A stretch of DNA of 64,000 bases from contig OU612072.1 of the NCBI GenBank assembly GCA_914767715.1, forward strand, positions 9,360,001-9,424,000. Reading direction: 5' to 3'. The DNA is from Membranipora membranacea. Lineage: Eukaryota > Bryozoa > Gymnolaemata > Cheilostomatida > Membraniporidae. The translations under genes and the position numbers were made by a program. The notes beneath the pieces are model-generated. The model made no database searches and was not told the origin of the DNA. It saw nothing but the letters and a program-made list of their open reading frames with translations. Within the stretch, counting starts at the first letter, position 1. Each line of letters begins with the position of its first letter. Of the stretch, positions 1 to 64,000 are shown one piece after another.

Positions 1-49
1 AGTCCGGCTGACAGTGTGTTATAACATTTCTGTTTGGTTTCTTATTTAG

Positions 50-237
50 ATGGAACAGTTTGTGGTTGTTGATGTACACTCCACACTTAGAGCGGACAGT
101 TTGGCCTCATCACATCCTATCTATGTCCCAGTCCAACATCCTGACGAAGTCAACGAGATCTTTGATAGCATCTCATACGGGAAGGTAATTACAATTCTTT
201 TTATGTGTATAATACGGGACTTCATATACATATATAG

Positions 238-271
<34 letters not shown>

Positions 272-3200
272 CAAATGTGTGTGTTTGTGTGGGTCCGTAC
301 GGTTTAATTTGCATTCCTTTGAAAGAGACCAACGTTTAAAGACTTTTTTGTTAAAAATAACAACTAATATCAGCTCAAACTGGTTATTTAATCCCATGCA
401 CTGATTTGGGAATTAGAACATAGAAGTTCATTCCTCTCACTTCAAATGGGATGCTTACTGTTCCAATGATGATGTAACTTCAAAAAGATCTGCTGTAGTC
501 AGGGATTGGACCCTGGCCTTCTGTGTCACAAACTTTGATGATATCTGCTCGGGTACAGCCGCTTGCCCAATTTTAATGAAGGAACATGAACCTTTTTTTG
601 TGAGTCGAAACCTCCTAAAATTGATGAGATGTCGATGCCTTGGAACTTAATGAATGTGATAGCCTGTCACAAAAAAAGGGTTTGCTCTTGCTCTTATATA
701 CCTAAACTAATTGGTGCACGTCTGATTAATGAGGTTCTGAACTTTCCCTGCTGTCAAGGACTTTCAATACTGTGTTCACACTTACAAGTCATAAATAATG
801 TGTTGTCATTAAAAAACATTTGATAGCATTGTTACAACCGTTATTTTTTTCAGGGTGGCTCACTTATTCGAATGATGAGATATTTCCTAGGAGACTCAAT
901 ATTCCAGAACGCTCTTGCTGTAAGTAATAAACCGACTAACACAACGACAAACATACATATAGAGGAGAGTCTTGTGAAACATGAATAACAATAAAGCTAC
1001 CATAAGTGTCATGATTTCTAGTAGTCTCAGGTGTAGTGTGATGTTTGTGGTCCAAATAGAACTGGATGTATATCATTCTCCCTATTTTCTGTATGTTAGG
1101 CTGAAGCAAGAAAAAACCTAAACTCAACATCATGAATGAATGAATGAATGAATGAATGAATGAATGAAATCCTATAACTTATTAAATAATATCCCATTTA
1201 TCGAAACTCTGGGTACTACAGCACTAGACCAACTTTAGTCCATTTTTCTGCATTTTGAGTTGCTTCCCCTCTACTGGTCACGCCAAAGTGGAAGGGCAGT
1301 AACTCAAATGCAAGCAAATAGGATCAAACTTCTTACTCTACAACACCTACCTTATTCTCAAAATTCATATCAATATTATAGAACTACATAGATGAGAAGG
1401 CTTACCAGGCAGCGCACCATACAGACCTGTGGAAGGCCATGCAGGACGAGGCAGACAAACAAGGACTCAAGGATCAGGATGGAAAGGCACTCGATATCAA
1501 AGCAATTCTGGATACATGGATCCTTCAAATGGGTGGGTGTGGTTATTTATAAATCTACAAAAAAAATTAAAAAAAAACAAATAAATAAAATGTAAAAAAG
1601 CAAAAATAAAAATAAAATAAAATAAAATAAAATAGATCGAATAATATAATATGAAATTCAAATATATTATATTATTCGGTATGATATGATCTCTTACTAG
1701 CCGAGAGCAGGTTGTGAAAGTTATGGTTGTGTCTCTGGGTGCGGTCAAGTTATAACTGTTGTGCCGCAGGGGTCTGTACTCGGAACCCTGCTATTTCTCA
1801 TGTTTGTAAATAATCTGATGAAGCTGTTTCTTATATGCTGATGACTGCCTACTAGTCACCAGTGGGGAAAACTCAAACATATCCGCAAAACTTATGAAAA
1901 AAAGCGTCCATCAAGCATCCTGTTGGTACAGTGCACGTTGCCTTGTTTTTATCAACGATAAAACGGTGTCATGACCATTTACAATAAACAAAACATCAAA
2001 TCTCCGGAACTGAGTGTGATTCTTGATAACAAATAAACTTTTAAATCCCATACCAGTAAAATTAAACAAAAGCTTTATCCAATAGTCACCAACTTTCAAC
2101 GTAATACCCAAATTAGCCACGCTTTGGTACATTCTTATCTTGAATACAGTTTTCCTCTACTTTTTACAACAAACAACTATGTCAAAAAGGAATTTAAAAC
2201 AATTGAGAATAGATGTTTTACAATTATAGACTATGGCATATCTAGATTTCTTTTTTTAGTTACATGTCCTTTTAATCCTACACAATATTTTATCGATATA
2301 TTTCTGCTTTCTTCTCCAGACGAAAAATTAAATATATATAATTTGATATGATACTGTATGGTATTATATAGTATAATGATTGTTCTTCTCTTCTTCAGGT
2401 TATCCCCTGTTAACAATCACAATGGAGCCATCACCACCAGCAGGCAAACACCACCTCAAGATGACACAGAAACACTTTCTACAGGACGACACACAGACAC
2501 CAGATCCTAAATACCCAAGCCCCTTTGAGTAAGTAAGCCCCAATTATATTGAGAATGGGGGGCTAAGTTTTTTCGCCTTTACTCTTGCATTTTATTCACT
2601 TTTCATGATATTGTTCTGATACCTGCAACAAGGCAATTCCAGCAAATTTCCATGAGAAAGACTAGAACCACAGCTTTAAAGATTACCTTTAAATTGAATA
2701 TATATAAAGCCTTGTCACTAAAGAAAAGAATTAGCTGTGTGACAAGGCTAGACTGAGCCTTTTCTAATAGACTTATCAAAGCTGTCATACTAGACACAGA
2801 AATAAGATAACTCTGATTGCTTAAACTTTCAATGACAAATATTAGTGTTTGCAATTGTTGAACCAATCTTGTTTTGATCGAACCATATCTCACAACAATG
2901 TTTAATTTTGCATGTTACAGCTACAGATGGGATATACCTATAAGTTATGTGAGCAGTGAGAATCCTAACTTTGATGTGGATCAGACATCTGTACAATGGT
3001 TTACCAAGGATCAGGCCTCAAGTAAGCTCACTCTTCTTTACACGAACCCCTTCCAAATAATTTTAATGATCTTCAGTCAGGTTTAGTTTCAATATAAAAC
3101 ATAATTAAATGTCTGTTGGTAGGTGTAATATTCTAAAATTCAATTGATTATAGGAATGCTTTCGTGGAATTCCCTTAAATATGTTAGATAGCCTAAATTT

Positions 3201-6200
3201 TTTTATTTTAGCTTTGCTGTTTTGAATATTATAGCACAAATATTTTTTATACAGGTACCTTATGGTTGCTACTAACATTACTCTACTATTGCTTGTTCCT
3301 TTCCTCCTATAGAAACGATAGAAGTAAATAATGATCTTGCTTGGATGATTGTGAACCCTAAACAGTACGGATTCTACAGAGTTAATTATCCATCTGAATA
3401 CTGGCAGAAGATAATTGACCAGCAAGCTGCCGACCACACCAAGATTGACGAGCTAAACAGAGCACAAATTATCGATGATGCCTTTGATTTAGCCCTGTTA
3501 GTCCATTTTCCAGCTGTGTATATTTCCAGGCCTAGTCCAGTTGGTCAATAGCAATCAAAAATGTCGGTTATTGTAAAAAAACCTGTTCTGTTTAAGTCCA
3601 TCTTGGTTTTTTATTCCTGAAAAATAATCTTTAAGTGTCAAGGGAATTATTTTGAACCATCACTTAACAGGGGAGATAAAATACCGTAGACCCAATAGAG
3701 TTTTTGCACTTCCAGATTGTTTGTTTCATTCATTGATGTCCTTGTGAGATTAAAATTTGTTTTTGTTAATTGCAATTAGATTACTTCAATATGGACAGTG
3801 GATACTTTTTGCTTTCATAAACACTTTGAAGGTTTCCTAGCAGGCTACCATACAAGACAAATTATTAACACCATGTCGAGCACAAGAGGCTTTTACACAC
3901 CTGTTCAAATTTTTATTGCATTTGAACAAATAGGGGCTCCTTGGCAGCTGCTCAAATATACCAACGTCTAGCTGCAGCCTCAAAAACATGCCTCAGTTGA
4001 TGAAGGCTAGTGATGATGCGTGTTTGTCCTCATGGTTATATGAACCATTCATACTAAGTTCCTATTGGCTAATAACTAAGCATAAGTCATGGTGTTAATG
4101 ATTTGTCTTGTAATGTACCCTGCTAGCAAACCTTTAGCACTGACACTGCTAACTGCTTCACCAAATACTAGAAGCTGCACATGTTGCTATTTCTATCACA
4201 CAATAGAAATATTACAGTAATTGATTTGAGCCAATAATGTAATGAAAATCTATTGTTTCAGTGCTGGAAAGTTGAGTATCACATATGCTATGGAATTGAC
4301 CAAGTACCTACTAAAAGAAGAAAGTTGGTTCGCATGGGACGCAGCAATCACCTCCCTATCGTATGTCTCCTCAGCACTTAAGAGAACTGAAGCTTACGGA
4401 GACTTCAAAGTAAGCTTGCCTTTCTCTCCGTCCAGCACACTGAATGCTTGACAATCTGAAAACTTAATTCTTCTTTATCCTAAAATCCTTTCTTAATTTT
4501 AATTATTTAGCGAGCAATACAGGTTGAAATTTAAAATGAGTAAAAGTTTTTTAAATTGCTTTGCCAGTGTCATGTGAGTTGTTGGTAATATTGGTGTTGC
4601 TGTAATATGTATTTCTTTTCTAGACTTACTACAAGACACTTATAACACCATTCTACGACAAATTCAACAACGGCTGGGCTGTTGATCTTACTAGCTCCAT
4701 TGTTGAACAGTAAGTAGTACGCATTGCCTCAATTCCAGAGATAATATAAACTTGTGATATCATTTTAAACATTCAAAATCTCTTTCAGACTTGGTTTAAG
4801 CCATGTCTTAAAAATAAGCTACACTTATTACTGTTATAGAGGACACTTTCCCATCAATAACCCAATGTGAAAGGGCTCATTCACTGCATTATGCATCAGA
4901 AAATTACAAGAATTATTTTTGATGATATGAACTCAAACCTGCTATAGTATGGTAACTGGTTGTTTTTGATGACATCAAAATCAATAAGAGATGAGGATGA
5001 ATTCTTGTTGACAATACATTTGTTCTTATTATGTATAATTATTTTTATCATAAATTTTATTATTATTATCATTATTATTATATGTTAGATACAGACAAAG
5101 AGATGCTGTGAGCAGAGCCTGCTCCTATAACGTCGGTGACTGTAGGGCAAAAGCTAAAGAGCTTGTAACTTCTTGGATGAGCAATCCAGACAACAAGTAA
5201 GTTAACGACATTTCCTGTTTTTTGTCCAGCCATTGACAGGACAACATGACATTGTAACTACGCTGCCATTACAGAAATGTTGGCAATTAAAAGCATAGGT
5301 CAGGAGATTTACCCTGCATTTTTATTTGCAGGAAAGAACATATTTTATGAAAATGACAAAACAATGAAAATAAACAAAAAACATATCATTTCGTCGGCTG
5401 CATAGCACAACAGAGAGAGCAACTCTCATTTTGAGCTGTTGGAACTCGCTTTAATATTAGTGCATCTGTAAATATAATTCCAAAAATACGTTGACAATTT
5501 TTTTTCCTATTTTGTGTGAGTTAGATTAGCCATTTCACTGTATATTTTAAACTTGTTGTATTCAATGTTTTAGTCCAATCAGTCCGAATCTCCGTGATAC
5601 TGCTTACTGCTACGCTGTCAAACAAGGAGACGAAGCTGTGTGGGACTTCATCTTTGAAAAGTTCCAGAATGAGAATGTTGCTGGAGAGCAGATCAAGCTT
5701 CTCAGATCTCTCGGATGTACAGATGAGATGTGGCTCCTACAAAGGTGAGACAATCATGTGACTAAACTTAGATCCCAGATCTGTATGAATATTCTCCTAA
5801 GGGCTATTCTGCAACATATAGAGTGGGTGCCAGAGTGAGTTTACTCCAAATACCCGGCAAGTGCCTCCCGATACTTTTATAATTTGACCCCAGCTTGACA
5901 CACTAAATTTCTCGCCGTTGAAAATGAAGGTGCATGAACTATTTCAAACTCTATTGATTGATTGAATGGTCAGTGAGTGTTATATTGAAAGTCAGCTTGA
6001 TTGATGTGTGGTCCGTTAAGCTTATTTCTGTTGAACTGCTGAACTAGGATAGGATAGGATAGGCTTAGGATAGGCTTAAGATAGGCTTAGGATAGGGTAT
6101 ATCAGAACGTATGATAAATTACAACATAGAAATAAATAGAAGAAAAACATCAAAAACCATCTGAAACCTGCACCAGCGGCAAGCATTTAATCCCATGTTC

Positions 6201-6352
6201 TTTGTCTTTAGGCTCCTCGACTACGCCATTGATGACACTAAAGTAAGAAAGCAGGATTCGTATATTGCCGTCGGAGCAGTTGCTGGTAATACCCTTGGTA
6301 AATTCTTAGCTTGGGACTGGCTGAGAGGAAACTGGGAACAGCTCTATTCTGA
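50..6352 (+). CDS. Aminopeptidase N-like M1 metallopeptidase, constitutive exons of the C-terminal part
   Basis: Eleven exons join in frame: 50-184, 854-919, 1382-1532, 2399-2528, 2921-3021, 3313-3496, 4262-4409, 4624-4709, 5089-5196, 5574-5744 and 6212-6352. All have AG acceptors and GT donors. They give 473 codons plus two bases, read on into the alternative terminal exons. The protein matches the M1 family after the zinc site: SSHPIYVPVQHPDEV, FDSISYGK/GGSLIRM, the TWILQMGYPLLTI stretch, the strand-rich third domain ending in YGFYRVNY, then the helical ERAP1-like C-terminal domain (INDAF-type IIDDAFDLA, SLSY, SPNLRDTAYCYAV). M1 enzymes remove N-terminal residues from peptides, usually as type II membrane ectoenzymes. 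The GAMEN and HEXXH exons must lie upstream of position 1, so catalysis cannot be verified here. Family assignment is firm; the exact orthologue is not. Confidence 0.93.
226..271. repeat. (TA)n microsatellite
   Basis: An almost pure TA dinucleotide run in intron 1 of the aminopeptidase gene. Open frames through it (IYIYIY) are not genes. Confidence 0.9.
480..565 (-). repeat. tRNA-like SINE head (degenerate)
   Basis: On the minus strand, a GGGCAAGCGGCTGTACCCGA stretch resembles an A-box region. About 45 nt later comes GGGTCCAATCCC, a good B-box match. The tRNA arms do not fold cleanly, so I read it as a tRNA-derived SINE remnant inside an intron and not a tRNA gene. Confidence 0.35.
1134..1168. 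repeat. (GAAT)n microsatellite
   Basis: About nine tandem GAAT units in the intron before exon 1382-1532. Confidence 0.9.
1638..1678. repeat. Perfect inverted repeat (15 bp arms)
   Basis: CGAATAATATAATAT at 1638-1652 is repeated in exact inverted form at 1664-1678, with an 11 nt loop. It sits next to an (AAAAT)n tract at about 1600-1635 in the intron. Confidence 0.85.
1740..2330 (+). mobile_element. Decayed LINE reverse transcriptase fragment
   Basis: The fragment translates to VVPQGSVLGTLLFLMFVNNL and, after a frameshift, LYADDCLLVT. These are the RT motifs that precede and include the YADD active site. Downstream text such as NLRN and FLITNKLLNPIPVKLN fits the RT thumb. Several stops and frameshifts are present. 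It lies inside the intron 1533-2398 in the same orientation as the host gene. Confidence 0.75.
3831..4132. mobile_element. MITE-like foldback element with about 44 bp terminal inverted repeats
   Basis: The left end (from 3831, GGTTTCCTAGCAGGCTACCA) and the reverse complement of the right end (ending 4132, GGTTTGCTAGCAGGGTACAT) match over about 44 bp with a few differences, both running to ATTAACACCATG. The 300 bp body has no coding potential. It lies in the intron 3497-4261. I could not define a clean target duplication. Confidence 0.75.
6044..6098. repeat. AGGAT / AGGATAGGCTT short tandem repeat
   Basis: Tandem AGGAT units grade into an 11 bp AGGATAGGCTT-type repeat in the intron 5745-6211. 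Confidence 0.8.
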
Positions 6353-7587
6353 GTAAGTTTTTATTCATTTTCCTCGGGAATCAGGTTGAGATTCTTCATC
6401 AAGCGATAAATAACTCAGAACTCAACTCATGAAGGACGTTGAAAGGATCCAACCACTTTGAATGAATAGAACACATAAATTCGAAATTGAGAACATTGTC
6501 TCTAAATTGCATGCGTTATACAACATGGAACTTGTACTTTGAACTTGAACACATACAACCGTCTTGGTTGGCATTTAACCTTCTTTTGCACCACATATCA
6601 CTGACTGTCTGTGCACCCCTCCTCTCTTTCTATCACCACCTTCTATGCCTATCTAGTTTTGCACCTCAGCTTCATCATCACTGCATGGCTCAATAACATC
6701 AAGATATAATTTGTATCTTGACATTTTTGGCCAATCTATCAATCAGATGTCACAGGGTGACAACCTCTTTTGCTGCTGATAGTAACCATAAACTGCGGGA
6801 CTTGATAGTGTTACAACCCCATGCTGCCTAACACAAAGGGTGTTGAGTTGCTCAAATAAACTAAATGCCTATCTAGATCAAAAGAGCAATGTGTCAGTAA
6901 AACAAAAAAAAGTTTATAAGAATTATCTCGGGAACAACAACTAAATCATTTGTTCACCAGTTTTCTGGTACTCTATACCATCTCAGAATAGGTTTACCTC
7001 AAGCTAGTGACAGCCACAGCAACATAAATGGTAAGTGTAGAAAACCCTTGAAACCGTTAATGACTTAGATAAATCATTATTACTAAATGTTTCTCAAGAA
7101 TCTAGATACCATCGAACCATTCATTGTCCTTCTCTCCTCTCTTACCATACATCCTGTCAATTCAAGGCAGGATCAATTATATTCTGTTCACTCGGCCTCA
7201 AGCTAAAATTTATTTGGAGTTGTCACTACTGTCCGTATGAAACCAAATTTGGTTTTAACTTCTCAGTGTTTACCAATTGAAATGAAACATGAACTGTAAA
7301 TATGTACCCCTAATTTGCAAATTAAGTTCACACTACTTGAAACAAAGGCTTTCACTTCAATAAATCTAAAAATTTGGTTGCTTAAGCGTAATACCAGATG
7401 ATGTTTAAATAAAAAAATAACGAAATTCAATTAAATGATCATTTTTAGTGTTGTAATTACAAGGGACCCACCTTCAAACTTAACCCAGGAGGCCAGGGTT
7501 TGATCAGTAAAACACAGCTTGCCTTTGATACCAATAACCATCATTGCAGAGCTCTACCACAATAAGTCTTTATTCTCTTTTTCTTAG
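6353..7587 (+). other. Long intron before the terminal exon array
   Basis: This is the intron between exon 11 and cassette a. I see no exon, RT motif or clear terminal repeats in it. A small open frame at 6487 has no recognisable domain. Confidence 0.6.
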
Positions 7588-8309
7588 ATTCAGTGTTGGT
7601 ATCATGATGTTGGGACGATTTGTAACATCATCTCTGGACAAGAGATTCACACAGTTTGACTATGACCAGGTAAGAGGGTACATCAGTGACGATTTGGACA
7701 TCAGTTTCGGCTGGAATGCTTTCAAAAGGATCAATCAATCACCTTCAATCACTGGTTTATCTAAAATACTCGAATGTTACTTGACGCCGATACAAAGTTT
7801 TAGATCGAAGGGTCACTTACATGGTCTCCTTTAGGACACATGATCTACTGTTTTCTCAATATTGACTGGTTGGATGGCCAAGAAAGTGAAACTAGTCTAT
7901 GAAAAGTTTTCTTTTAAAAGCACGTCAATAATACACACTGACATATTGTTACAATATTGTCACCTATTGCGTTCACAATCTTAAACATTGATATGTTAAA
8001 TCTGCCTAGCTTGGACTAATTAAAAAGACAGCTCTTTGAGAAAATGCGTGATGTCACACGTGATGCTCATTGGTAAGATTCTATTTTTTTCAACCGGTGA
8101 ATCAAATTTCCATTGGCAATCCCTAAAAACTTCAATACATTCTACCTTTCTCTTGGCTTTTTTAGATTGTGGCTTTCACTGACCAGACTGAGGAGTTGGG
8201 ATCAGCCACCCGTGCATTTGCTCAAAAGAAGGAAGGAACTCAGGCAAATATCAAGTATCTCGAGCGCAATCTGGATGACTTGGTCCGATGGCTCAGCAGC
8301 CAGCCGTAG
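7588..8309 (+). CDS. Aminopeptidase terminal exon cassette a (alternative C-terminus)
   Basis: Exon 12a (7588-7669, 82 nt) takes the two-base overhang of exon 11 (GA|A, giving Glu) and starts FSVGIMMLGRFV. Exon 13a (8166-8309) starts IVAFTDQTEELGSATRAFAQ, contains NIKYLERNLDDLVRWLS and stops at TAG 8307-8309. Together they encode the last 75 residues of the ERAP1-like domain, the normal C-terminus of M1 aminopeptidases. Joined to the constitutive exons they give 548 residues within the window. An AATAAA at 8638 follows. This is the proximal member of five tandem cassettes, so it is probably the default end. Splice choice is inferred from phase only. Confidence 0.9.
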
Positions 8310-8637
8310 GAGGTGTTTCCGCTGATGCATTGTAACCCTGCTTTGCATTTGCCTTAAAACAAATAGAAACGAATACAAAACAGAAAGCAATGTCAAGTTT
8401 ATTATATACATATATGTAAATGTTCCCAAGGATTGACAATCCAAATTAAATGAGTATTGCCACCTGTTCGGTGCAAATTCATTCTGATTGTAAATCTTCA
8501 TATAACCATAATTATGAACTACTCCTGTCTCGCTGCCATTCCAAGATTTAAAACATGCCTCCATTCAGCTTTATATCTGCTGCTACAGGGGCTTCCAATA
8601 TTTTTTCAGATAATTTTTCTACAATATCCAAATCTCC

Positions 8638-8643
8638 AATAAA
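8638..8643 (+). terminator. AATAAA polyA signal, cassette a
   Basis: AATAAA lies 329 nt downstream of the cassette a stop, before the next cassette. Confidence 0.6.
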
Positions 8644-9146
8644 CTTGCTTTATTACAGATTCTAAATTTTCTACCTCTGAAAACACTGCACATTGTGCAC
8701 ATTTGTAACTCAGAAAAAAAATCAGTCCAAATTGTAATGTTTGCAGTACTACTGCAGCGAGGCTAGGATACTTGCATGTTTAGATAACAAGCCTGTCGGG
8801 GCTTGACTTATTCAATTGGACAGAAATTTGGTCACGATTAATATAATATAAATTATGTTCAACATGGAAACTAAACAAGTTGAACTTTGAGCGTACCGGT
8901 CAGAAGAACTCCTCCACGAGATTAAACATAATATGTCTTATAAGAGGTGAGTGTTCCCGCCTTGGCATCTATATTTGAATTGTAAGTATTTATAATGGTT
9001 TCGCTGCATCTTGGTGCATGAGTTTATGTGTTGCATGACTGGAATAGTGGAGCTTAAACTTTGAACCAAAAAAACCTGTCAAAATACTCAGATGTACACA
9101 CCAATTTGATTTCGATCACAAAGCATGATCTTTTTTTATGATTCAG

Positions 9147-10108
9147 ATATTCTGCAGGCATAACTTCAATACAGAGGATAGTGCGTTACACTGTGCAGAA
9201 AGAGTTTTCAACTGGAAAGTTACAGGAGGTAAAGCAAAAAGTGGGGTTCATCGCTTTGTGTTAAATGATTATTTGAAAAATTCCAAGAAGACTTTGTGTC
9301 AGTTTGGTACGCAATAGCTTATGGTGGAAAATTTTATAGTGAACCGGTGGAATTGAAAAAATCTAAATGGATTTTGGAACAAGGAGGCAACAACAATCGT
9401 AATGAACATCCATATTCCATCATCAAATTATACTATACTATTTGAGTACACTCCTAGGTTTGCATCATTGATACTGGTTTTCCGCTATCAAATACCTAAT
9501 CATCAGATTGGCCTGTTTGAGTGCTTTATGATCAACCAGATCTCACCCGACCAACGAAAGAACCAACCAAGACATATTGGAAGAAAAATGTCATGCGGAT
9601 AAAAAACGAGTATTTTCACTAAGGGGAACAATAAAAAGGCTACTGTAATTTGAGTTGGTTGCGAAGACCCTCCAAGTTTTAGCTTGACAGATTTTCGACT
9701 TAGAAAGCAAATTATTTTGGGTGTGGAGCTAGGTAGGGATGAACCACGCTAAAATAAAACCATGTAAAATCAAGTAAACTTCAATTATATCGCTAGCATG
9801 GTGTATCATACATTTTTAAATATAGTAATCTTCTATTTTGAAAAATTAAGTATGTACAATATCAACCATATCTGTTTGTGTTTGCAGGATTTAGGCAATG
9901 TTTCGATGAGAGAATTATTGTGGAATATTTCTTTTCGTATCCTATGTGTAACTATGATTTTTCATTGTTGCAGATGGAAATATTTATGGCTAATAATGAG
10001 CTGGGCCGTGCAAAATCTACATTCAGACAAGCTGCTGAGGGAACTAGAAACAACATCAAATATCTCAAAAATAATCTGAAAGATTTGAGAAATTGGCTCA
10101 GTATGTAG
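9147..10108 (+). CDS. Aminopeptidase terminal exon cassette b
   Basis: Exon 12b (9147-9228) has exactly the 82 nt length and phase of 12a and begins E-YSAGITSIQRIVRYT. Exon 13b (9974-10108) begins MEIFMANNELGRAKSTF, keeps the NNIKYLKNNLKDLRNWLS core and stops at TAG 10106-10108. Splice sites are TTCAG|AT and GAG|GTAAAG for 12b and TTGCAG|AT for 13b. This is the most diverged upstream half of the set: it replaces the acidic aromatic end of exon 12 (DYDQ type) with KLQE. No other M1 exons lie between cassettes a and b, so it is not a second gene. AATAAA occurs at 10442 and 10725. Confidence 0.82.
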
Positions 10109-10441
10109 CACTAAAGCGCCATGAATTGACAACGTTTACCAACAGCTAAATTTAGAAAAAATTCTGCTCCTTTGAATATACACTTTGGAAAACAACTGCA
10201 ACTGCTTGTTTTTCGGCGCTGGTCAGATATCATCCTTAGATTCTGCTGTTCTACAGAGCAGATATTGTGCTTATTCATAAAAATTATATCATTTCTCCCA
10301 TTGCTGAGAATAGACAAATTAAAAAAATGTTATAAAACTGTAAGCAGGGACAGATGCTGTTGTAAGATTTAAGAAAGGTGCTGTTGCTGTATTATTGTGG
10401 AATGAAAAGTTTAAGTTGTTTTTAATCTATTTTAGTGGATA

Positions 10442-10447
10442 AATAAA
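10442..10447 (+). terminator. AATAAA polyA signal, cassette b
   Basis: AATAAA lies about 330 nt after the cassette b stop. A second AATAAA is at 10725-10730. Confidence 0.6.
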
Positions 10448-10838
10448 AAGCTCATTTATTGCATCAGCTTAGACAATTATCGATAGTAGTTGAAAAGGAA
10501 CTCTCTGCATAACCTTATAATTTAGCTGGTAGTCCATAATTTTTGGATCCATGTTCGTGACAACCCAAATTAGGCAATGGAAGAGGAGAAACTGGCACAT
10601 ACTTTTATGGTAACTTCTACGACATTTCTTACAAGCATGTTTCGTCACCCTTGTCATGTATATCAGTACATCAGACTTTCTATGACCTGAACCAAACAGC
10701 ATTTTTTCTACAGTTCAAACTAAGAATAAAAGCCAGCAGCTGAAATGTAATCCACAGAGCACATAATGACCCTGTATTGTTGACCTAATTCATCATATTC
10801 ACATTGATACATTGCAGCCAATGGTATTTATCTTGCAG

Positions 10839-11308
10839 GTTCCACACTGGGCTGAATTCTCTCTACCTCACAGAGTTTATCAGGGTGACAACAGAAGGCT
10901 CATTTACAGATTATGATGTTAAACAGGTGAGTGAGGGCAATGGTTTTATTGTGTGTTGAGGTTCGGACTCATTGACTGCACACATATGATGACTGAAGTC
11001 TTCACTCGATGTATTGTCTGGCACTTAGTTGGTTTTGAAACCTTTATCAGGGAAAAGCCCAAAGGAAATGCTGTACTTTGTTGCAACGGAAAACAAATGT
11101 TGACAATCTTTTCTGGCCTTCTCAATTGCTTTCGATGAATTAATATGCCATATTATTTTCCCTGTTCTAGATTAATGCATTTAAAAGCCTGTATGGCAAT
11201 GCAGGAGTCACAGCAAGAGCCGTCAGGCAAGCGGAAGAGAAAGTGCAGACCAATGTGAAGTTCTTACGAAGGAGCCTTGAAAACATTTCAAACTGGCTTA
11301 ACACATAG
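10839..11308 (+). CDS. Aminopeptidase terminal exon cassette c
   Basis: Exon 12c (10839-10926, 88 nt) is two codons longer than the others. It adds G to the GA overhang (Glu) and reads FHTGLNSLYLTEFIRV ... FTDYDVKQ before GTGAGT. Exon 13c (11171-11308) reads INAFKSLYGNAGVTARAV, then TNVKFLRRSLENISNWLN and stop TAG 11306-11308. Phase compatibility with exon 11 is kept. I do not see a clear AATAAA close downstream, unlike the other four cassettes, so this copy may use a variant signal or be less used. Confidence 0.8.
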
Positions 11309-12145
11309 CTAATTTATGTCCTGTTCACCAATGCAACGATATTTTATTGTCTCTTGTAATATATTTTTGTATTTTATTGTTAATCATCAAAACCATTCCA
11401 GATTTCTCATCAATCAACCATGTTAAATTAATTAGTATGCCTGGCTTAGCATAAAACTTGTTATTCTATCCAGATTGGTTGGATATTTGTACACTAGGTG
11501 GAATTGAGAAGCTCCTTCAAGGCTCGGGTGACTTTTTATCGGTAGTGATTCTGTATATTTTCACATTTCTTTTCCAATGAGCCAGAAGGGAGTCCTAATA
11601 CTGTGTTGAGGGTTTTGCAAACGCACAGTTTTCCTCCCCTGCCTTGAACTGGCTAGGATAACTGCTCACTAATGCCATAGAGTCGTATACACCCTCTTGC
11701 ACGAGGATTGCCCCTAAAACTGCCCCTGAAACAAGATCACTCTCAGCCTCATTTAAATAGAATTCTAAATGCCTGATCAGCCCATTACTTTTTGATCAAA
11801 GCAAAGTCATAATTTACGACTTGCTAGAGTGTATCTAGGTATCTACCTTATTATCAGGATAAAGTAAGTAAATATTTATTTCTATAGCCAGTCATTGATA
11901 ACAGGTTTATCCTACCTCAGACTGCTGTGATGCTCTGCTACTTATATTCTAATCGCGAAATTATCTTCCACTTCAAGTGAGCTACCAAACGTTCTAAATA
12001 GACAGTGATTGATTGGAACTGAACAAAATCAGTAGGTAGATCAAGATTCGCATGCTTCTGATGTGCAGCAGCCAAACTAGGCACAGTTTTCTCAATTATT
12101 TTCGTTTAATGATTTTTTGCAAATGAATTGCATTTTTTGTTCTAG

Positions 12146-12683
12146 GTTCGGAGTCGGATTGAATATGCTTGGCAATTTTGTGAGTGCTGGAACTTCAAGT
12201 TCTTTCACAGAGTTTGATTTGCAGCAGGTGAGTGCGATTCTGCTCATGGTGAGCAGAAGGATCCGAACTTATGGTGACTACCAATCGTAATCCAGATCAT
12301 TTAGTTTGTAAATTAAGCCATAACCCTTTTACAGTAACATATGGAAAATTGTGTTCTTTTCTGCAGCGATTTGTCCACTGAGCATAATGTTATTATGACG
12401 GCGTTGTCCTAATCTTTCTAGATCTAAGCAGTGCATGCTGGAGTTACCCTCTTTTAATCAAAGGGGAGATTATTGTCAATACTCAGGACAGAGTTCAGTT
12501 GTCCATTTTCATGCTATGTTACGAAACGCTGTTCCTTTACAGATTGATATGTTCATGAACTCTCAAACAGATTTAGGAGTTGCCTCCCGATCGTTTGCTC
12601 AGTCTAAAGAGCGTGCACAGAATAATGTGAAATACCTGCAGAGAAACCTTCAGGAGCTAACCAGCTGGCTCTCCACACAATAA
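12146..12683 (+). CDS. Aminopeptidase terminal exon cassette d
   Basis: Exon 12d (12146-12227, 82 nt) reads FGVGLNMLGNFVSAG ... FTEFDLQQ before GTGAGT. Exon 13d (12543-12683) reads IDMFMNSQTDLGVASRSF, then NNVKYLQRNLQELTSWLSTQ and stop TAA 12681-12683. It is very close to cassette e (1,558 bp further on), with shared flanking and intronic sequence, so d and e arose by a recent tandem duplication. AATAAA lies at 12840. Confidence 0.85.
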
Positions 12684-12839
12684 TATTACTGCATTTAAAT
12701 AGTGGATAAGTGCTGTTTGTCCCAACATGTGGAATGACATTCGAACTAGTTCAAGTTCATGACAGTGAATCTTTCTATACTCAACCATTCTGAAGTTGAA
12801 TTTCACTTGAGATACCTCTGATCTTGTTTTGGAAATTTG

Positions 12840-12845
12840 AATAAA
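12840..12845 (+). terminator. AATAAA polyA signal, cassette d
   Basis: AATAAA lies 157 nt after the cassette d stop. Confidence 0.6.
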
Positions 12846-13703
12846 AGCTACAGATAAATATTGAAATTGAAGCATCCTATTGACTTTGATGCCATAAGAA
12901 AAATGTATCCTTGGACTTGACAAGTGATGAACTGCCTCTCTTTTTTCCTGCACAGTTTTCCTGCTATGTGAACATATACTGACATTGCCTAAGTCATCAT
13001 TCAAATTAAAAAAATCTACCCTAATTGTTTTTTTTGTGCAATAGGTGCTTGATATTCATCTGCTGCCATAATTGAAATTAATATCATTATTCTGAAATAA
13101 AAGACATAGTGAGCAATCTTGCTGCCATGCAGAGAACGCTTTTTAACTGATGTCAAAGGAATCACAACTTACATCACCGCACAGTCTACACCTATACTTG
13201 TGTTGTTAGTAGCTGTAAATAAACTTAATTTAATTTGGTTATGCTATAGTGTCATATACAACTTGGCTTCTGGATCCATGATCATATGATCACATTTAAC
13301 TATGATTCTTTTCCTGAATTCAGCTGGCTCTTTGCAATGTATGAGACATCTCACCAATGCCATTTCTTTACTGCTACTATATTTCATAACAGCATTATCA
13401 TATCCAACTCGCTAGGCTGTATTTTGGGAATGTACCTTATTGTCAAGATAAAGTAAGTCATTATTTGTTTTTTTTAATGGCAACTTATTATTTAATAGAA
13501 TATATATGTTTTCTCAGAGCACAGTGATTCTATGCTAAACATTCACTCAGCAAACTTCTCTTCCACTTCAAACAGGCCTCCTTTCTGCCTTAGTATGGTT
13601 TAAATTGAGAGAGTTTATGATTGATAGATACCAATTTGTATGTCTGGTTGGCAAACTATGTATAGTATCTAAATTGATTTATTCATTGTATTCGCTATTT
13701 CAG

Positions 13704-14245
13704 GTTTGGGGTGGGATTGAACCTTCTTGGTAGATTTGTAAGCACAGCTACTCAGAGCTCCTTCACAGAGTTTGATTTGCAGCAGGTGGGTGTACGACTA
13801 TATTTTTTACCCAGACCACCGACAGTAATATACCAGCAAATATTGGCACCAACATTATTTAGTTTGAATCAATCTAATTCATTATTGAATCATGTGGTTA
13901 AGTTAAATTTACACGTCTTATTTTTTTTATCATGATACTCTCTTTCTTCTTGTCAAACATCTTATCAATGTGGGTGGAGCTTATCCCCTTTTAACAAAGG
14001 GGAGATAACTTATAAATTAATCATGAAAATTTGAATATCCAGCCCAGTAATCCTGGTCGAACATGACAAACTATGAAATTTGATTCCTTATCATATTTTA
14101 GATTGAGATGTTCATGAACTCCCAGGATGATCTGGGAGTTGCCAGCAGAGCTTTCGCTCAGTCAAAGGAGGGTGCACAGAACAATGTGAAATACCTGCAG
14201 AGAAACCTTCAGGAACTAACCAATTGGCTTTCCACACAACCATAG
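13704..14245 (+). CDS. Aminopeptidase terminal exon cassette e
   Basis: Exon 12e (13704-13785, 82 nt) reads FGVGLNLLGRFVSTA ... FTEFDLQQ before GTGGGT. Exon 13e (14102-14245) reads IEMFMNSQDDLGVASRAF, then NNVKYLQRNLQELTNWLSTQ plus Pro and stop TAG 14243-14245. It differs from cassette d at only a few residues, clustered in the SAGTSS/STATQS stretch and near SKERA/SKEGA. It is the last clear copy. AATAAA follows at 14682. Confidence 0.85.
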
Positions 14246-14681
14246 TACAGCTTAAAAATTGTAGATAATTGTCATGCAGCGCTCATATGAAGTTTCATCT
14301 GGACTAATTAACCTAACAGTGCATGCATTTTGACAAAACACCTAGCCTCAATCATTTTGATGTCGGATTTTATATAATCTAGACGTGCATTGCCCCTATT
14401 TCAAAAGTAAAAACAAATTAACTCGTTATAAATTAAACGCTATGATTGCAAGTACCAAATGTTAAACATCCTATAGACTTTGATATTGACAAGAACCCCT
14501 GTATACTTGCTCTACCAATATTGATAAACTGTTTTTCTTCTCGCGCACAGTTTTCCTTCCATTAAAACATAACAGAAGACTTTTTTTTTGTGCTGAGTCT
14601 TCATCTCTCTATGCTGTTACTTTCTATGTATAACATACTTCTTATTCATCTGCTGTCAAAATTAAATTTTCAATTCTTTGA

Positions 14682-14687
14682 AATAAA
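14682..14687 (+). terminator. AATAAA polyA signal, cassette e
   Basis: AATAAA lies about 440 nt after the cassette e stop, in an A-rich tract. Confidence 0.55.
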
Positions 14688-15125
14688 AAAAATTACACAC
14701 TGTGTACTGTAATTCTGTGATATTGCATCAAAGATCAGCAACATATGTGGTGCTGTCACAATACACTATGAAATTCCGGCTACAGATTCACAATGCATTC
14801 AACTTATTTCATTCTGAACTAAAAGTTGTCATGGAAAAGGAAAAGTGTCTGCAGATTTTATGGTTTGGCCAACTTAAGTCTAATTGAATTATTTTGTGTT
14901 GTTCACATAGAAAAAATAATGTTTTTTTAGAAATATAAAAGTTTAGTAAATAAGAATTGAGATTCAGAAGGTTTGTTCAGGTAGTTTATGTTTACATAAG
15001 ACAAAGGTGTGAGTAACACTGATATCTATATTGAGTAATGGACTGTGGACTGTGGATTTGATCCAGCTAAAGTGTTTGTAGAGAGTGGAGGCAACGGAAA
15101 CAGATTTAGGTGTGTGCCTTTGCAG

Positions 15126-15198
15126 GTTCTCTGACCAGGTCAATCTTAAACAAGGTCGATCCTATATAGCTGCTAGTTTGGATCGAACAATTCCCAGA
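15126..15198 (+). pseudogene. Possible decayed sixth exon-12-like cassette
   Basis: After a TTTGCAG acceptor, 73 nt are open to AGA|GTGAGT. With the GA overhang of exon 11 they read Glu-FSDQVNLKQGRSYIAASL and end in phase 0, exactly the phase behaviour of exons 12a-e but three codons short. Resemblance to FGVGLNLLGRFV is weak. I could not find a matching exon 13 before the LINE begins near 15,700. It may be chance. Confidence 0.3.
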
Positions 15199-17132
15199 GT
15201 GAGTGTTTTTTATTATATTGTATAAATCCAGAGTTACTCTGAAGTTTACGCTTGTATATTGCCTCGTTCTAATATACATCCTGTGGTAGGTTGATAGCAT
15301 CGAATGTATTGTTTGATCAATATACCACACAAGGCAGGCATAGGCAATTGCATACTCATGAAGTATAATCTTTGAGAGCACTAAGATGTAATATAGTCAA
15401 CATAATTGCTGAATGATAGAACAGATTCCAGATCTTCTCATTCAGACATTTAACTCGATGTATTGACATTACTGTACTGATTTGGGGATCTCAATAGCAA
15501 GACCATAATGGTCATACCTTGTAACAACAATAAGAAAATTTGCTAGAGAAAATAAAGATAGGAGGGAAGTTGTAGTTGATTTATAATATTGTCTTCTCAT
15601 CATCCAAGGACAAACAACTCATACATATGTCTTTTTATGGGTCACTTTGAAAACTTTCAATTTACAATTTTTTTTGTTATGTGTGTGTTCCTCCCTTACT
15701 ATAAAAATTAGAATGAGTAAACGGTGTCAAAGGTATATAGAAAGTTAAAAAGCGTTGGGACAGTCAGATAGAACGTGCACAACACACAATGAAACCCCTT
15801 CCCACAGGCGCGCCGCCAAGCCACCCAAGGAACCAGACTGATGCATGTCTCCACTCCCATAAGGTACCTGTTGTACAGGTTGACACCATGGCACAACAGG
15901 GACCTCTCACCTCGCTTGTTTTCGTCCTTTTTTGTTCGTAAATTATTTAATCTTGTGTTATAATCATATTCTGATTTTAGAGAGTTGATAAAATCATTCG
16001 AAAATGTTCTTAAAAATAGTTTTAAAGAGCAGTATTGGAATAACATATTCAAAAGCATTATATTTGAAGTCTTAAAAAGGGTTGAAACATGATCTCTGGT
16101 TTTTTTCTTTAAAATTACTCTTACACAAGCCTTTTGGAGGATTATTACTCGTTTAAGGTCTTTTCCGAAGCATGGCCCCAGAAGTCTATTCCATAGAGCA
16201 GGTGCGGGTAAAAAAGGAGTAATATAGTCCGATCATTGTTTTTTTGTTATATTTGAATAAAGGATGTTACCTAAAAACTTAGATTCATTTTTCAGTTCAA
16301 GGGTGTTGGTATTCAGTTTGATAACATAATCATCAGCACTGATAGTTTTTATTGGGGATTTAAAAATTACCTGAAAAGTTTTGGAAGATTTAAGTACTAG
16401 TTTATTAGCTAAGCACCAATTTTCAACTTTGTTTAATTCTTGACTTAAAATAAAATGGTCTGTACAAAATATATTAGTGTCATCTGCATACAGTATGTAA
16501 TTTAATGCAGGGGCTGCATTCAAGAGGTCGTTTATGTAAATCAAAAATAAAAGTGGCCCCAGGTTTGAACCTTGGGGTACTCCTATGTTGATGTCACAGT
16601 ACTGAGATACAGCAGTATTTACAATAACATATTGTTTATGGTTCTTGAGGTAATTTTCTATGAGAGATATGGCACAGGGTAAAAATCCAGTAAATGGAAG
16701 CTTTTTGACTAAAATTGACTTAAATCAAACACCTTTGAAAGATTTAAAAATCTGCCAAATGTGCTGTTGCAGCGGTAAAAATGTTCATACAATTGTGCCA
16801 TGAGCTTGTTTATAGCTGTGGAGGTATTTCTGCCTCTTCTAAATCCAAACTGACAGTCGGTTAACACTTTGAGGACTATTGACGAGTATACTCGCACATA
16901 TATTTTTCATCTGGGAGCTGTTGACAAGTGAGATCGCACTGCGCCAAAAACGTCATAACAGCAATAGTTTTTATGATTAAGGATTGCTGATAGATTTTTT
17001 CTGATTAGTGAAACTAGTTTGTACCAGTCTATTAATTATCAACTTATTGTATTTGTAAACAGCACGACTATTGGTCACTGAATCAGGTGTTGTCAAATGG
17101 GAAAGTCTTTCATATTTTTATGAAAAAGAAAA

Positions 17133-19285
17133 ATGGCAGCCTCCAGTAGATTATGTTTAAATAAAGATATTGGAGAGTTGGCTGACAATGAGGGTTCTGA
17201 ATTAGATAGTGATAGTGATCCAGGTAACAACTAAGCATAAATTTGTTTCCTTTACATATTTTATATAGTTTTTGAGCTGATGCTGGCATGTAGCAGAGGC
17301 TAGCCAGGCATAATATATTTTAGATATATTTCATTCATCAATTTCTTGGACGACTACAGTCGTCATTAGCTCCCATATGAAAAACATACCTGCACAGAGA
17401 GTGTTGTCCAGTGTTGACATATTCTTCTAAGTCTTTGGAAGACTAATCCACACCACACTACTACATGCTACATAGCCCCCCCCCCCCCCCCAAGTGGTTT
17501 GAAGACTAAAAATCAAGCAACTTAGGAGGGCCTATTATTACATTTTGGGAGCTGCTGTTGCATTTGTTAGTAGGTTACTAGTAAGAGTCTATGCATATTT
17601 TTAGAGGTTGGGCTCTCTGACCTAGAACCTGAAGCCTCAGAATCTGATGATGGTGGTATTGTTGGTGACGTTGACAATGTTGATGAGGTTGCTCCTGTGC
17701 CTGTACCAAGGGGTAGGGGACGTGGTAGGGCTCCCAGAGCACGAGGCAGAAGCAGAGCGCCAGCCAGGGTTAGGCCTAATGACATTGCGTATGGTTTGGT
17801 AGACAATGGTGATGATTTCACTGATCTGCCTAACTATATAGATCAACAGATGGTACATATCAACCAGAATACATCACTGACTGAAATGGATGCACTCAAC
17901 CTACTGTTTGACAATGAGTTTTTTTCGCAAAGTCAAACAAGAAACCAATAGATATGCACGACAAAGTCAGACTGCTGAGCAAAGAGACAGAATGGTCTAT
18001 TGTCACATTGGATGAAATAAGGAAATTCTTTGCCATACTGCTACATATATCTCTGGTGAAAAAACCCACAATAAAAGATTACTTCAGCACTGATTCAGTA
18101 CTGCACGCATCGTTCCCAAGGCAGGTTGGCATGAGTAGAGATCGCTTTCTCAGCATACTTCGGTACTTGCATCTCAACAACAATGAAACGTATATAGCAC
18201 GTGATCAACCGAATCATGATCGTTTACACAAGGTCCGACCAATGGTGGATCTGTTGAATAGACGATTCAAAAAACTATATACGCCATCAGAAAATCTCAC
18301 TATTGATGAAGCAATGATACCGTTTTAAGGAAGGTTAGGTTTTAAGGTATAGATGAAAAACAAACCAAATAAGTATGGGATACGTTTGGAGGTAGTTGCT
18401 GATGCTGCCAATGGCGTCGTCTGTCATTTTGAGACCTACACTGGGGCAAATGCGACCCACAGCAACTCTGTAACTGATCTAATCTTACGACTATTAGTTC
18501 CTTATGAAGGAAATAACTTCCGAATGTTTGTGAGTTATTTATCTCCAGAGTTATTCCACAAGATGCTGGATAAAGGATTCTTTCCAGTTGGCACTGTAAT
18601 GAAATCTAGAAGAGATCTGCCAGTTGTATTTGCTGCCACCAAACTGAAACCGGGAGAGATTGTGTGCAGACGTAAGGGGCAGCTGCTCGCCATGAAGTGG
18701 AGGGACAAGAGGGACGTTTTTGTTCTCGGTACCAAAGAAAAGCAATAATGGTAGAGATAGGAGCCGAAAGAAGAGATGGTGGACATCAAACCACAAAGCC
18801 TGCTACTGTCATGCGCTACAACGCCAACAAAGCAGGCGTAGATCGACACGGCCAAATGGCCAGCTACTATCCTGTGCACAGAAAATCCGCCAAATGGTGG
18901 CAAAAAACTTTCTTTAGACTGTAGACAATGGGGGTAATAAATGCACATAGCTACTTGAACATCCACAATCACAAGAAAACACGTCTTGAAAAGTTGATCA
19001 AAACTGTCACCAAGGAACTTGCTGGCGTGCCCGTGGAACCAATTCCTAGAGTACCAAGAATAGCCACTGAGCCTCGTCGTCATCAAGAAGGTGACCACTT
19101 TCCACTGAAAATACCCCCAACTGTGCACAAACAGAAACCAACCGAGCGATGTGTTCATTGTCGTTCAAAACATGACGCTCAAGGACGCCACATCCGACAT
19201 GACTCTTCATGGAAATGCTGAGTGTATTGTCGCACTGTGTATATGCTTCTTTCCTTATCACAGACCACATTCACGGCGCAGGTAA
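17133..19285 (+). pseudogene. Degenerate piggyBac-family transposase with a 5' intron
   Basis: A first exon 17133-17223 (MAASSRLCLNKDIGELADNE, then SDSDP) ends at GTAACA and joins in phase to an exon at 17605 (VGLSDLEPEASESDDGG), giving the acidic N-terminus. An RGRGRGRAPRARGRSRAPAR basic patch follows, then the DDE domain: ETNRYA remnant, KFFAILLHISLVKKPTIKDY, MSRDRFLSILRYLHL, NLTIDEAMIPF (first catalytic Asp), KNKPNKYGIRLE, SPELFHKML, KWRDKRDVFVLGT, YNANKAGVDRHGQM and KWWQKTFF. The C-terminal Cys-rich finger is ERCVHCRSKHDAQGRHIRHD ... CICFFPYH. Frameshifts lie near 17,940, 17,995, 18,750 and 19,225, with in-frame stops near 18,326 and 18,350. The expected Asp of the second motif is absent before SYLSPELF. 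The copy is dead. Confidence 0.9.
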
Positions 19286-19388
19286 GATCACTTTGTTCTT
19301 CAGAGTAAGGTGGTTGTTTTATTTATAGTTCGGGCCTACGTATTATCAGCTGCACCTTTTACATATTTTCACTAATTGTTGTTTGAAT

Positions 19389-19478
19389 AATGCTGGAGGC
19401 GAGGTCAATGATGGAGCCGATGCCAATGATTGAGCCGATGCCAATGCTGGAGGCGGCGTCAATGCTGGAGGTGACAAT
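19389..19478. repeat. 18 bp minisatellite (5 units) near the piggyBac 3' end
   Basis: Five 18 bp units begin AATGCTGGAGGCGAGGTC, AATGATGGAGCCGATGCC and so on. They lie after the transposase gene and are richer in GC than the surroundings. Confidence 0.8.
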
Positions 19479-20060
19479 AATGCATAGAGAGCTATTTTGA
19501 GAAAAATTATTTGAAAACATACAATATACAATATGTACTAATAAAAGACATGATAAAAATTTGTTTCTCTGTGTATTTATTACATACAATGACCATAGCG
19601 TTCAAACATTAGGCCCGATAAAAGTCAGAAAACCTTTTTCTGAACAGCCCGAAAATGGGTAAAAGTGATTAGTTGTGGAAGCCGAGCTATTTATTCTATT
19701 TAGATTCTGTTTGTTGCATGTTATTTCCCACACCAAGAGCTATCCGTTCATATATAGTTTGACATAGATAGCATCTGTCTTATAGCCATCATTAAACTTT
19801 GAAAATAGCCACAAGCGGCCAGGGCCAGGGGGTAGATCGGCGCACAAGCGTAGAGTACTTAAAGTGTTAAAATTGAGTTCGTCTCTAAAAAATCAATGAT
19901 CTGGTTACTAAGAATTTGTCCAACAATTTTAGAAATAGTGCTTAAGCTTGATATTGGGCAATAGTTATTAGTACTTTGTTTGTCCCCTTTTTTAAAAATG
20001 GGTGTCACTCGTGCTTTTCGAATTTGTTGCTGAATTGTGCAGTTCGGTCTGATTTATCTT

Positions 20061-21410
20061 CGAGATTCAATTTTTTCAAGTTTGTTCTATTTGGTCAGGC
20101 TTAGGTATCTGTGTCAAGTATGGCTTTGCAACAAAAATACTAGCATGATTCCTGCATCAGCGACGAGTTAGTATTCAGACATTGCGGACGTTGCCACATC
20201 CTCACCTGTTTGATCTGCTACTCTTTTCTAGAATGCTTCAGTCTCTGCTTATCAAGAATATCACTCATGCAGCGATTAAAGATTCATCGCTTGAACAGAT
20301 AAGACCTAGTTGCAAACAAGTCAAACATTAGCATTAAGTTTCAGACCAGACAAAATAGAGTTTTAAGGGGTTCTACGCTATATATTGTGAGTGAGTGGTG
20401 TCGTGTACAGTATCCAGTAGTGGAATGGAATGTTCTTAAATTTAGTGAGAACCCTACCTAGTTGATGACTAGTATAAAGTACATGATATGATTATGATCA
20501 TCATAATGTCATCATTGTTAAATAGTTCAGGATTTTTCTTTGTTATATATATATTATATATATCAGAAATGGAGGGGGGGGGGGGTAAAACAAATTTTTT
20601 CCCTCTGTGATGGTGGAGTAATTGGGTATCAAGGTGCTGCGCCAGAGGGAAGAAGAATAAACTTGTGTACTGATTGTAGCTAAAAATATAGAAAATGATC
20701 TGAAATGTACAAGAGAATACTACATTGGAATCCTTTTCCGCACACATTTCCACTGACACAGGAATTATTTTATATAATCAGGGAATTCTCTGTTCGATTT
20801 TAGAGAAAATACCCTAGAGTTTGAAATATGTCGGTGTTACTATCACTATGGTTCCATGCCATGAGTGGTCCAATTTTACATTATGAATGCTAACGATTTC
20901 CACGATGAAAAAAAAAACATGAAAAACATATGCCGCGGCCGGGACTAACCCAGCTCTCACGCGTCACTTCGCTTTGAAGGCTTTGTGTTCAAGCTGCTAA
21001 CCATTCAGCCACGCCACCTAATTGGAACTTTTCAATTTAGCACGGTATTTGTTTCGCATCAAAAAATTTCATTCAGCACAATCGGAAGTTGACTTAAAGA
21101 TCATTCCCATGTATCCATTAAGCCTCAAAACTGGTGTCAAATCGATCTATAGAAACATAGTGTATGAGTGCTATATGCTAGCATTCGTTTTCCATGTGTT
21201 GTTCGGGGTTCAATAAGGATCATGTTTCTTGTCAGCATATTGAGCAGTATTTTAACCAATTGGTTTAAACCTACATATTATCGTGGATGTTACTGGAAGA
21301 GTGTTTTTATGCGTACATAATAATAATCTTCTAATTTTGGATATAAGGAAGTTTATTTTGAAGTAGCATTATCGGTATGTGTTATCAAACCCATTACCAG
21401 CAATATCACA
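20061..21410. other. Spacer between the LINE and the receptor-like gene
   Basis: The stretch contains a short AT palindrome and G-homopolymer near 20,545-20,586 and a tRNA-like SINE head at 20,937. No gene is visible. Confidence 0.5.
20937..21022 (-). repeat. tRNA-derived SINE head
   Basis: The minus strand reads GGTGGCGTGGCTGAATGGTT, a strong tRNA 5' end and A-box like that of Leu/Ser tRNAs. It ends with a degenerate B-box (GGGTTAGTCCCGG). The anticodon arm cannot be formed convincingly, so it is probably a SINE and not a functional tRNA. Confidence 0.5.
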
Positions 21411-21415
21411 CAAAG

Positions 21416-21450
21416 TATAAAGTAGGCTCAAATATATTGTTTTATCAGTC
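21416..21450 (+). promoter_or_regulatory. TATA box and initiator of the receptor-like gene
   Basis: TATAAAG at 21416-21422 is followed at the canonical distance by TCAGTC (21445-21450), an initiator match whose A at 21447 is 31 nt from the TATA start. The first ATG follows at 21496, leaving a 5' UTR of about 49 nt. Confidence 0.55.
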
Positions 21451-21495
21451 TGAGATTGCGCGCCTGCTTACAATCAATGTTCAGTCATTGGGATC

Positions 21496-22205
21496 ATGAT
21501 TGAGAAAATGGAGGTGCTTACAATTTTTATGATAGCTGTAGCTGTCTCTGTATCGTTGCCACCCGAGTATTGGACTAAACATGGAAGCGCACCAGGAGAA
21601 TATCCAGATCAACAACGGACAAAACGAGACATCAACCTCCCTGTCATAGCGGGTAACTCTGTAGGCTTTGTACAGAAAATGTGGGACACTGTCGCCAACG
21701 GACCGACTAATAGCAAAATGAATTTGAACATCATGAATTACAGTAAGTGGCTGATGTCACACGTAAAGACTAGGACTGATGAGGGATCTGTTGGAATGAT
21801 ACCGAACCTTGTAGCCCCTGGAGTACATGAATCCTTCATTACCTTCCAGCCATCAGTGTTCTATTCAACCAAAGGCAGTTTATGTATCATTATTTCCACG
21901 AAACGTTACCGCCTGGGCTAAACAATCTCCCACCGGCCAATCCCTCACCGACTCAACTACTACACCAGCAACCGGTTCAGATTTAGATGACAGTCCCATC
22001 TCAAACATCAACCAGTTTCAAGTTGATACGCTTCTTGAATACTCATCTGATGGTCTACAACTAGAAGATCAATGTAAACATAGTAAAAGTGTTGTAAACT
22101 GGATCGTTATTGCAGCATTCAGTTGCACATTATTTCTCTTTCTCTCTGTTCTCTTCACATGCTACAAAACGGAGATTGCTGAACGCTTCAGATTGTACCG
22201 GCCAT
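21496..22205 (+). CDS. First exon of a receptor-like membrane protein (contains a frameshift)
   Basis: ATG at 21496 opens a signal peptide (MIEKMEVLTIFMIAVAVSVS). A dibasic RTKR site follows at residues 41-44, then an ectodomain with possible N-glycosylation sites (NYS, NVT) and a Ser/Thr-rich stalk. A transmembrane segment (NWIVIAAFSCTLFLFLSVLF) lies at about residues 199-222, followed by a basic short stretch ending at a GTGAGT donor (22206) in phase 1. The frame shifts by one base near 21,870-21,885 (STK|AVYVSLFP). Both halves look coding, so this is either a sequencing indel or a recent lesion. I do not recognise the ectodomain family. Joining to the exons at 29603 and beyond is inferred from phase. 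Confidence 0.6.
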
Positions 22206-22653
22206 GTGAGTATAACTACACTAACCGTAACTTAACAATTTTCTTAGCTATCCTAGCTATTTATTGATGAGGGTGTACTTATGCATGTTCTTGAACAAAG
22301 GCTGAGTGGAAAACAACATTCCAACTTCATCGATCTTTGTATAAGCATCAACTTCATCAAATATCCTTTTGTAAGAATCATCTAATGAGCACAGATTTGA
22401 CATCATTTGAAAGGGAGCTCAGTACCATATCTGATTTTCACAGCATTCAGATATACTTTCATCTTTAATGAAACTCAAAAGAATTCATGGACATTATCTA
22501 GACAAGAAAGTTGATGCAAATTTGTGTATTTCACACTTTACCAGAACTTAAGCTACAGTTGTTCTGGCGTCAAAAAGGTGCGTTTGTAATAATGATACCA
22601 TGTAAATCACTGAGTTGTTTGAACCGTTTCACTTGATGAAGCCAATAGTGTGA

Positions 22654-24335
22654 ACATTAATAGATGTTGAGTGTTTTACTGCCTATTATTCAAGTTACCA
22701 AATTGATGAGCTCTGTTCTGTTGACGATGTTCCAATAGGTCAATTGAAAACTGCGCTGAGAAATATAGAAACTCAGAAGTCCGTCCACAGTAAAGATTAT
22801 CCTCCCTGGATAAGCAAACTCTGTCACGAAGACCTCTGTGTACCGATAGCCGATATAATCAACCATTCACAAAGAGAAGCAAAGTTCCCAGCACTCTACA
22901 AAACTGCAGAAGTTATACCGATAGCTAAAACAAACTCTCCATCCACTTGTAAAGACTATCGCCCAATATCTCTTCTATGGCATGTAGGTAAAGTTGCTGA
23001 AAACTTCATAAACAGACGAATCCGTACCCATATCCTCCCCAAGCTGCAAGGCAACCAGTTTGCCTATATGCCGGGTGTAGGATGCACAGATGCTCTTGTT
23101 AGCGTTCTTGATGACGTCACCAAGGCCATGGACAATTGTAACAACATCGGGGCCCAGATGATATTATATGATTTCAGCAAGGCCTTTGACCTTATGAATC
23201 ACACTCTTCTTCTACAAAAGTTGAGACAGTTTGAGCTCCCAAACGCCCTTGTGGCTTTAGTCGCGAGTTATCTAGAAAACAGAAAACAACAAGTAGTGAT
23301 TCATCAGCACCAAGTGAAATCTCACACTGCATCTTCCAACATAGGCGTTCCACAAGGGACCTTGTGTGGACCTACTCTATGGTTGGCGTTTGTTGATTCG
23401 CTTCAATTCTCCACTGCCAGCACTGTGAAATACGCTGATGACACAACCAACTACCTGTCTCTCCAGAAAGCTGATCTTCAAATAATAAGCAATACTTACA
23501 ACGCTGTCAAGTTTGAACCTCCACCCGTCAGTCAGCAGCTTATCGATGAATGTACTAAATGGGCACACGACAACAAAACGCTACTGAATGCTACAAAAAC
23601 TAAGACATTGAACCTTTCTCTTAAGAAACAGATGATAATGTCGAAAACTCTCACAATGAATCAATCACACAACGTAGACAACGTAGCTTCTACCAAACTA
23701 CTCGGTCTTACCATCGACCAACATCTACCATTCAATGAGCATGTGGCTAACATCACTAAGTCAGCGAACAAAAGATGTCACGGTCTGCTCGTATTAAAAC
23801 AGTCCGGAGTAAACCAACAAAGCCTAGTACTAATGTGCAAAAACCAAGTAGTCGCAGCAATCACCCACGCTGCAGGTGCTTGGTACCCTTACACCACCGA
23901 ATGTCTGAGGAATGATATTGAGAGATGTCAGCGGCTTGCTATGAGGATTATTTTCTCTGACCTCGAACACTACGATGATCGACTTGCAGCTGCGAATTTG
24001 CTACCACTGAATGATTTACTAAACGACATATGCCACAAATACGTACATCGTATTTTATCTGACGATAACCATCCCCTACACAATCGACTTCCGCTCAATA
24101 AAACCAGACTCAGACGCTCAACCCGTAACTCTAAGGGCACCATTTGTATGTCTAAATGTCGAATTGAGAAGAGAAAATGTGGAATTTTTGCCAATCCTGA
24201 GTTTTATGCAATTTGAAATGATTTATTTTATTTTTGTTCATATATTTTTAGAGGGGCTTTTTGAAAGCACACTACTTTTATTATGTAAGCATTCTCGGAT
24301 GAGAAGTCATAAATTAAACAAACAAACAAACAAAT
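22654..24335 (+). mobile_element. 5'-truncated CR1/L2-like LINE with an open RT frame
   Basis: The frame is open from 22654 to the stop at 24216. It begins within the pre-RT region and covers the RT fingers (CKDYRPISLLWHVGKVAE), the first catalytic Asp (ILYDFSKAFDLMNH), GVPQGTLCGPTLW, the active site (VKYADDTTNY), the thumb (KLLGLTIDQHLPFNEHV) and a C-terminal domain (LEHYDDRLAAANLLPLNDLL). The endonuclease and ORF1 are absent. An (AAAC)n 3' tail at 24315-24333 marks the 3' end. It lies in the proposed large intron of the receptor-like gene, in the same orientation. Confidence 0.88.
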
Positions 24336-24667
24336 ATAATCAACCTCATTTCTAAGTATATTATCTCTTAAGGAGCTTCATTCCGGACTCAACAGTACAC
24401 AATGTTGTTTGCCGATAAAAATCAGTGACATACTTCAGTTTGATATATATATACTTTTATTGTTGTTCTACATCATCTTTAGGAATGTTTTTCATGCAGT
24501 GACAGAACAAAAAAGAAAAAGCTTAAGCGAAGAGAAAAAGAAAAAATACTCAAGTAACAAGAATTAATAGGATAAAAAGTGCTTTGATAGTTGTTTAAAA
24601 TGAGTAAATTTGGTTGCTGAGCGTATCTGAATTGGTAAAGAGTTAAAAGTTGTAGTGATTTTTTGTC

Positions 24668-27303
24668 TTAATTGATCAGTGTGATAATGTAATAGGTATC
24701 TGTCTCTAAAAAAGTTTTTAGAGCTAGCTGGAATAAAGCCAAAAGAAAGTCAGGTGCAATCAAATGCAAAATTTGAAAACCAAAATACAGGTGAAATGAC
24801 CAGCAAGGAGAGGAAAAGGAATCAGACCAAGAGATGTATGTAAATCTCTTGTATGTATTAGATGATGGTATGTGGTTGACATTTGCTATTAGGCGGAAAG
24901 CCCTCTTTTGGAGCAAGTATATTCTTTCAAGAATATATTGTGGTGATAGGTTGCCATATATGCGGATGCCATATATCATATGACAAAAGACATACTGGAA
25001 ATAAAAGTTACGAGATGATTTACTATCTAGGAATGCCCTGCATTTCTGGAATAATGCCAAACTTTTGTTTATTTTGATGCAAATCTGGTTTACATGATCG
25101 TCCCATGTCAATGAGTCATTCAAAGTAAAACCAAGGAGTTTGGTATTGGCATTTCGGTTTAGTCTTTTATGGCTAATTTTTAGATCTAACTCTAGAGATG
25201 TGGCTCTATTAGAGGGTTGTACAAGCATATAGTGAGATTTTTTATGTTTATCAACATCCTGTTATTCCTCCACCAACTTTCTATCAAGTGTAGATCAGTA
25301 TCACATAAATCATTAAGTGTATCAAAGTTGTCAGATTTTGATACGAAAACTGTATCATCAGCGTAGGCAAATGCCTTGGAATGTAATGTGTAGGATAAAA
25401 GATCATTGACGTATATGAGGAATAAACTTGGTGCCAGAATTGAGCCTTGGGGGACGCCAATGTCTATTGGAAGAATTGTTGAACTTTTTGCACCTCGTTG
25501 TATAGCTACAAATTGTGTCCTATCTGTTAGGAAAGATTTTATGAGAGAGTGCAAGTTGCCCGTTATACCATAAATTGTCAATTTTTTCAGAAGAATTTTA
25601 TGGTTGACGCAGTCAAAAGCTTTTTTGAAATCCAAAAACATCATAGCAGCAAAGTGACCATCTGATCTTGCTGACAAACAGTCAGAAATGAGTTTGTGTA
25701 GGGAATCAACACAGGAATAACCTTCTCTAAATCCGCATTGTAATTTGTAAAGAAGTTTGTTTGTGGTGAGATATTTTGGAATTTGGGAATTCACATGTTT
25801 CTCAAAAATCTTAGATAGCACAGGAAGTATTGATATAGGGCGATAATTAGATGGATATTTGATATCTCCACCCTTATGAATAGGAATGACTCTTGCGGTT
25901 TTCCACTGCAAAGGAAATACACCCTCTATCAATGCTCTATTGAACATGTCAGTTACAATGTCCCATATGTAAGGCCATGTTTTCTTCAAAACCTTAACAG
26001 ATATACCATCATGACCAGTTGCTTTATTGTCAGAAATGTTTTTTAGATATTTGAAACAAATTTCTGGAGTAAAGCGAGTCAATTGAGAAAACATTTGGGT
26101 TGTCATTGGTCTAATCATGTTATATTCATGGGAATCAGGGATGTCTTTGGTTATGGATTTTTAAATCGATTTAAAGTATCTGTTCAATTCATCAGGGGAT
26201 AAACCACCGATATTGACCATCGGTGAAATTTTAGTTTGATTGATTCCTAAAGCTTCCCAAACAGGATTGGTGCTATTTTTGTTATTTTTAATTATATCTG
26301 AAATAACCGATTTTTTCTTCTTCTTAATCAAATTTGTAACATAATTGCGTTGAATTTTGTATCCTTCCCATTTGCCCTCTCTCTTCAATCTATCAAGCAA
26401 ATGCATGTGTGATTTTACCTCATCATCTAACCATTTGGGCAGTTGAGCAGTTTTTACAAATCTTTTCTTGGTGATGACAAGTGTTTTGATTAATGAACTA
26501 TAGGTGTCATTAAATCTTGCATACATACGGTCTACAGTATTCTCACACAATACATCATTAAAGTGACGTCCTGAAAAAAGGTCATGTATATTCCGGTTTG
26601 TAAATTTGGAATAGTCATTGAATTCAAATGATGTTCTTTTTGCTTTTACCTTTGATGTGGAAAATAAAATTTTAATGAAAACTAAGTAATGATCACTCAT
26701 TCCATATTTTATAATTCCACTCTCTGACATGTCTGAGGGCAGTTTTGTGTATATGTGATCGATCAGGGTGCTGGATGTTTCTGTAACTCTTGTTGGCTCC
26801 GAGATCAATTGACGGAAGGAAAAAGATTTAACAATATTCAACCACTTTCTGTTGCTTCTTTGTTCAATGATGTTGATGTTAAAATCTCCAAGTATAATCA
26901 TTTCATTATACAGTGAAAAAGCTTTTTCAAAGTAAGCAAGATCATACCATGCGGACTTGGAGTTGGGAGGCCTGTATATAAATGAGACTAAACAACTTTT
27001 ATTTGTACTTGGCTTTACTTTGATAGTTGTAGACTCAGGCATGCTATTGTCAAAATCTGCAAGATGTTCGAATTGCACGAATTCATGTATATAGACAATG
27101 AGACCACCACCGTAACCATATCCCCGATCTCTCCTTATCACCTGATAACCTGGCACCGCATAAATACCAACACCATCATGCTCATTCAAAAATGTTTCTG
27201 CTAATCCTAGAATTGTGATTTTAAGTTGATGCAAAATTGATTTTATCTCCTCTATTTTGCTGGTGATTCCACGGACATTCAAAAATGCAAATTCAGAATT
27301 CAT
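24668..27303 (-). pseudogene. LINE copy A ORF2: endonuclease and reverse transcriptase, broken
   Basis: The frame starts MNSEFAFLNVRGI and shows the APE endonuclease motifs LAETFL, GGGLIVY, FIYRPPNS, ILGDFN, TLIDHIY and SDHYLVF. A single in-frame stop (26161-26163) separates it from the RT: SNYRPISILPVLSKIFEKHV, LDFKKAFDCVNH, GVPQGSILAPSLF and FAYADDTVF. A frameshift near 25,200-25,230 leads to the thumb and C-terminus (TKLLGFTLNDSLTWDDHV). The ORF1 stop and ORF2 start overlap as TAATG, which suggests termination-reinitiation. Confidence 0.88.
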
Positions 27304-28842
27304 TATCTCATTTGCTCAAATTGACATTTTACACTTTGTGATTGGAGACAAATGCCATTTTTAATAGAAAAAAGAAAATCATCATGAGAATGGAACTTAA
27401 TTTTGAACATTCTCATTGGTTTGCCCTCCTTAAAAATTCTTTCTGATGTAGCATGAGGGTAGAGCACTTTTATATCATTTATTACAGTGCTGTCCTCAGC
27501 ATCTAGTGGGACACCTTTCAACATACCCATATTTTCTGTCAGGGACCTCGGGTCGATTGTTTGGCGTATACTTGATCCACCAAATAGATCAGTGTTCCAT
27601 TTGCGTAGGATGTTGTTTCTCGTTTCTTGGTGGTTGAACTGTATCATAATTTTGGGTTTGTTTGTATTGAAGTTATATTTGGTAACCGTTTCTATTATGA
27701 TTGGCCCAAAGGTTTTGTTGAGGGTGCGTCTGATGGTATCTTGGTTAAAGTTGCTGCAGGTCATGGTGTCCTTCTTAATATCTATGACAAGATTGTCTAT
27801 AGGGCGGAAACTGTTGTCTATTTTTTTGTTCTTTTGGGGCTTGTGTTCTCATGCTGGTTTGATTGTTGTTGTTCGTTGAGGAAGTTGATGGCAGATTAAG
27901 TTGCTGATGATTATAGTTAGCCCAGTGATGTGCTGATGCTGTTTGATTGTTGGGAGAAACTTTTTCATGTGGTGAGGAATTTGAATTGCATTCCAATTTA
28001 CTTGTTAGATGTTTGTTGATGCTGGTTTCAAGTTGGTCGAATTGATGTTGTATTTGATCGGTTATTGGTTGTTGGTCAACAAGTTTCTGTATTAAAGTGC
28101 TTTGTTGTTCGACTTTATTTTCTAGCTCCGAGATTTTGCTCATCATGACGCTGATGAAGCTTTGGATATTGCTGCATGATTCACATGTGTTGCCTGATGT
28201 TCTTTGATAATTGTGAGAGCTGGTGCTTTCCATGGCAACTGATGTGCTGGAGCTTTGATTGGACGTGTAGCCGTTTTCCAGACTTGGTAGTTGAACTTCT
28301 GCCGCATTCATGCCTTGCTCGGATGTAATGAATTCTTTACATTTCTGTTGAATGGTGGCATTCAATGCATTTATAGTATGTTCAGGAATGTCGTTGATAA
28401 GTTTAGTGTAGTGGTCAAGGAAAATATCTTTGTCCTTAATACCATTGACAAGTATGGTAGATGTTGTATTATAAAAGTTCGTAGTGTATAAAGATTTTTT
28501 TCCTTTCTTCTTGGTTTTAACTGTGACCACTACAGCGACTACAGTTGTTTTTGTTTGATCCCGGTTGGTCTGTAAAGAGGTGTAAAGTCCTTGCTCTTTT
28601 AAGGAGGACTGGAAGTTAGCTTTGACAACCTCGTATGTTGCAGAATTGCATACCAGTACGATTTGAATGTTGTCAAGAGTACCTTTGATTTCGATGCTGT
28701 TGTCTTGAGTTGTTGAATCAAGCTTTTTTTGAAGTGCTCTGAGTTTGTTTAAATAATACGGCATTTCTTTTTTGTTTTCTTGCTGACCGTCATCTTGGTC
28801 ATCTCGCTTCCGCTTTTTTGAACTTAAAGCACTGTCTTCCAT
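27303..28842 (-). pseudogene. LINE copy A ORF1: coiled-coil/RNA-binding-like protein, frameshifted
   Basis: The frame starts at 28842 (MEDSALSSKKRKRDDQDD, a basic nuclear-signal-like patch). It continues through a conserved N-terminal block (YLNKLRALQKKLDSTT), a CxxC motif (NTCESCSNIQSF), a predicted coiled coil (SKISELENKVEQQSTLIQKL) and a Gln/Asn/Ser-rich linker. A frameshift near 27,770 leads into the C-terminal domain (NQDTIRRTLNKTFGPIIIET, then CQFEQMR). It is homologous along its length to ORF1 of copy B. I see no CCHC zinc knuckle. Confidence 0.8.
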
Positions 28843-28870
28843 ATGATATCCAGTAATTATTTACAATTTT

Positions 28871-29602
28871 TAATCAAGAGAGAGAGAATTTTTCACAAGC
28901 AGGTTGTCAGCACCTGTTAAATCACATTGTTAAATACATTGACACTGTTAAATCACATGTCAATGTATGTCGATATCAAATTATACTTGAGTATCACCTC
29001 ATCATTTTCAAGATATTGAAACAGTTTTATAACCCACTTGCTCGAATCATTATTAGCTTTAGGGGAGCACAAATAATTTAAAAATGGCAGGACCAAATTT
29101 CATCAATTCAGGAACCAATGGTAATCTCTTTTAAAAAGAGGCATCAGATGCCTGACTTCATGCGCTCATGGTGGGTTTTCAGATATATTGGTAGATAACA
29201 GCAGACAGCAGGGTCAATTTACACAGTTTTTACTATGATTCAAAATCAAAGTGAAGAAAAAAACCAGATAAACAGAGGCGATAGCTTTGACATCCATTTG
29301 TAGGCATAGTGCACTAAAAATGACTCTTTGATTGTTACTGCCAAATAATGTAAACTTGGCATGGGAATTAGTCATTGGCTGTTTTATGTTTCCTGTAATT
29401 AATGATAACATTTCTTTGCTGTCAACATCAACCATACCACAAATGGTGGTCATTAAACAGGGTCAGCTCAATATCTTATTTTGCCTTCATTCCATTGGCA
29501 GACTGTTTGAATATAAAAGTCCTCATAGTGTTGGGGGGGGGGCACATGATGGTAGTGACACCATCTAGCATACTAAACTAAACAACTAAAATTGGGTTTT
29601 AG
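28871..29602. other. Intron sequence flanking LINE A
   Basis: There is a short direct repeat around TGTTAAATCACA (28,915-28,960) and a G-run near 29,532. I see no exon before 29603. Confidence 0.45.
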
Positions 29603-32600
29603 TAGTTATGTGTCTGTTATGCTGGTGCTTTTATCGTTGTCCGTATCCCTGCAACAGTTACTGCATCAAAAAACAGGTTAGTGAGCACAAGCAAGGTATA
29701 CAAACTATGCCCAGGTTACATGCTAAGGTCAATTGTTATTCAGTCAACCAAAAGAGAAAGCAGATCTATTCTTCATGAGCATACCAATGCCCTCAGTAAT
29801 CTTGTGTGGGCAACTTATTTTCCAATGCCCTAATTTCCACAACAGTTTATCATGCTACAGTGATTTTTCAAGTCGGAACTGAATTCTTTAAAACATAACA
29901 TATATTGATGGGAGATTGTTATTATAAACAATTTCGATTTCGATTATGGTATTCAGATCGCATTGTTCTAGCCAGTGTTTATCTTTTGGATTGAATCTGA
30001 AACTTCTCACTTTTGAGGGAGCACAACTTCTAAAACATCTAACCAAAATCAAGAATTAAAACAAAATCAAACCAAAACTACATACACACATTTAGTTTTG
30101 AATGTGTTATAGTGAGAATCTATTCGTATGTAATTGATGGCGTGGCAGATTAAGACATTGAAGACATTGACAGACAGACATTGAAGCTTAACAAAACATA
30201 GAATTTGTTGCTGTCGTTTAAAGAAAGCCTTCAGATCGATATTATTATTCACAAACTACAATAATGCTATAATTTTTTCACTCTCCAGATTTTTGAGGTA
30301 ATTGTCAAAGGTGAAGACAGAAAAGACAAGGTGATTAACGGAATTACAACCCATAAGGTAAATCTAATACCTCTCATGTGAAAATTGACTCAAACTGATT
30401 ACTGGTCCTAGTCTGGAGGCGATATAATGCTTATTTTTTGAGAAAAAAAGTCACGTTTACAGATTAATTTTAAGGGAGCGAGAAGCAATGAATAGTGAGT
30501 GACCCCTTCATCTCATCAATCGTATAATTACAGGGCATTCGATTCTTTTCTCGCAATTGGTGTTTTGTATCACTCTCATTATTTTTGAGCAGATTAAATC
30601 GAAGCCGTTCAGGAAGAATTTGAAGTCTGCATTCCGAAATCATTTTGATTCCCACCAAGAAATTGGTGAATGCAAGTTTGGAAATGGTGAGAGCCCAGAG
30701 ATTACTGCCAAATCAGAATCAAACAAACTGTATTTGGTTGAAGGTAAAACGAAACTTAAACAGTATCCATATGAGTTTGTGCAGCACCAAAGTAAAGAAA
30801 CATTTTATTTTAATGGACAAATCTGATAATCAGGCTCTCATGGATATGGTTCCTTCTCCACAGTTCAGTTCCCCTTATATTGTTTAAGTTTACAAAAAAA
30901 GATGATGCAAAACTCATGCTTTTGCAAATCACACTGCCAACTGCGTACCTAACTGCATTCTGTGTACAGTTAATTTCAATATTTTCTTACAAAGCCAGCA
31001 ATTTTCACTGTGCTAACTGATTTGATAGACCCTCTCTAAACTGGAATCAATAAAGTCAATAGAAAAAAGTTGCAAATCAGTTAGTATCTCAACATTTTTT
31101 ATCAAACACAACATTTGGTCACATCCACTGCAGAACAACATCATACCCGTGAGCAGCTTTAATAAATCTTTTTTGATTTTGCAGCAGAAGGAGTCGATCT
31201 CAAATGCAACTGCAGGGTGAATATTCTATTCTTTTATCATTAATCAATCACTATGACGTGACAATATTCATACTCAGCTTGACCACTACTAGATCAGTAT
31301 AATCAAAGGCAGTTGGGTTATTTTTCTTCATTCACTGATATAAGACATGATTGATATATTATATGGTAGTGGTCAACGTGATATAGATTTGATTATGTGA
31401 GTTGTATGTCTTTGAGATCTGTGTGATACTTGAAGGGTGGTAATAACTCTGCATTTTGCTCAAGCTTAATAATTTTGCGGGAAAGAATCTGGAGGATAAA
31501 TCAACAATAGAAACTGAATGGCTTGATTTGTAGATGGAAAATTATGCAAATCCTATAATGTTCCTAACAGTATCACATTTATTTACAGAGTATGAGGACA
31601 CTTAACCCAAGTGTGAAATTCTCTAACACTACTGGTAAGTATCAGAGAGATGTAGAGTAGAGTAGATGTGCGCTTAAACAATCAAGATAAAGTTTCTTGT
31701 TATCAATCAATTCAAAGGTTCTGAATATAAAAACCAAAGGAAAGATTAACTTGGCCTTATCAATAAATTCATAGATACAATCAAGGCAAAAGTTAGGTTT
31801 GATAAAAGTGCTTTTTAAAGTGTTCTAAGTTCACATCAAACCCACTTCAAACTCTTCTTTTCTTTTTGCTTTTGAGCATTCGGATAGATTTGCCAGGGCA
31901 AAGCTAACGGAGAACCTCCAATTTTCGGACTCATTCTTAATATAAGAATTAACTAACTAAAAATTAACAAATTGTCCAATTTCAGGGTATGGTCCGCCAA
32001 TCATTGGGTCAATGTTTCTATCTATGAAGGACTATCTGAGCAGCCATGGTCAAGTCAAATTGTTGATATGAAAGCCTGGTGATGGCAACAATTAAAAAAG
32101 TTCCCTCTCCTAAACCTGCTTCTAATTTTCTTGAGCTGTCATATCATAAATGAGTGTATTATAACTTTGTCAGGAGAAGAGACAGTACAAGCACAATCAA
32201 CAGGGGCATCAACTAGCACAAGAGGGCAGGTAACTAGACAACCATATATTATATAAAATTGGTGGATGATACTATAGGAATAATGACCACACAAACAGTT
32301 CTGATCCGGTCAGACCTGGTAAGGATCAATGTCTCACCAGTGCCAAATCAGAAATTGTAGCCTGTCATGAGGATCTAACTCCCGTCAACTGAGTTATATA
32401 ACTTATTGAAGAGTAGTGGTATGAGCCAACACTCATATGTAAACATGTGCCCGACATCTATAGCTCTCAAACTGCTGGAAAATTGTTTATACCATGTTTA
32501 ATAGAGCGTAATCTTGGATGTGTGTCTTATTTGAGTTGCCAGTACAAAGGCCAATGGACAATACCTATAAACTTCATCATAATCTTCGCATTATTATTGA

Positions 32601-35600
32601 TTGGTATTATATGGTTCCTTTTTGGAATTTTAGAAATCTCGCAGGGCTGCTAAGGGCACAGCCAAGGCAGTCATAGAGATAAAGAAGCAGAATGTGAGTG
32701 TCACAGCTAAACATGACCAAACTACGCTATTCATGCTCGCTTTATCCCAGTCATTTTCTGACTATTATAATCACTAAGGAAGTAATAAAGTAATACTGCT
32801 GTTACTTGTATGTTGAGTCATCCATGGAGTTAAGAATAAGGTTATCTAGCAGTTTTCACTTCAAAGCAAGCCCCAAATTGAACCATGTGAGATGATGATG
32901 ATATCCACTTTATTTTTACAGCTCAAAATAGTACATGGTGACATGTCTATCATAATAAGAACGAGTATAACAGACATTAAAGGCAAAAACTAAAAAAATA
33001 ATGTGTATTTGAAATGTCTTTGCAAAAAATGGAAGTTAAGAATAACAAACTCAATAACCATATTTGTAAAAAATTGTGTTTCTCATGCTCTCTGTTCTGT
33101 GACCCTTTAGTAGAGTGTCAGTCAACCTGACAGAGTGTCGATGTTGACTCTGTCTAGATGGAACAAGGTGTCATAGGCGGTGGGTCATTGATAACTTTGG
33201 CATTATATTGTGAGCAGAGGTTAGACATGTATGTTTCTAGGGTGGGAAGCTTTGATGAACTGAGCCTCTCAGAATAATGGTCTAGCTTAGGAAATATAGC
33301 TTTGAGACATCGACGCTGTATGCCCTCTAGCTTCTTTATGTCATAGTCAGTGAGCGAGGGGAACCAAGCTTGGCAGGCATAACTTACAGCAGTGTTAATC
33401 TTTGTTATTGCTTTTGACAATATGTTGGATTATAACTTGTTTCATTCAATTTTGCTATAATATCATGGAGTCCAAACTTTCTGGTGGTATGTTTATCCCA
33501 TCAGATCCAAATTAGGCAAGGCTCACGAGTAGGTGTCAGCAAGGCATTACTCTGATAAGTCGCAACTAATGTCCTCCTGGCCCTATTGAGCCGTACACGG
33601 GCTTATTTTGAAGCTTTTATTTAAGCTTCATTTCATGGATCCTTTAAAGAAAGATGTACTTACACCACTCCACACTGCACATGCTCCTTATTATACCTGA
33701 TGTAAATGAAGGATCTTCTGACTTGTCTCTAAAAATGTTGTGTCCCGGAAATTCCATGTGTAGCTTAAAGCCTACATACCCGAAATCCAAAGCATGTTTT
33801 AGTCAGGCAGTTAATTATGATCAAGTTGTGTCAGATTTGCATGCCATAGCAAGAATTCAATGCTCTACCTGGTATTAATCATCGATGGTGGAAAAGTGCT
33901 TTCCATAAGGGAAGGCAACTCTTCATTATGATGTCACTTTTCTCCACCATCAATAATTCATGCCAAGAAAATATTGAATTTTCAACTAACTGAGTAACTC
34001 CCTTGCTATAACATGCTTTGGCATTTGGGTAGTCTTTAAGTGGAAGCTGAATTGATATAACATAAATCGATTATGTTTTTGTTGTATGAATCTCCTCTTT
34101 GTGCATGCCTGTCATAAAGTTTGCGCACCAAGCATATACTCCTTATTCCCTCACCAATGGAAACAAGTACCTGCGTTGCAGAGTACTCATTGGTTCTCTT
34201 TCATGATTAGAAATAGATGAGAGTGAAACCTTCTTTGACTTTCAGAGTATATATCCTAACAAAGGGACACTTCACGTTGCAACTGGTAAGTAAAATATAT
34301 ATGAGAGTCAATATGACTCTCATCGATGTGCAATATCACTTTAATGTTTTAGTCAGTTTTAAAAAATGCAGATAGATTGCGAGTAATAGATCGAATTCAT
34401 ATGATGTCAAATTATTGATAACAAAGCCTGATGATAAATAATGTCATCCTAAAAATTTCCTTTCCCCTAAACCTCCTAATAATCCTGAGGCAAGCTAATA
34501 CTCCTTTGGTTTTTTTACTTTTCAATACATGCTTATGGTAAATTTTCCTTTTTCAGGTACAGAGGCGGCACACTCACAATCAACACATGACAGCACAATC
34601 ACCAGGGAAACAATAAGCCCATTAGAAAAGGTAACTAGACCGCAATCTTGTTTTTCTTCTAAGATGATGAGCTGCCTGTGTATATGGAAAATATAGTACA
34701 GAGAAGTTTGATAATAATTGCGAGAATCTTGGTAGATAACACTGTGCATGTAAAGCCAACACAATAATCGGTAAATCAGAGTTGTACAGTAAGTATACAT
34801 ACAAGGCTCCAATTATTTGGCCTAAATCCTATGCTATTATGGTCTGGAAACCGTATTCTGGTATTTGGACACATATTTTAACCGCCCTACTTACTTACCA
34901 TACGCCCTGCACGTCAGGTGGCTTATGTGAGGTAGTGACAAAATAGTCTTGCATATCTTGATGACTAACTTTTTTTTTCAAAATAAACATAAGCAATTTT
35001 TAGAACAATATACAGTAGAGATCTTGAATTTATGGTTATTTTCTGAAATTACTTGGCTAGGACAAATGGCTGGCCACTGCGAAATCATAAAATAAATGCG
35101 GGTCAAGAATCAAACCTGGTACATGTGAATATTTCATACCCTCAACTGTCGGACCTCTCTTGACTTTTGGTTACTGTGTTGGTCGTTCCTAGATAATTGT
35201 TGACAGTAGTCTCCGTGGAGAGTTGTGATATGGGACCATACACATATTAAAACAGGTTTACAACAACTATACCCCTCAAAATGACAATTTTGTACCATAA
35301 CTCAACAAATACAACCAATTTACTCAATCTTGGTGGTGTCTCATTTGTATAAAGACCAGTGTAGAAATATTACCAAAGGCTTTCATCATAGTGATTGTTT
35401 AGGGTAATGCTGGCATTGATCAGCAGGTGTAAATATTTTTGATGCTCTTTAAGTCTTTTCTCCTACTTTCAGAGTGTAGATCTTGACATGTCTATTGAAA
35501 GAGCATCTTACAACGCAGCTGGTATGTATAACTGATATCAGAGCCAACACCTATGACGTCTATAACTGTTTGTATTTTTCTATGTTTCTATCTTGCAATT

Positions 35601-36561
35601 CTTCTTCAAAGAGACATCATTTTCTATATATTATTTTGAGATATTCAAATAATGGCCAGCATCTCCTGCATGTCCTAATCGGAATAGTGGCATCTGCATT
35701 TATTGCTTCACTGCGAGATTTCCCTAGCGGTTGCTGCAGTTGTTGTACAACTTTCCTAAATAAGACCATATTGGGCCATATTACGATATTAGTGAGCGTT
35801 ACTGTTAAAACGAGACAAAGATCGCAGCAACTCAATATCATAAATTGAAGCCCCATACATTTTTTGCAATCAGCTTTGACAACAAGTTAATTATGTTGAG
35901 TCCACTCTTTCAGATTGATAACCAAGATTTTCCCAATCAATTGATAGATTTTCTGCATAGGCTGTTAGAGAAGCCTGAATAATATTATCACATAGGGAAG
36001 CCTGGTATGTCAGTATTTAGTTGGCCGCTGGCAAAATCTCCTGAATTGTCATGACTTTGGTTTTGAATTGATGAATGTTAAATGTTTGCAGTTCAATGAA
36101 ATCTAAATATTTCTTTCAGATAATGGCAATGATGACATACCCAATGAAAACAAACGGACAGAGAATAATCCTAAGGTCGGTCGCTTTTTAAATTATTAGC
36201 TGTTACTTCAAATTAGTTTTCTGATCACAAAAAGGAAAAATGGTATGGATGTACAAAGATCATAATGCTTACTCTTTCTCAATGAAGTGCTGATAAGCCT
36301 CCTTGCATTCAAATTGTAGCTTGATGATTGTTTAGATAATAACTGTAGAGAAATATGCATCAAAGTATATGCTGCTTGTTTTTGCATGATACTGGTGTGC
36401 AGTGTGCAGAGTGTTGTGATGGAGCATTCATACCATCATCCAAGTTATAAGTGATGTAACAGATGATATCATGATAATGTTGATGTTTTATTCAATGATT
36501 CATCATTTCATACTTTTTCTCACAGGAAAATGAGGTGAATAATAACAAGAGCACAACTTAA
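29603..36561 (+). CDS. Cytoplasmic-tail exons of the receptor-like gene (12 small exons)
   Basis: These exons read in one continuous frame: 29603-29676, 30289-30357, 30593-30686, 31185-31216, 31589-31634, 32174-32229, 32634-32693, 34246-34285, 34557-34630, 35473-35521, 36120-36175 and 36526-36561 (stop TAA). Lengths and phases agree at every junction, and the first takes phase 1 from the exon ending at 22205. The first encodes a hydrophobic Cys-rich piece (VMCLLCWCFYRCPYPCNSYC). The rest is hydrophilic (IFEVIVKGEDRKDK, KSRRAAKGTAKAVIEIKKQN). Paired exons repeat: SMRTLNPSVKFSNTTG with EETVQAQSTGASTST, and SIYPNKGTLHVATG with TEAAHSQSTHDSTIT. A polyA signal follows at 37002. No known domain was recognised. 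Total with exon 1 is about 464 residues. Several donors (GTCGGT, GTTAGT) are weak. Confidence 0.5.
32890..33425 (-). mobile_element. LINE 3' end fragment in a tail intron
   Basis: Minus-strand frame 33420-33154 reads TAVSYACQAWFPSLTDYDIK, RRCLKAIFPKLDHYSERLSS and LPTLETYMSNLC. It parallels the C-terminal domain of the LINE at 22654-24216 (AGAWYPY, LEHYDDRLAAANLLPL). The (GAT)n at 32890-32902 is the likely 3' tail. It is severely 5' truncated. Confidence 0.8.
33750..34055. repeat. Long imperfect inverted repeat (foldback/MITE-like)
   Basis: The left arm, from CCAAAGCATGTTTTAG outward (AGCTTAAAGCC...), matches the reverse complement of the right arm (CCAAAGCATGTTATAG..., CACTTAAAGAC). The centre folds as ATCGATGGTGGAAAAGTG against its inverted partner. 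It lies in the intron between exons 32693 and 34246. Confidence 0.6.
34301..34323 (+). repeat. Perfect 10 bp hairpin just after a splice donor
   Basis: ATGAGAGTCA and TGACTCTCAT are separated by ATA, starting 16 nt after the exon end at 34285. Confidence 0.8.
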
Positions 36562-37405
36562 ACGACAATACAACGCAATCAGGCTGACCACTACTGCTTC
36601 TGAAGCAATTATTGACATAAATTAATTGAAAAAGCCATTTTTCCGTATCAGAATAATCAGAAAATACTGCCTGGAGATATTGATTATAAACTGTGTAAAT
36701 GGGTTTGACTTTATAATATTTTCTAAATTCTAGTAATTTGGTTATATTTTAATAGCAAGACAGGATGATTTATTGTTTTGTTTGTTTCAAAATAATATTC
36801 AAATAATTAATTGTTTATTTAATAGTTTTTCGCAACAAATCAATAATTTTTATTGATTTTAGGATGTGAGCTCATCTTCTCCAAAAAAAATTTGTTTTTG
36901 CATTTGTAACTTATCAATCGTACCTATATATGAAAATTATCTTGCATAATACTCATTCAGTGTGAATGTTTTCACATAATACCCAAAAAAAATGATAATT
37001 CAATAAATAAAGTCACAAGTGTGTTAACACATAATTGATGAGAAATAGAATCTAGAATATCTCTTAAAATGAGAAATGGATTGACTTTATCTTATGTGAA
37101 TTGGTATTTAATTAAAACTGGTAGCTGTAGTGCTGTCTTGTTAGTGTGTTGTTTCACATTATCACCTAAATTGAAAATATTATCACTTTGTATTAAGCCA
37201 TAATCTTTTAAACGAGCTATGAATTCTATATCCCACAACTGAATGTTGTCAACCAGATTTATTTAGTTTTGTCCGAGTTTTCTAAGTTAGTGGATCAGGA
37301 CAGCTTTTCGTTTCTGGTCGACCTGACAATAGTACATGTTTACAGTCTGCTTTCCAAGACAGAGAGTGAGAGAGAGAGTATCATAAGGGCAGGAAAAACC
37401 TCTCT
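36562..37405 (+). other. 3' UTR of the receptor-like gene and spacer
   Basis: The stretch runs from the stop codon past the polyA signal to the next candidate first exon. No coding sequence is visible. A (GA)n tract lies near 37,367. Confidence 0.5.
37002..37011 (+). terminator. Overlapping AATAAATAAA polyA signal
   Basis: Two overlapping AATAAA hexamers lie about 440 nt after the stop at 36561, at the expected end of the receptor-like gene. Confidence 0.65.
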
Positions 37406-37465
37406 ATGCCACAATTTTATTTGCTCAGTTTTGCAGTGATTGCCGTGACTTTAGTGTGGCTGAAT
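37406..37465 (+). CDS. Candidate signal-peptide first exon of an unidentified gene
   Basis: ATG at 37406 opens exactly 20 codons, MPQFYLLSFAVIAVTLVWLN, a textbook signal peptide. It ends at AAT|GTGAGT in phase 0. No downstream exon could be connected: the following 1.6 kb is mostly a decayed LINE. It could be the start of a real gene continuing past LINE insertions, an orphan duplicate, or chance. Confidence 0.4.
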
Positions 37466-37964
37466 GTGAGTAGATATTTTCAAACCTGGGAAAGCATATA
37501 TCATAATCTCCATTCATTTGCTAGTTTTGACTGTATTTTTAACAGGTAATTACACCCTTGTGGTATAAAATAACACAATTACAATACATCATTTCTGATA
37601 GACAGGTCATTGGTCATACCATTATCGATGTCACACTGACTCCATTGCAACACACATTTCCTAGCTTCAAAAATGCAATCAGTTGAAAGAAAAATATATA
37701 TTAAGAAAAACCAAAGACTTAATAATAAACCTAGACAGGACACTACATGGAGCATAAGCATTGAGGCATTGAGGAATTAAATTGTTGGCAACATACACAT
37801 CTAAAACTGCATCGCATGTATGTAGTTTTGGTTTCCATATTTTTGGATTTGTGCTCACCAACAAACGAGAAGTGTCAGAATTAGTCTCAAAGATAAACAG
37901 TTGCTAGGGATTTGAATAACCTATAATCTTCAGTTGAAATTGTCTTCAATTACCCTGTCCCATC
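37466..37964. other. Sequence after the candidate signal-peptide exon
   Basis: No exon, repeat or RT motif was recognised. Open frames on the minus strand at 37579-37864 have no domain. Confidence 0.4.
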
Positions 37965-39571
37965 AATAGATAGATAGATATTAACTCTATTCATCACCGA
38001 TCAATGCAATGAGGGCAAATGAGACCGTGTGCAAAAAAAGATATCAAAAGTAGTTTGAGAAAAAAACGTTTCTCATACAGGGTCGCTCTACATTTTGGTG
38101 CTAATGTAATGCGATGTCTAGAGTTGCTTGATATTTGATCAGTTGGAATATAGCTCTTCAATGGGTGATTTCTTGTTTGAGATATCTTAGATGCATATTG
38201 TAAATAGCGAATGTCAAGATGAACAAAGAGTTCTTCTAAATTAAGGAAAGACAGTCTCTGTTCGTAATTGTTGTAGCTCGGTAAAATTACTCAAAGAAAC
38301 AGTTTCTGCACTCTCTCCAGCCTCATTTTATCTCTATGTAAAAGAAAGGGGAACCAGCTGGGGGCTGCATAGCTAAGCAATGATAATATTCTGCTTTTAT
38401 AAACAACAGCTAGGCTAGATACACTAACCCTTCTCTTTTCAATTGAATCAAAGCATGTGTTGCGGGTTTTACTTTAGCTATGATTGAGTCAACGTTGGCA
38501 GAGAACCTCATATGACTCTCGATGTACACACCAAGAAGTCTCACAGATTTATTACCTTCTATTACAGCATCATTTACTTTAATATGAACGCTGTACATTG
38601 ACTTCTGCAAGGTGAATGTGATCGCTTGCAACTTAGCAGCATTCAGAAGCATAGAGTTATGTTGACACCATTTCATGGCATAGTCTGCAGCCTCCTGGAT
38701 CGGGTTCCCCAGAAGAAGGAAAGAAAGGGATGCCTTATCGCTGTAGACTTGAATATTGACACTTCTCTTTTGTGAACTATGTCGTATACTGTTGTATCAT
38801 CAGCATATCTAATGCAATTTACTGCAGAGCTCAAGTGGACAAAGAATATTTCCCATAACAGTGGGCCCAAGACCGTTCCTTGTGGAACTCCTTAGTTGCA
38901 AGGCTGATATGGAGAACGGACACCCGAGTATTTAACTCTCTGTACACGATCAGAAAAGAAACTTATCACAACACGTGTGATCTCTGGTCTGACACTCAGA
39001 GACAGTATTTTCTTCACAGCGATATCAGGGAGATCTTATCGAATGCTTTACTAACGTCAAGAAGCAGTGCTTGAGCAGCCAGATTGTTGGGATCATCTAG
39101 AGTGTGAACAATATCCGTGACAAACTTCACCACAGCATCAGTAGTGCTTAAGTTTCTAGTATAAGCAAATTGATTTTCCAGCGATGGTAACTCTTTTTTG
39201 ATGAAGCCAGATATAACAGATTCTGTGACTTTCCCCAGATGAAAGAGGAGAGATATTGGTCTAAGCTGTTTGAAAATTTGGGGAGACTTTACTTTTTTAA
39301 GTGGAGTAATCTCACCACATTTCCAAAGTCTAGGGAAATGTCCACTCTTCAATACAGTGTTTATGATATTTGACATTGGCTGCATGATGAGGTGAGCATT
39401 GTTTTTGCTAACCCACTTTGGGAAATCTTCTGTACTTGTCGCTTTCGATGTGTCAAGCTTACTGAGCAAGGCAAAGACAGCCATTTCATTAGTTTGATAT
39501 AAGGAAGACGCTGTGTCTGTCACATGCATATCCGGAAAGCCTGGTATATACCTTTCATGATCAGTTATCAT
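37965..39571 (-). mobile_element. Decayed CR1/L2-like LINE (RT to C-terminus)
   Basis: The minus strand from 39571 reads EMAVFALLSKLDTSKATSTE, QLRPISLLFHLGKVTESVIS, NQFAYTRNLSTTDAVVKFV and LLLDVSKAFDKI. After breaks come MGPLLWEIFF, CIRYADDTTVYD and VRLLGVYIESHMRF. The C-terminal zone (about 38,270-38,060) reads LSFLNLEELFVHLDIRYLQY and LYEKRFF. GATA units at 37967-37980 are the likely 3' tail. Several frameshifts and a deletion make it inactive. It is the same lineage as the LINE at 22654. Confidence 0.85.
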
Positions 39572-39574
39572 GTT

Positions 39575-41850
39575 ACAATTTCACTAGATATCAATCTCAA
39601 CTTGGAAAATTGGCGCAGAGGCTATGAGAGTAACGTCACCATCAGAGATGGTCAAATGGACCTTTTGCTTTTACTGGTATTCTATCATTAACTTATTTCC
39701 ATGAATGCAGGGAAAATTTCTCTTTATCACTCTAATTTTTTTAGATTTATCACAAAAGCAAAATTTGCCCTTGCCAAATATTCAAATATATAAAGACGAC
39801 CAAATAGTGGAGCTGATATGCCGGGTACCAGAGCGCTTATTACTATAATTTAAATTATACTCTCCCGGAATAGGACAGCTGCCATACACTTGTGAAAAAT
39901 CATAACTGGTTGGCAGTAAGGACGATCCTGGCAATAAAATCAAATGAAAAATCCCTCTGCAAAGAAGCTATGCATTGTCAGGTAAAGCTAGATTTCAACG
40001 CCACCAGGAAATGTCTTAAATCATATGGAAATCTTGCCCATGCAATACTAACACATGTTGTCTCAGCAGTATATGCAAATCAAGGATTTGAAAGCCTTTA
40101 CGACTTTATCCTCAACCTTGCTTGCCAGTTGACAGAGGGCTTAGTATTATCAAGGTTTGATAAATGTGTAGTTGTAGGATTATCACCTCATCAGCAATCA
40201 GTGGAGTTATTTTCCTTTAAAAATCTGAACATCGTGGGTGGTGTTTAAATGGATGCTGAAGGTCACCCGCTCTTTAGTTCTTTTATGAGTAGCTACTGTA
40301 AGCTCAAGGTATTGTATTGCTGTTTGCTCTCTTATCAGGTACCAGAAATGATCACAATTGACCTGTGAGTCATGGACTTAGAAAGCTGTGTCAAAACCAA
40401 TTAAGCTAGGTATGTTGAATAATTGTTGGTACAAGGTAAAACCACAAACATTGTCGGACAGTTTGTAAAATGCAATACCGGCCTAATTCAATATGGATTA
40501 AGGCAATTTCCACTAGATATGGGGTATCTTTGTGTACCAATATAAGTTCGGTTTATAAATGTTCTCCCCGCGAGAAAATAGCAACTAATTGTGGGAGTAG
40601 ATACATGATGATTAAGAGAAGCACCAAATCTGCTTCTGGCATGGCAATATTTAGGTATTATCAAACATAAGCCCTGCTCCAATTGTATAATAGCAAAATT
40701 TCTTCCATGAAATACACTCCTCTCAACACTGTGTATTGACGTTAGCGTTTGTAGCGTTTGAATCGGTTGGGCAGCTTTTTAGTAGCGTGCTGTCCGAAGC
40801 CAGAGTTGAACAATGTGGTGGTGTGTCTGGCCAACGGGCTCAACAATGGCCTAGCTGCCAGCGCAGTCAAGGCACAGTTAGCCATCAGATGTTGTCAGGG
40901 TTGCGATATATGCGATCTTGTCATCGTTGTCATGTTTATACAGCTGGAAGTGCTGGTTGCACAGGTAGCCATCAATATTTAAGATGTGACGTTTGTCCGC
41001 TACGGCAGCGTCCAGTCGTCTGAATGTTATTATTTATATATATTGTTTTTATTATTACATGTGTCATAGGCTATAGGAAATTTATGAACCATGATAGTAT
41101 CTGAGTCTCATCAATACTCGTTTTTAGTATACCACACATGTGCTGCACCATTCCACCTCCCTTTTTATACTTGTTCATAATTCACTCAATTATCTGTAGC
41201 TATCAATTTTAGTCATGAGCATGTTCCATTTTCCTATTCCACATTTCATGCACATACATAAACTATAATTGACAATGGTTTGTTGACTTCACAGTACCTT
41301 GCAATTATAATCCCATCTTTGACACTTGCAAAATAGAACTGTGGAAGCATAACTCCAAGTTAGATCCATGTTTTAAAACAACATACATGGGATGTAGTTT
41401 TCGATGTGGTAACGCCATTGGAATGTGTAGAAACAACGATGCTACCATCGGAAAATTACAATTGATTTAGCAGCTTGTCTTAAACAATCTGATACTAATT
41501 TTTTTGAAGAATGGATTGCAAGATACTGCTGATTGTAAAGCAATGTTTTCGAATTCAAAGTCAAATCGAAATATATACTTTTTTTTTTATTGGCATCAAA
41601 AGTCATCTCATTCGAAATGTTTTGCACTCAGTGCCAGAAAACAATTTTATAACAAAAAAGAGAAACAGAAGGGAAATAATATCATCAATGATGTTGGTCA
41701 AGTCGATAATATATGGTTGAAAAGTAAAGTTTTGAATGAACTGAACTTCTCTTTAGATCTCAAATGTAACGGTAAAGAATTGTATGTAGCAGAAACTTTG
41801 TATCTTAGATTGTCTGTATGATATAAAAGTAAATGTTTATCACGAAAATT
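39575..41850. other. Spacer with unassigned open frames
   Basis: A 118-codon frame (39892-40248, +) and a slightly GC-richer stretch (40758-40982, +, reading NNVVVCLANGLNNGLAASAV and CCQGCDICDLV) stand out. Neither shows a recognised domain or convincing splice context. Nothing else was identified. Confidence 0.4.
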
Positions 41851-41906
41851 GAACTTGGTAGTGTGTTTAAATCCTCTATATATAAATGGAGGTGTTAAAA
41901 AATTGT

Positions 41907-44441
41907 TTATCTTATGCGCAAAAAGTGAAGTGAAATAACAAACAAGCTTAGGAAGAGGTAGGAGTTGTAATGATTGTGTAATGATTCGGTTGAAATGAGA
42001 TAATATGGGATGTAATGCACATTGGCGATAATGCGTAAAGCCCGTTTTTGCAACAAAAATAATCTATTGAGGGCATTATTGCAGGACAAGTTGCCAATGA
42101 TATGGATACCATATATAAGGTGACAATAGATAAACTGGAAGTAAAATGTGCGGGCACTTGCTATATCCAAGAAGTATCTCAAATTTTGAAGTAGGTAAAC
42201 ATTCCGTTGTACCTTTTTATATACATACTCTAGATGATCCTGCCATGAAAGCGAGTCATTCAACACAAAACCCAGAAGCCTTGTAGTTCTCTGTCTGTTT
42301 AGTTTTTCATGCCCTATGTACAGTTCCAGGTCATAAAGCGGATCTGAGATGTTAAGTAGCATGTAATGAGATTTCTGAACATTTATAACCATCCGGTTAC
42401 GATTGCACCAATCCAAAATGCCACTTAAATCTTCAGATGCCTTTGCCTTTAGTTGCTGAAGGTTTTTATTAGATGACAGGAACACTGTATCATCAGCATA
42501 TGCATATGATGATGAGTCTGATTTTGATGAAGTTAATAAATCATTTATGAAGATGAGAAACAAAGTTGGTGCTAGGATTGAACCTTGAGGGACCCCTATT
42601 GTGATAGGCAATCTACAAGATTCAATATTATTGAGTTTAACAAACTGCCTTCTGTCTGTCAGAAAGGTGTCAAGAAGTTTTAACATATTTCCTCCGATGC
42701 CGCAAGCCTTCAACTTGTTGTGTAGTAAAACATGGGATACACAGTCAAATGCCTTTTTAAAATCCAGAAAAAGTAATGTCATAACATTTCCATTAATTTT
42801 CTCCACCAAAGAGTCTGAAATAATTTTAAATAAACTGTCTGAACAAGAATGGCCTTTTCTAAATCCACATTGAAGCTCATGGATGATTTTGTTCTTAGTG
42901 AGATATTCTTGCAGATGGTGATTTATGTGTTTCTCAAATATTTTTGAAAGAACAGGCAAGACTGAAATTGGCCTATAATTTGATGGGTTATTTATATCCC
43001 CAGATTTATGTATTGGTGAAACTCGAGCTAGTTTCCATGTTGAAGGGAACTGTCCTTTGCTTAAAACCCTGTTAAACATATCGGTGACAATATCCACAAT
43101 ATAAGGCCAAACAAGCTTCAACATCTTCACTGTAATTCTGTCAGGTCCTGTACTTTTACTATCAGGAATGTGGAACAATATTCTTGTACATGTGAAAGGG
43201 GTGAATTGTGGTATGTCTGTCAAATTATGTTTGGATACGGGAAATGTCATCTCATCTGTTACAACAAGGTTCTTTGTGATTGATTTTGCAATGGATGTGA
43301 AATGGCTGTTAAATTGATCTGCACTCAAATTTGTCGCAGGGAAAGTCTCCTTCTTTTTATTCTTTAATACATCCCAAACAGGTTTTGTATTACCTTTAGA
43401 CTCTTTAATAGTATTAGAAATAGCTCTTTTCTTCTTTTGTCTGATCATATTAGTGACATAATTTCGCTGTTTTTTATATCCTTCCCAATCACCGTTTTGT
43501 TTGAGTTGATCTCTGATTTTGATGTTCATTTTTACCTCATCATCCAACCATTTTGGAAGATTATGCGTTCTTACAAAATGAGTCTTCTCAAACACGAGTT
43601 TTGATATAAGATGATTCAAATGGCTATAGAACTTCTCAAACATTGAGTCTATTGATCTTTCATACAGTACGTAACCAAAATTTTCCCTTGAGAATGTGTT
43701 AAAAATGTTTTCAGGTGTTGCAAATGAATAATCCAAAAATGTTACCTTACATCTTTGTTTAGATATTTTAACATTTCTATCAATCTCTCTTGAAGCTACT
43801 ATCATGAAATGATCACTCAGTGAATATTTGATGACACCAGATTTAGCAATATTGTCACTTTTACTTGAATAGATGTGGTCAATTAGTGTCCTTGATGAAT
43901 TAGTTATGCGAGTGGGTTCAGATATAAGTTGATTCAACAGTAGTGGAGAGGTAACATTATCTAACCACCTGTTTTTCGAAGTTGGATTCAGCAAATCAAT
44001 ATTGAAATCACCAAATAATATAATTTCATCGTTCAAACCATAACAACGCTCGACAAACTCTGAAAAGTCTGTGTTCCATGATGCTTTTGATTGGGGAGGT
44101 CTATATAAGTATGTGACCAAAAAACTCTTTTGGCTTCTGGGTCTGACCTTGACTGTTATACTCTCATCCATGTAAAGATCTAAATTTTCCAGATGTTCAA
44201 TGACCAGTGAATCATGGACATAGCAGAGTAATCCCCCACCATTGTTACAGAGCCTATCCCTTCTTATCATCGTATATCCTGGTACCTCATATAGGCAGCT
44301 GTCATCATTTTGATTCAAAAATGTTTCAGCCAAACACAGTATACTAAATTTGTGATCACTAAGAATTAAACGAACCTCTTCCAGTTTGCTTGCCAATCCA
44401 CGGATATTAAGATATGCGCTATGAAAATTCATTGCCATCAT
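41907..44441 (-). CDS. LINE copy B ORF2: APE endonuclease and reverse transcriptase
   Basis: The 844-residue frame is intact. The N-terminal endonuclease shows LNIRGLASKLEEV, LCLAETFLNQNDD, NGGGLLCYVHD, YLYRPPQSKASW, ILFGDFNIDLL, TLIDHIYSS and LSDHFMIV. The RT follows: ARVSPIHKSGD, NYRPISVLPVLSKIFEKHIN, LQCGFRKGHSCSDSL, LLFLDFKKAFDCVSH, ITIGVPQGSILAPTLFLIFI, YAYADDTVFLSS and TRLLGFVLNDSLSWQDHL. All expected catalytic positions (GDFN, SDH, the FLDF Asp, YADD) are present. The end (ISLHFLRIR) may be shortened relative to copy A. The protein nicks target DNA and reverse-transcribes its own RNA. Confidence 0.92.
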   Translation of the reverse strand: MMAMNFHSAYLNIRGLASKLEEVRLILSDHKFSILCLAETFLNQNDDSCLYEVPGYTMIRRDRLCNNGGGLLCYVHDSLVIEHLENLDLYMDESITVKVRPRSQKSFLVTYLYRPPQSKASWNTDFSEFVERCYGLNDEIILFGDFNIDLLNPTSKNRWLDNVTSPLLLNQLISEPTRITNSSRTLIDHIYSSKSDNIAKSGVIKYSLSDHFMIVASREIDRNVKISKQRCKVTFLDYSFATPENIFNTFSRENFGYVLYERSIDSMFEKFYSHLNHLISKLVFEKTHFVRTHNLPKWLDDEVKMNIKIRDQLKQNGDWEGYKKQRNYVTNMIRQKKKRAISNTIKESKGNTKPVWDVLKNKKKETFPATNLSADQFNSHFTSIAKSITKNLVVTDEMTFPVSKHNLTDIPQFTPFTCTRILFHIPDSKSTGPDRITVKMLKLVWPYIVDIVTDMFNRVLSKGQFPSTWKLARVSPIHKSGDINNPSNYRPISVLPVLSKIFEKHINHHLQEYLTKNKIIHELQCGFRKGHSCSDSLFKIISDSLVEKINGNVMTLLFLDFKKAFDCVSHVLLHNKLKACGIGGNMLKLLDTFLTDRRQFVKLNNIESCRLPITIGVPQGSILAPTLFLIFINDLLTSSKSDSSSYAYADDTVFLSSNKNLQQLKAKASEDLSGILDWCNRNRMVINVQKSHYMLLNISDPLYDLELYIGHEKLNRQRTTRLLGFVLNDSLSWQDHLEYVYKKVQRNVYLLQNLRYFLDIASARTFYFQFIYCHLIYGIHIIGNLSCNNALNRLFLLQKRALRIIANVHYIPYYLISTESLHNHYNSYLFLSLFVISLHFLRIR

Positions 44442-46018
44442 AGAAGTTTTTCAAAATGGCATTTAAGTTTAAGTGAGTCTAAAATCATACCTTGACTGAG
44501 GACCTTGTTGTATTGGTCCTGAGTGTCAAACTTTACTTTAAAGATGCGCATTTTCTTTTCCCCTTTGTAAATCCTTATAGCTGAAGAGTTGGGGAATTTC
44601 TGTGATATCTCTTTTATTACAAGTTCATCATCAGCATCGATAGGAATGCCTCTCAGCATACCAGTGTTGACTTTTGCTGATTCTGGATTGATTGTCTTTC
44701 TTACTTGCGAATTTTCAAATAGTAATGTATTCCAAGTGTTTATCAACTTGGTCACTGTCTTTTCATCGCGAAGGTGCAGCATAATTTTTGGAGATTCTGT
44801 CTTGAAATTGTAGGTCGTTATGTTTTCTATGATTGTTGGGCCGAATTCACGGTTAATCTCACGTCTGATGTTGTCTTGATTATAGTTTTGGTAGGTTTTT
44901 GATGACTTGTTGATACTTATTACGATGCAGTGCTTGGGGTTGAAGTTGTTTGGACGAGCTGTTTTTGTGATAGATGGCATGTGATCTGGTGTGTTGGATG
45001 TAGTTGCCGGTGAACTTGGTGTTGGTGTGTTTTGATGTGTTGTTGATGAAGGAATATTTCTGTGGAGTTGTCTACTGCTGCTTGCAACTGATGACCATTG
45101 TTGTGTGGTGTTAAGAGTTTGAGTTGGAAGATATGTTTGTTGTACGGTATTTTTGGAATTTGATGGACATTCCTTTGTACTAGGGCTCTCAGAAAAAGCA
45201 CTAGTAATTTTATCCAATTTAACCTGCATGCTGTCCATCTTCTCCTGCATGCTGTCCATCTTCTCCATCATAATAGAAAGCACGCCATGTAGAGTTCTGC
45301 ATGACGCACATCCGGGACTCTCCCCACAATCTCTGTCCCTGGAATGACTGGGAGCGCTGTCGACGAATGGAGCAGAAGTCTCCATTGTCTCAGACAGGGA
45401 ACACTGAGAAGACTCTGGCAGTGAGACTGTAGATCCCCCTAGAGCACCTTGTGTGCTTTGTTGTTGAGTTGTGCTGCTGTTGGCATTGGTTTGTTTACTT
45501 TTCAGCGATTCCATTGCATTTGAGCATGAGGAACGGACTTTCTCGTTTAAATTGGCAATTGTTTCTGGCTGTAATTCACCTACCAGCTTAGAGTAGTGAC
45601 TTATAAACACATCCACATCTTTGATAGCATTCACCAGTATTCTAGAGGTGGTATGGTAAAAGTTTGCAGTATAAAGGCGTCTATCCGATTTCTTCTTGTT
45701 TTTAACGGTGAATATGGTGGCTGTTGTGTTTTTGTCCTTATCTTTATTCATTTTCCTAGTTACATAAAGATATTGCTCCTGAATTGATGTTTGAAATATA
45801 GATCTGACAAGCTCAAAAACAGCTGTGCTGCAGTCAACGACAATTTGGATGTTTCCCGGATTACCTTTTATGGTGATAGACTCATCAGTGGTAGTAGAGT
45901 CGATTTTCTTTTGTAATGCCTTCAACTTGTTGAGGGAATAGGTGAAGATATTATCCTCAGCATCATCCTCATCAGGATCATTACTGGAAATGAGTTTTCT
46001 CTTCTTGCCTTTGTTCAT
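44438..46018 (-). CDS. LINE copy B ORF1 protein
   Basis: The 526-residue frame starts MNKGKKRKLISSNDPDED (basic then acidic). It continues with the N-terminal block shared with copy A (YSLNKLKALQKKIDSTTTDE), a CxxC motif (GCASCRTLHGVLSIMM) and a heptad/octad repeat (MEKMDSMQEKMDSMQVKLDK) that should form a coiled coil for trimer-like assembly. A Ser/Thr/Gln-rich linker and a C-terminal domain (IRREINREFGPTIIENITTY; GMLRGIPIDADDELVIKEIS; KMRIFKVKF) follow; the latter may be an RRM-like nucleic-acid binding fold. Its stop TGA overlaps the ORF2 start (ATGA). Confidence 0.85.
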   Translation of the reverse strand: MNKGKKRKLISSNDPDEDDAEDNIFTYSLNKLKALQKKIDSTTTDESITIKGNPGNIQIVVDCSTAVFELVRSIFQTSIQEQYLYVTRKMNKDKDKNTTATIFTVKNKKKSDRRLYTANFYHTTSRILVNAIKDVDVFISHYSKLVGELQPETIANLNEKVRSSCSNAMESLKSKQTNANSSTTQQQSTQGALGGSTVSLPESSQCSLSETMETSAPFVDSAPSHSRDRDCGESPGCASCRTLHGVLSIMMEKMDSMQEKMDSMQVKLDKITSAFSESPSTKECPSNSKNTVQQTYLPTQTLNTTQQWSSVASSSRQLHRNIPSSTTHQNTPTPSSPATTSNTPDHMPSITKTARPNNFNPKHCIVISINKSSKTYQNYNQDNIRREINREFGPTIIENITTYNFKTESPKIMLHLRDEKTVTKLINTWNTLLFENSQVRKTINPESAKVNTGMLRGIPIDADDELVIKEISQKFPNSSAIRIYKGEKKMRIFKVKFDTQDQYNKVLSQGMILDSLKLKCHFEKLL

Positions 46019-46060
46019 TTTGGGTGAAAATTACCCAGATTTATTGTCAATCTTTCTGGG

Positions 46061-47304
46061 GCTCAGATGGAACGTGTTATGAACAAAAAGCCTGGATTAT
46101 GGGCAGTAAACCAATGATAGCATCATCGATTCTACACCTTCTAATGACGTTACGTCTTCCTTCAATCAAATGCATCCAGTTATTTATGGTTTTCTGTCTA
46201 GGTTTTTCATTTAAGTTTTATGCATGCAAAGGAAAAAGCCTAGTCTCCTCTGGAACAATTCATTTATTTCATCACGCCCAGGTTAAGTCCATTTTGACAG
46301 ACTGTATGCCACTATCATTTATATTTGACTGACCAAGTATCAATGAGAGAGCCTTGAGAGTGCCCAAAGACTGTGAACAAAGATCACTTTACCCAAAACT
46401 GAATACTATCATGGGTTCCAAAATATTCATGCTATACCACAATACCACAAATATTTGGAGGAATCATTCAAATAGAAAAATTTATTTGAGAACCATCAGC
46501 TCTGCCCTTTTTTACCTAAGATATGTTCTGGTGGGCGTCGAAACTCAACTAGACCTCAAAACATTCTTCAGTATGTGCCAGAATTCCCCCCAGAGACAGA
46601 AGACAAAGTGACAAGTTTTTCCGCTACAGCCGCATACTTTTCTGTATGCTAACATGAGAACATCTCCATCTGTGTAACAAATGCAATAGAGGCTTTGTAG
46701 ATCCATGATTAAATATGTAGCTCCGTAAAGAGGCTGTATCACAAATTCCATATTTTAAATTATAAATGTCTGAACAATCATTGATTGTTTCTTTTTATGT
46801 TGTCTTGTTAGCTCAAACATTGACTTCTAAGCTCGTAACAAAGTGCTAACACATTTTGACAAACTTCAATGTTTGGCTGCTCTACATTATGTGAGCTTAT
46901 TGCTTGGGAGATGACTCTCTCCTTGCTCACAGAAGAATGATAAAATGCATAACCTTTGAAATTTAATTGTCAAAATATTATTTCATCATAGACTTAATAA
47001 GATTCATGATTATATATATATATATATAGTTAAAAGTTTTATAAAGAAATAGTGCAATTAAATCTGACGCACAGTTTTGAGAAGGTCACTCTTCAAAAAT
47101 TTGATTCTATGATATATGAGACTCAAGACGACAGATATATTTCAAATAAATCAAGTTTTCCACAGTGAAATAAAAAAACAATCCTGCGAAGCTTTCAAAT
47201 ATAAAAACTGAGTCAACACAGTTCTACATATAACTATTACAAATGTTTAGTTGATGCAAATTATTTCCGCTGGAAAATATTGATCGTTAATGGTACGGTT
47301 GATA
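46061..47304. other. Spacer and 3' UTR region of the PAN/WSC gene
   Basis: The stretch contains a (AT)n tract near 47,013 and no recognised exon. On the minus strand I see only a weak ATTAAA-type signal near 46,965 for the gene ending at 47,305. Confidence 0.45.
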
Positions 47305-50300
47305 CTAGTGACGCAGTAAGGTATTGTAATGTACACTGCCATTGTCAACCTCAAGCTCTGTGCATAAAGCTTCATCTGCTGTCCCAAGTTGACACACTCC
47401 ATCTTGTGCAGAGTAATTAATAGCCTCACAGGAGCTCGTAATCATACATGTTAGAACACAGTCGGATTCCGTGAGGACCGTGTGTGTAGTCAGCGACAGC
47501 GAAGGGTTACGGCTGTTCTGCCAGACAAAATAGACTAAAAAAATGCATGCAGAACGTTGCAATGTAACAGGTCATTGAGATGGATTGGAAACAATGAGTT
47601 ATGTGTCAATACAAAATTCATGAGATTTTTGAAGGAAATGTTTTCGAGACTGCTTCCTTGTCTCAAAAATCCTAGCACAATATTGTATAAAATCCAAAAT
47701 CGACTGGGGAATGAGAATAATTTGGTGGTCATGAAATTGTAAGGGGTCTTAAATAGTTAATATAATAACTCACAGGTTAGACCGAAACATTAACAAACAC
47801 ACAAACATTTGACCAGTTATAAGTGCAGTGCATACTTTCTATCTGCAAACCTGCTAGTTCATGTTCATGTTGTTATCTTCCTATACTAACCAATGAAAAC
47901 ATTATGAATATCATTTTTTTCGTAGATAGAAATTGGTTGTTCACCTTGTTTCAATGTCCATAATATATCTGGCGAGAGGTCCTATTCATTGTAGGAGCTT
48001 GGTCAGAATAAAAAAACCATTGAAGCTAGGTTGACAAATATCAAACAAATTACACAAACGATATAGTCCGATGTCCACACCGAGTCCTATATCCTATTAT
48101 GGTACAGTCTAGTGAGGTTATTTAATTTCCTTGAAAGCCAAAATTTAGGAGGATCTATCAGACTCCTAGCATAGTAACGACTTAACAGAGAACTCTCCTA
48201 CTCTCCTGATCATGATCTTCTAGCTATTGAAGCACATTACAGTTATAAACCGTTGATTATGATTCCCAGAAAAGACTCAAGACAGAAATTATCACATATT
48301 CACAGAGTTGATTGAGAAACTCCACAAGAAACTGATCACTGGAAAGATTGATTTTACCGACTTCGATAGTCAATATTCTTTGTGAACAGGGTACCAGACT
48401 TTCAATCACGTCAAACATATTAAAAAAAACATTTAGGCCTGACACAATAGGCGATTAGACAAAAATAAATTGGAATAAAATGTTGGCGAACAAGGTAATA
48501 CCTAAATACAAGTGGTGAAATCTGAGGCGTCCTAATGCTATGTTTGTTTGAGGTGATCAGGCAGGATGTTCTTCAGGGCTCGCCTTTGAAACAAGAATTG
48601 CTTCACCTGTGATTTTAGGTTGATATTATTAGACCGACATCCCAAAATTTCGAACTCATTAAGAAAAGTAGATCCTAAAACCATTTGATTCATTAACTGA
48701 GAGGTAAGGATGAAGCATTCAGATGTTCAAAGTAGTTATGACATGTCTTAAAATAGAAGGTTCTTATTTGTACTGGCTGCTGCTGCCAAGTCATCATCCA
48801 AATACAGTAAGCTTTGCTTGTACAGTACGATTATTTTTTTTTAGACTCTCACCTTCTTCACCCATTTCGCAGGCTATAGACCTACAGATTATAGACCTTC
48901 AGCAAATAAATATACAACATCCTTGCTAATCCTCAGTGTTTAAACATTACAGATTGAAGAAAATTTCCTCCTTAATTTGCATTTCAAGTGAAAAGTAGGA
49001 TCTAAATATATCAGTTGCTCAGGGGTAAAAATTCATAAGACTAGGATACTGTGTTTGAGGGTATGTAACGATCTGAAAATACTGAATTTCAATTGACTTC
49101 AAACAGCAAGTACCTATTTTTTGTCATACCATCACTGCAAACATTAAATATTCAGCAGCATAGGTTGGGGACTGATGTCTGAACGTTAAACCTGATACTG
49201 AACAAGTTTATCAGATTTGCACACCTCGTCGATGCCAGAGATGCAGTGCTCATAGGAAAAAAAGCTGAACAATCAATAAAAGACGATATTGGAAGCAAAG
49301 CTGGTATCAACCATCTTTAATGCTAAGGTAAATGCCACAATTTATGGGAGAAAATATGATACGTATTGTTGCCAAACCTTCATAGTTCAAAAATATTTGC
49401 TAGATGTTGATTAGGGTCCCTTTTATGGCAGCATGATTTGATTCTGAGGTAACAATAGGAAAAGTAAAAAAAATGATTCAAATGACCTGAAAAATACTCA
49501 ACCATTATCCATAGCACAATATTATAACGTTGATATTCAACTCGCCACCGTGTTTTGAAATTCGTAGGCTCCTATCTACATCTCGCAACATATTATCATC
49601 ACCGATTTGCATCAAATGAGAAGACAACTCGGCATTATAGTTGAGTTGCAACATTTGTGACGTTAGTGGGTTCGAGCTATTGCGACATTTAAAAAAATTG
49701 CGAGGTGTATGGGTTTGCGACGTTATAAAAACCCTTCGTTGCAACCTTTTTGGGATTGCGACGTTAGTGGAACTCTATATTGCGACGTTTTGACGTTTGC
49801 GATGTTTGTGGGTTCAACAGAGTAGGTAACCTTATGGATATTAAACCCAAGTTTTATAGTCAAAAAATACTCATACTGAGGACGAGATTGGAATTAGTGG
49901 TGTCGTTCTTTCTCTTTGTTTGTTATCGCAAGATTATAGAACCGGATAAACTTTCAGTGCGTATCAGCCAATAAGGACTATCGAAAGACAATAGCAATAT
50001 AGAGTCTGAAATGTCATTAAAAGATTTTTAGTAAAAATTATGCCCCGTGTTTGGAATTGACCATCCTGCTACTGAAGTATAATTCAAAATGTACTGTACA
50101 GCCAAATACTACAAAGAAGAGAATGGAGGCAATTTCTACCACAATACATGCTTTTTATCTGGAAGTGCCATGATTTTACATAGATACTTAAGAAAGTTTC
50201 TTAATATTATCACCATTTGATAATGTCTTTAATATCTGCCAATCTATATACTGCTTTGGTCTTTAGGTAGCCTTAAGATTTGCAATCATAAATGAATCAT

Positions 50301-53300
50301 GAATAATTGTCATGTAGAATGAAATATTTTTTGCGCCGTCAAGCTAAACATGTGAAGCGGTATTACTGAACCTGATTTATGCTGAACACTGGTAAACATA
50401 TTCTATGCCCGTCAAAGAAGACGGAAGATAACTCAGCTCAAGCAAGTAGTCATTACCATGTCCAGTTATGATTGCAAATTCAAACATCATAGTCCAGGAA
50501 CCATTGACAGTACCCTATAGCTAAAATCCAGGACAATATCTCAGGAGAATCCTGATTGTATTCTGGGTTAGGATGCTGTTTCGACCAAATAATAGTACAA
50601 TTTACAGTAACTTTAGTGTATAACTGAAGTGGCTAAGCCTGAATGAGCAGGTATGAATAGTAGGCGGTGCATGCGGGTCACTGTCGGGTTCAAAATCTGT
50701 CCAGTATCAATTAGATAACCATTTAGGTAGGTTTTCCTTCCTGGTGCTCATGTTCATGGTTATCTGAATTGCTTTTAATTACACAAGTTGATATATTTAT
50801 TATGTGTTTAATAAACATTTCTTACTTGTGTATTCTATAGTCCAGATGGAGTTTCTCCAGCCACCTCCACATATCTCTGACCGGTCTCCCCGACATGCTT
50901 TGTTACAGTCTGCCTCACTGACTTCACCATACTTCCCGTAGCTGTCATCACAGCAACAATAATAGCCATCTTGTCCTCCAGCATAGTGGTAGCCTTCGGA
51001 AACAAAAAAAACATACATCAAGATATGAAATGTACCCTTACAATTAAGGCAAAAGTGCCAAAATAATATATGGTTGATGAGGTATTTATTTGAGCATGAT
51101 GCCACAAAATCCCAATAAACTACCTCTTCTGTCCACTTTAGAGATGTGTTAATGTATGTAAAATAACATTGTACAGTGTCTCCTGACTGTTATCGTTGTT
51201 ATTAATTTGTGTAAGATCAGTAATTAAAAATATTTGGAAGTGAATGTTGCGCTGGTACACAACAAGACACAAATACCTTGTTGATGTGAAGGGGGAAGAA
51301 ATTCTATCACCATACATAAAGTGCTATGATATTTTTCGGTGTAAAAATGTTGCATCACTTCTGTTATCTTGTTTATATCTTGATGTAACAAATTATTATG
51401 CATATCACCCTCACTTGGTCACTTTTCAACAGCGAACTGAACGGATGAGGAAGAAAGATATAGATCAATCTATTTTATCCTAGACACTATGTGAAACTAA
51501 TTTTACTTTCAATCGGGTACCCATTTAAATTGTAATCTAAGTGTCAATATGTTAAAGCAGAATCAGTTAACACAAACCTTGATTCATGCACCATCCGATA
51601 CAAAAGGCAACTGTCATCTTGTCATGGGCATATGTGTGTACTTTGGCTAAGTCTCGGAGATGGCTGTCAACGAAGCATCCAGTATACTCAACTGTGTTCA
51701 AAGTAAAATAAAACAACTGCTTGATTATTACCAGCCTGAAAATAATGTGGGGAAGAAGAATTTACAAATTGGACGCTGTAGGCCTCACGACCTTTTGAAG
51801 GTGTATATAAACAAAAGGAACTCTGATGTTGACATGCTTTTGGAAATATAGTGTTGTTTAGGCCTATTTATTCGTATTATAGGATATGCATATTAAGTAT
51901 ATTATGACCAATCAAAAATGGTGATAGTTTAATTACAAAATACAAAATCTTGCAAATTGGGCACCAGAATATGACTTAATACACCAAACCAAATGCACAA
52001 CCTTCGTACTGGCCATGAAACTTGCATGAAATACATTTATCAAGGTTGCTGCAGTGGAAGTGTGGAGCTGACTTCAAACACAATATTTGACATAATGTTT
52101 ACCTAAGTGTGTTGATACCTCTGAATGGATTGCTCCATGCTTTTCACCTGACAATGTGGAGAGATGAAATATATCACCCGCATTTTTACATTGAGAGAAA
52201 GCCAGCAACTCGTCTGATGAGTATGTCTTGCTCCAAATGTTGAGGCAAGCAAAAGATCCCTCAGTTCCCCTGTTATGTTCCATGCTTCCTGGCAATAACA
52301 GTCAAAAACGATACAGTTGCATAATGGTATATTAAATTTTATATTTGGATGTGCTCGATGGGACCACAAATAATCAGCTTCAAGGTTTTTGCAGTGAGTC
52401 ACCCAAAGCTAAAGATGAGCCAGTAGAAGGGTGCCTTTATCACTCCATTTTAAATAGATTAACCTCTGCAAGCATCAACACTGGTTTTAAAGAGTAGATT
52501 CTGAAGACAAGACTAGACTAGAAGACCAGCACAGCAAGCGAGGATATCACAGTAACACAAACAATTCAACACTCTGACTTGGGTATATGGTGCCGGAAAC
52601 CTCAATTTTGGGATTTTGAGCGGTAGACTATGACATGAGGGGCAGACAGCTTGACCATTGTGAATTTGTGCCAAAAACTTGATGTCAAGCAAAACTCTCT
52701 GCGTTTGCTTTGCTCAGAGTATAAGTATAAGAGTGAAGGAGCAGAAATAGAAGTGTTTGGCCGTAGAACTTGTAGATACTTGATAATGTGAAATAATAAT
52801 GCATAGCAATAAGAAATTGGCAAAAATTGCCAAGAAGAAAAGAAGTATAAGAAGTTTTATATGATGATTATATGTGAAATGTTATGAGAGTGTGAAAAAA
52901 AAAGAGTAATTCACACAGTGTATTTGATGAAACTATAGTGTTCTTTACTTCAATTGATGCTTTCTTGGAAGAATATATGAGAATGCATGTATTACAGACA
53001 GCGCAGGAATAACCAACATTAATCTTTGTCAAGTTCAAGAAAATCTTTTAGCGACATGGTTTTGTTGCAAATGATGTTGGTGAAACTTTATTTGTTTACT
53101 AAGTTAACTGCTAATGTGTGTGCCAATTTTATTATAATGATATAGAAAACTCTTAAATTAGAATGACTCATGTGGCACTCTATTGTGGATATGGACTTTT
53201 CTATTGGTCAGTTTTTGCAATGCAGTATAAAAGGTAATCCGCTATCAGATGACAGGTGAGTGTGTGTGGTGTGTGTGTGTGTGTGTGTGGTGTGTGGTGT

Positions 53301-56300
53301 GCGTGTGTGTGTGTGTGCGTGTGTGTGTGTGTGTTTGTGTGTGGTGTGCGTGTGCATAATAATTGAAATGTTTCTCAAAATTGTGACGCTGAATTGGTAA
53401 AACATTCATGGGGCTATATTTTGATGGGTCATCTTCATTGCCCTCTTTGATTATTGGTGAAATACTGGTGAATTACAAGTGATCGGGAACTTTCCAAAGA
53501 TTAAGTTCTAGCAGAAATAACAAAAAAAGTTTACTATTGTTGTTGGAGTGTTGATGAATAAGTTTATAATAATTGTTTCGGGGTCCGTTAGGAATTGAAA
53601 TCAAAGGCAAAATAATTTGACCTATAGTAATAGTAAATTAAAAAGGGAGGGGGGGGGGGGAACTTTCAGAAAAAGTACGCTCCAGCAACTCCAAGTTATT
53701 CGCAGAGCTTGTGTTGGTTTGTTGTTTTTGTAGAAAATATTGTGAATCGGCTGATAATATTAAATTGAGATTTCATTTTTTACTTTAAAAACAGATTGGT
53801 AAATTTACCTCCAAACCCATGTTGTTCATTGAAAATGACAACTGAGACGGACTGCGTTGACATGTCAGTGGTTGTGCCATCAGTTTTTGTTTCCCTGATA
53901 TTCCAAGCTGTCTGGCCATCGAACAAAACACTTACCTGTATATAATATAAATCACATCTGAAATAAGAAACTTAACTTTCACAGTAGTTGGATGAAAGTT
54001 TTCGGATTTAAATCAGAACAAAGCAGCCTAACTTTTCTATTCTGCGAAAATCTGTTATAAATTTGTAATAGATTACATTTATTATGAGTAAATCATACCC
54101 TGAGAAAGAGGCTAGTGTCATGATCCTGATGGCTGCCACCAATCTCTGCACAGTAAAATGTCCATTTCCCTGTTTCCAGCTTCAGAATTGGCCTGAATTC
54201 CGAAGATCCATGTGACTTTATTTTCAGTTCCGATTTTTCATCATTGTTATGTCCTTTATACTTCATCCTGAAATAGTCGTTTGTTCCTGCGAAAAACATT
54301 GGTACAATGATTTGCCTTCAGTTCTTGTTAATAATCAGATAGTTTGTGCCGGTCAATTACGTTTAACAGAGCTTGACATGTTCTTTTATCTTCAATGTGA
54401 AATTTAAGCTATTGAACTAAACAATTCTTACCACTTGTTGACATACTAATGATGGTAAACTCCCCAGAGTGATCTGGGAATTTAGCCCAAATGCAGAGAG
54501 TCCAATTGAAAGATGGAATTAGTAATATTCCAGCATCAAAGTAGTTATCCACTGAAACCCTTGGAATGGTGACTGTCAGTCCTCGCGCCACAGGGATTCT
54601 GTATGCAACATCACCATCTACATATAAAATATGAGGGCCAACTGTTGATTTTTGTTGTAGTATGTGTACTACCTGACACATTGACTCAAAGCCAAAGATA
54701 ATAAAACAATTTTTGTGAATCAACATGGTTCTCTGAGAGCCAACAGCAGCGTCTTTGCAACTCGTGTCTATCCATCTTGAAGTTGGCTTTCATATCTGTT
54801 GGTTCAACACACATTGAATTCTATGCCGAGATTTGTACTATTTTTCTAGTTTATAATTTTATGGTTTAGTAGCAGATTGATTATGAACAGTTAGCGACCA
54901 CTGTGAAACAGCGACTTTATCTACCATTTGAAAGTATCCTATTGAATATGTCACTAACTATGCTAATGCCATCGTAGGCTGCTGTTTTGTGCAACGCTTA
55001 CCTGGTGCTGGGAGATCCCTGTATGTCATAGTATCAACAAAAAGTTGTTTGACCTTCACATTCTGAGAAAAGTCTACTTTTAATTGTTCGAGAATCGGGT
55101 TGCTTGACATGAGACAATCATCCCCTTGGTAGGAAAACCCATTGCAAGATACATTCTTTGTACAGGCATATTCACAGCACCAATATGACTGATCGTTGAG
55201 AGTCTGTTCTACATGGAGCAGAGTGACATTGTCGAAGCTATTGAAGACATTACCTGCAATAGATTGAACTCAAATTAATGGCTTCCAATTGTGTAATGAA
55301 TTGTATATTACTTTAGTTAGTCTGCCTGTGGAAGTTTTAGGCTTAGTGTGGATTATCTCCGGTTCAGACATATCAATCAATTGTCATTTTGTAGCCTATT
55401 TTTGACCCATTTATTCATTATCTGTTCTGAGTCGTAAAATAATTTTCCTTACCTGAGGGTTCTATTTTATCATTGCCAAATATGATGCCTTCCTGAATAG
55501 CAGACGTCCTCAAGTAGACAGAACTTTGAACCTGATCCATGTTTGTGTGAAGGAGACTTGTTACATTAGACATTGTGCAAAGCTTTTGGTCCTGTTGGTA
55601 TGTGAATGCATTACATGATATGTTACTGCTGCATAGAGACCCACAACTCCTCCAACAACTAGTCACTATGTCAAAGTTGCCATGCACCAAACGTGCCCCT
55701 GATTCTCTTGTGAAACTTGAATCTGTAAAATGAATGTAAGTAGCCTTCACACCTTAAGATCGATGTAAACCTACTTTGAATTTAAACAAGATCATTTTAG
55801 CAGGATGAAAACTAATAGCTAAAAGCGTGGAAATGCCAAATTTAAAAGCCAGAAGTTACCCTTCAGGCACATGCAAGCTGGAAAAATTTTTCAGTAGTGA
55901 TATTCAATCATTCAAACTTAAAAAATAGGTACATCATGTTTTGCAGAGCACGATAATCCAGCTGCCAACCTCATCTCATTGTATTTTTGCTTTGTATGAT
56001 GGAGATTAAACTCTACTACCAGCACCATCATCGGATGACCCTTATAATGCTATGGATATGTCTATTTTGCCAAGGCTATATCAAGAGTAATTATGATCAA
56101 CTGCAGCAATATAATAGTGACCTTGACCTCAAATAAAACAAATGTACATATTCAGTATCTAGCAACCATTGTGCTCTAATTACTTTCATAGACAATTCAT
56201 ATCCCGCTGAGCAAGTAAGTCTGGAACATAAACAGATAAATACTCTAGACTGGAAACTATTGGCTATTTGATACAGGCTCAGTGTCCTCCCTAATTCAGT

Positions 56301-59300
56301 GACGCGACGTTACTGCGCTATTCACTTTTTCTCTGTAGTGCATATGTCAGAATAGGAGTTATCTCCCCCTAAATGTATTGTGTGAATATAAGACCTTATT
56401 TCTAAATATGACCACTACAACTGAGTGTAACCAGTTTATTTTATAGAACATAGTAATAAAGTATAAAATGTGATCAGTATATGGTGCCATCAAATATTGT
56501 GTGTGCCATAACAAGATATGCTATAGCATGTTTCTGGTCTTAACATTTGTTAAAAAATGGTGCGTCAATAACACTAGTTTGTTCCCTCGGAGGACGGTGG
56601 TGGTGGAGGGATATTTAAAAAGCTGTGTATCAAATCAGTTTGTACCTATGTATAGTCTATATTGAGCCAAGATCTACAACGTTGTCCAGGGACCTAAGTA
56701 TACAACATGAGTGCGGCTTCGTCTGATTCAAATTTTCTAAGGCAGGAAAGGCGGAAGATTTTTCTTCTGTCTGCGACTTCCTAATGTATTAAACAGAAAA
56801 CCTTAGATTCCAGCTGCTGGTACTCTACAATACTCTACAATATTCACGGATCTAAATTTAGCGACCTGGCCAAGAATAGGAAAACTTACTAGTGAATCAT
56901 TTATGAATATCGATTATGTAAATCCACAATGTATAATATCATTGGTAACTTTGCAAACACCTTTTTGATTAGGGATGTAATATTTCGGATATTTTTGTGA
57001 ATACTTAATATGCGAAATTTAAATTTTGATAAAAGTTTTCATGCTGGGAGTAATCTCATAAACATATAAATACTTTAGACTGGAAACTACTGGTTAATTG
57101 AAGCATGAACAGGGTTCTCCCTAATTTAGTGAATTCCTCATGACCGACGTCACTGCGCTTTTCAAAACTCCATACATTTTTATGCAGTAGCATGCAATAA
57201 CAGTGGAGATGCAGGCTTGATCTATAAGCAGACATATTTAAATAGATTAAATATACTATTAATTACTCAATGCGTACATCTTTCTCTGATAGGAGGTTTC
57301 ATAACCAGAACGATGCAACTAAGCTGTAGCCTCTGTGTCGAGGATGTGGCCAAAGTGAGGGAAGTTGACATGCCGACACTAATCAAACTTAAAAATCGTG
57401 ATGAACTCAAAACCCCTTCCGAAGCAGTTGTTAGAGTGTGTAATCAGATCATTGCTTAAACAGGTTTGGGTCCTAAATTCCCGGAACTTGCCCGGCTGCA
57501 CAGTCTATCAAAGATTATAGAGTCAGGCCATCTCTCATTATTCAGTAGTGCTGAGCATGCAAGCAGCGTTGTGAGGGAAATAATCAATCGTTATGTAAGG
57601 ATCCGGGCTCATCATGAGGCCGTTTTGAAAACGGATGCAAACACTCTGATTCGGTCCAAAATGACCCGCCTCCCTATATTCAGCCATGTCTGATAAGATA
57701 TATCTTGGTAAATATACAGCTACTAAATTATCAATTCATTTGGCCAGTCTGAGTCACTTTTATTTCCTCTACAGCATGCACATTTGACTCAATATTTATG
57801 TGATTGATTGGGCCAGTCTGGACCATTTTTTGAATCGACAAGAATTTTGCTTAATTTTTGAAGGTCTTTAACTTGACAAAAGTTTTTCTTTGGATTGATT
57901 GAGCCAGTCTGGGCTGCTTTTAAATCGTCCATGATGATAGCTCAATTTCTTATCCCTATCAATATTTTATTCATGTCCTGTCATAAGCCAGTGGATTATT
58001 CCCACAAGGTGAGTTAAATTGTGGTATTTTATCCAATCTTATTTCCTCTGCGATGTTCTGCCAGTTATTTTTCTTCAAAAATATAGTCTCAATACCCACC
58101 AAATGTTGGGGAAACACTAGGCATCCAGGTCATATGTGAGATTATAAACCCTCAACGTAATTGAAAGATTCCACTGCTTATAATTTGTTGATTTTTACAC
58201 AGATTGATACATGTGTATCAGGGAGGGATGTGTAGGAATACCATGTCAATCTTAGACCAAAATTTCTAGCTTATTCTAGTTTAAAGTCTCAGTAAGATTG
58301 ATCCAGAAGTAGCTAATCTTCAACAATATTATCATGCAAAATCCCTGAATCGATATGAAGAGCAAAGACTCAGTGTTCTGAGCTCAGATTTTAGGCCTTT
58401 AGTTGACAAAATACATTTGAAATTAAACCATACTCAAGGGCCATCAGTATTATCCATCTTACGGTTACATGTCTGACAGTTGGAAAGATCAGATGCAGTT
58501 AATTCAGTGAAAATACTTAGCAAAACCTTAAATTTACAATAGTCAATGCACCATTTTTCATACAAATTCTTCAGGCCAGGAACAGCTATAATGTAAGTTG
58601 TTATTGCACGGACAATATTTGATTGCACGATATACTGATCACATTTTATACTTAATTACTAAATGTTCTATAAAATTCGCCGGTTATATACAGTTGTAGT
58701 GGTCATAATTGGAAATAAGAGGTCTTATATTTACACATTGTATTTATGTGGAGATAACTGCTATTCTGGCCTATGCGCTACAGTGAAAAAGTGAACGTCG
58801 CGTCACTGAATTAGAGAGGATGCTCTAAGCCAGTAGTTTCCAGTCTAGAGTATTTATATGTTTATGGTCTGGAATGAGACTGAAATTCAAATATTCTTTT
58901 TCTAATTGAGCTGTGACAAAAATTTTTTTCCTTTTGAAGTTTTGGAAATGAGACCAATGTGGTCAGTGAGCTAAGGAAGAAATTAAGAGCCTCTCACCTT
59001 CAATGATATACACTTCAGATAGGTTACTGACAATGCTTGGAAAAGTCTCTGGTTGTTCTGAAGAGGTCAAACAGTTTGGGGAGGACTTGCTTTCATTGTA
59101 GCTGAAGGCTATGCAGCATGGTGAGTGGTAGCAGAAGTATGCACATCCTGTGTGTGAGGTCACATGGGTTGAAGCATCTGGTGAGCAAATTACACTTTTA
59201 ACTCCCAAAGAAGTAAACTTTACATGGGTCACTGTACTTTCTCCAAATCGCAACAGTATCTGTCAAAAACAAAACGGTGGCCAACGGATATTATCAGTAT

Positions 59301-60484
59301 ATAGCATCAAAGCTCCATATTTCAACTCAAATGACACAAATTCATTCTAAGATAAACACATCCGAATGCAAAGATATAACAGTAATATTGATTTTCACTT
59401 GCCACTGTAAAATAAATCAAGTAAAATGGCGTGCGCGCACTATTACTGTCATCTATTGCATACGCATATTAATTGAATTGGTAAAGTATTCATTCAAGCT
59501 ATCTTTTGATTATAATATTTATTTAGTGAATGAGCATGAAATTAATTTTTGGACTGATTTAATAGATAGTTCAATAAGAAATGCTCACTGGTTATGAAAG
59601 GATTTTTCGTTGTACAAACATCTGACCAGCCTTTGAAGCTTTTGGGTCTATACAATATAATTGTTCGGGTTGGTTAATGATATTTAGTCAAATTTGTTGC
59701 CTGTCAAGATTGGTGTGCCACAAAGTTTTGTTTTTGGGCCACTAGTATTTGTAATTTATATTATCGGCTCTTTGAATGCAGAACCCCATCTACATAGACA
59801 TTTTCTGCTGAGTATTGAACCTGGAATTACAATAGAAAATTCATCTTTTGTAAATCATTTTTCTTCTGATAAACCATGAGAAAACTTTTAAGTCCCCTTT
59901 GATGCCCCGATAAGAAACTTATGCCGCCAATGATTACAAATTAAATTTGGAGATATTTAAATTTTCAGTACTTCAGTTATACTCAAACACAGCTTTCACT
60001 GACCAATTTAATAGCCTGAAAAAGGAATCAAGTTTATTCGTCATCATGATGCAACTAATTTGTCTAAAATTTGCTTTTTTGCACCCACATCTGATCTGCA
60101 GACTGGATTACTGGTACCATGCAAGTGATAGTCAGCTAGGACATATGCAGTCAGATTTAAAAGGTAATAAAAGGCGCAGTCAAATATCTGAAATCTTTCA
60201 CAAACCAAAGGTTTTGTCGTTAAAAATGCTTTTTGTATACAGAAATTGTGGTTCAGTTATTAATCATCTCATGTACCATAAAGCTTAGTTGAAAAAAAAT
60301 GGAGTGCCCAATAAATAATAATCGAAAAATACTGAAATACAGTACAAAATGCAAATTAAAGGATTATCTCAAATAACAGTAGACCTCCTTCCAAATACAT
60401 TTCATGTGGTTGATCATGAGTTTGTTGACTACTTACCAGTGTTATAGAGCAGAATATTGTCATTAAATCGCAAAATTGCTCCAT
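47305..60484 (-). CDS. Secreted PAN/Apple, pentraxin/LamG-like and WSC multidomain protein
   Basis: Eleven coding exons, in transcript order: 60484-60437, 59259-58998, 55722-55453, 55253-55002, 54617-54432, 54286-54099, 53935-53809, 52288-52148, 51691-51578, 50993-50826 and 47534-47305 (stop). Phases agree throughout and give 662 codons including the stop. Exon 1 is a signal peptide (MEQFCDLMTIFCSITL, continued by ILL). Exons 2-4 are three PAN/Apple-like Cys modules (CAYFCYHSPCCIAFSYN; CGSLCSSNISCNAFTYQ; CEYACTKNVSCNGFSYQ). Exons 5-8 form a concanavalin-type pentraxin/LamG fold (NWTLCIWAKFPDHSGEF; KLETGKWTFYCAEIGG; VSVLFDGQTAWN; GSFACLNIWSKTYSSDELLA). Exons 9-10 are a WSC domain (EYTGCFVDSHLRDLA; YYCCCDDSYGKYGEVSEADC; CGGGWRNSIW). 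Exon 11 is a divergent PAN-like end (DCVLTCMITSSCEAINY). Role unknown; glycan binding in defence or matrix is an inference. Confidence 0.82.
49640..49812. repeat. Degenerate TTGCGACGTT short repeat cluster
   Basis: At least seven variants of TTGCGACGTT(A)GTGG occur at irregular 17-25 bp spacing (for example near 49654, 49679, 49714, 49756, 49779 and 49797) inside the last intron of the PAN/WSC gene. The region is unusually CpG-rich for this window. Confidence 0.65.
50628..50700 (+). repeat. Possible tRNA-like SINE remnant
   Basis: GTGGCTAAGCCTGAATGAGC resembles an A-box and GGGTTCAAAATC, 40 nt on, a B-box. No good cloverleaf forms. It lies about 125 bp from the WSC exon at 50826. Confidence 0.3.
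53256..53350. repeat. (GT)n microsatellite
   Basis: Interrupted GT dinucleotide tract with GGTGTGGTGTGC variants in the intron between exons 53809 and 52288. Confidence 0.9.
56227..56480 (+). repeat. Left inverted repeat of the P-type element
   Basis: It matches the reverse complement of 58615-58866 with scattered substitutions and small indels. Shared landmarks are ACTCTAGACTGGAAACTA, AATTCAGTGACGCGACGTT, ATGACCACTACAACTG and AAAATGTGATCAGTATAT. Confidence 0.85.
57291..57693 (+). pseudogene. P-element/THAP9-like transposase C-terminal fragment
   Basis: The frame reads GGFITRTMQLSCSLC, LIKLKNRDELKTPSEAVVRV, one in-frame TAA (57457-57459), then SLFSSAEHASSVVREIINRY, VRIRAHHEAVL and MTRLPIFSHV. 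This follows the layout of the C-terminal region of P-element-like transposases: a Cys pair, a KNRGGL.PS-like motif, H..LL..I...YV..R.HH, then a short basic end. The catalytic core and THAP domain are not recognisable, so the copy is non-autonomous. Family assignment rests on this pattern plus the 8 bp target duplication. Confidence 0.6.
58615..58866 (-). repeat. Right inverted repeat of the P-type element
   Basis: Inverted partner of 56227-56480, ending TATATGTTTATG directly against the second GTCTGGAA target copy. Confidence 0.85.
59600..60290 (+). mobile_element. Decayed LINE reverse transcriptase fragment
   Basis: Plus-strand text VKIGVPQSFVFGPLVFVIYI at 59694 onward is the GVPQGSVLGPLLF RT motif. 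Downstream frames are broken and only loosely RT-like. It lies antisense in intron 1 of the PAN/WSC gene. Confidence 0.65.
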
Positions 60485-62783
60485 CTTTACCTCACTGCTC
60501 ACCGTAACTCTGCTGATTGATAGAAGAAGAGTTCACTTTAGCATTGGATTATTTCACTCATAATTAATTCATAGTTGATGTGTGGTGATTTCAATCAATG
60601 TGTAAACAACATTCTCCATTTGATATTTGAAATCTTAATGACACCTCAATTTGACAAAGGTAGTGGAAACAATTGTCAGCGCTACTGCCTATCATGTGTT
60701 ACATCGCATGCGGGGTTATATTTCTCAAATACCAACAAACATACTAAACAAAGTACACCCTACTGATGCCTCAAGACCTGTTGTACTTTTGGTTTTTACC
60801 AAGCAGCTATATATAGCAGACACAATGTGTATTCAGTGAACAAGACAAATTATTCTCTACCGCTTAAGGCTGAATGCAACTTAGAGAAGGCTTATGACAG
60901 CTAGTGATAAATGAGACTGAAAGAGGAGTTTTTGGACTTATGGCCCTTGAATTGGACTCTAGCTAAGAAATCACCGCTTATTTACCAGAATATCAGTTTT
61001 GTGCCATTAATGCTTTGTCTAATCAATAAATCGTGTAGTGTCTAGCTCGGCGATGTGTTTGTCTTAGCTTACAAGGTTAACAGACACAGGGCTGTGGATA
61101 GGCATCAGACAGACAGGGCATAGTAAAAACTCACCAGGATCCTCAACCAACACCCTAAACTTATTTACGCACATATTGATATGTATATCTTATATCCTGT
61201 TTCAAAGGCTAATGATTCAACAATGATTGGCAACCTGGATCTTGTCTGATCAATTTTTTGTTGGAAAGCCTGCTGATTGATTTAGTAAAAGACAGATATC
61301 GGTTAAAGTTCAAATTCTGAAATCTGCTTTGTGATAAATTTTGATGTAAGTACAGCAGCCTGGAACTCTTATCAATAGGGGGTTACGATTCCACATTGCA
61401 GTAGCTCTTCATCATTGATTTGTCTTTTTTTTCAGCAGCACTGTAAGATCATGCATGAAAATCGAACAGCAAACAGAAAAATAACTGGAAAGAAAATATT
61501 TACCTTATCCCTCTCCATCTGGTTCTTTCAATTTAATCTTTTCACAAAAAGTTGAGGATGAAATCTCACCTCGATTTATTAAACATATATATTTTTGAAG
61601 CAATTTTGTGGACGTAGATTGGCTATGACAAGTATGACCACCTTCAAAATCAAAAGCCCTCAAAATCTGCCCCAGTAATCTTTGAAAATAATACCTTGCT
61701 GATTACATGTTTTTTTTTCCCTTTCCTTCTCTGGAGAGCAGTGGATTGGGATACCATTTCTAGCAGTCATATATTTATCTCATGTGTGATGTTTATTACC
61801 TTACAAAACTTCTTTTATAATTTGTTGTAATCTAACCAACATAAAAAGTCTTGAAGGGAAAATACCATTTAGGTGTAAATGTAGTTTATGTAGGAAAAAA
61901 ATATTGTGTATGAATTTAAAACGCAAGTAATTGATTAGAGATACCACATAGTAGTTTTTAGATGCTTGTCACGAGTTATCAAAGAAAATTTTGACCTTTG
62001 CCTTGTATGATTATTTATTGTGTTGCTAAGCATCTACCCGATACTTTTCTTCTTAAATCTCTATCACTCACTCACTCGCTTGGAATTTATTACCCTCTCT
62101 GAATATTGACTGTTTCCATGATGATAAAACTGGCTTCATACAATCATCCACACCTCCACACCAAATCATCACGGTTCCCCGAAGCAAACGAAGAAACACA
62201 AACTTATGCAAACGGAATGCTCTTCCCATATGTCCATTCCCTAAATCCTAAATGGAAGTGATTTCAACACAAGGAAACAAAGTGAACCAAGAGCAAGAGT
62301 CTGTGATCAAATCTGCAGAGACACTCTTACAACTTGAAATTCCAATGCCCAGTGAGACAATTGCTCATCATATCCATAACAAGGCTTGGAAATTAGTAAA
62401 GCCATCATCATCATGTTATTATCAGATCAGGTCTTTCATCAGTAGGAAAAATTTTATTCGTTGATATTTGCTCAATGAAATGAAATAAATACAAACAACC
62501 ACATACACACAAACATTGTATTGGATGAAATGCCATAAGTATATTCATCTATTGGTTATAAGTAAACCGCACAATAATATCTCGAGATATTATCATAATG
62601 TTTTTATCTCATGTTTTGGCATACTGTCAGGTTAGAGAAAAAACTAATATGCCATATAGCATGTTGTTGTTCAATCTTAGCTAGATAGGGATTTTATGAG
62701 CGGAACATAAAACCTAGAAAATCAAGACTCATCTCCTGCTATTTGGACGAAAACTACCAACTTATACTAAACAATTTAAAATT
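60485..62783. other. Intergenic spacer between the two PAN/WSC paralogues
   Basis: This should hold the promoter of the upstream-reading gene (- strand, start 60484) and the 3' end of its paralogue. I see no clear TATA box. A frame near 62,100-62,240 (+) might be a LINE C-terminal relic but is too weak to call. Confidence 0.4.
62453..62458 (-). terminator. AATAAA polyA signal of the paralogue
   Basis: AATAAA on the minus strand lies about 330 nt downstream of the stop at 62784. Confidence 0.5.
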
Positions 62784-64000
62784 CTAATTACAGTGCAAGG
62801 TTGAAAAATATATCTTGTCAATGTCAGCCTTCAGGACTGAGAGCAATGCTGTATTTGCCGTACCATGTACACAGGCAGCCTCACAGTAGCTAGGAGTCTT
62901 ACATGTTACCATACAGTTGTATCCTGAGCTGTCAGAAGACGCACTTATTGAGAGAGAAGGGTTACTCATGTTCTGCCAAACACAAAATTTCTCCGATAAG
63001 GGAAGTGGATCATCTGTAACAACCATGATTAAAGATATCAAATTAGCATAGCATGAGGAGCATAGATTTTTAACTCAACTTCTTTTTCTATAAATTGTCA
63101 GCGGAAAAAAGTGTCACCATTTGCTTTAGTTGAAGATTATCCCTTAACTGGTCTGATGATATGATATTATGGTATTATGATGAAGTATTTGAATTGACAT
63201 GCTAATGCGAGTCACAGTCATACATTATAAGATAATAATTATGTAACCCGTGTATTCTTTGGTCCAGACTGAGTTTCTCCATCCACCTCCACAGTTCTGT
63301 GTATGGTTCCCTGCACAATAGTAGTTACATTCTCCCTCAGTACCTGGACCGTATTTCCCATAATTATCATCACAGAAGCAATGAGATCTTGCTTGCAATC
63401 CAGCATATTGATAGCCTTAAATTGAAAAGATAGTAAGTTCAGAATGCTAAGTTGAAACCTGAAATTCTGTGACTTAAAATTAGTCATCTAAACATCTTTT
63501 TGTCTTATATCATAATACAATCACACCAACACCAACACCTACCTAGAGTCCAACACTCGCTGAGGCAGAGGTTAACAGTCATATGGTCATGATATCCGTT
63601 TTTTGTGACCATATCTCGGTCTTGCTTATCAATGAAACATCCAATGTATTCGTCGACTACAATTTAAAAAAAGCTTTGTTAACCAATTATACTATAATAA
63701 TTATGACAATTATATAGGATTTATTCATGATTCTTATATATTTTTCAATGGCATGTTTAATAGTTAACTTGCCTGGTGCATTTAATATGCTGATATTGAA
63801 ATTAATTGTTGTGGTTGATCCCTTTACAAATACTGTAGCATTTACTAGAGCATTTGCTGTATTTAGGTTCAGCAGAAATCTTTTGTCTGACATGAGACAT
63901 GTTTGCCCATAACTCTGGAATGCTGCACATGACTGATTCTTGGCACATTGAGTTTGGCAACAACCCTTCGATACATCAGATATGTTTCGGTTCACATCGA
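62784..64000 (-). CDS. Paralogous PAN/WSC secreted protein, 3' part (continues beyond the window)
   Basis: Transcript-order exons: (beyond 64000)-63773, 63656-63543, 63415-63248 and 63013-62784 (stop). The first is a PAN/Apple-like module (GCCQTQCAKNQSCAAFQSYG, then TCLMSDKRF). The next two are a WSC domain (DEYIGCFIDKQDRDMV; YQYAGLQARSHCFCDDNYGK; CNYYCAGNHTQNCGGGWRNS). The last is the terminal PAN-like end (CVWQNMSNPSLSIS, NCMVTCKTPSYCEA). The WSC exons are 114 and 168 nt, identical in length and phase to 51691-51578 and 50993-50826, so this is a tandem duplicate. The pentraxin-like exons are not placed before its WSC here, so the architecture differs. The first visible donor is GC (CCAG|GCAAGT) instead of GT. 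The terminal module has lost about 8 residues around its third Cys. Confidence 0.82.

Follow-up and report, generated by a model that had tools for sequence, protein, structure and literature searches.

Five tandem terminal exon pairs of an aminopeptidase N gene in Membranipora membranacea, probable alternative ends of one enzyme

An M1 family aminopeptidase gene of the aminopeptidase N (APN) type lies on the + strand of the Membranipora membranacea DNA analysed here, a stretch of 64,000 nucleotides which we call the window, and its 3' end is made of five tandem pairs of exons 12 and 13 (cassettes a to e), each intact and closed by its own stop (Table 1). Exon 1 is the first APN exon inside the window; the exons with the catalytic motifs are found upstream of it, with GAMEN at contig position 9359074, HELAH at 9359182 and WLNE, containing the downstream Glu, from 9359561. 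All three are on the same strand. According to our analysis the protein joined from exons 1-11 and cassette a possesses the ERAP1_C domain IV (PF11838, Pfam E 1.8e-84), and the closest of the solved structures is mammalian aminopeptidase N (ANPEP, E 1e-113). The 26 best chains among the matches listed, with E 1.1e-113 to 7.3e-104, all bear the name aminopeptidase N or aminopeptidase, and the next one stands at 2.1e-70. Residues 380-548 of the joined protein, compared with a large protein collection, gave 346 candidates, none of them at E <=0.001, and thus no relative in another animal.

Table 1. Exons of the APN gene (window positions, unless contig positions are indicated)
Feature	Position	Strand	Remarks
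156-nt domain-I exons	contig 9356170-9356325 and 9356388-9356543		tandem pair
APN exon 1	50..184	+	GT-AG, open frame; Peptidase_M1 match starts here
APN exon 2	854..919	+	
APN exon 3	1382..1532	+	
APN exon 4	2399..2528	+	
APN exon 5	2921..3021	+	
APN exon 6	3313..3496	+	ERAP1_C match starts here
APN exon 7	4262..4409	+	
APN exon 8	4624..4709	+	
APN exon 9	5089..5196	+	
APN exon 10	5574..5744	+	
APN exon 11	6212..6352	+	final common exon; GA at end; donor gtaagt
exon 12a	7588..7669	+	82 nt
exon 13a incl. stop	8166..8309	+	144 nt; ATTAAA at stop+135, AATAAA at stop+328
exon 12b	9147..9228	+	82 nt
exon 13b incl. stop	9974..10108	+	135 nt; ATTAAA at stop+209, AATAAA at stop+333
exon 12c	10839..10926	+	88 nt; two extra codons in stretch aligned with substrate-lock loop
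exon 13c incl. stop	11171..11308	+	138 nt; AATAAA/ATTAAA absent up to exon 12d
exon 12d	12146..12227	+	82 nt
exon 13d incl. stop	12543..12683	+	141 nt; AATAAA at stop+156
exon 12e	13704..13785	+	82 nt
exon 13e incl. stop	14102..14245	+	144 nt; ATTAAA at stop+186, AATAAA at stop+436

A common exon-11 donor faces five acceptors in one phase. Every exon 12 completes the codon begun by the GA of exon 11 and is left in phase 0, all frames are open, and the AG/GT dinucleotides are present at the exon 12 acceptors, the exon 12 donors and the exon 13 acceptors (five of five each). The first-pass annotation of this DNA had described five pairs at these positions, with the same GA entry, phase-0 exit and own stops, and our analysis agrees with it for all five; the sizes are 82 nt (88 in c) for exon 12 and 135-144 nt for exon 13. 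When joins with zero, one or two exons 12 are compared, the reading frame is kept by exactly one exon 12 only. An exon 12 may also be joined to the exon 13 of a later cassette with no frame shift: 15 of 15 combinations, made up of 10 such hybrids and the 5 matched joins, stay in frame. AATAAA or ATTAAA follows four of the five cassettes; c has variant hexamers only, and neither canonical form occurs in the 837 nt between exon 13c and exon 12d. When the 3458 open stretches of at least 12 residues in the window were scanned with profiles of cassettes a-e, these cassettes were recovered, as they had to be by construction, and there was no further match below E 0.89. A possible sixth cassette, an exon-12-like segment of 73 nt at 15126-15198 with AG...GT and the right phase, was dropped, having neither profile support nor a following exon 13.

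The cassettes replace 72-75 residues, including a stretch that aligns with the substrate-lock loop of mammalian APN. In pig APN, according to the structural study, Phe893 locks the substrate and is located in the alpha26-alpha27 loop of a domain-IV ARM repeat (PMC5385526). The swapped part begins just ahead of the stretch aligned with this loop, which sharpens the earlier statement that the C-terminal domain of such enzymes caps the active-site chamber. In the alignment residues 3-72 of cassette e correspond to 892-963 of an APN chain of 967 residues, which we take to be the full-length human protein; given that numbering, positions 896 and 898 of the human segment are both Phe, neither of them singled out as the pig Phe893. 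Unlike this human segment, cassettes a-e have other residues in both columns: Met in a, Thr in b, Leu in c and Asn in d and e at Phe896, and Ile in b and Leu in the other four at Phe898. Cassette c carries a Tyr between these columns, and its lock-loop-aligned stretch is two residues longer.

Inside the joined protein the alignment with APN runs to the end of cassette a, and cassette e matches APN even alone (E 2e-5). Alone, d and e also match ERAP1_C (E 0.0008 and 0.00026, both below Pfam's curated score), b has no M1 match in Pfam and c has no Pfam match at all; in the PDB comparison the best matches of b (E 0.0013) and c (E 0.0029) are M1 aminopeptidases. Cassettes d and e are 76-83% identical in exons and 49% in the intron, with dN/dS of 0.10 at dS of 0.96, and, judged by their sequences, selection has preserved at least these two. 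In all ten pairs of cassettes there is an excess of synonymous differences (Fisher p from 1.2e-10 to 0.0022), and pN is smaller than pS in every pair that includes b or c. As dS is infinite in six of the ten pairs and 2.6-3.5 in three, a usable dN/dS comes from d-e only, so that the comparison among cassettes proposed in the first-pass annotation holds for this pair and gives no usable ratio for the others, where dS is saturated. In simulated neutral drift by substitutions only, along one lineage and over half of the d-e distance, frame and splice dinucleotides survived in 112 of 20000 runs.

The d/e repeats found begin some 0.3 kb ahead of exon 12 and reach into the 3' flank, with a spacing of 1.54-1.60 kb. 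A d/e upstream element is situated at 11819-11882. An intronic element common to the cassettes was not found by blastn of the upstream introns, where only d-e matched below E 0.01. Cassette trees are weak within b-e (support 36-43 in one and 45-61 in another, with d+e at 43 and 61), and the pairing of d with e rests on DNA and flanks. The low d+e support probably stems from the length of the b and c branches (about 0.8-1.1 substitutions per site), which fits relaxed constraint as well as new function.

The terminal array is not the sole exon duplication of this gene, as a tandem pair of 156-nt domain-I exons precedes the window by about 3.5 kb. An APN paralog in the same genome carries a smaller array, with two intact cassettes of its own (dN/dS 0.17) whose introns are at the random baseline (identity 0.43, shuffled mean 0.43); its cassette p1 is two residues shorter where it aligns with the substrate-lock loop, and the second exon of its domain-I pair seems dead. 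About 19 kb before the window there is also a decayed inverted APN copy with remnants of the b, d and e cassettes in the order of the array and no pair intact. Two single exons, 12b and a d/e-type 13, are still open in it, and the openness of a single exon therefore proves little. The decay time of this copy seems shorter than the age of the d-e duplication.

It may be supposed that only one or a few cassettes, for instance a, d and e, are used, while b and c are old decaying duplicates spliced rarely or never. The long branches of these two, their failure to match Pfam M1 families alone, the missing AATAAA and ATTAAA of c, and the precedent of the apparently dead domain-I exon in the paralog speak for it. 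We nevertheless regard it as unlikely: b and c, with dS saturated, still have their stops, open frames and splice dinucleotides, pN stays below pS in all their pairs, their best PDB matches are M1 C-termini, and the inverted copy has no b, d or e pair left whole after what seems less time than the d-e age. Much less credible to us is that b-e are leftovers of separate tandem APN genes stripped of upstream exons, in spite of the inverted second copy nearby and of the frequent clustering of APN genes in animals. The first-pass annotation had claimed that no other M1 exons lie between the pairs, and had named upstream exons assigning b-e to other genes as a finding that would speak against a single gene; tblastn of exons 1-11 at E <=0.01 found none between 6352 and 14245. 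The repeated unit that is seen is the 3' end, because the d/e repeats span the region from before exon 12 into the 3' flank, and without exon 11 there would be no need for acceptors that fit its phase. Misassembly is known to arise at tandem repeats, but allelic or collapsed copies placed end to end are hardly conceivable here, when even in the closest pair, d-e, 17-24% of the exon sites and roughly half of those in the introns differ, far beyond alleles, and the b, d and e remnants of the inverted copy keep the same order.

We consider it quite probable that the five exon pairs are alternative ends of a single APN gene, as was initially suggested, and this is supported by the anatomy, the frame logic, the selection signal of d and e and both controls from the genome. 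Since five intact alternative last-exon pairs stand in a row, the gene can probably make several enzymes with different ends; we infer the use of these isoforms, most weakly for b and c. The exon-11 donor would be spliced to one of the five exon-12 acceptors, the matching exon 13 would follow and close the reading frame, and the transcript would be cut and polyadenylated nearby. The choice of cassette may be a competition of early splicing and polyadenylation with reading on to later pairs. The products would possess one catalytic core and differ in the domain-IV loop and the last helices over the active site, which may change substrate choice or turnover. More tentatively, and with less confidence than in the array itself, we can suggest a substrate-closing loop chosen by splicing, where the five cassettes (15 in-frame joins) combined with the domain-I exon pair could give at least 10 enzymes with one core from one gene, the cassettes having been duplicated at least two times in the gene family.

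Arrays of alternative last exons are known from lola and mod(mdg4) of Drosophila, where the ends of transcription factors are swapped. The APN gene resembles them in having common upstream exons and one of many 3' terminal exons, but what is exchanged here is the end of a metallopeptidase, and as an exon pair. Dscam, with its tandem mutually exclusive exons, is alike in using tandem homologous exons one at a time, the upstream 156-nt pair being the most similar to it, whereas the 3' array of APN is terminal and, by blastn, has no intronic element in common beyond d-e. Human ERAP1 is also an M1 aminopeptidase with alternative C-terminal ends, its two isoforms differing in exon 20 (PMC6219399). 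According to that study the difference is limited to a short C-terminal portion, whereas the APN array has five homologous pairs of 72-75 residues which include the lock-aligned stretch. The first-pass annotation knew of no such array in M1 peptidases, and our narrow search of the open-licence literature found none comparable in aminopeptidases; within that search, and judged by sequence, alternative-last-exon arrays are already known while their occurrence in a peptidase family is apparently new.

If the isoforms are made, they would form a natural series of M1 aminopeptidases in which only the end of domain IV varies, including the lock-aligned stretch, and one core with five natural ends would allow a test of the role of domain IV in substrate choice and turnover, a question that extends to the M1 relatives trimming antigens. 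M1 aminopeptidases are usually held to diversify through gene duplication, and the array, if its isoforms are made, would be a case of splicing-based diversification in a peptidase of this type.

The five terminal exon pairs, cassettes a-e, belong to an aminopeptidase N (APN) gene of the M1 family, and all were found as the first-pass annotation had described them: exon 12 measures 82 nt except in c, where it has 88, exon 13 has 135-144 nt including its stop, and a tblastn search for M1 exons between the pairs gave none beyond the cassettes themselves. The eleven shared exons (window 50 to 6352) have GT-AG introns and join into one frame without a stop; continued by cassette a, they are closest to mammalian APN in PDB comparison (E 1.1e-113) and match ERAP1_C of Pfam (E 1.8e-84). 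Upstream of the window (C8:9360001-9424000, in a genome of 339 Mb in 18 contigs whose genes and transposons point to an animal) the same strand encodes GAMEN, HELAH and WLNE, and several blocks there match an APN paralog, so that the cassettes are attached to an M1 aminopeptidase that, judged by its motifs, looks catalytic.

All 15 acceptors and donors within the array are AG or GT. The cassette peptides have 72-75 residues and pairwise identity of 25-86%, with 13 positions invariant (E1, G5, F21, F32, G40, Q48, E51, N56, K58, L60, L64, W70 and L71, in the numbering of cassette e). Cassettes b and c, each taken alone, were not recognised as M1 by Pfam; their best PDB matches are M1 aminopeptidases, ERAP2 and then APN for b (E 0.0013) and APN for c (E 0.0029). 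Cassette c has no canonical poly(A) hexamer and may rely on a variant or later site. An exon-12-like open stretch of 73 nt at 15126-15198 (+), with AG, GT and the right phase, is not followed by an exon 13 and is probably due to chance.

The phases are also as previously proposed: exon 11 leaves two codon bases, each exon 12 adds the third and exits in phase 0, and exon 13 begins in phase 0. When exon joins were computed by script, every join of one exon 12 to an exon 13 of the same or a later cassette stayed open to the natural stop (15/15; five matched, ten hybrid). Inclusion of two exons 12 shifted the frame and brought an early stop in 10/10 joins, and omission of exon 12 shifted it in 5/5, with a stop within exon 13 in four. 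Thus, among joins of zero, one or two exons 12, exactly one is required for a normal end.

The proposed dN/dS comparison among cassettes, made by Nei-Gojobori counts, gave an excess of synonymous differences in all ten pairs (Fisher p 1.2e-10 to 0.0022). For d-e, dS is 0.96 and dN 0.10 (ratio 0.10); in the other nine pairs pS is 0.73-0.93 and pN 0.35-0.52, with dS infinite in six and 2.6-3.5 in three. Cassettes d and e are 76% identical in exon 12, 83% in exon 13, 49% in the intron, 62% in the upstream flank and 44-59%, by stretch, in the 3' flank. In a substitutions-only simulation at half the d-e distance, frame and splice dinucleotides survived in 112 of 20000 runs, and it is unlikely that both would be intact had either been unconstrained since the duplication. 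For b and c the case rests on homology and on frames and sites that have stayed intact while distance is saturated, rather than on a measured ratio. About 0.25 kb ahead of exons 12d and 12e a block (11838-11881 and 13427-13470, +) is 84% alike within flanks of about 62% overall; it is also present in an inverted copy of the gene and is a candidate regulatory element or repeat.

This inverted copy is a picture of an array not maintained. Exons 2, 11, 12a, 13a, 12c and 13c were not found in it; of exon 1 only the first 14 nt were recovered, of 13b all but the initial 47 nt and of 12e less than half, and exon 3 is partial. Stops occur in 12d and in the remaining part of 13b, and 12b remains open, as does the single exon 13 of d/e type, with no whole pair left. 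Flanks of d and of e type can be told apart and keep their order, hence the copy postdates the d-e duplication. Its local matches of at least 140 nt to the array gene, exons included, are 65-89% identical, a measure different from that of the d-e alignment.

Features outside the array on contig C8, with other elements of the window
Feature	Position	Strand	Remarks
Inverted copy of array gene	C8:9.332-9.341 Mb (9332000-9341400)	-	~19 kb ahead of window; remnants of cassettes b, d, e
APN paralog	C8:2.050-2.063 Mb (C8:2050001-2063000)	+	matches to all eleven shared exons; two intact cassettes (p1, p2)
p1 exon 12	C8:2060102-2060177	+	76 nt
p1 exon 13	C8:2060687-2060863	+	
p2 exon 12	C8:2061624-2061705	+	82 nt
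p2 exon 13	C8:2062243-2062419	+	
Upstream exon copy 1	C8:9356170-9356325 (window -3830 to -3675)		156 nt; open, AG and GT
Upstream exon copy 2	C8:9356388-9356543 (window -3612 to -3457)		156 nt; open, AG and GT
Transposase remnant	window 17918-18745	+	two frames, DDE_Tnp_1_7; piggyBac-type
Retrotransposon	window 41907-46030	-	847-aa open frame with reverse transcriptase and endonuclease, preceded by 530-aa frame without Pfam match
Open stretch, WSC	window 50803-51189	-	perhaps secreted or surface protein
Open stretch, PAN_2	window 54961-55269	-	slightly below curated score; perhaps as WSC
Open stretch, PAN_1	window 58966-59262	-	perhaps as WSC

A whole-genome search with cassette e gave 14 matches, confined to three places on C8 (the array gene, the paralog and the inverted copy); it was not exhaustive, since exon 12 of cassettes b, c and p1 escaped it. 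The remaining M1 loci (C1 and C3) match the cassette profiles weakly (best E 0.015), the profiles being untuned to those loci. Cassettes p1 and p2 have dN/dS of 0.17, exon identity of 75% and 80%, and intron identity of 0.43, equal to the shuffled mean. In the cassette tree they are sisters (support 98), with {a, p1, p2} split from {b, c, d, e} at 93; when human APN is included, support is 90 for p1+p2 and 73 for a+p1+p2. Multiplication of cassettes separately in the two genes is the simplest reading, and gene conversion may also have played a part. The paralog's C-terminal extension ends in SQSVNPGSV(I/V)G.

Comparison of blocks with the paralog revealed a second tandem duplication within the array gene, of 156-nt exons upstream. 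The copies lie 62 nt apart in the same frame, share 28 of 51 residues and both match Peptidase_M1_N (E 7.6e-19 and 4.7e-14); of the paralog's counterparts one is intact and the second looks damaged. Since 156 is a multiple of three, the frame permits both together, and the 62-nt gap may prevent their joint inclusion; we regard this domain-I pair as candidate mutually exclusive exons.

Taken together, we hold with high confidence that the array is real and at least partly kept, and consider it quite probable that its cassettes serve as alternative last exons, less firmly so for b and c. In the simplest model, early polyadenylation would compete with readthrough to later cassettes for the choice of end. 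Alternative-last-exon arrays are known from lola and mod(mdg4); a narrow literature search for such arrays gave no title on M1 peptidases, and the architecture, of a known kind, seems to be in a protein family new for it. PMC6219399 describes two isoforms of human ERAP1 that differ in exon 20, in a short part of the C-terminus.

Residues 3-72 of cassette e align with 892-963 of a 967-residue APN chain, which we take to be full-length human. According to PMC5385526, the last domain-IV helices of pig and human APN (alpha25-27) form an ARM repeat whose alpha26-alpha27 loop moves into the active-site groove upon closing, and pig Phe893, which a modelled complex places some 4.5 A away from the scissile bond, is proposed as a peptide lock. 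Entry 4fys, called human APN there, carries the human segment used, in which, under that numbering, Phe896 and Phe898 pair with cassette residues 7 and 9; one or the other would be the counterpart of pig Phe893, and both are among the ten residues that open exon 12. The cassette residues aligned with human SFSF are IMML in a, ITSI in b, LNML in d, LNLL in e and L-NS-LYL, two residues more, in c; in this stretch p1 is two residues shorter than p2, gap placing being uncertain over so short a length. From the position of the exon 11/12 boundary, the lock-aligned segment and everything after it fall in the alternative part. The choice of the swapped segment is unusually telling, and from its placement the isoforms are predicted to differ in substrate handling.
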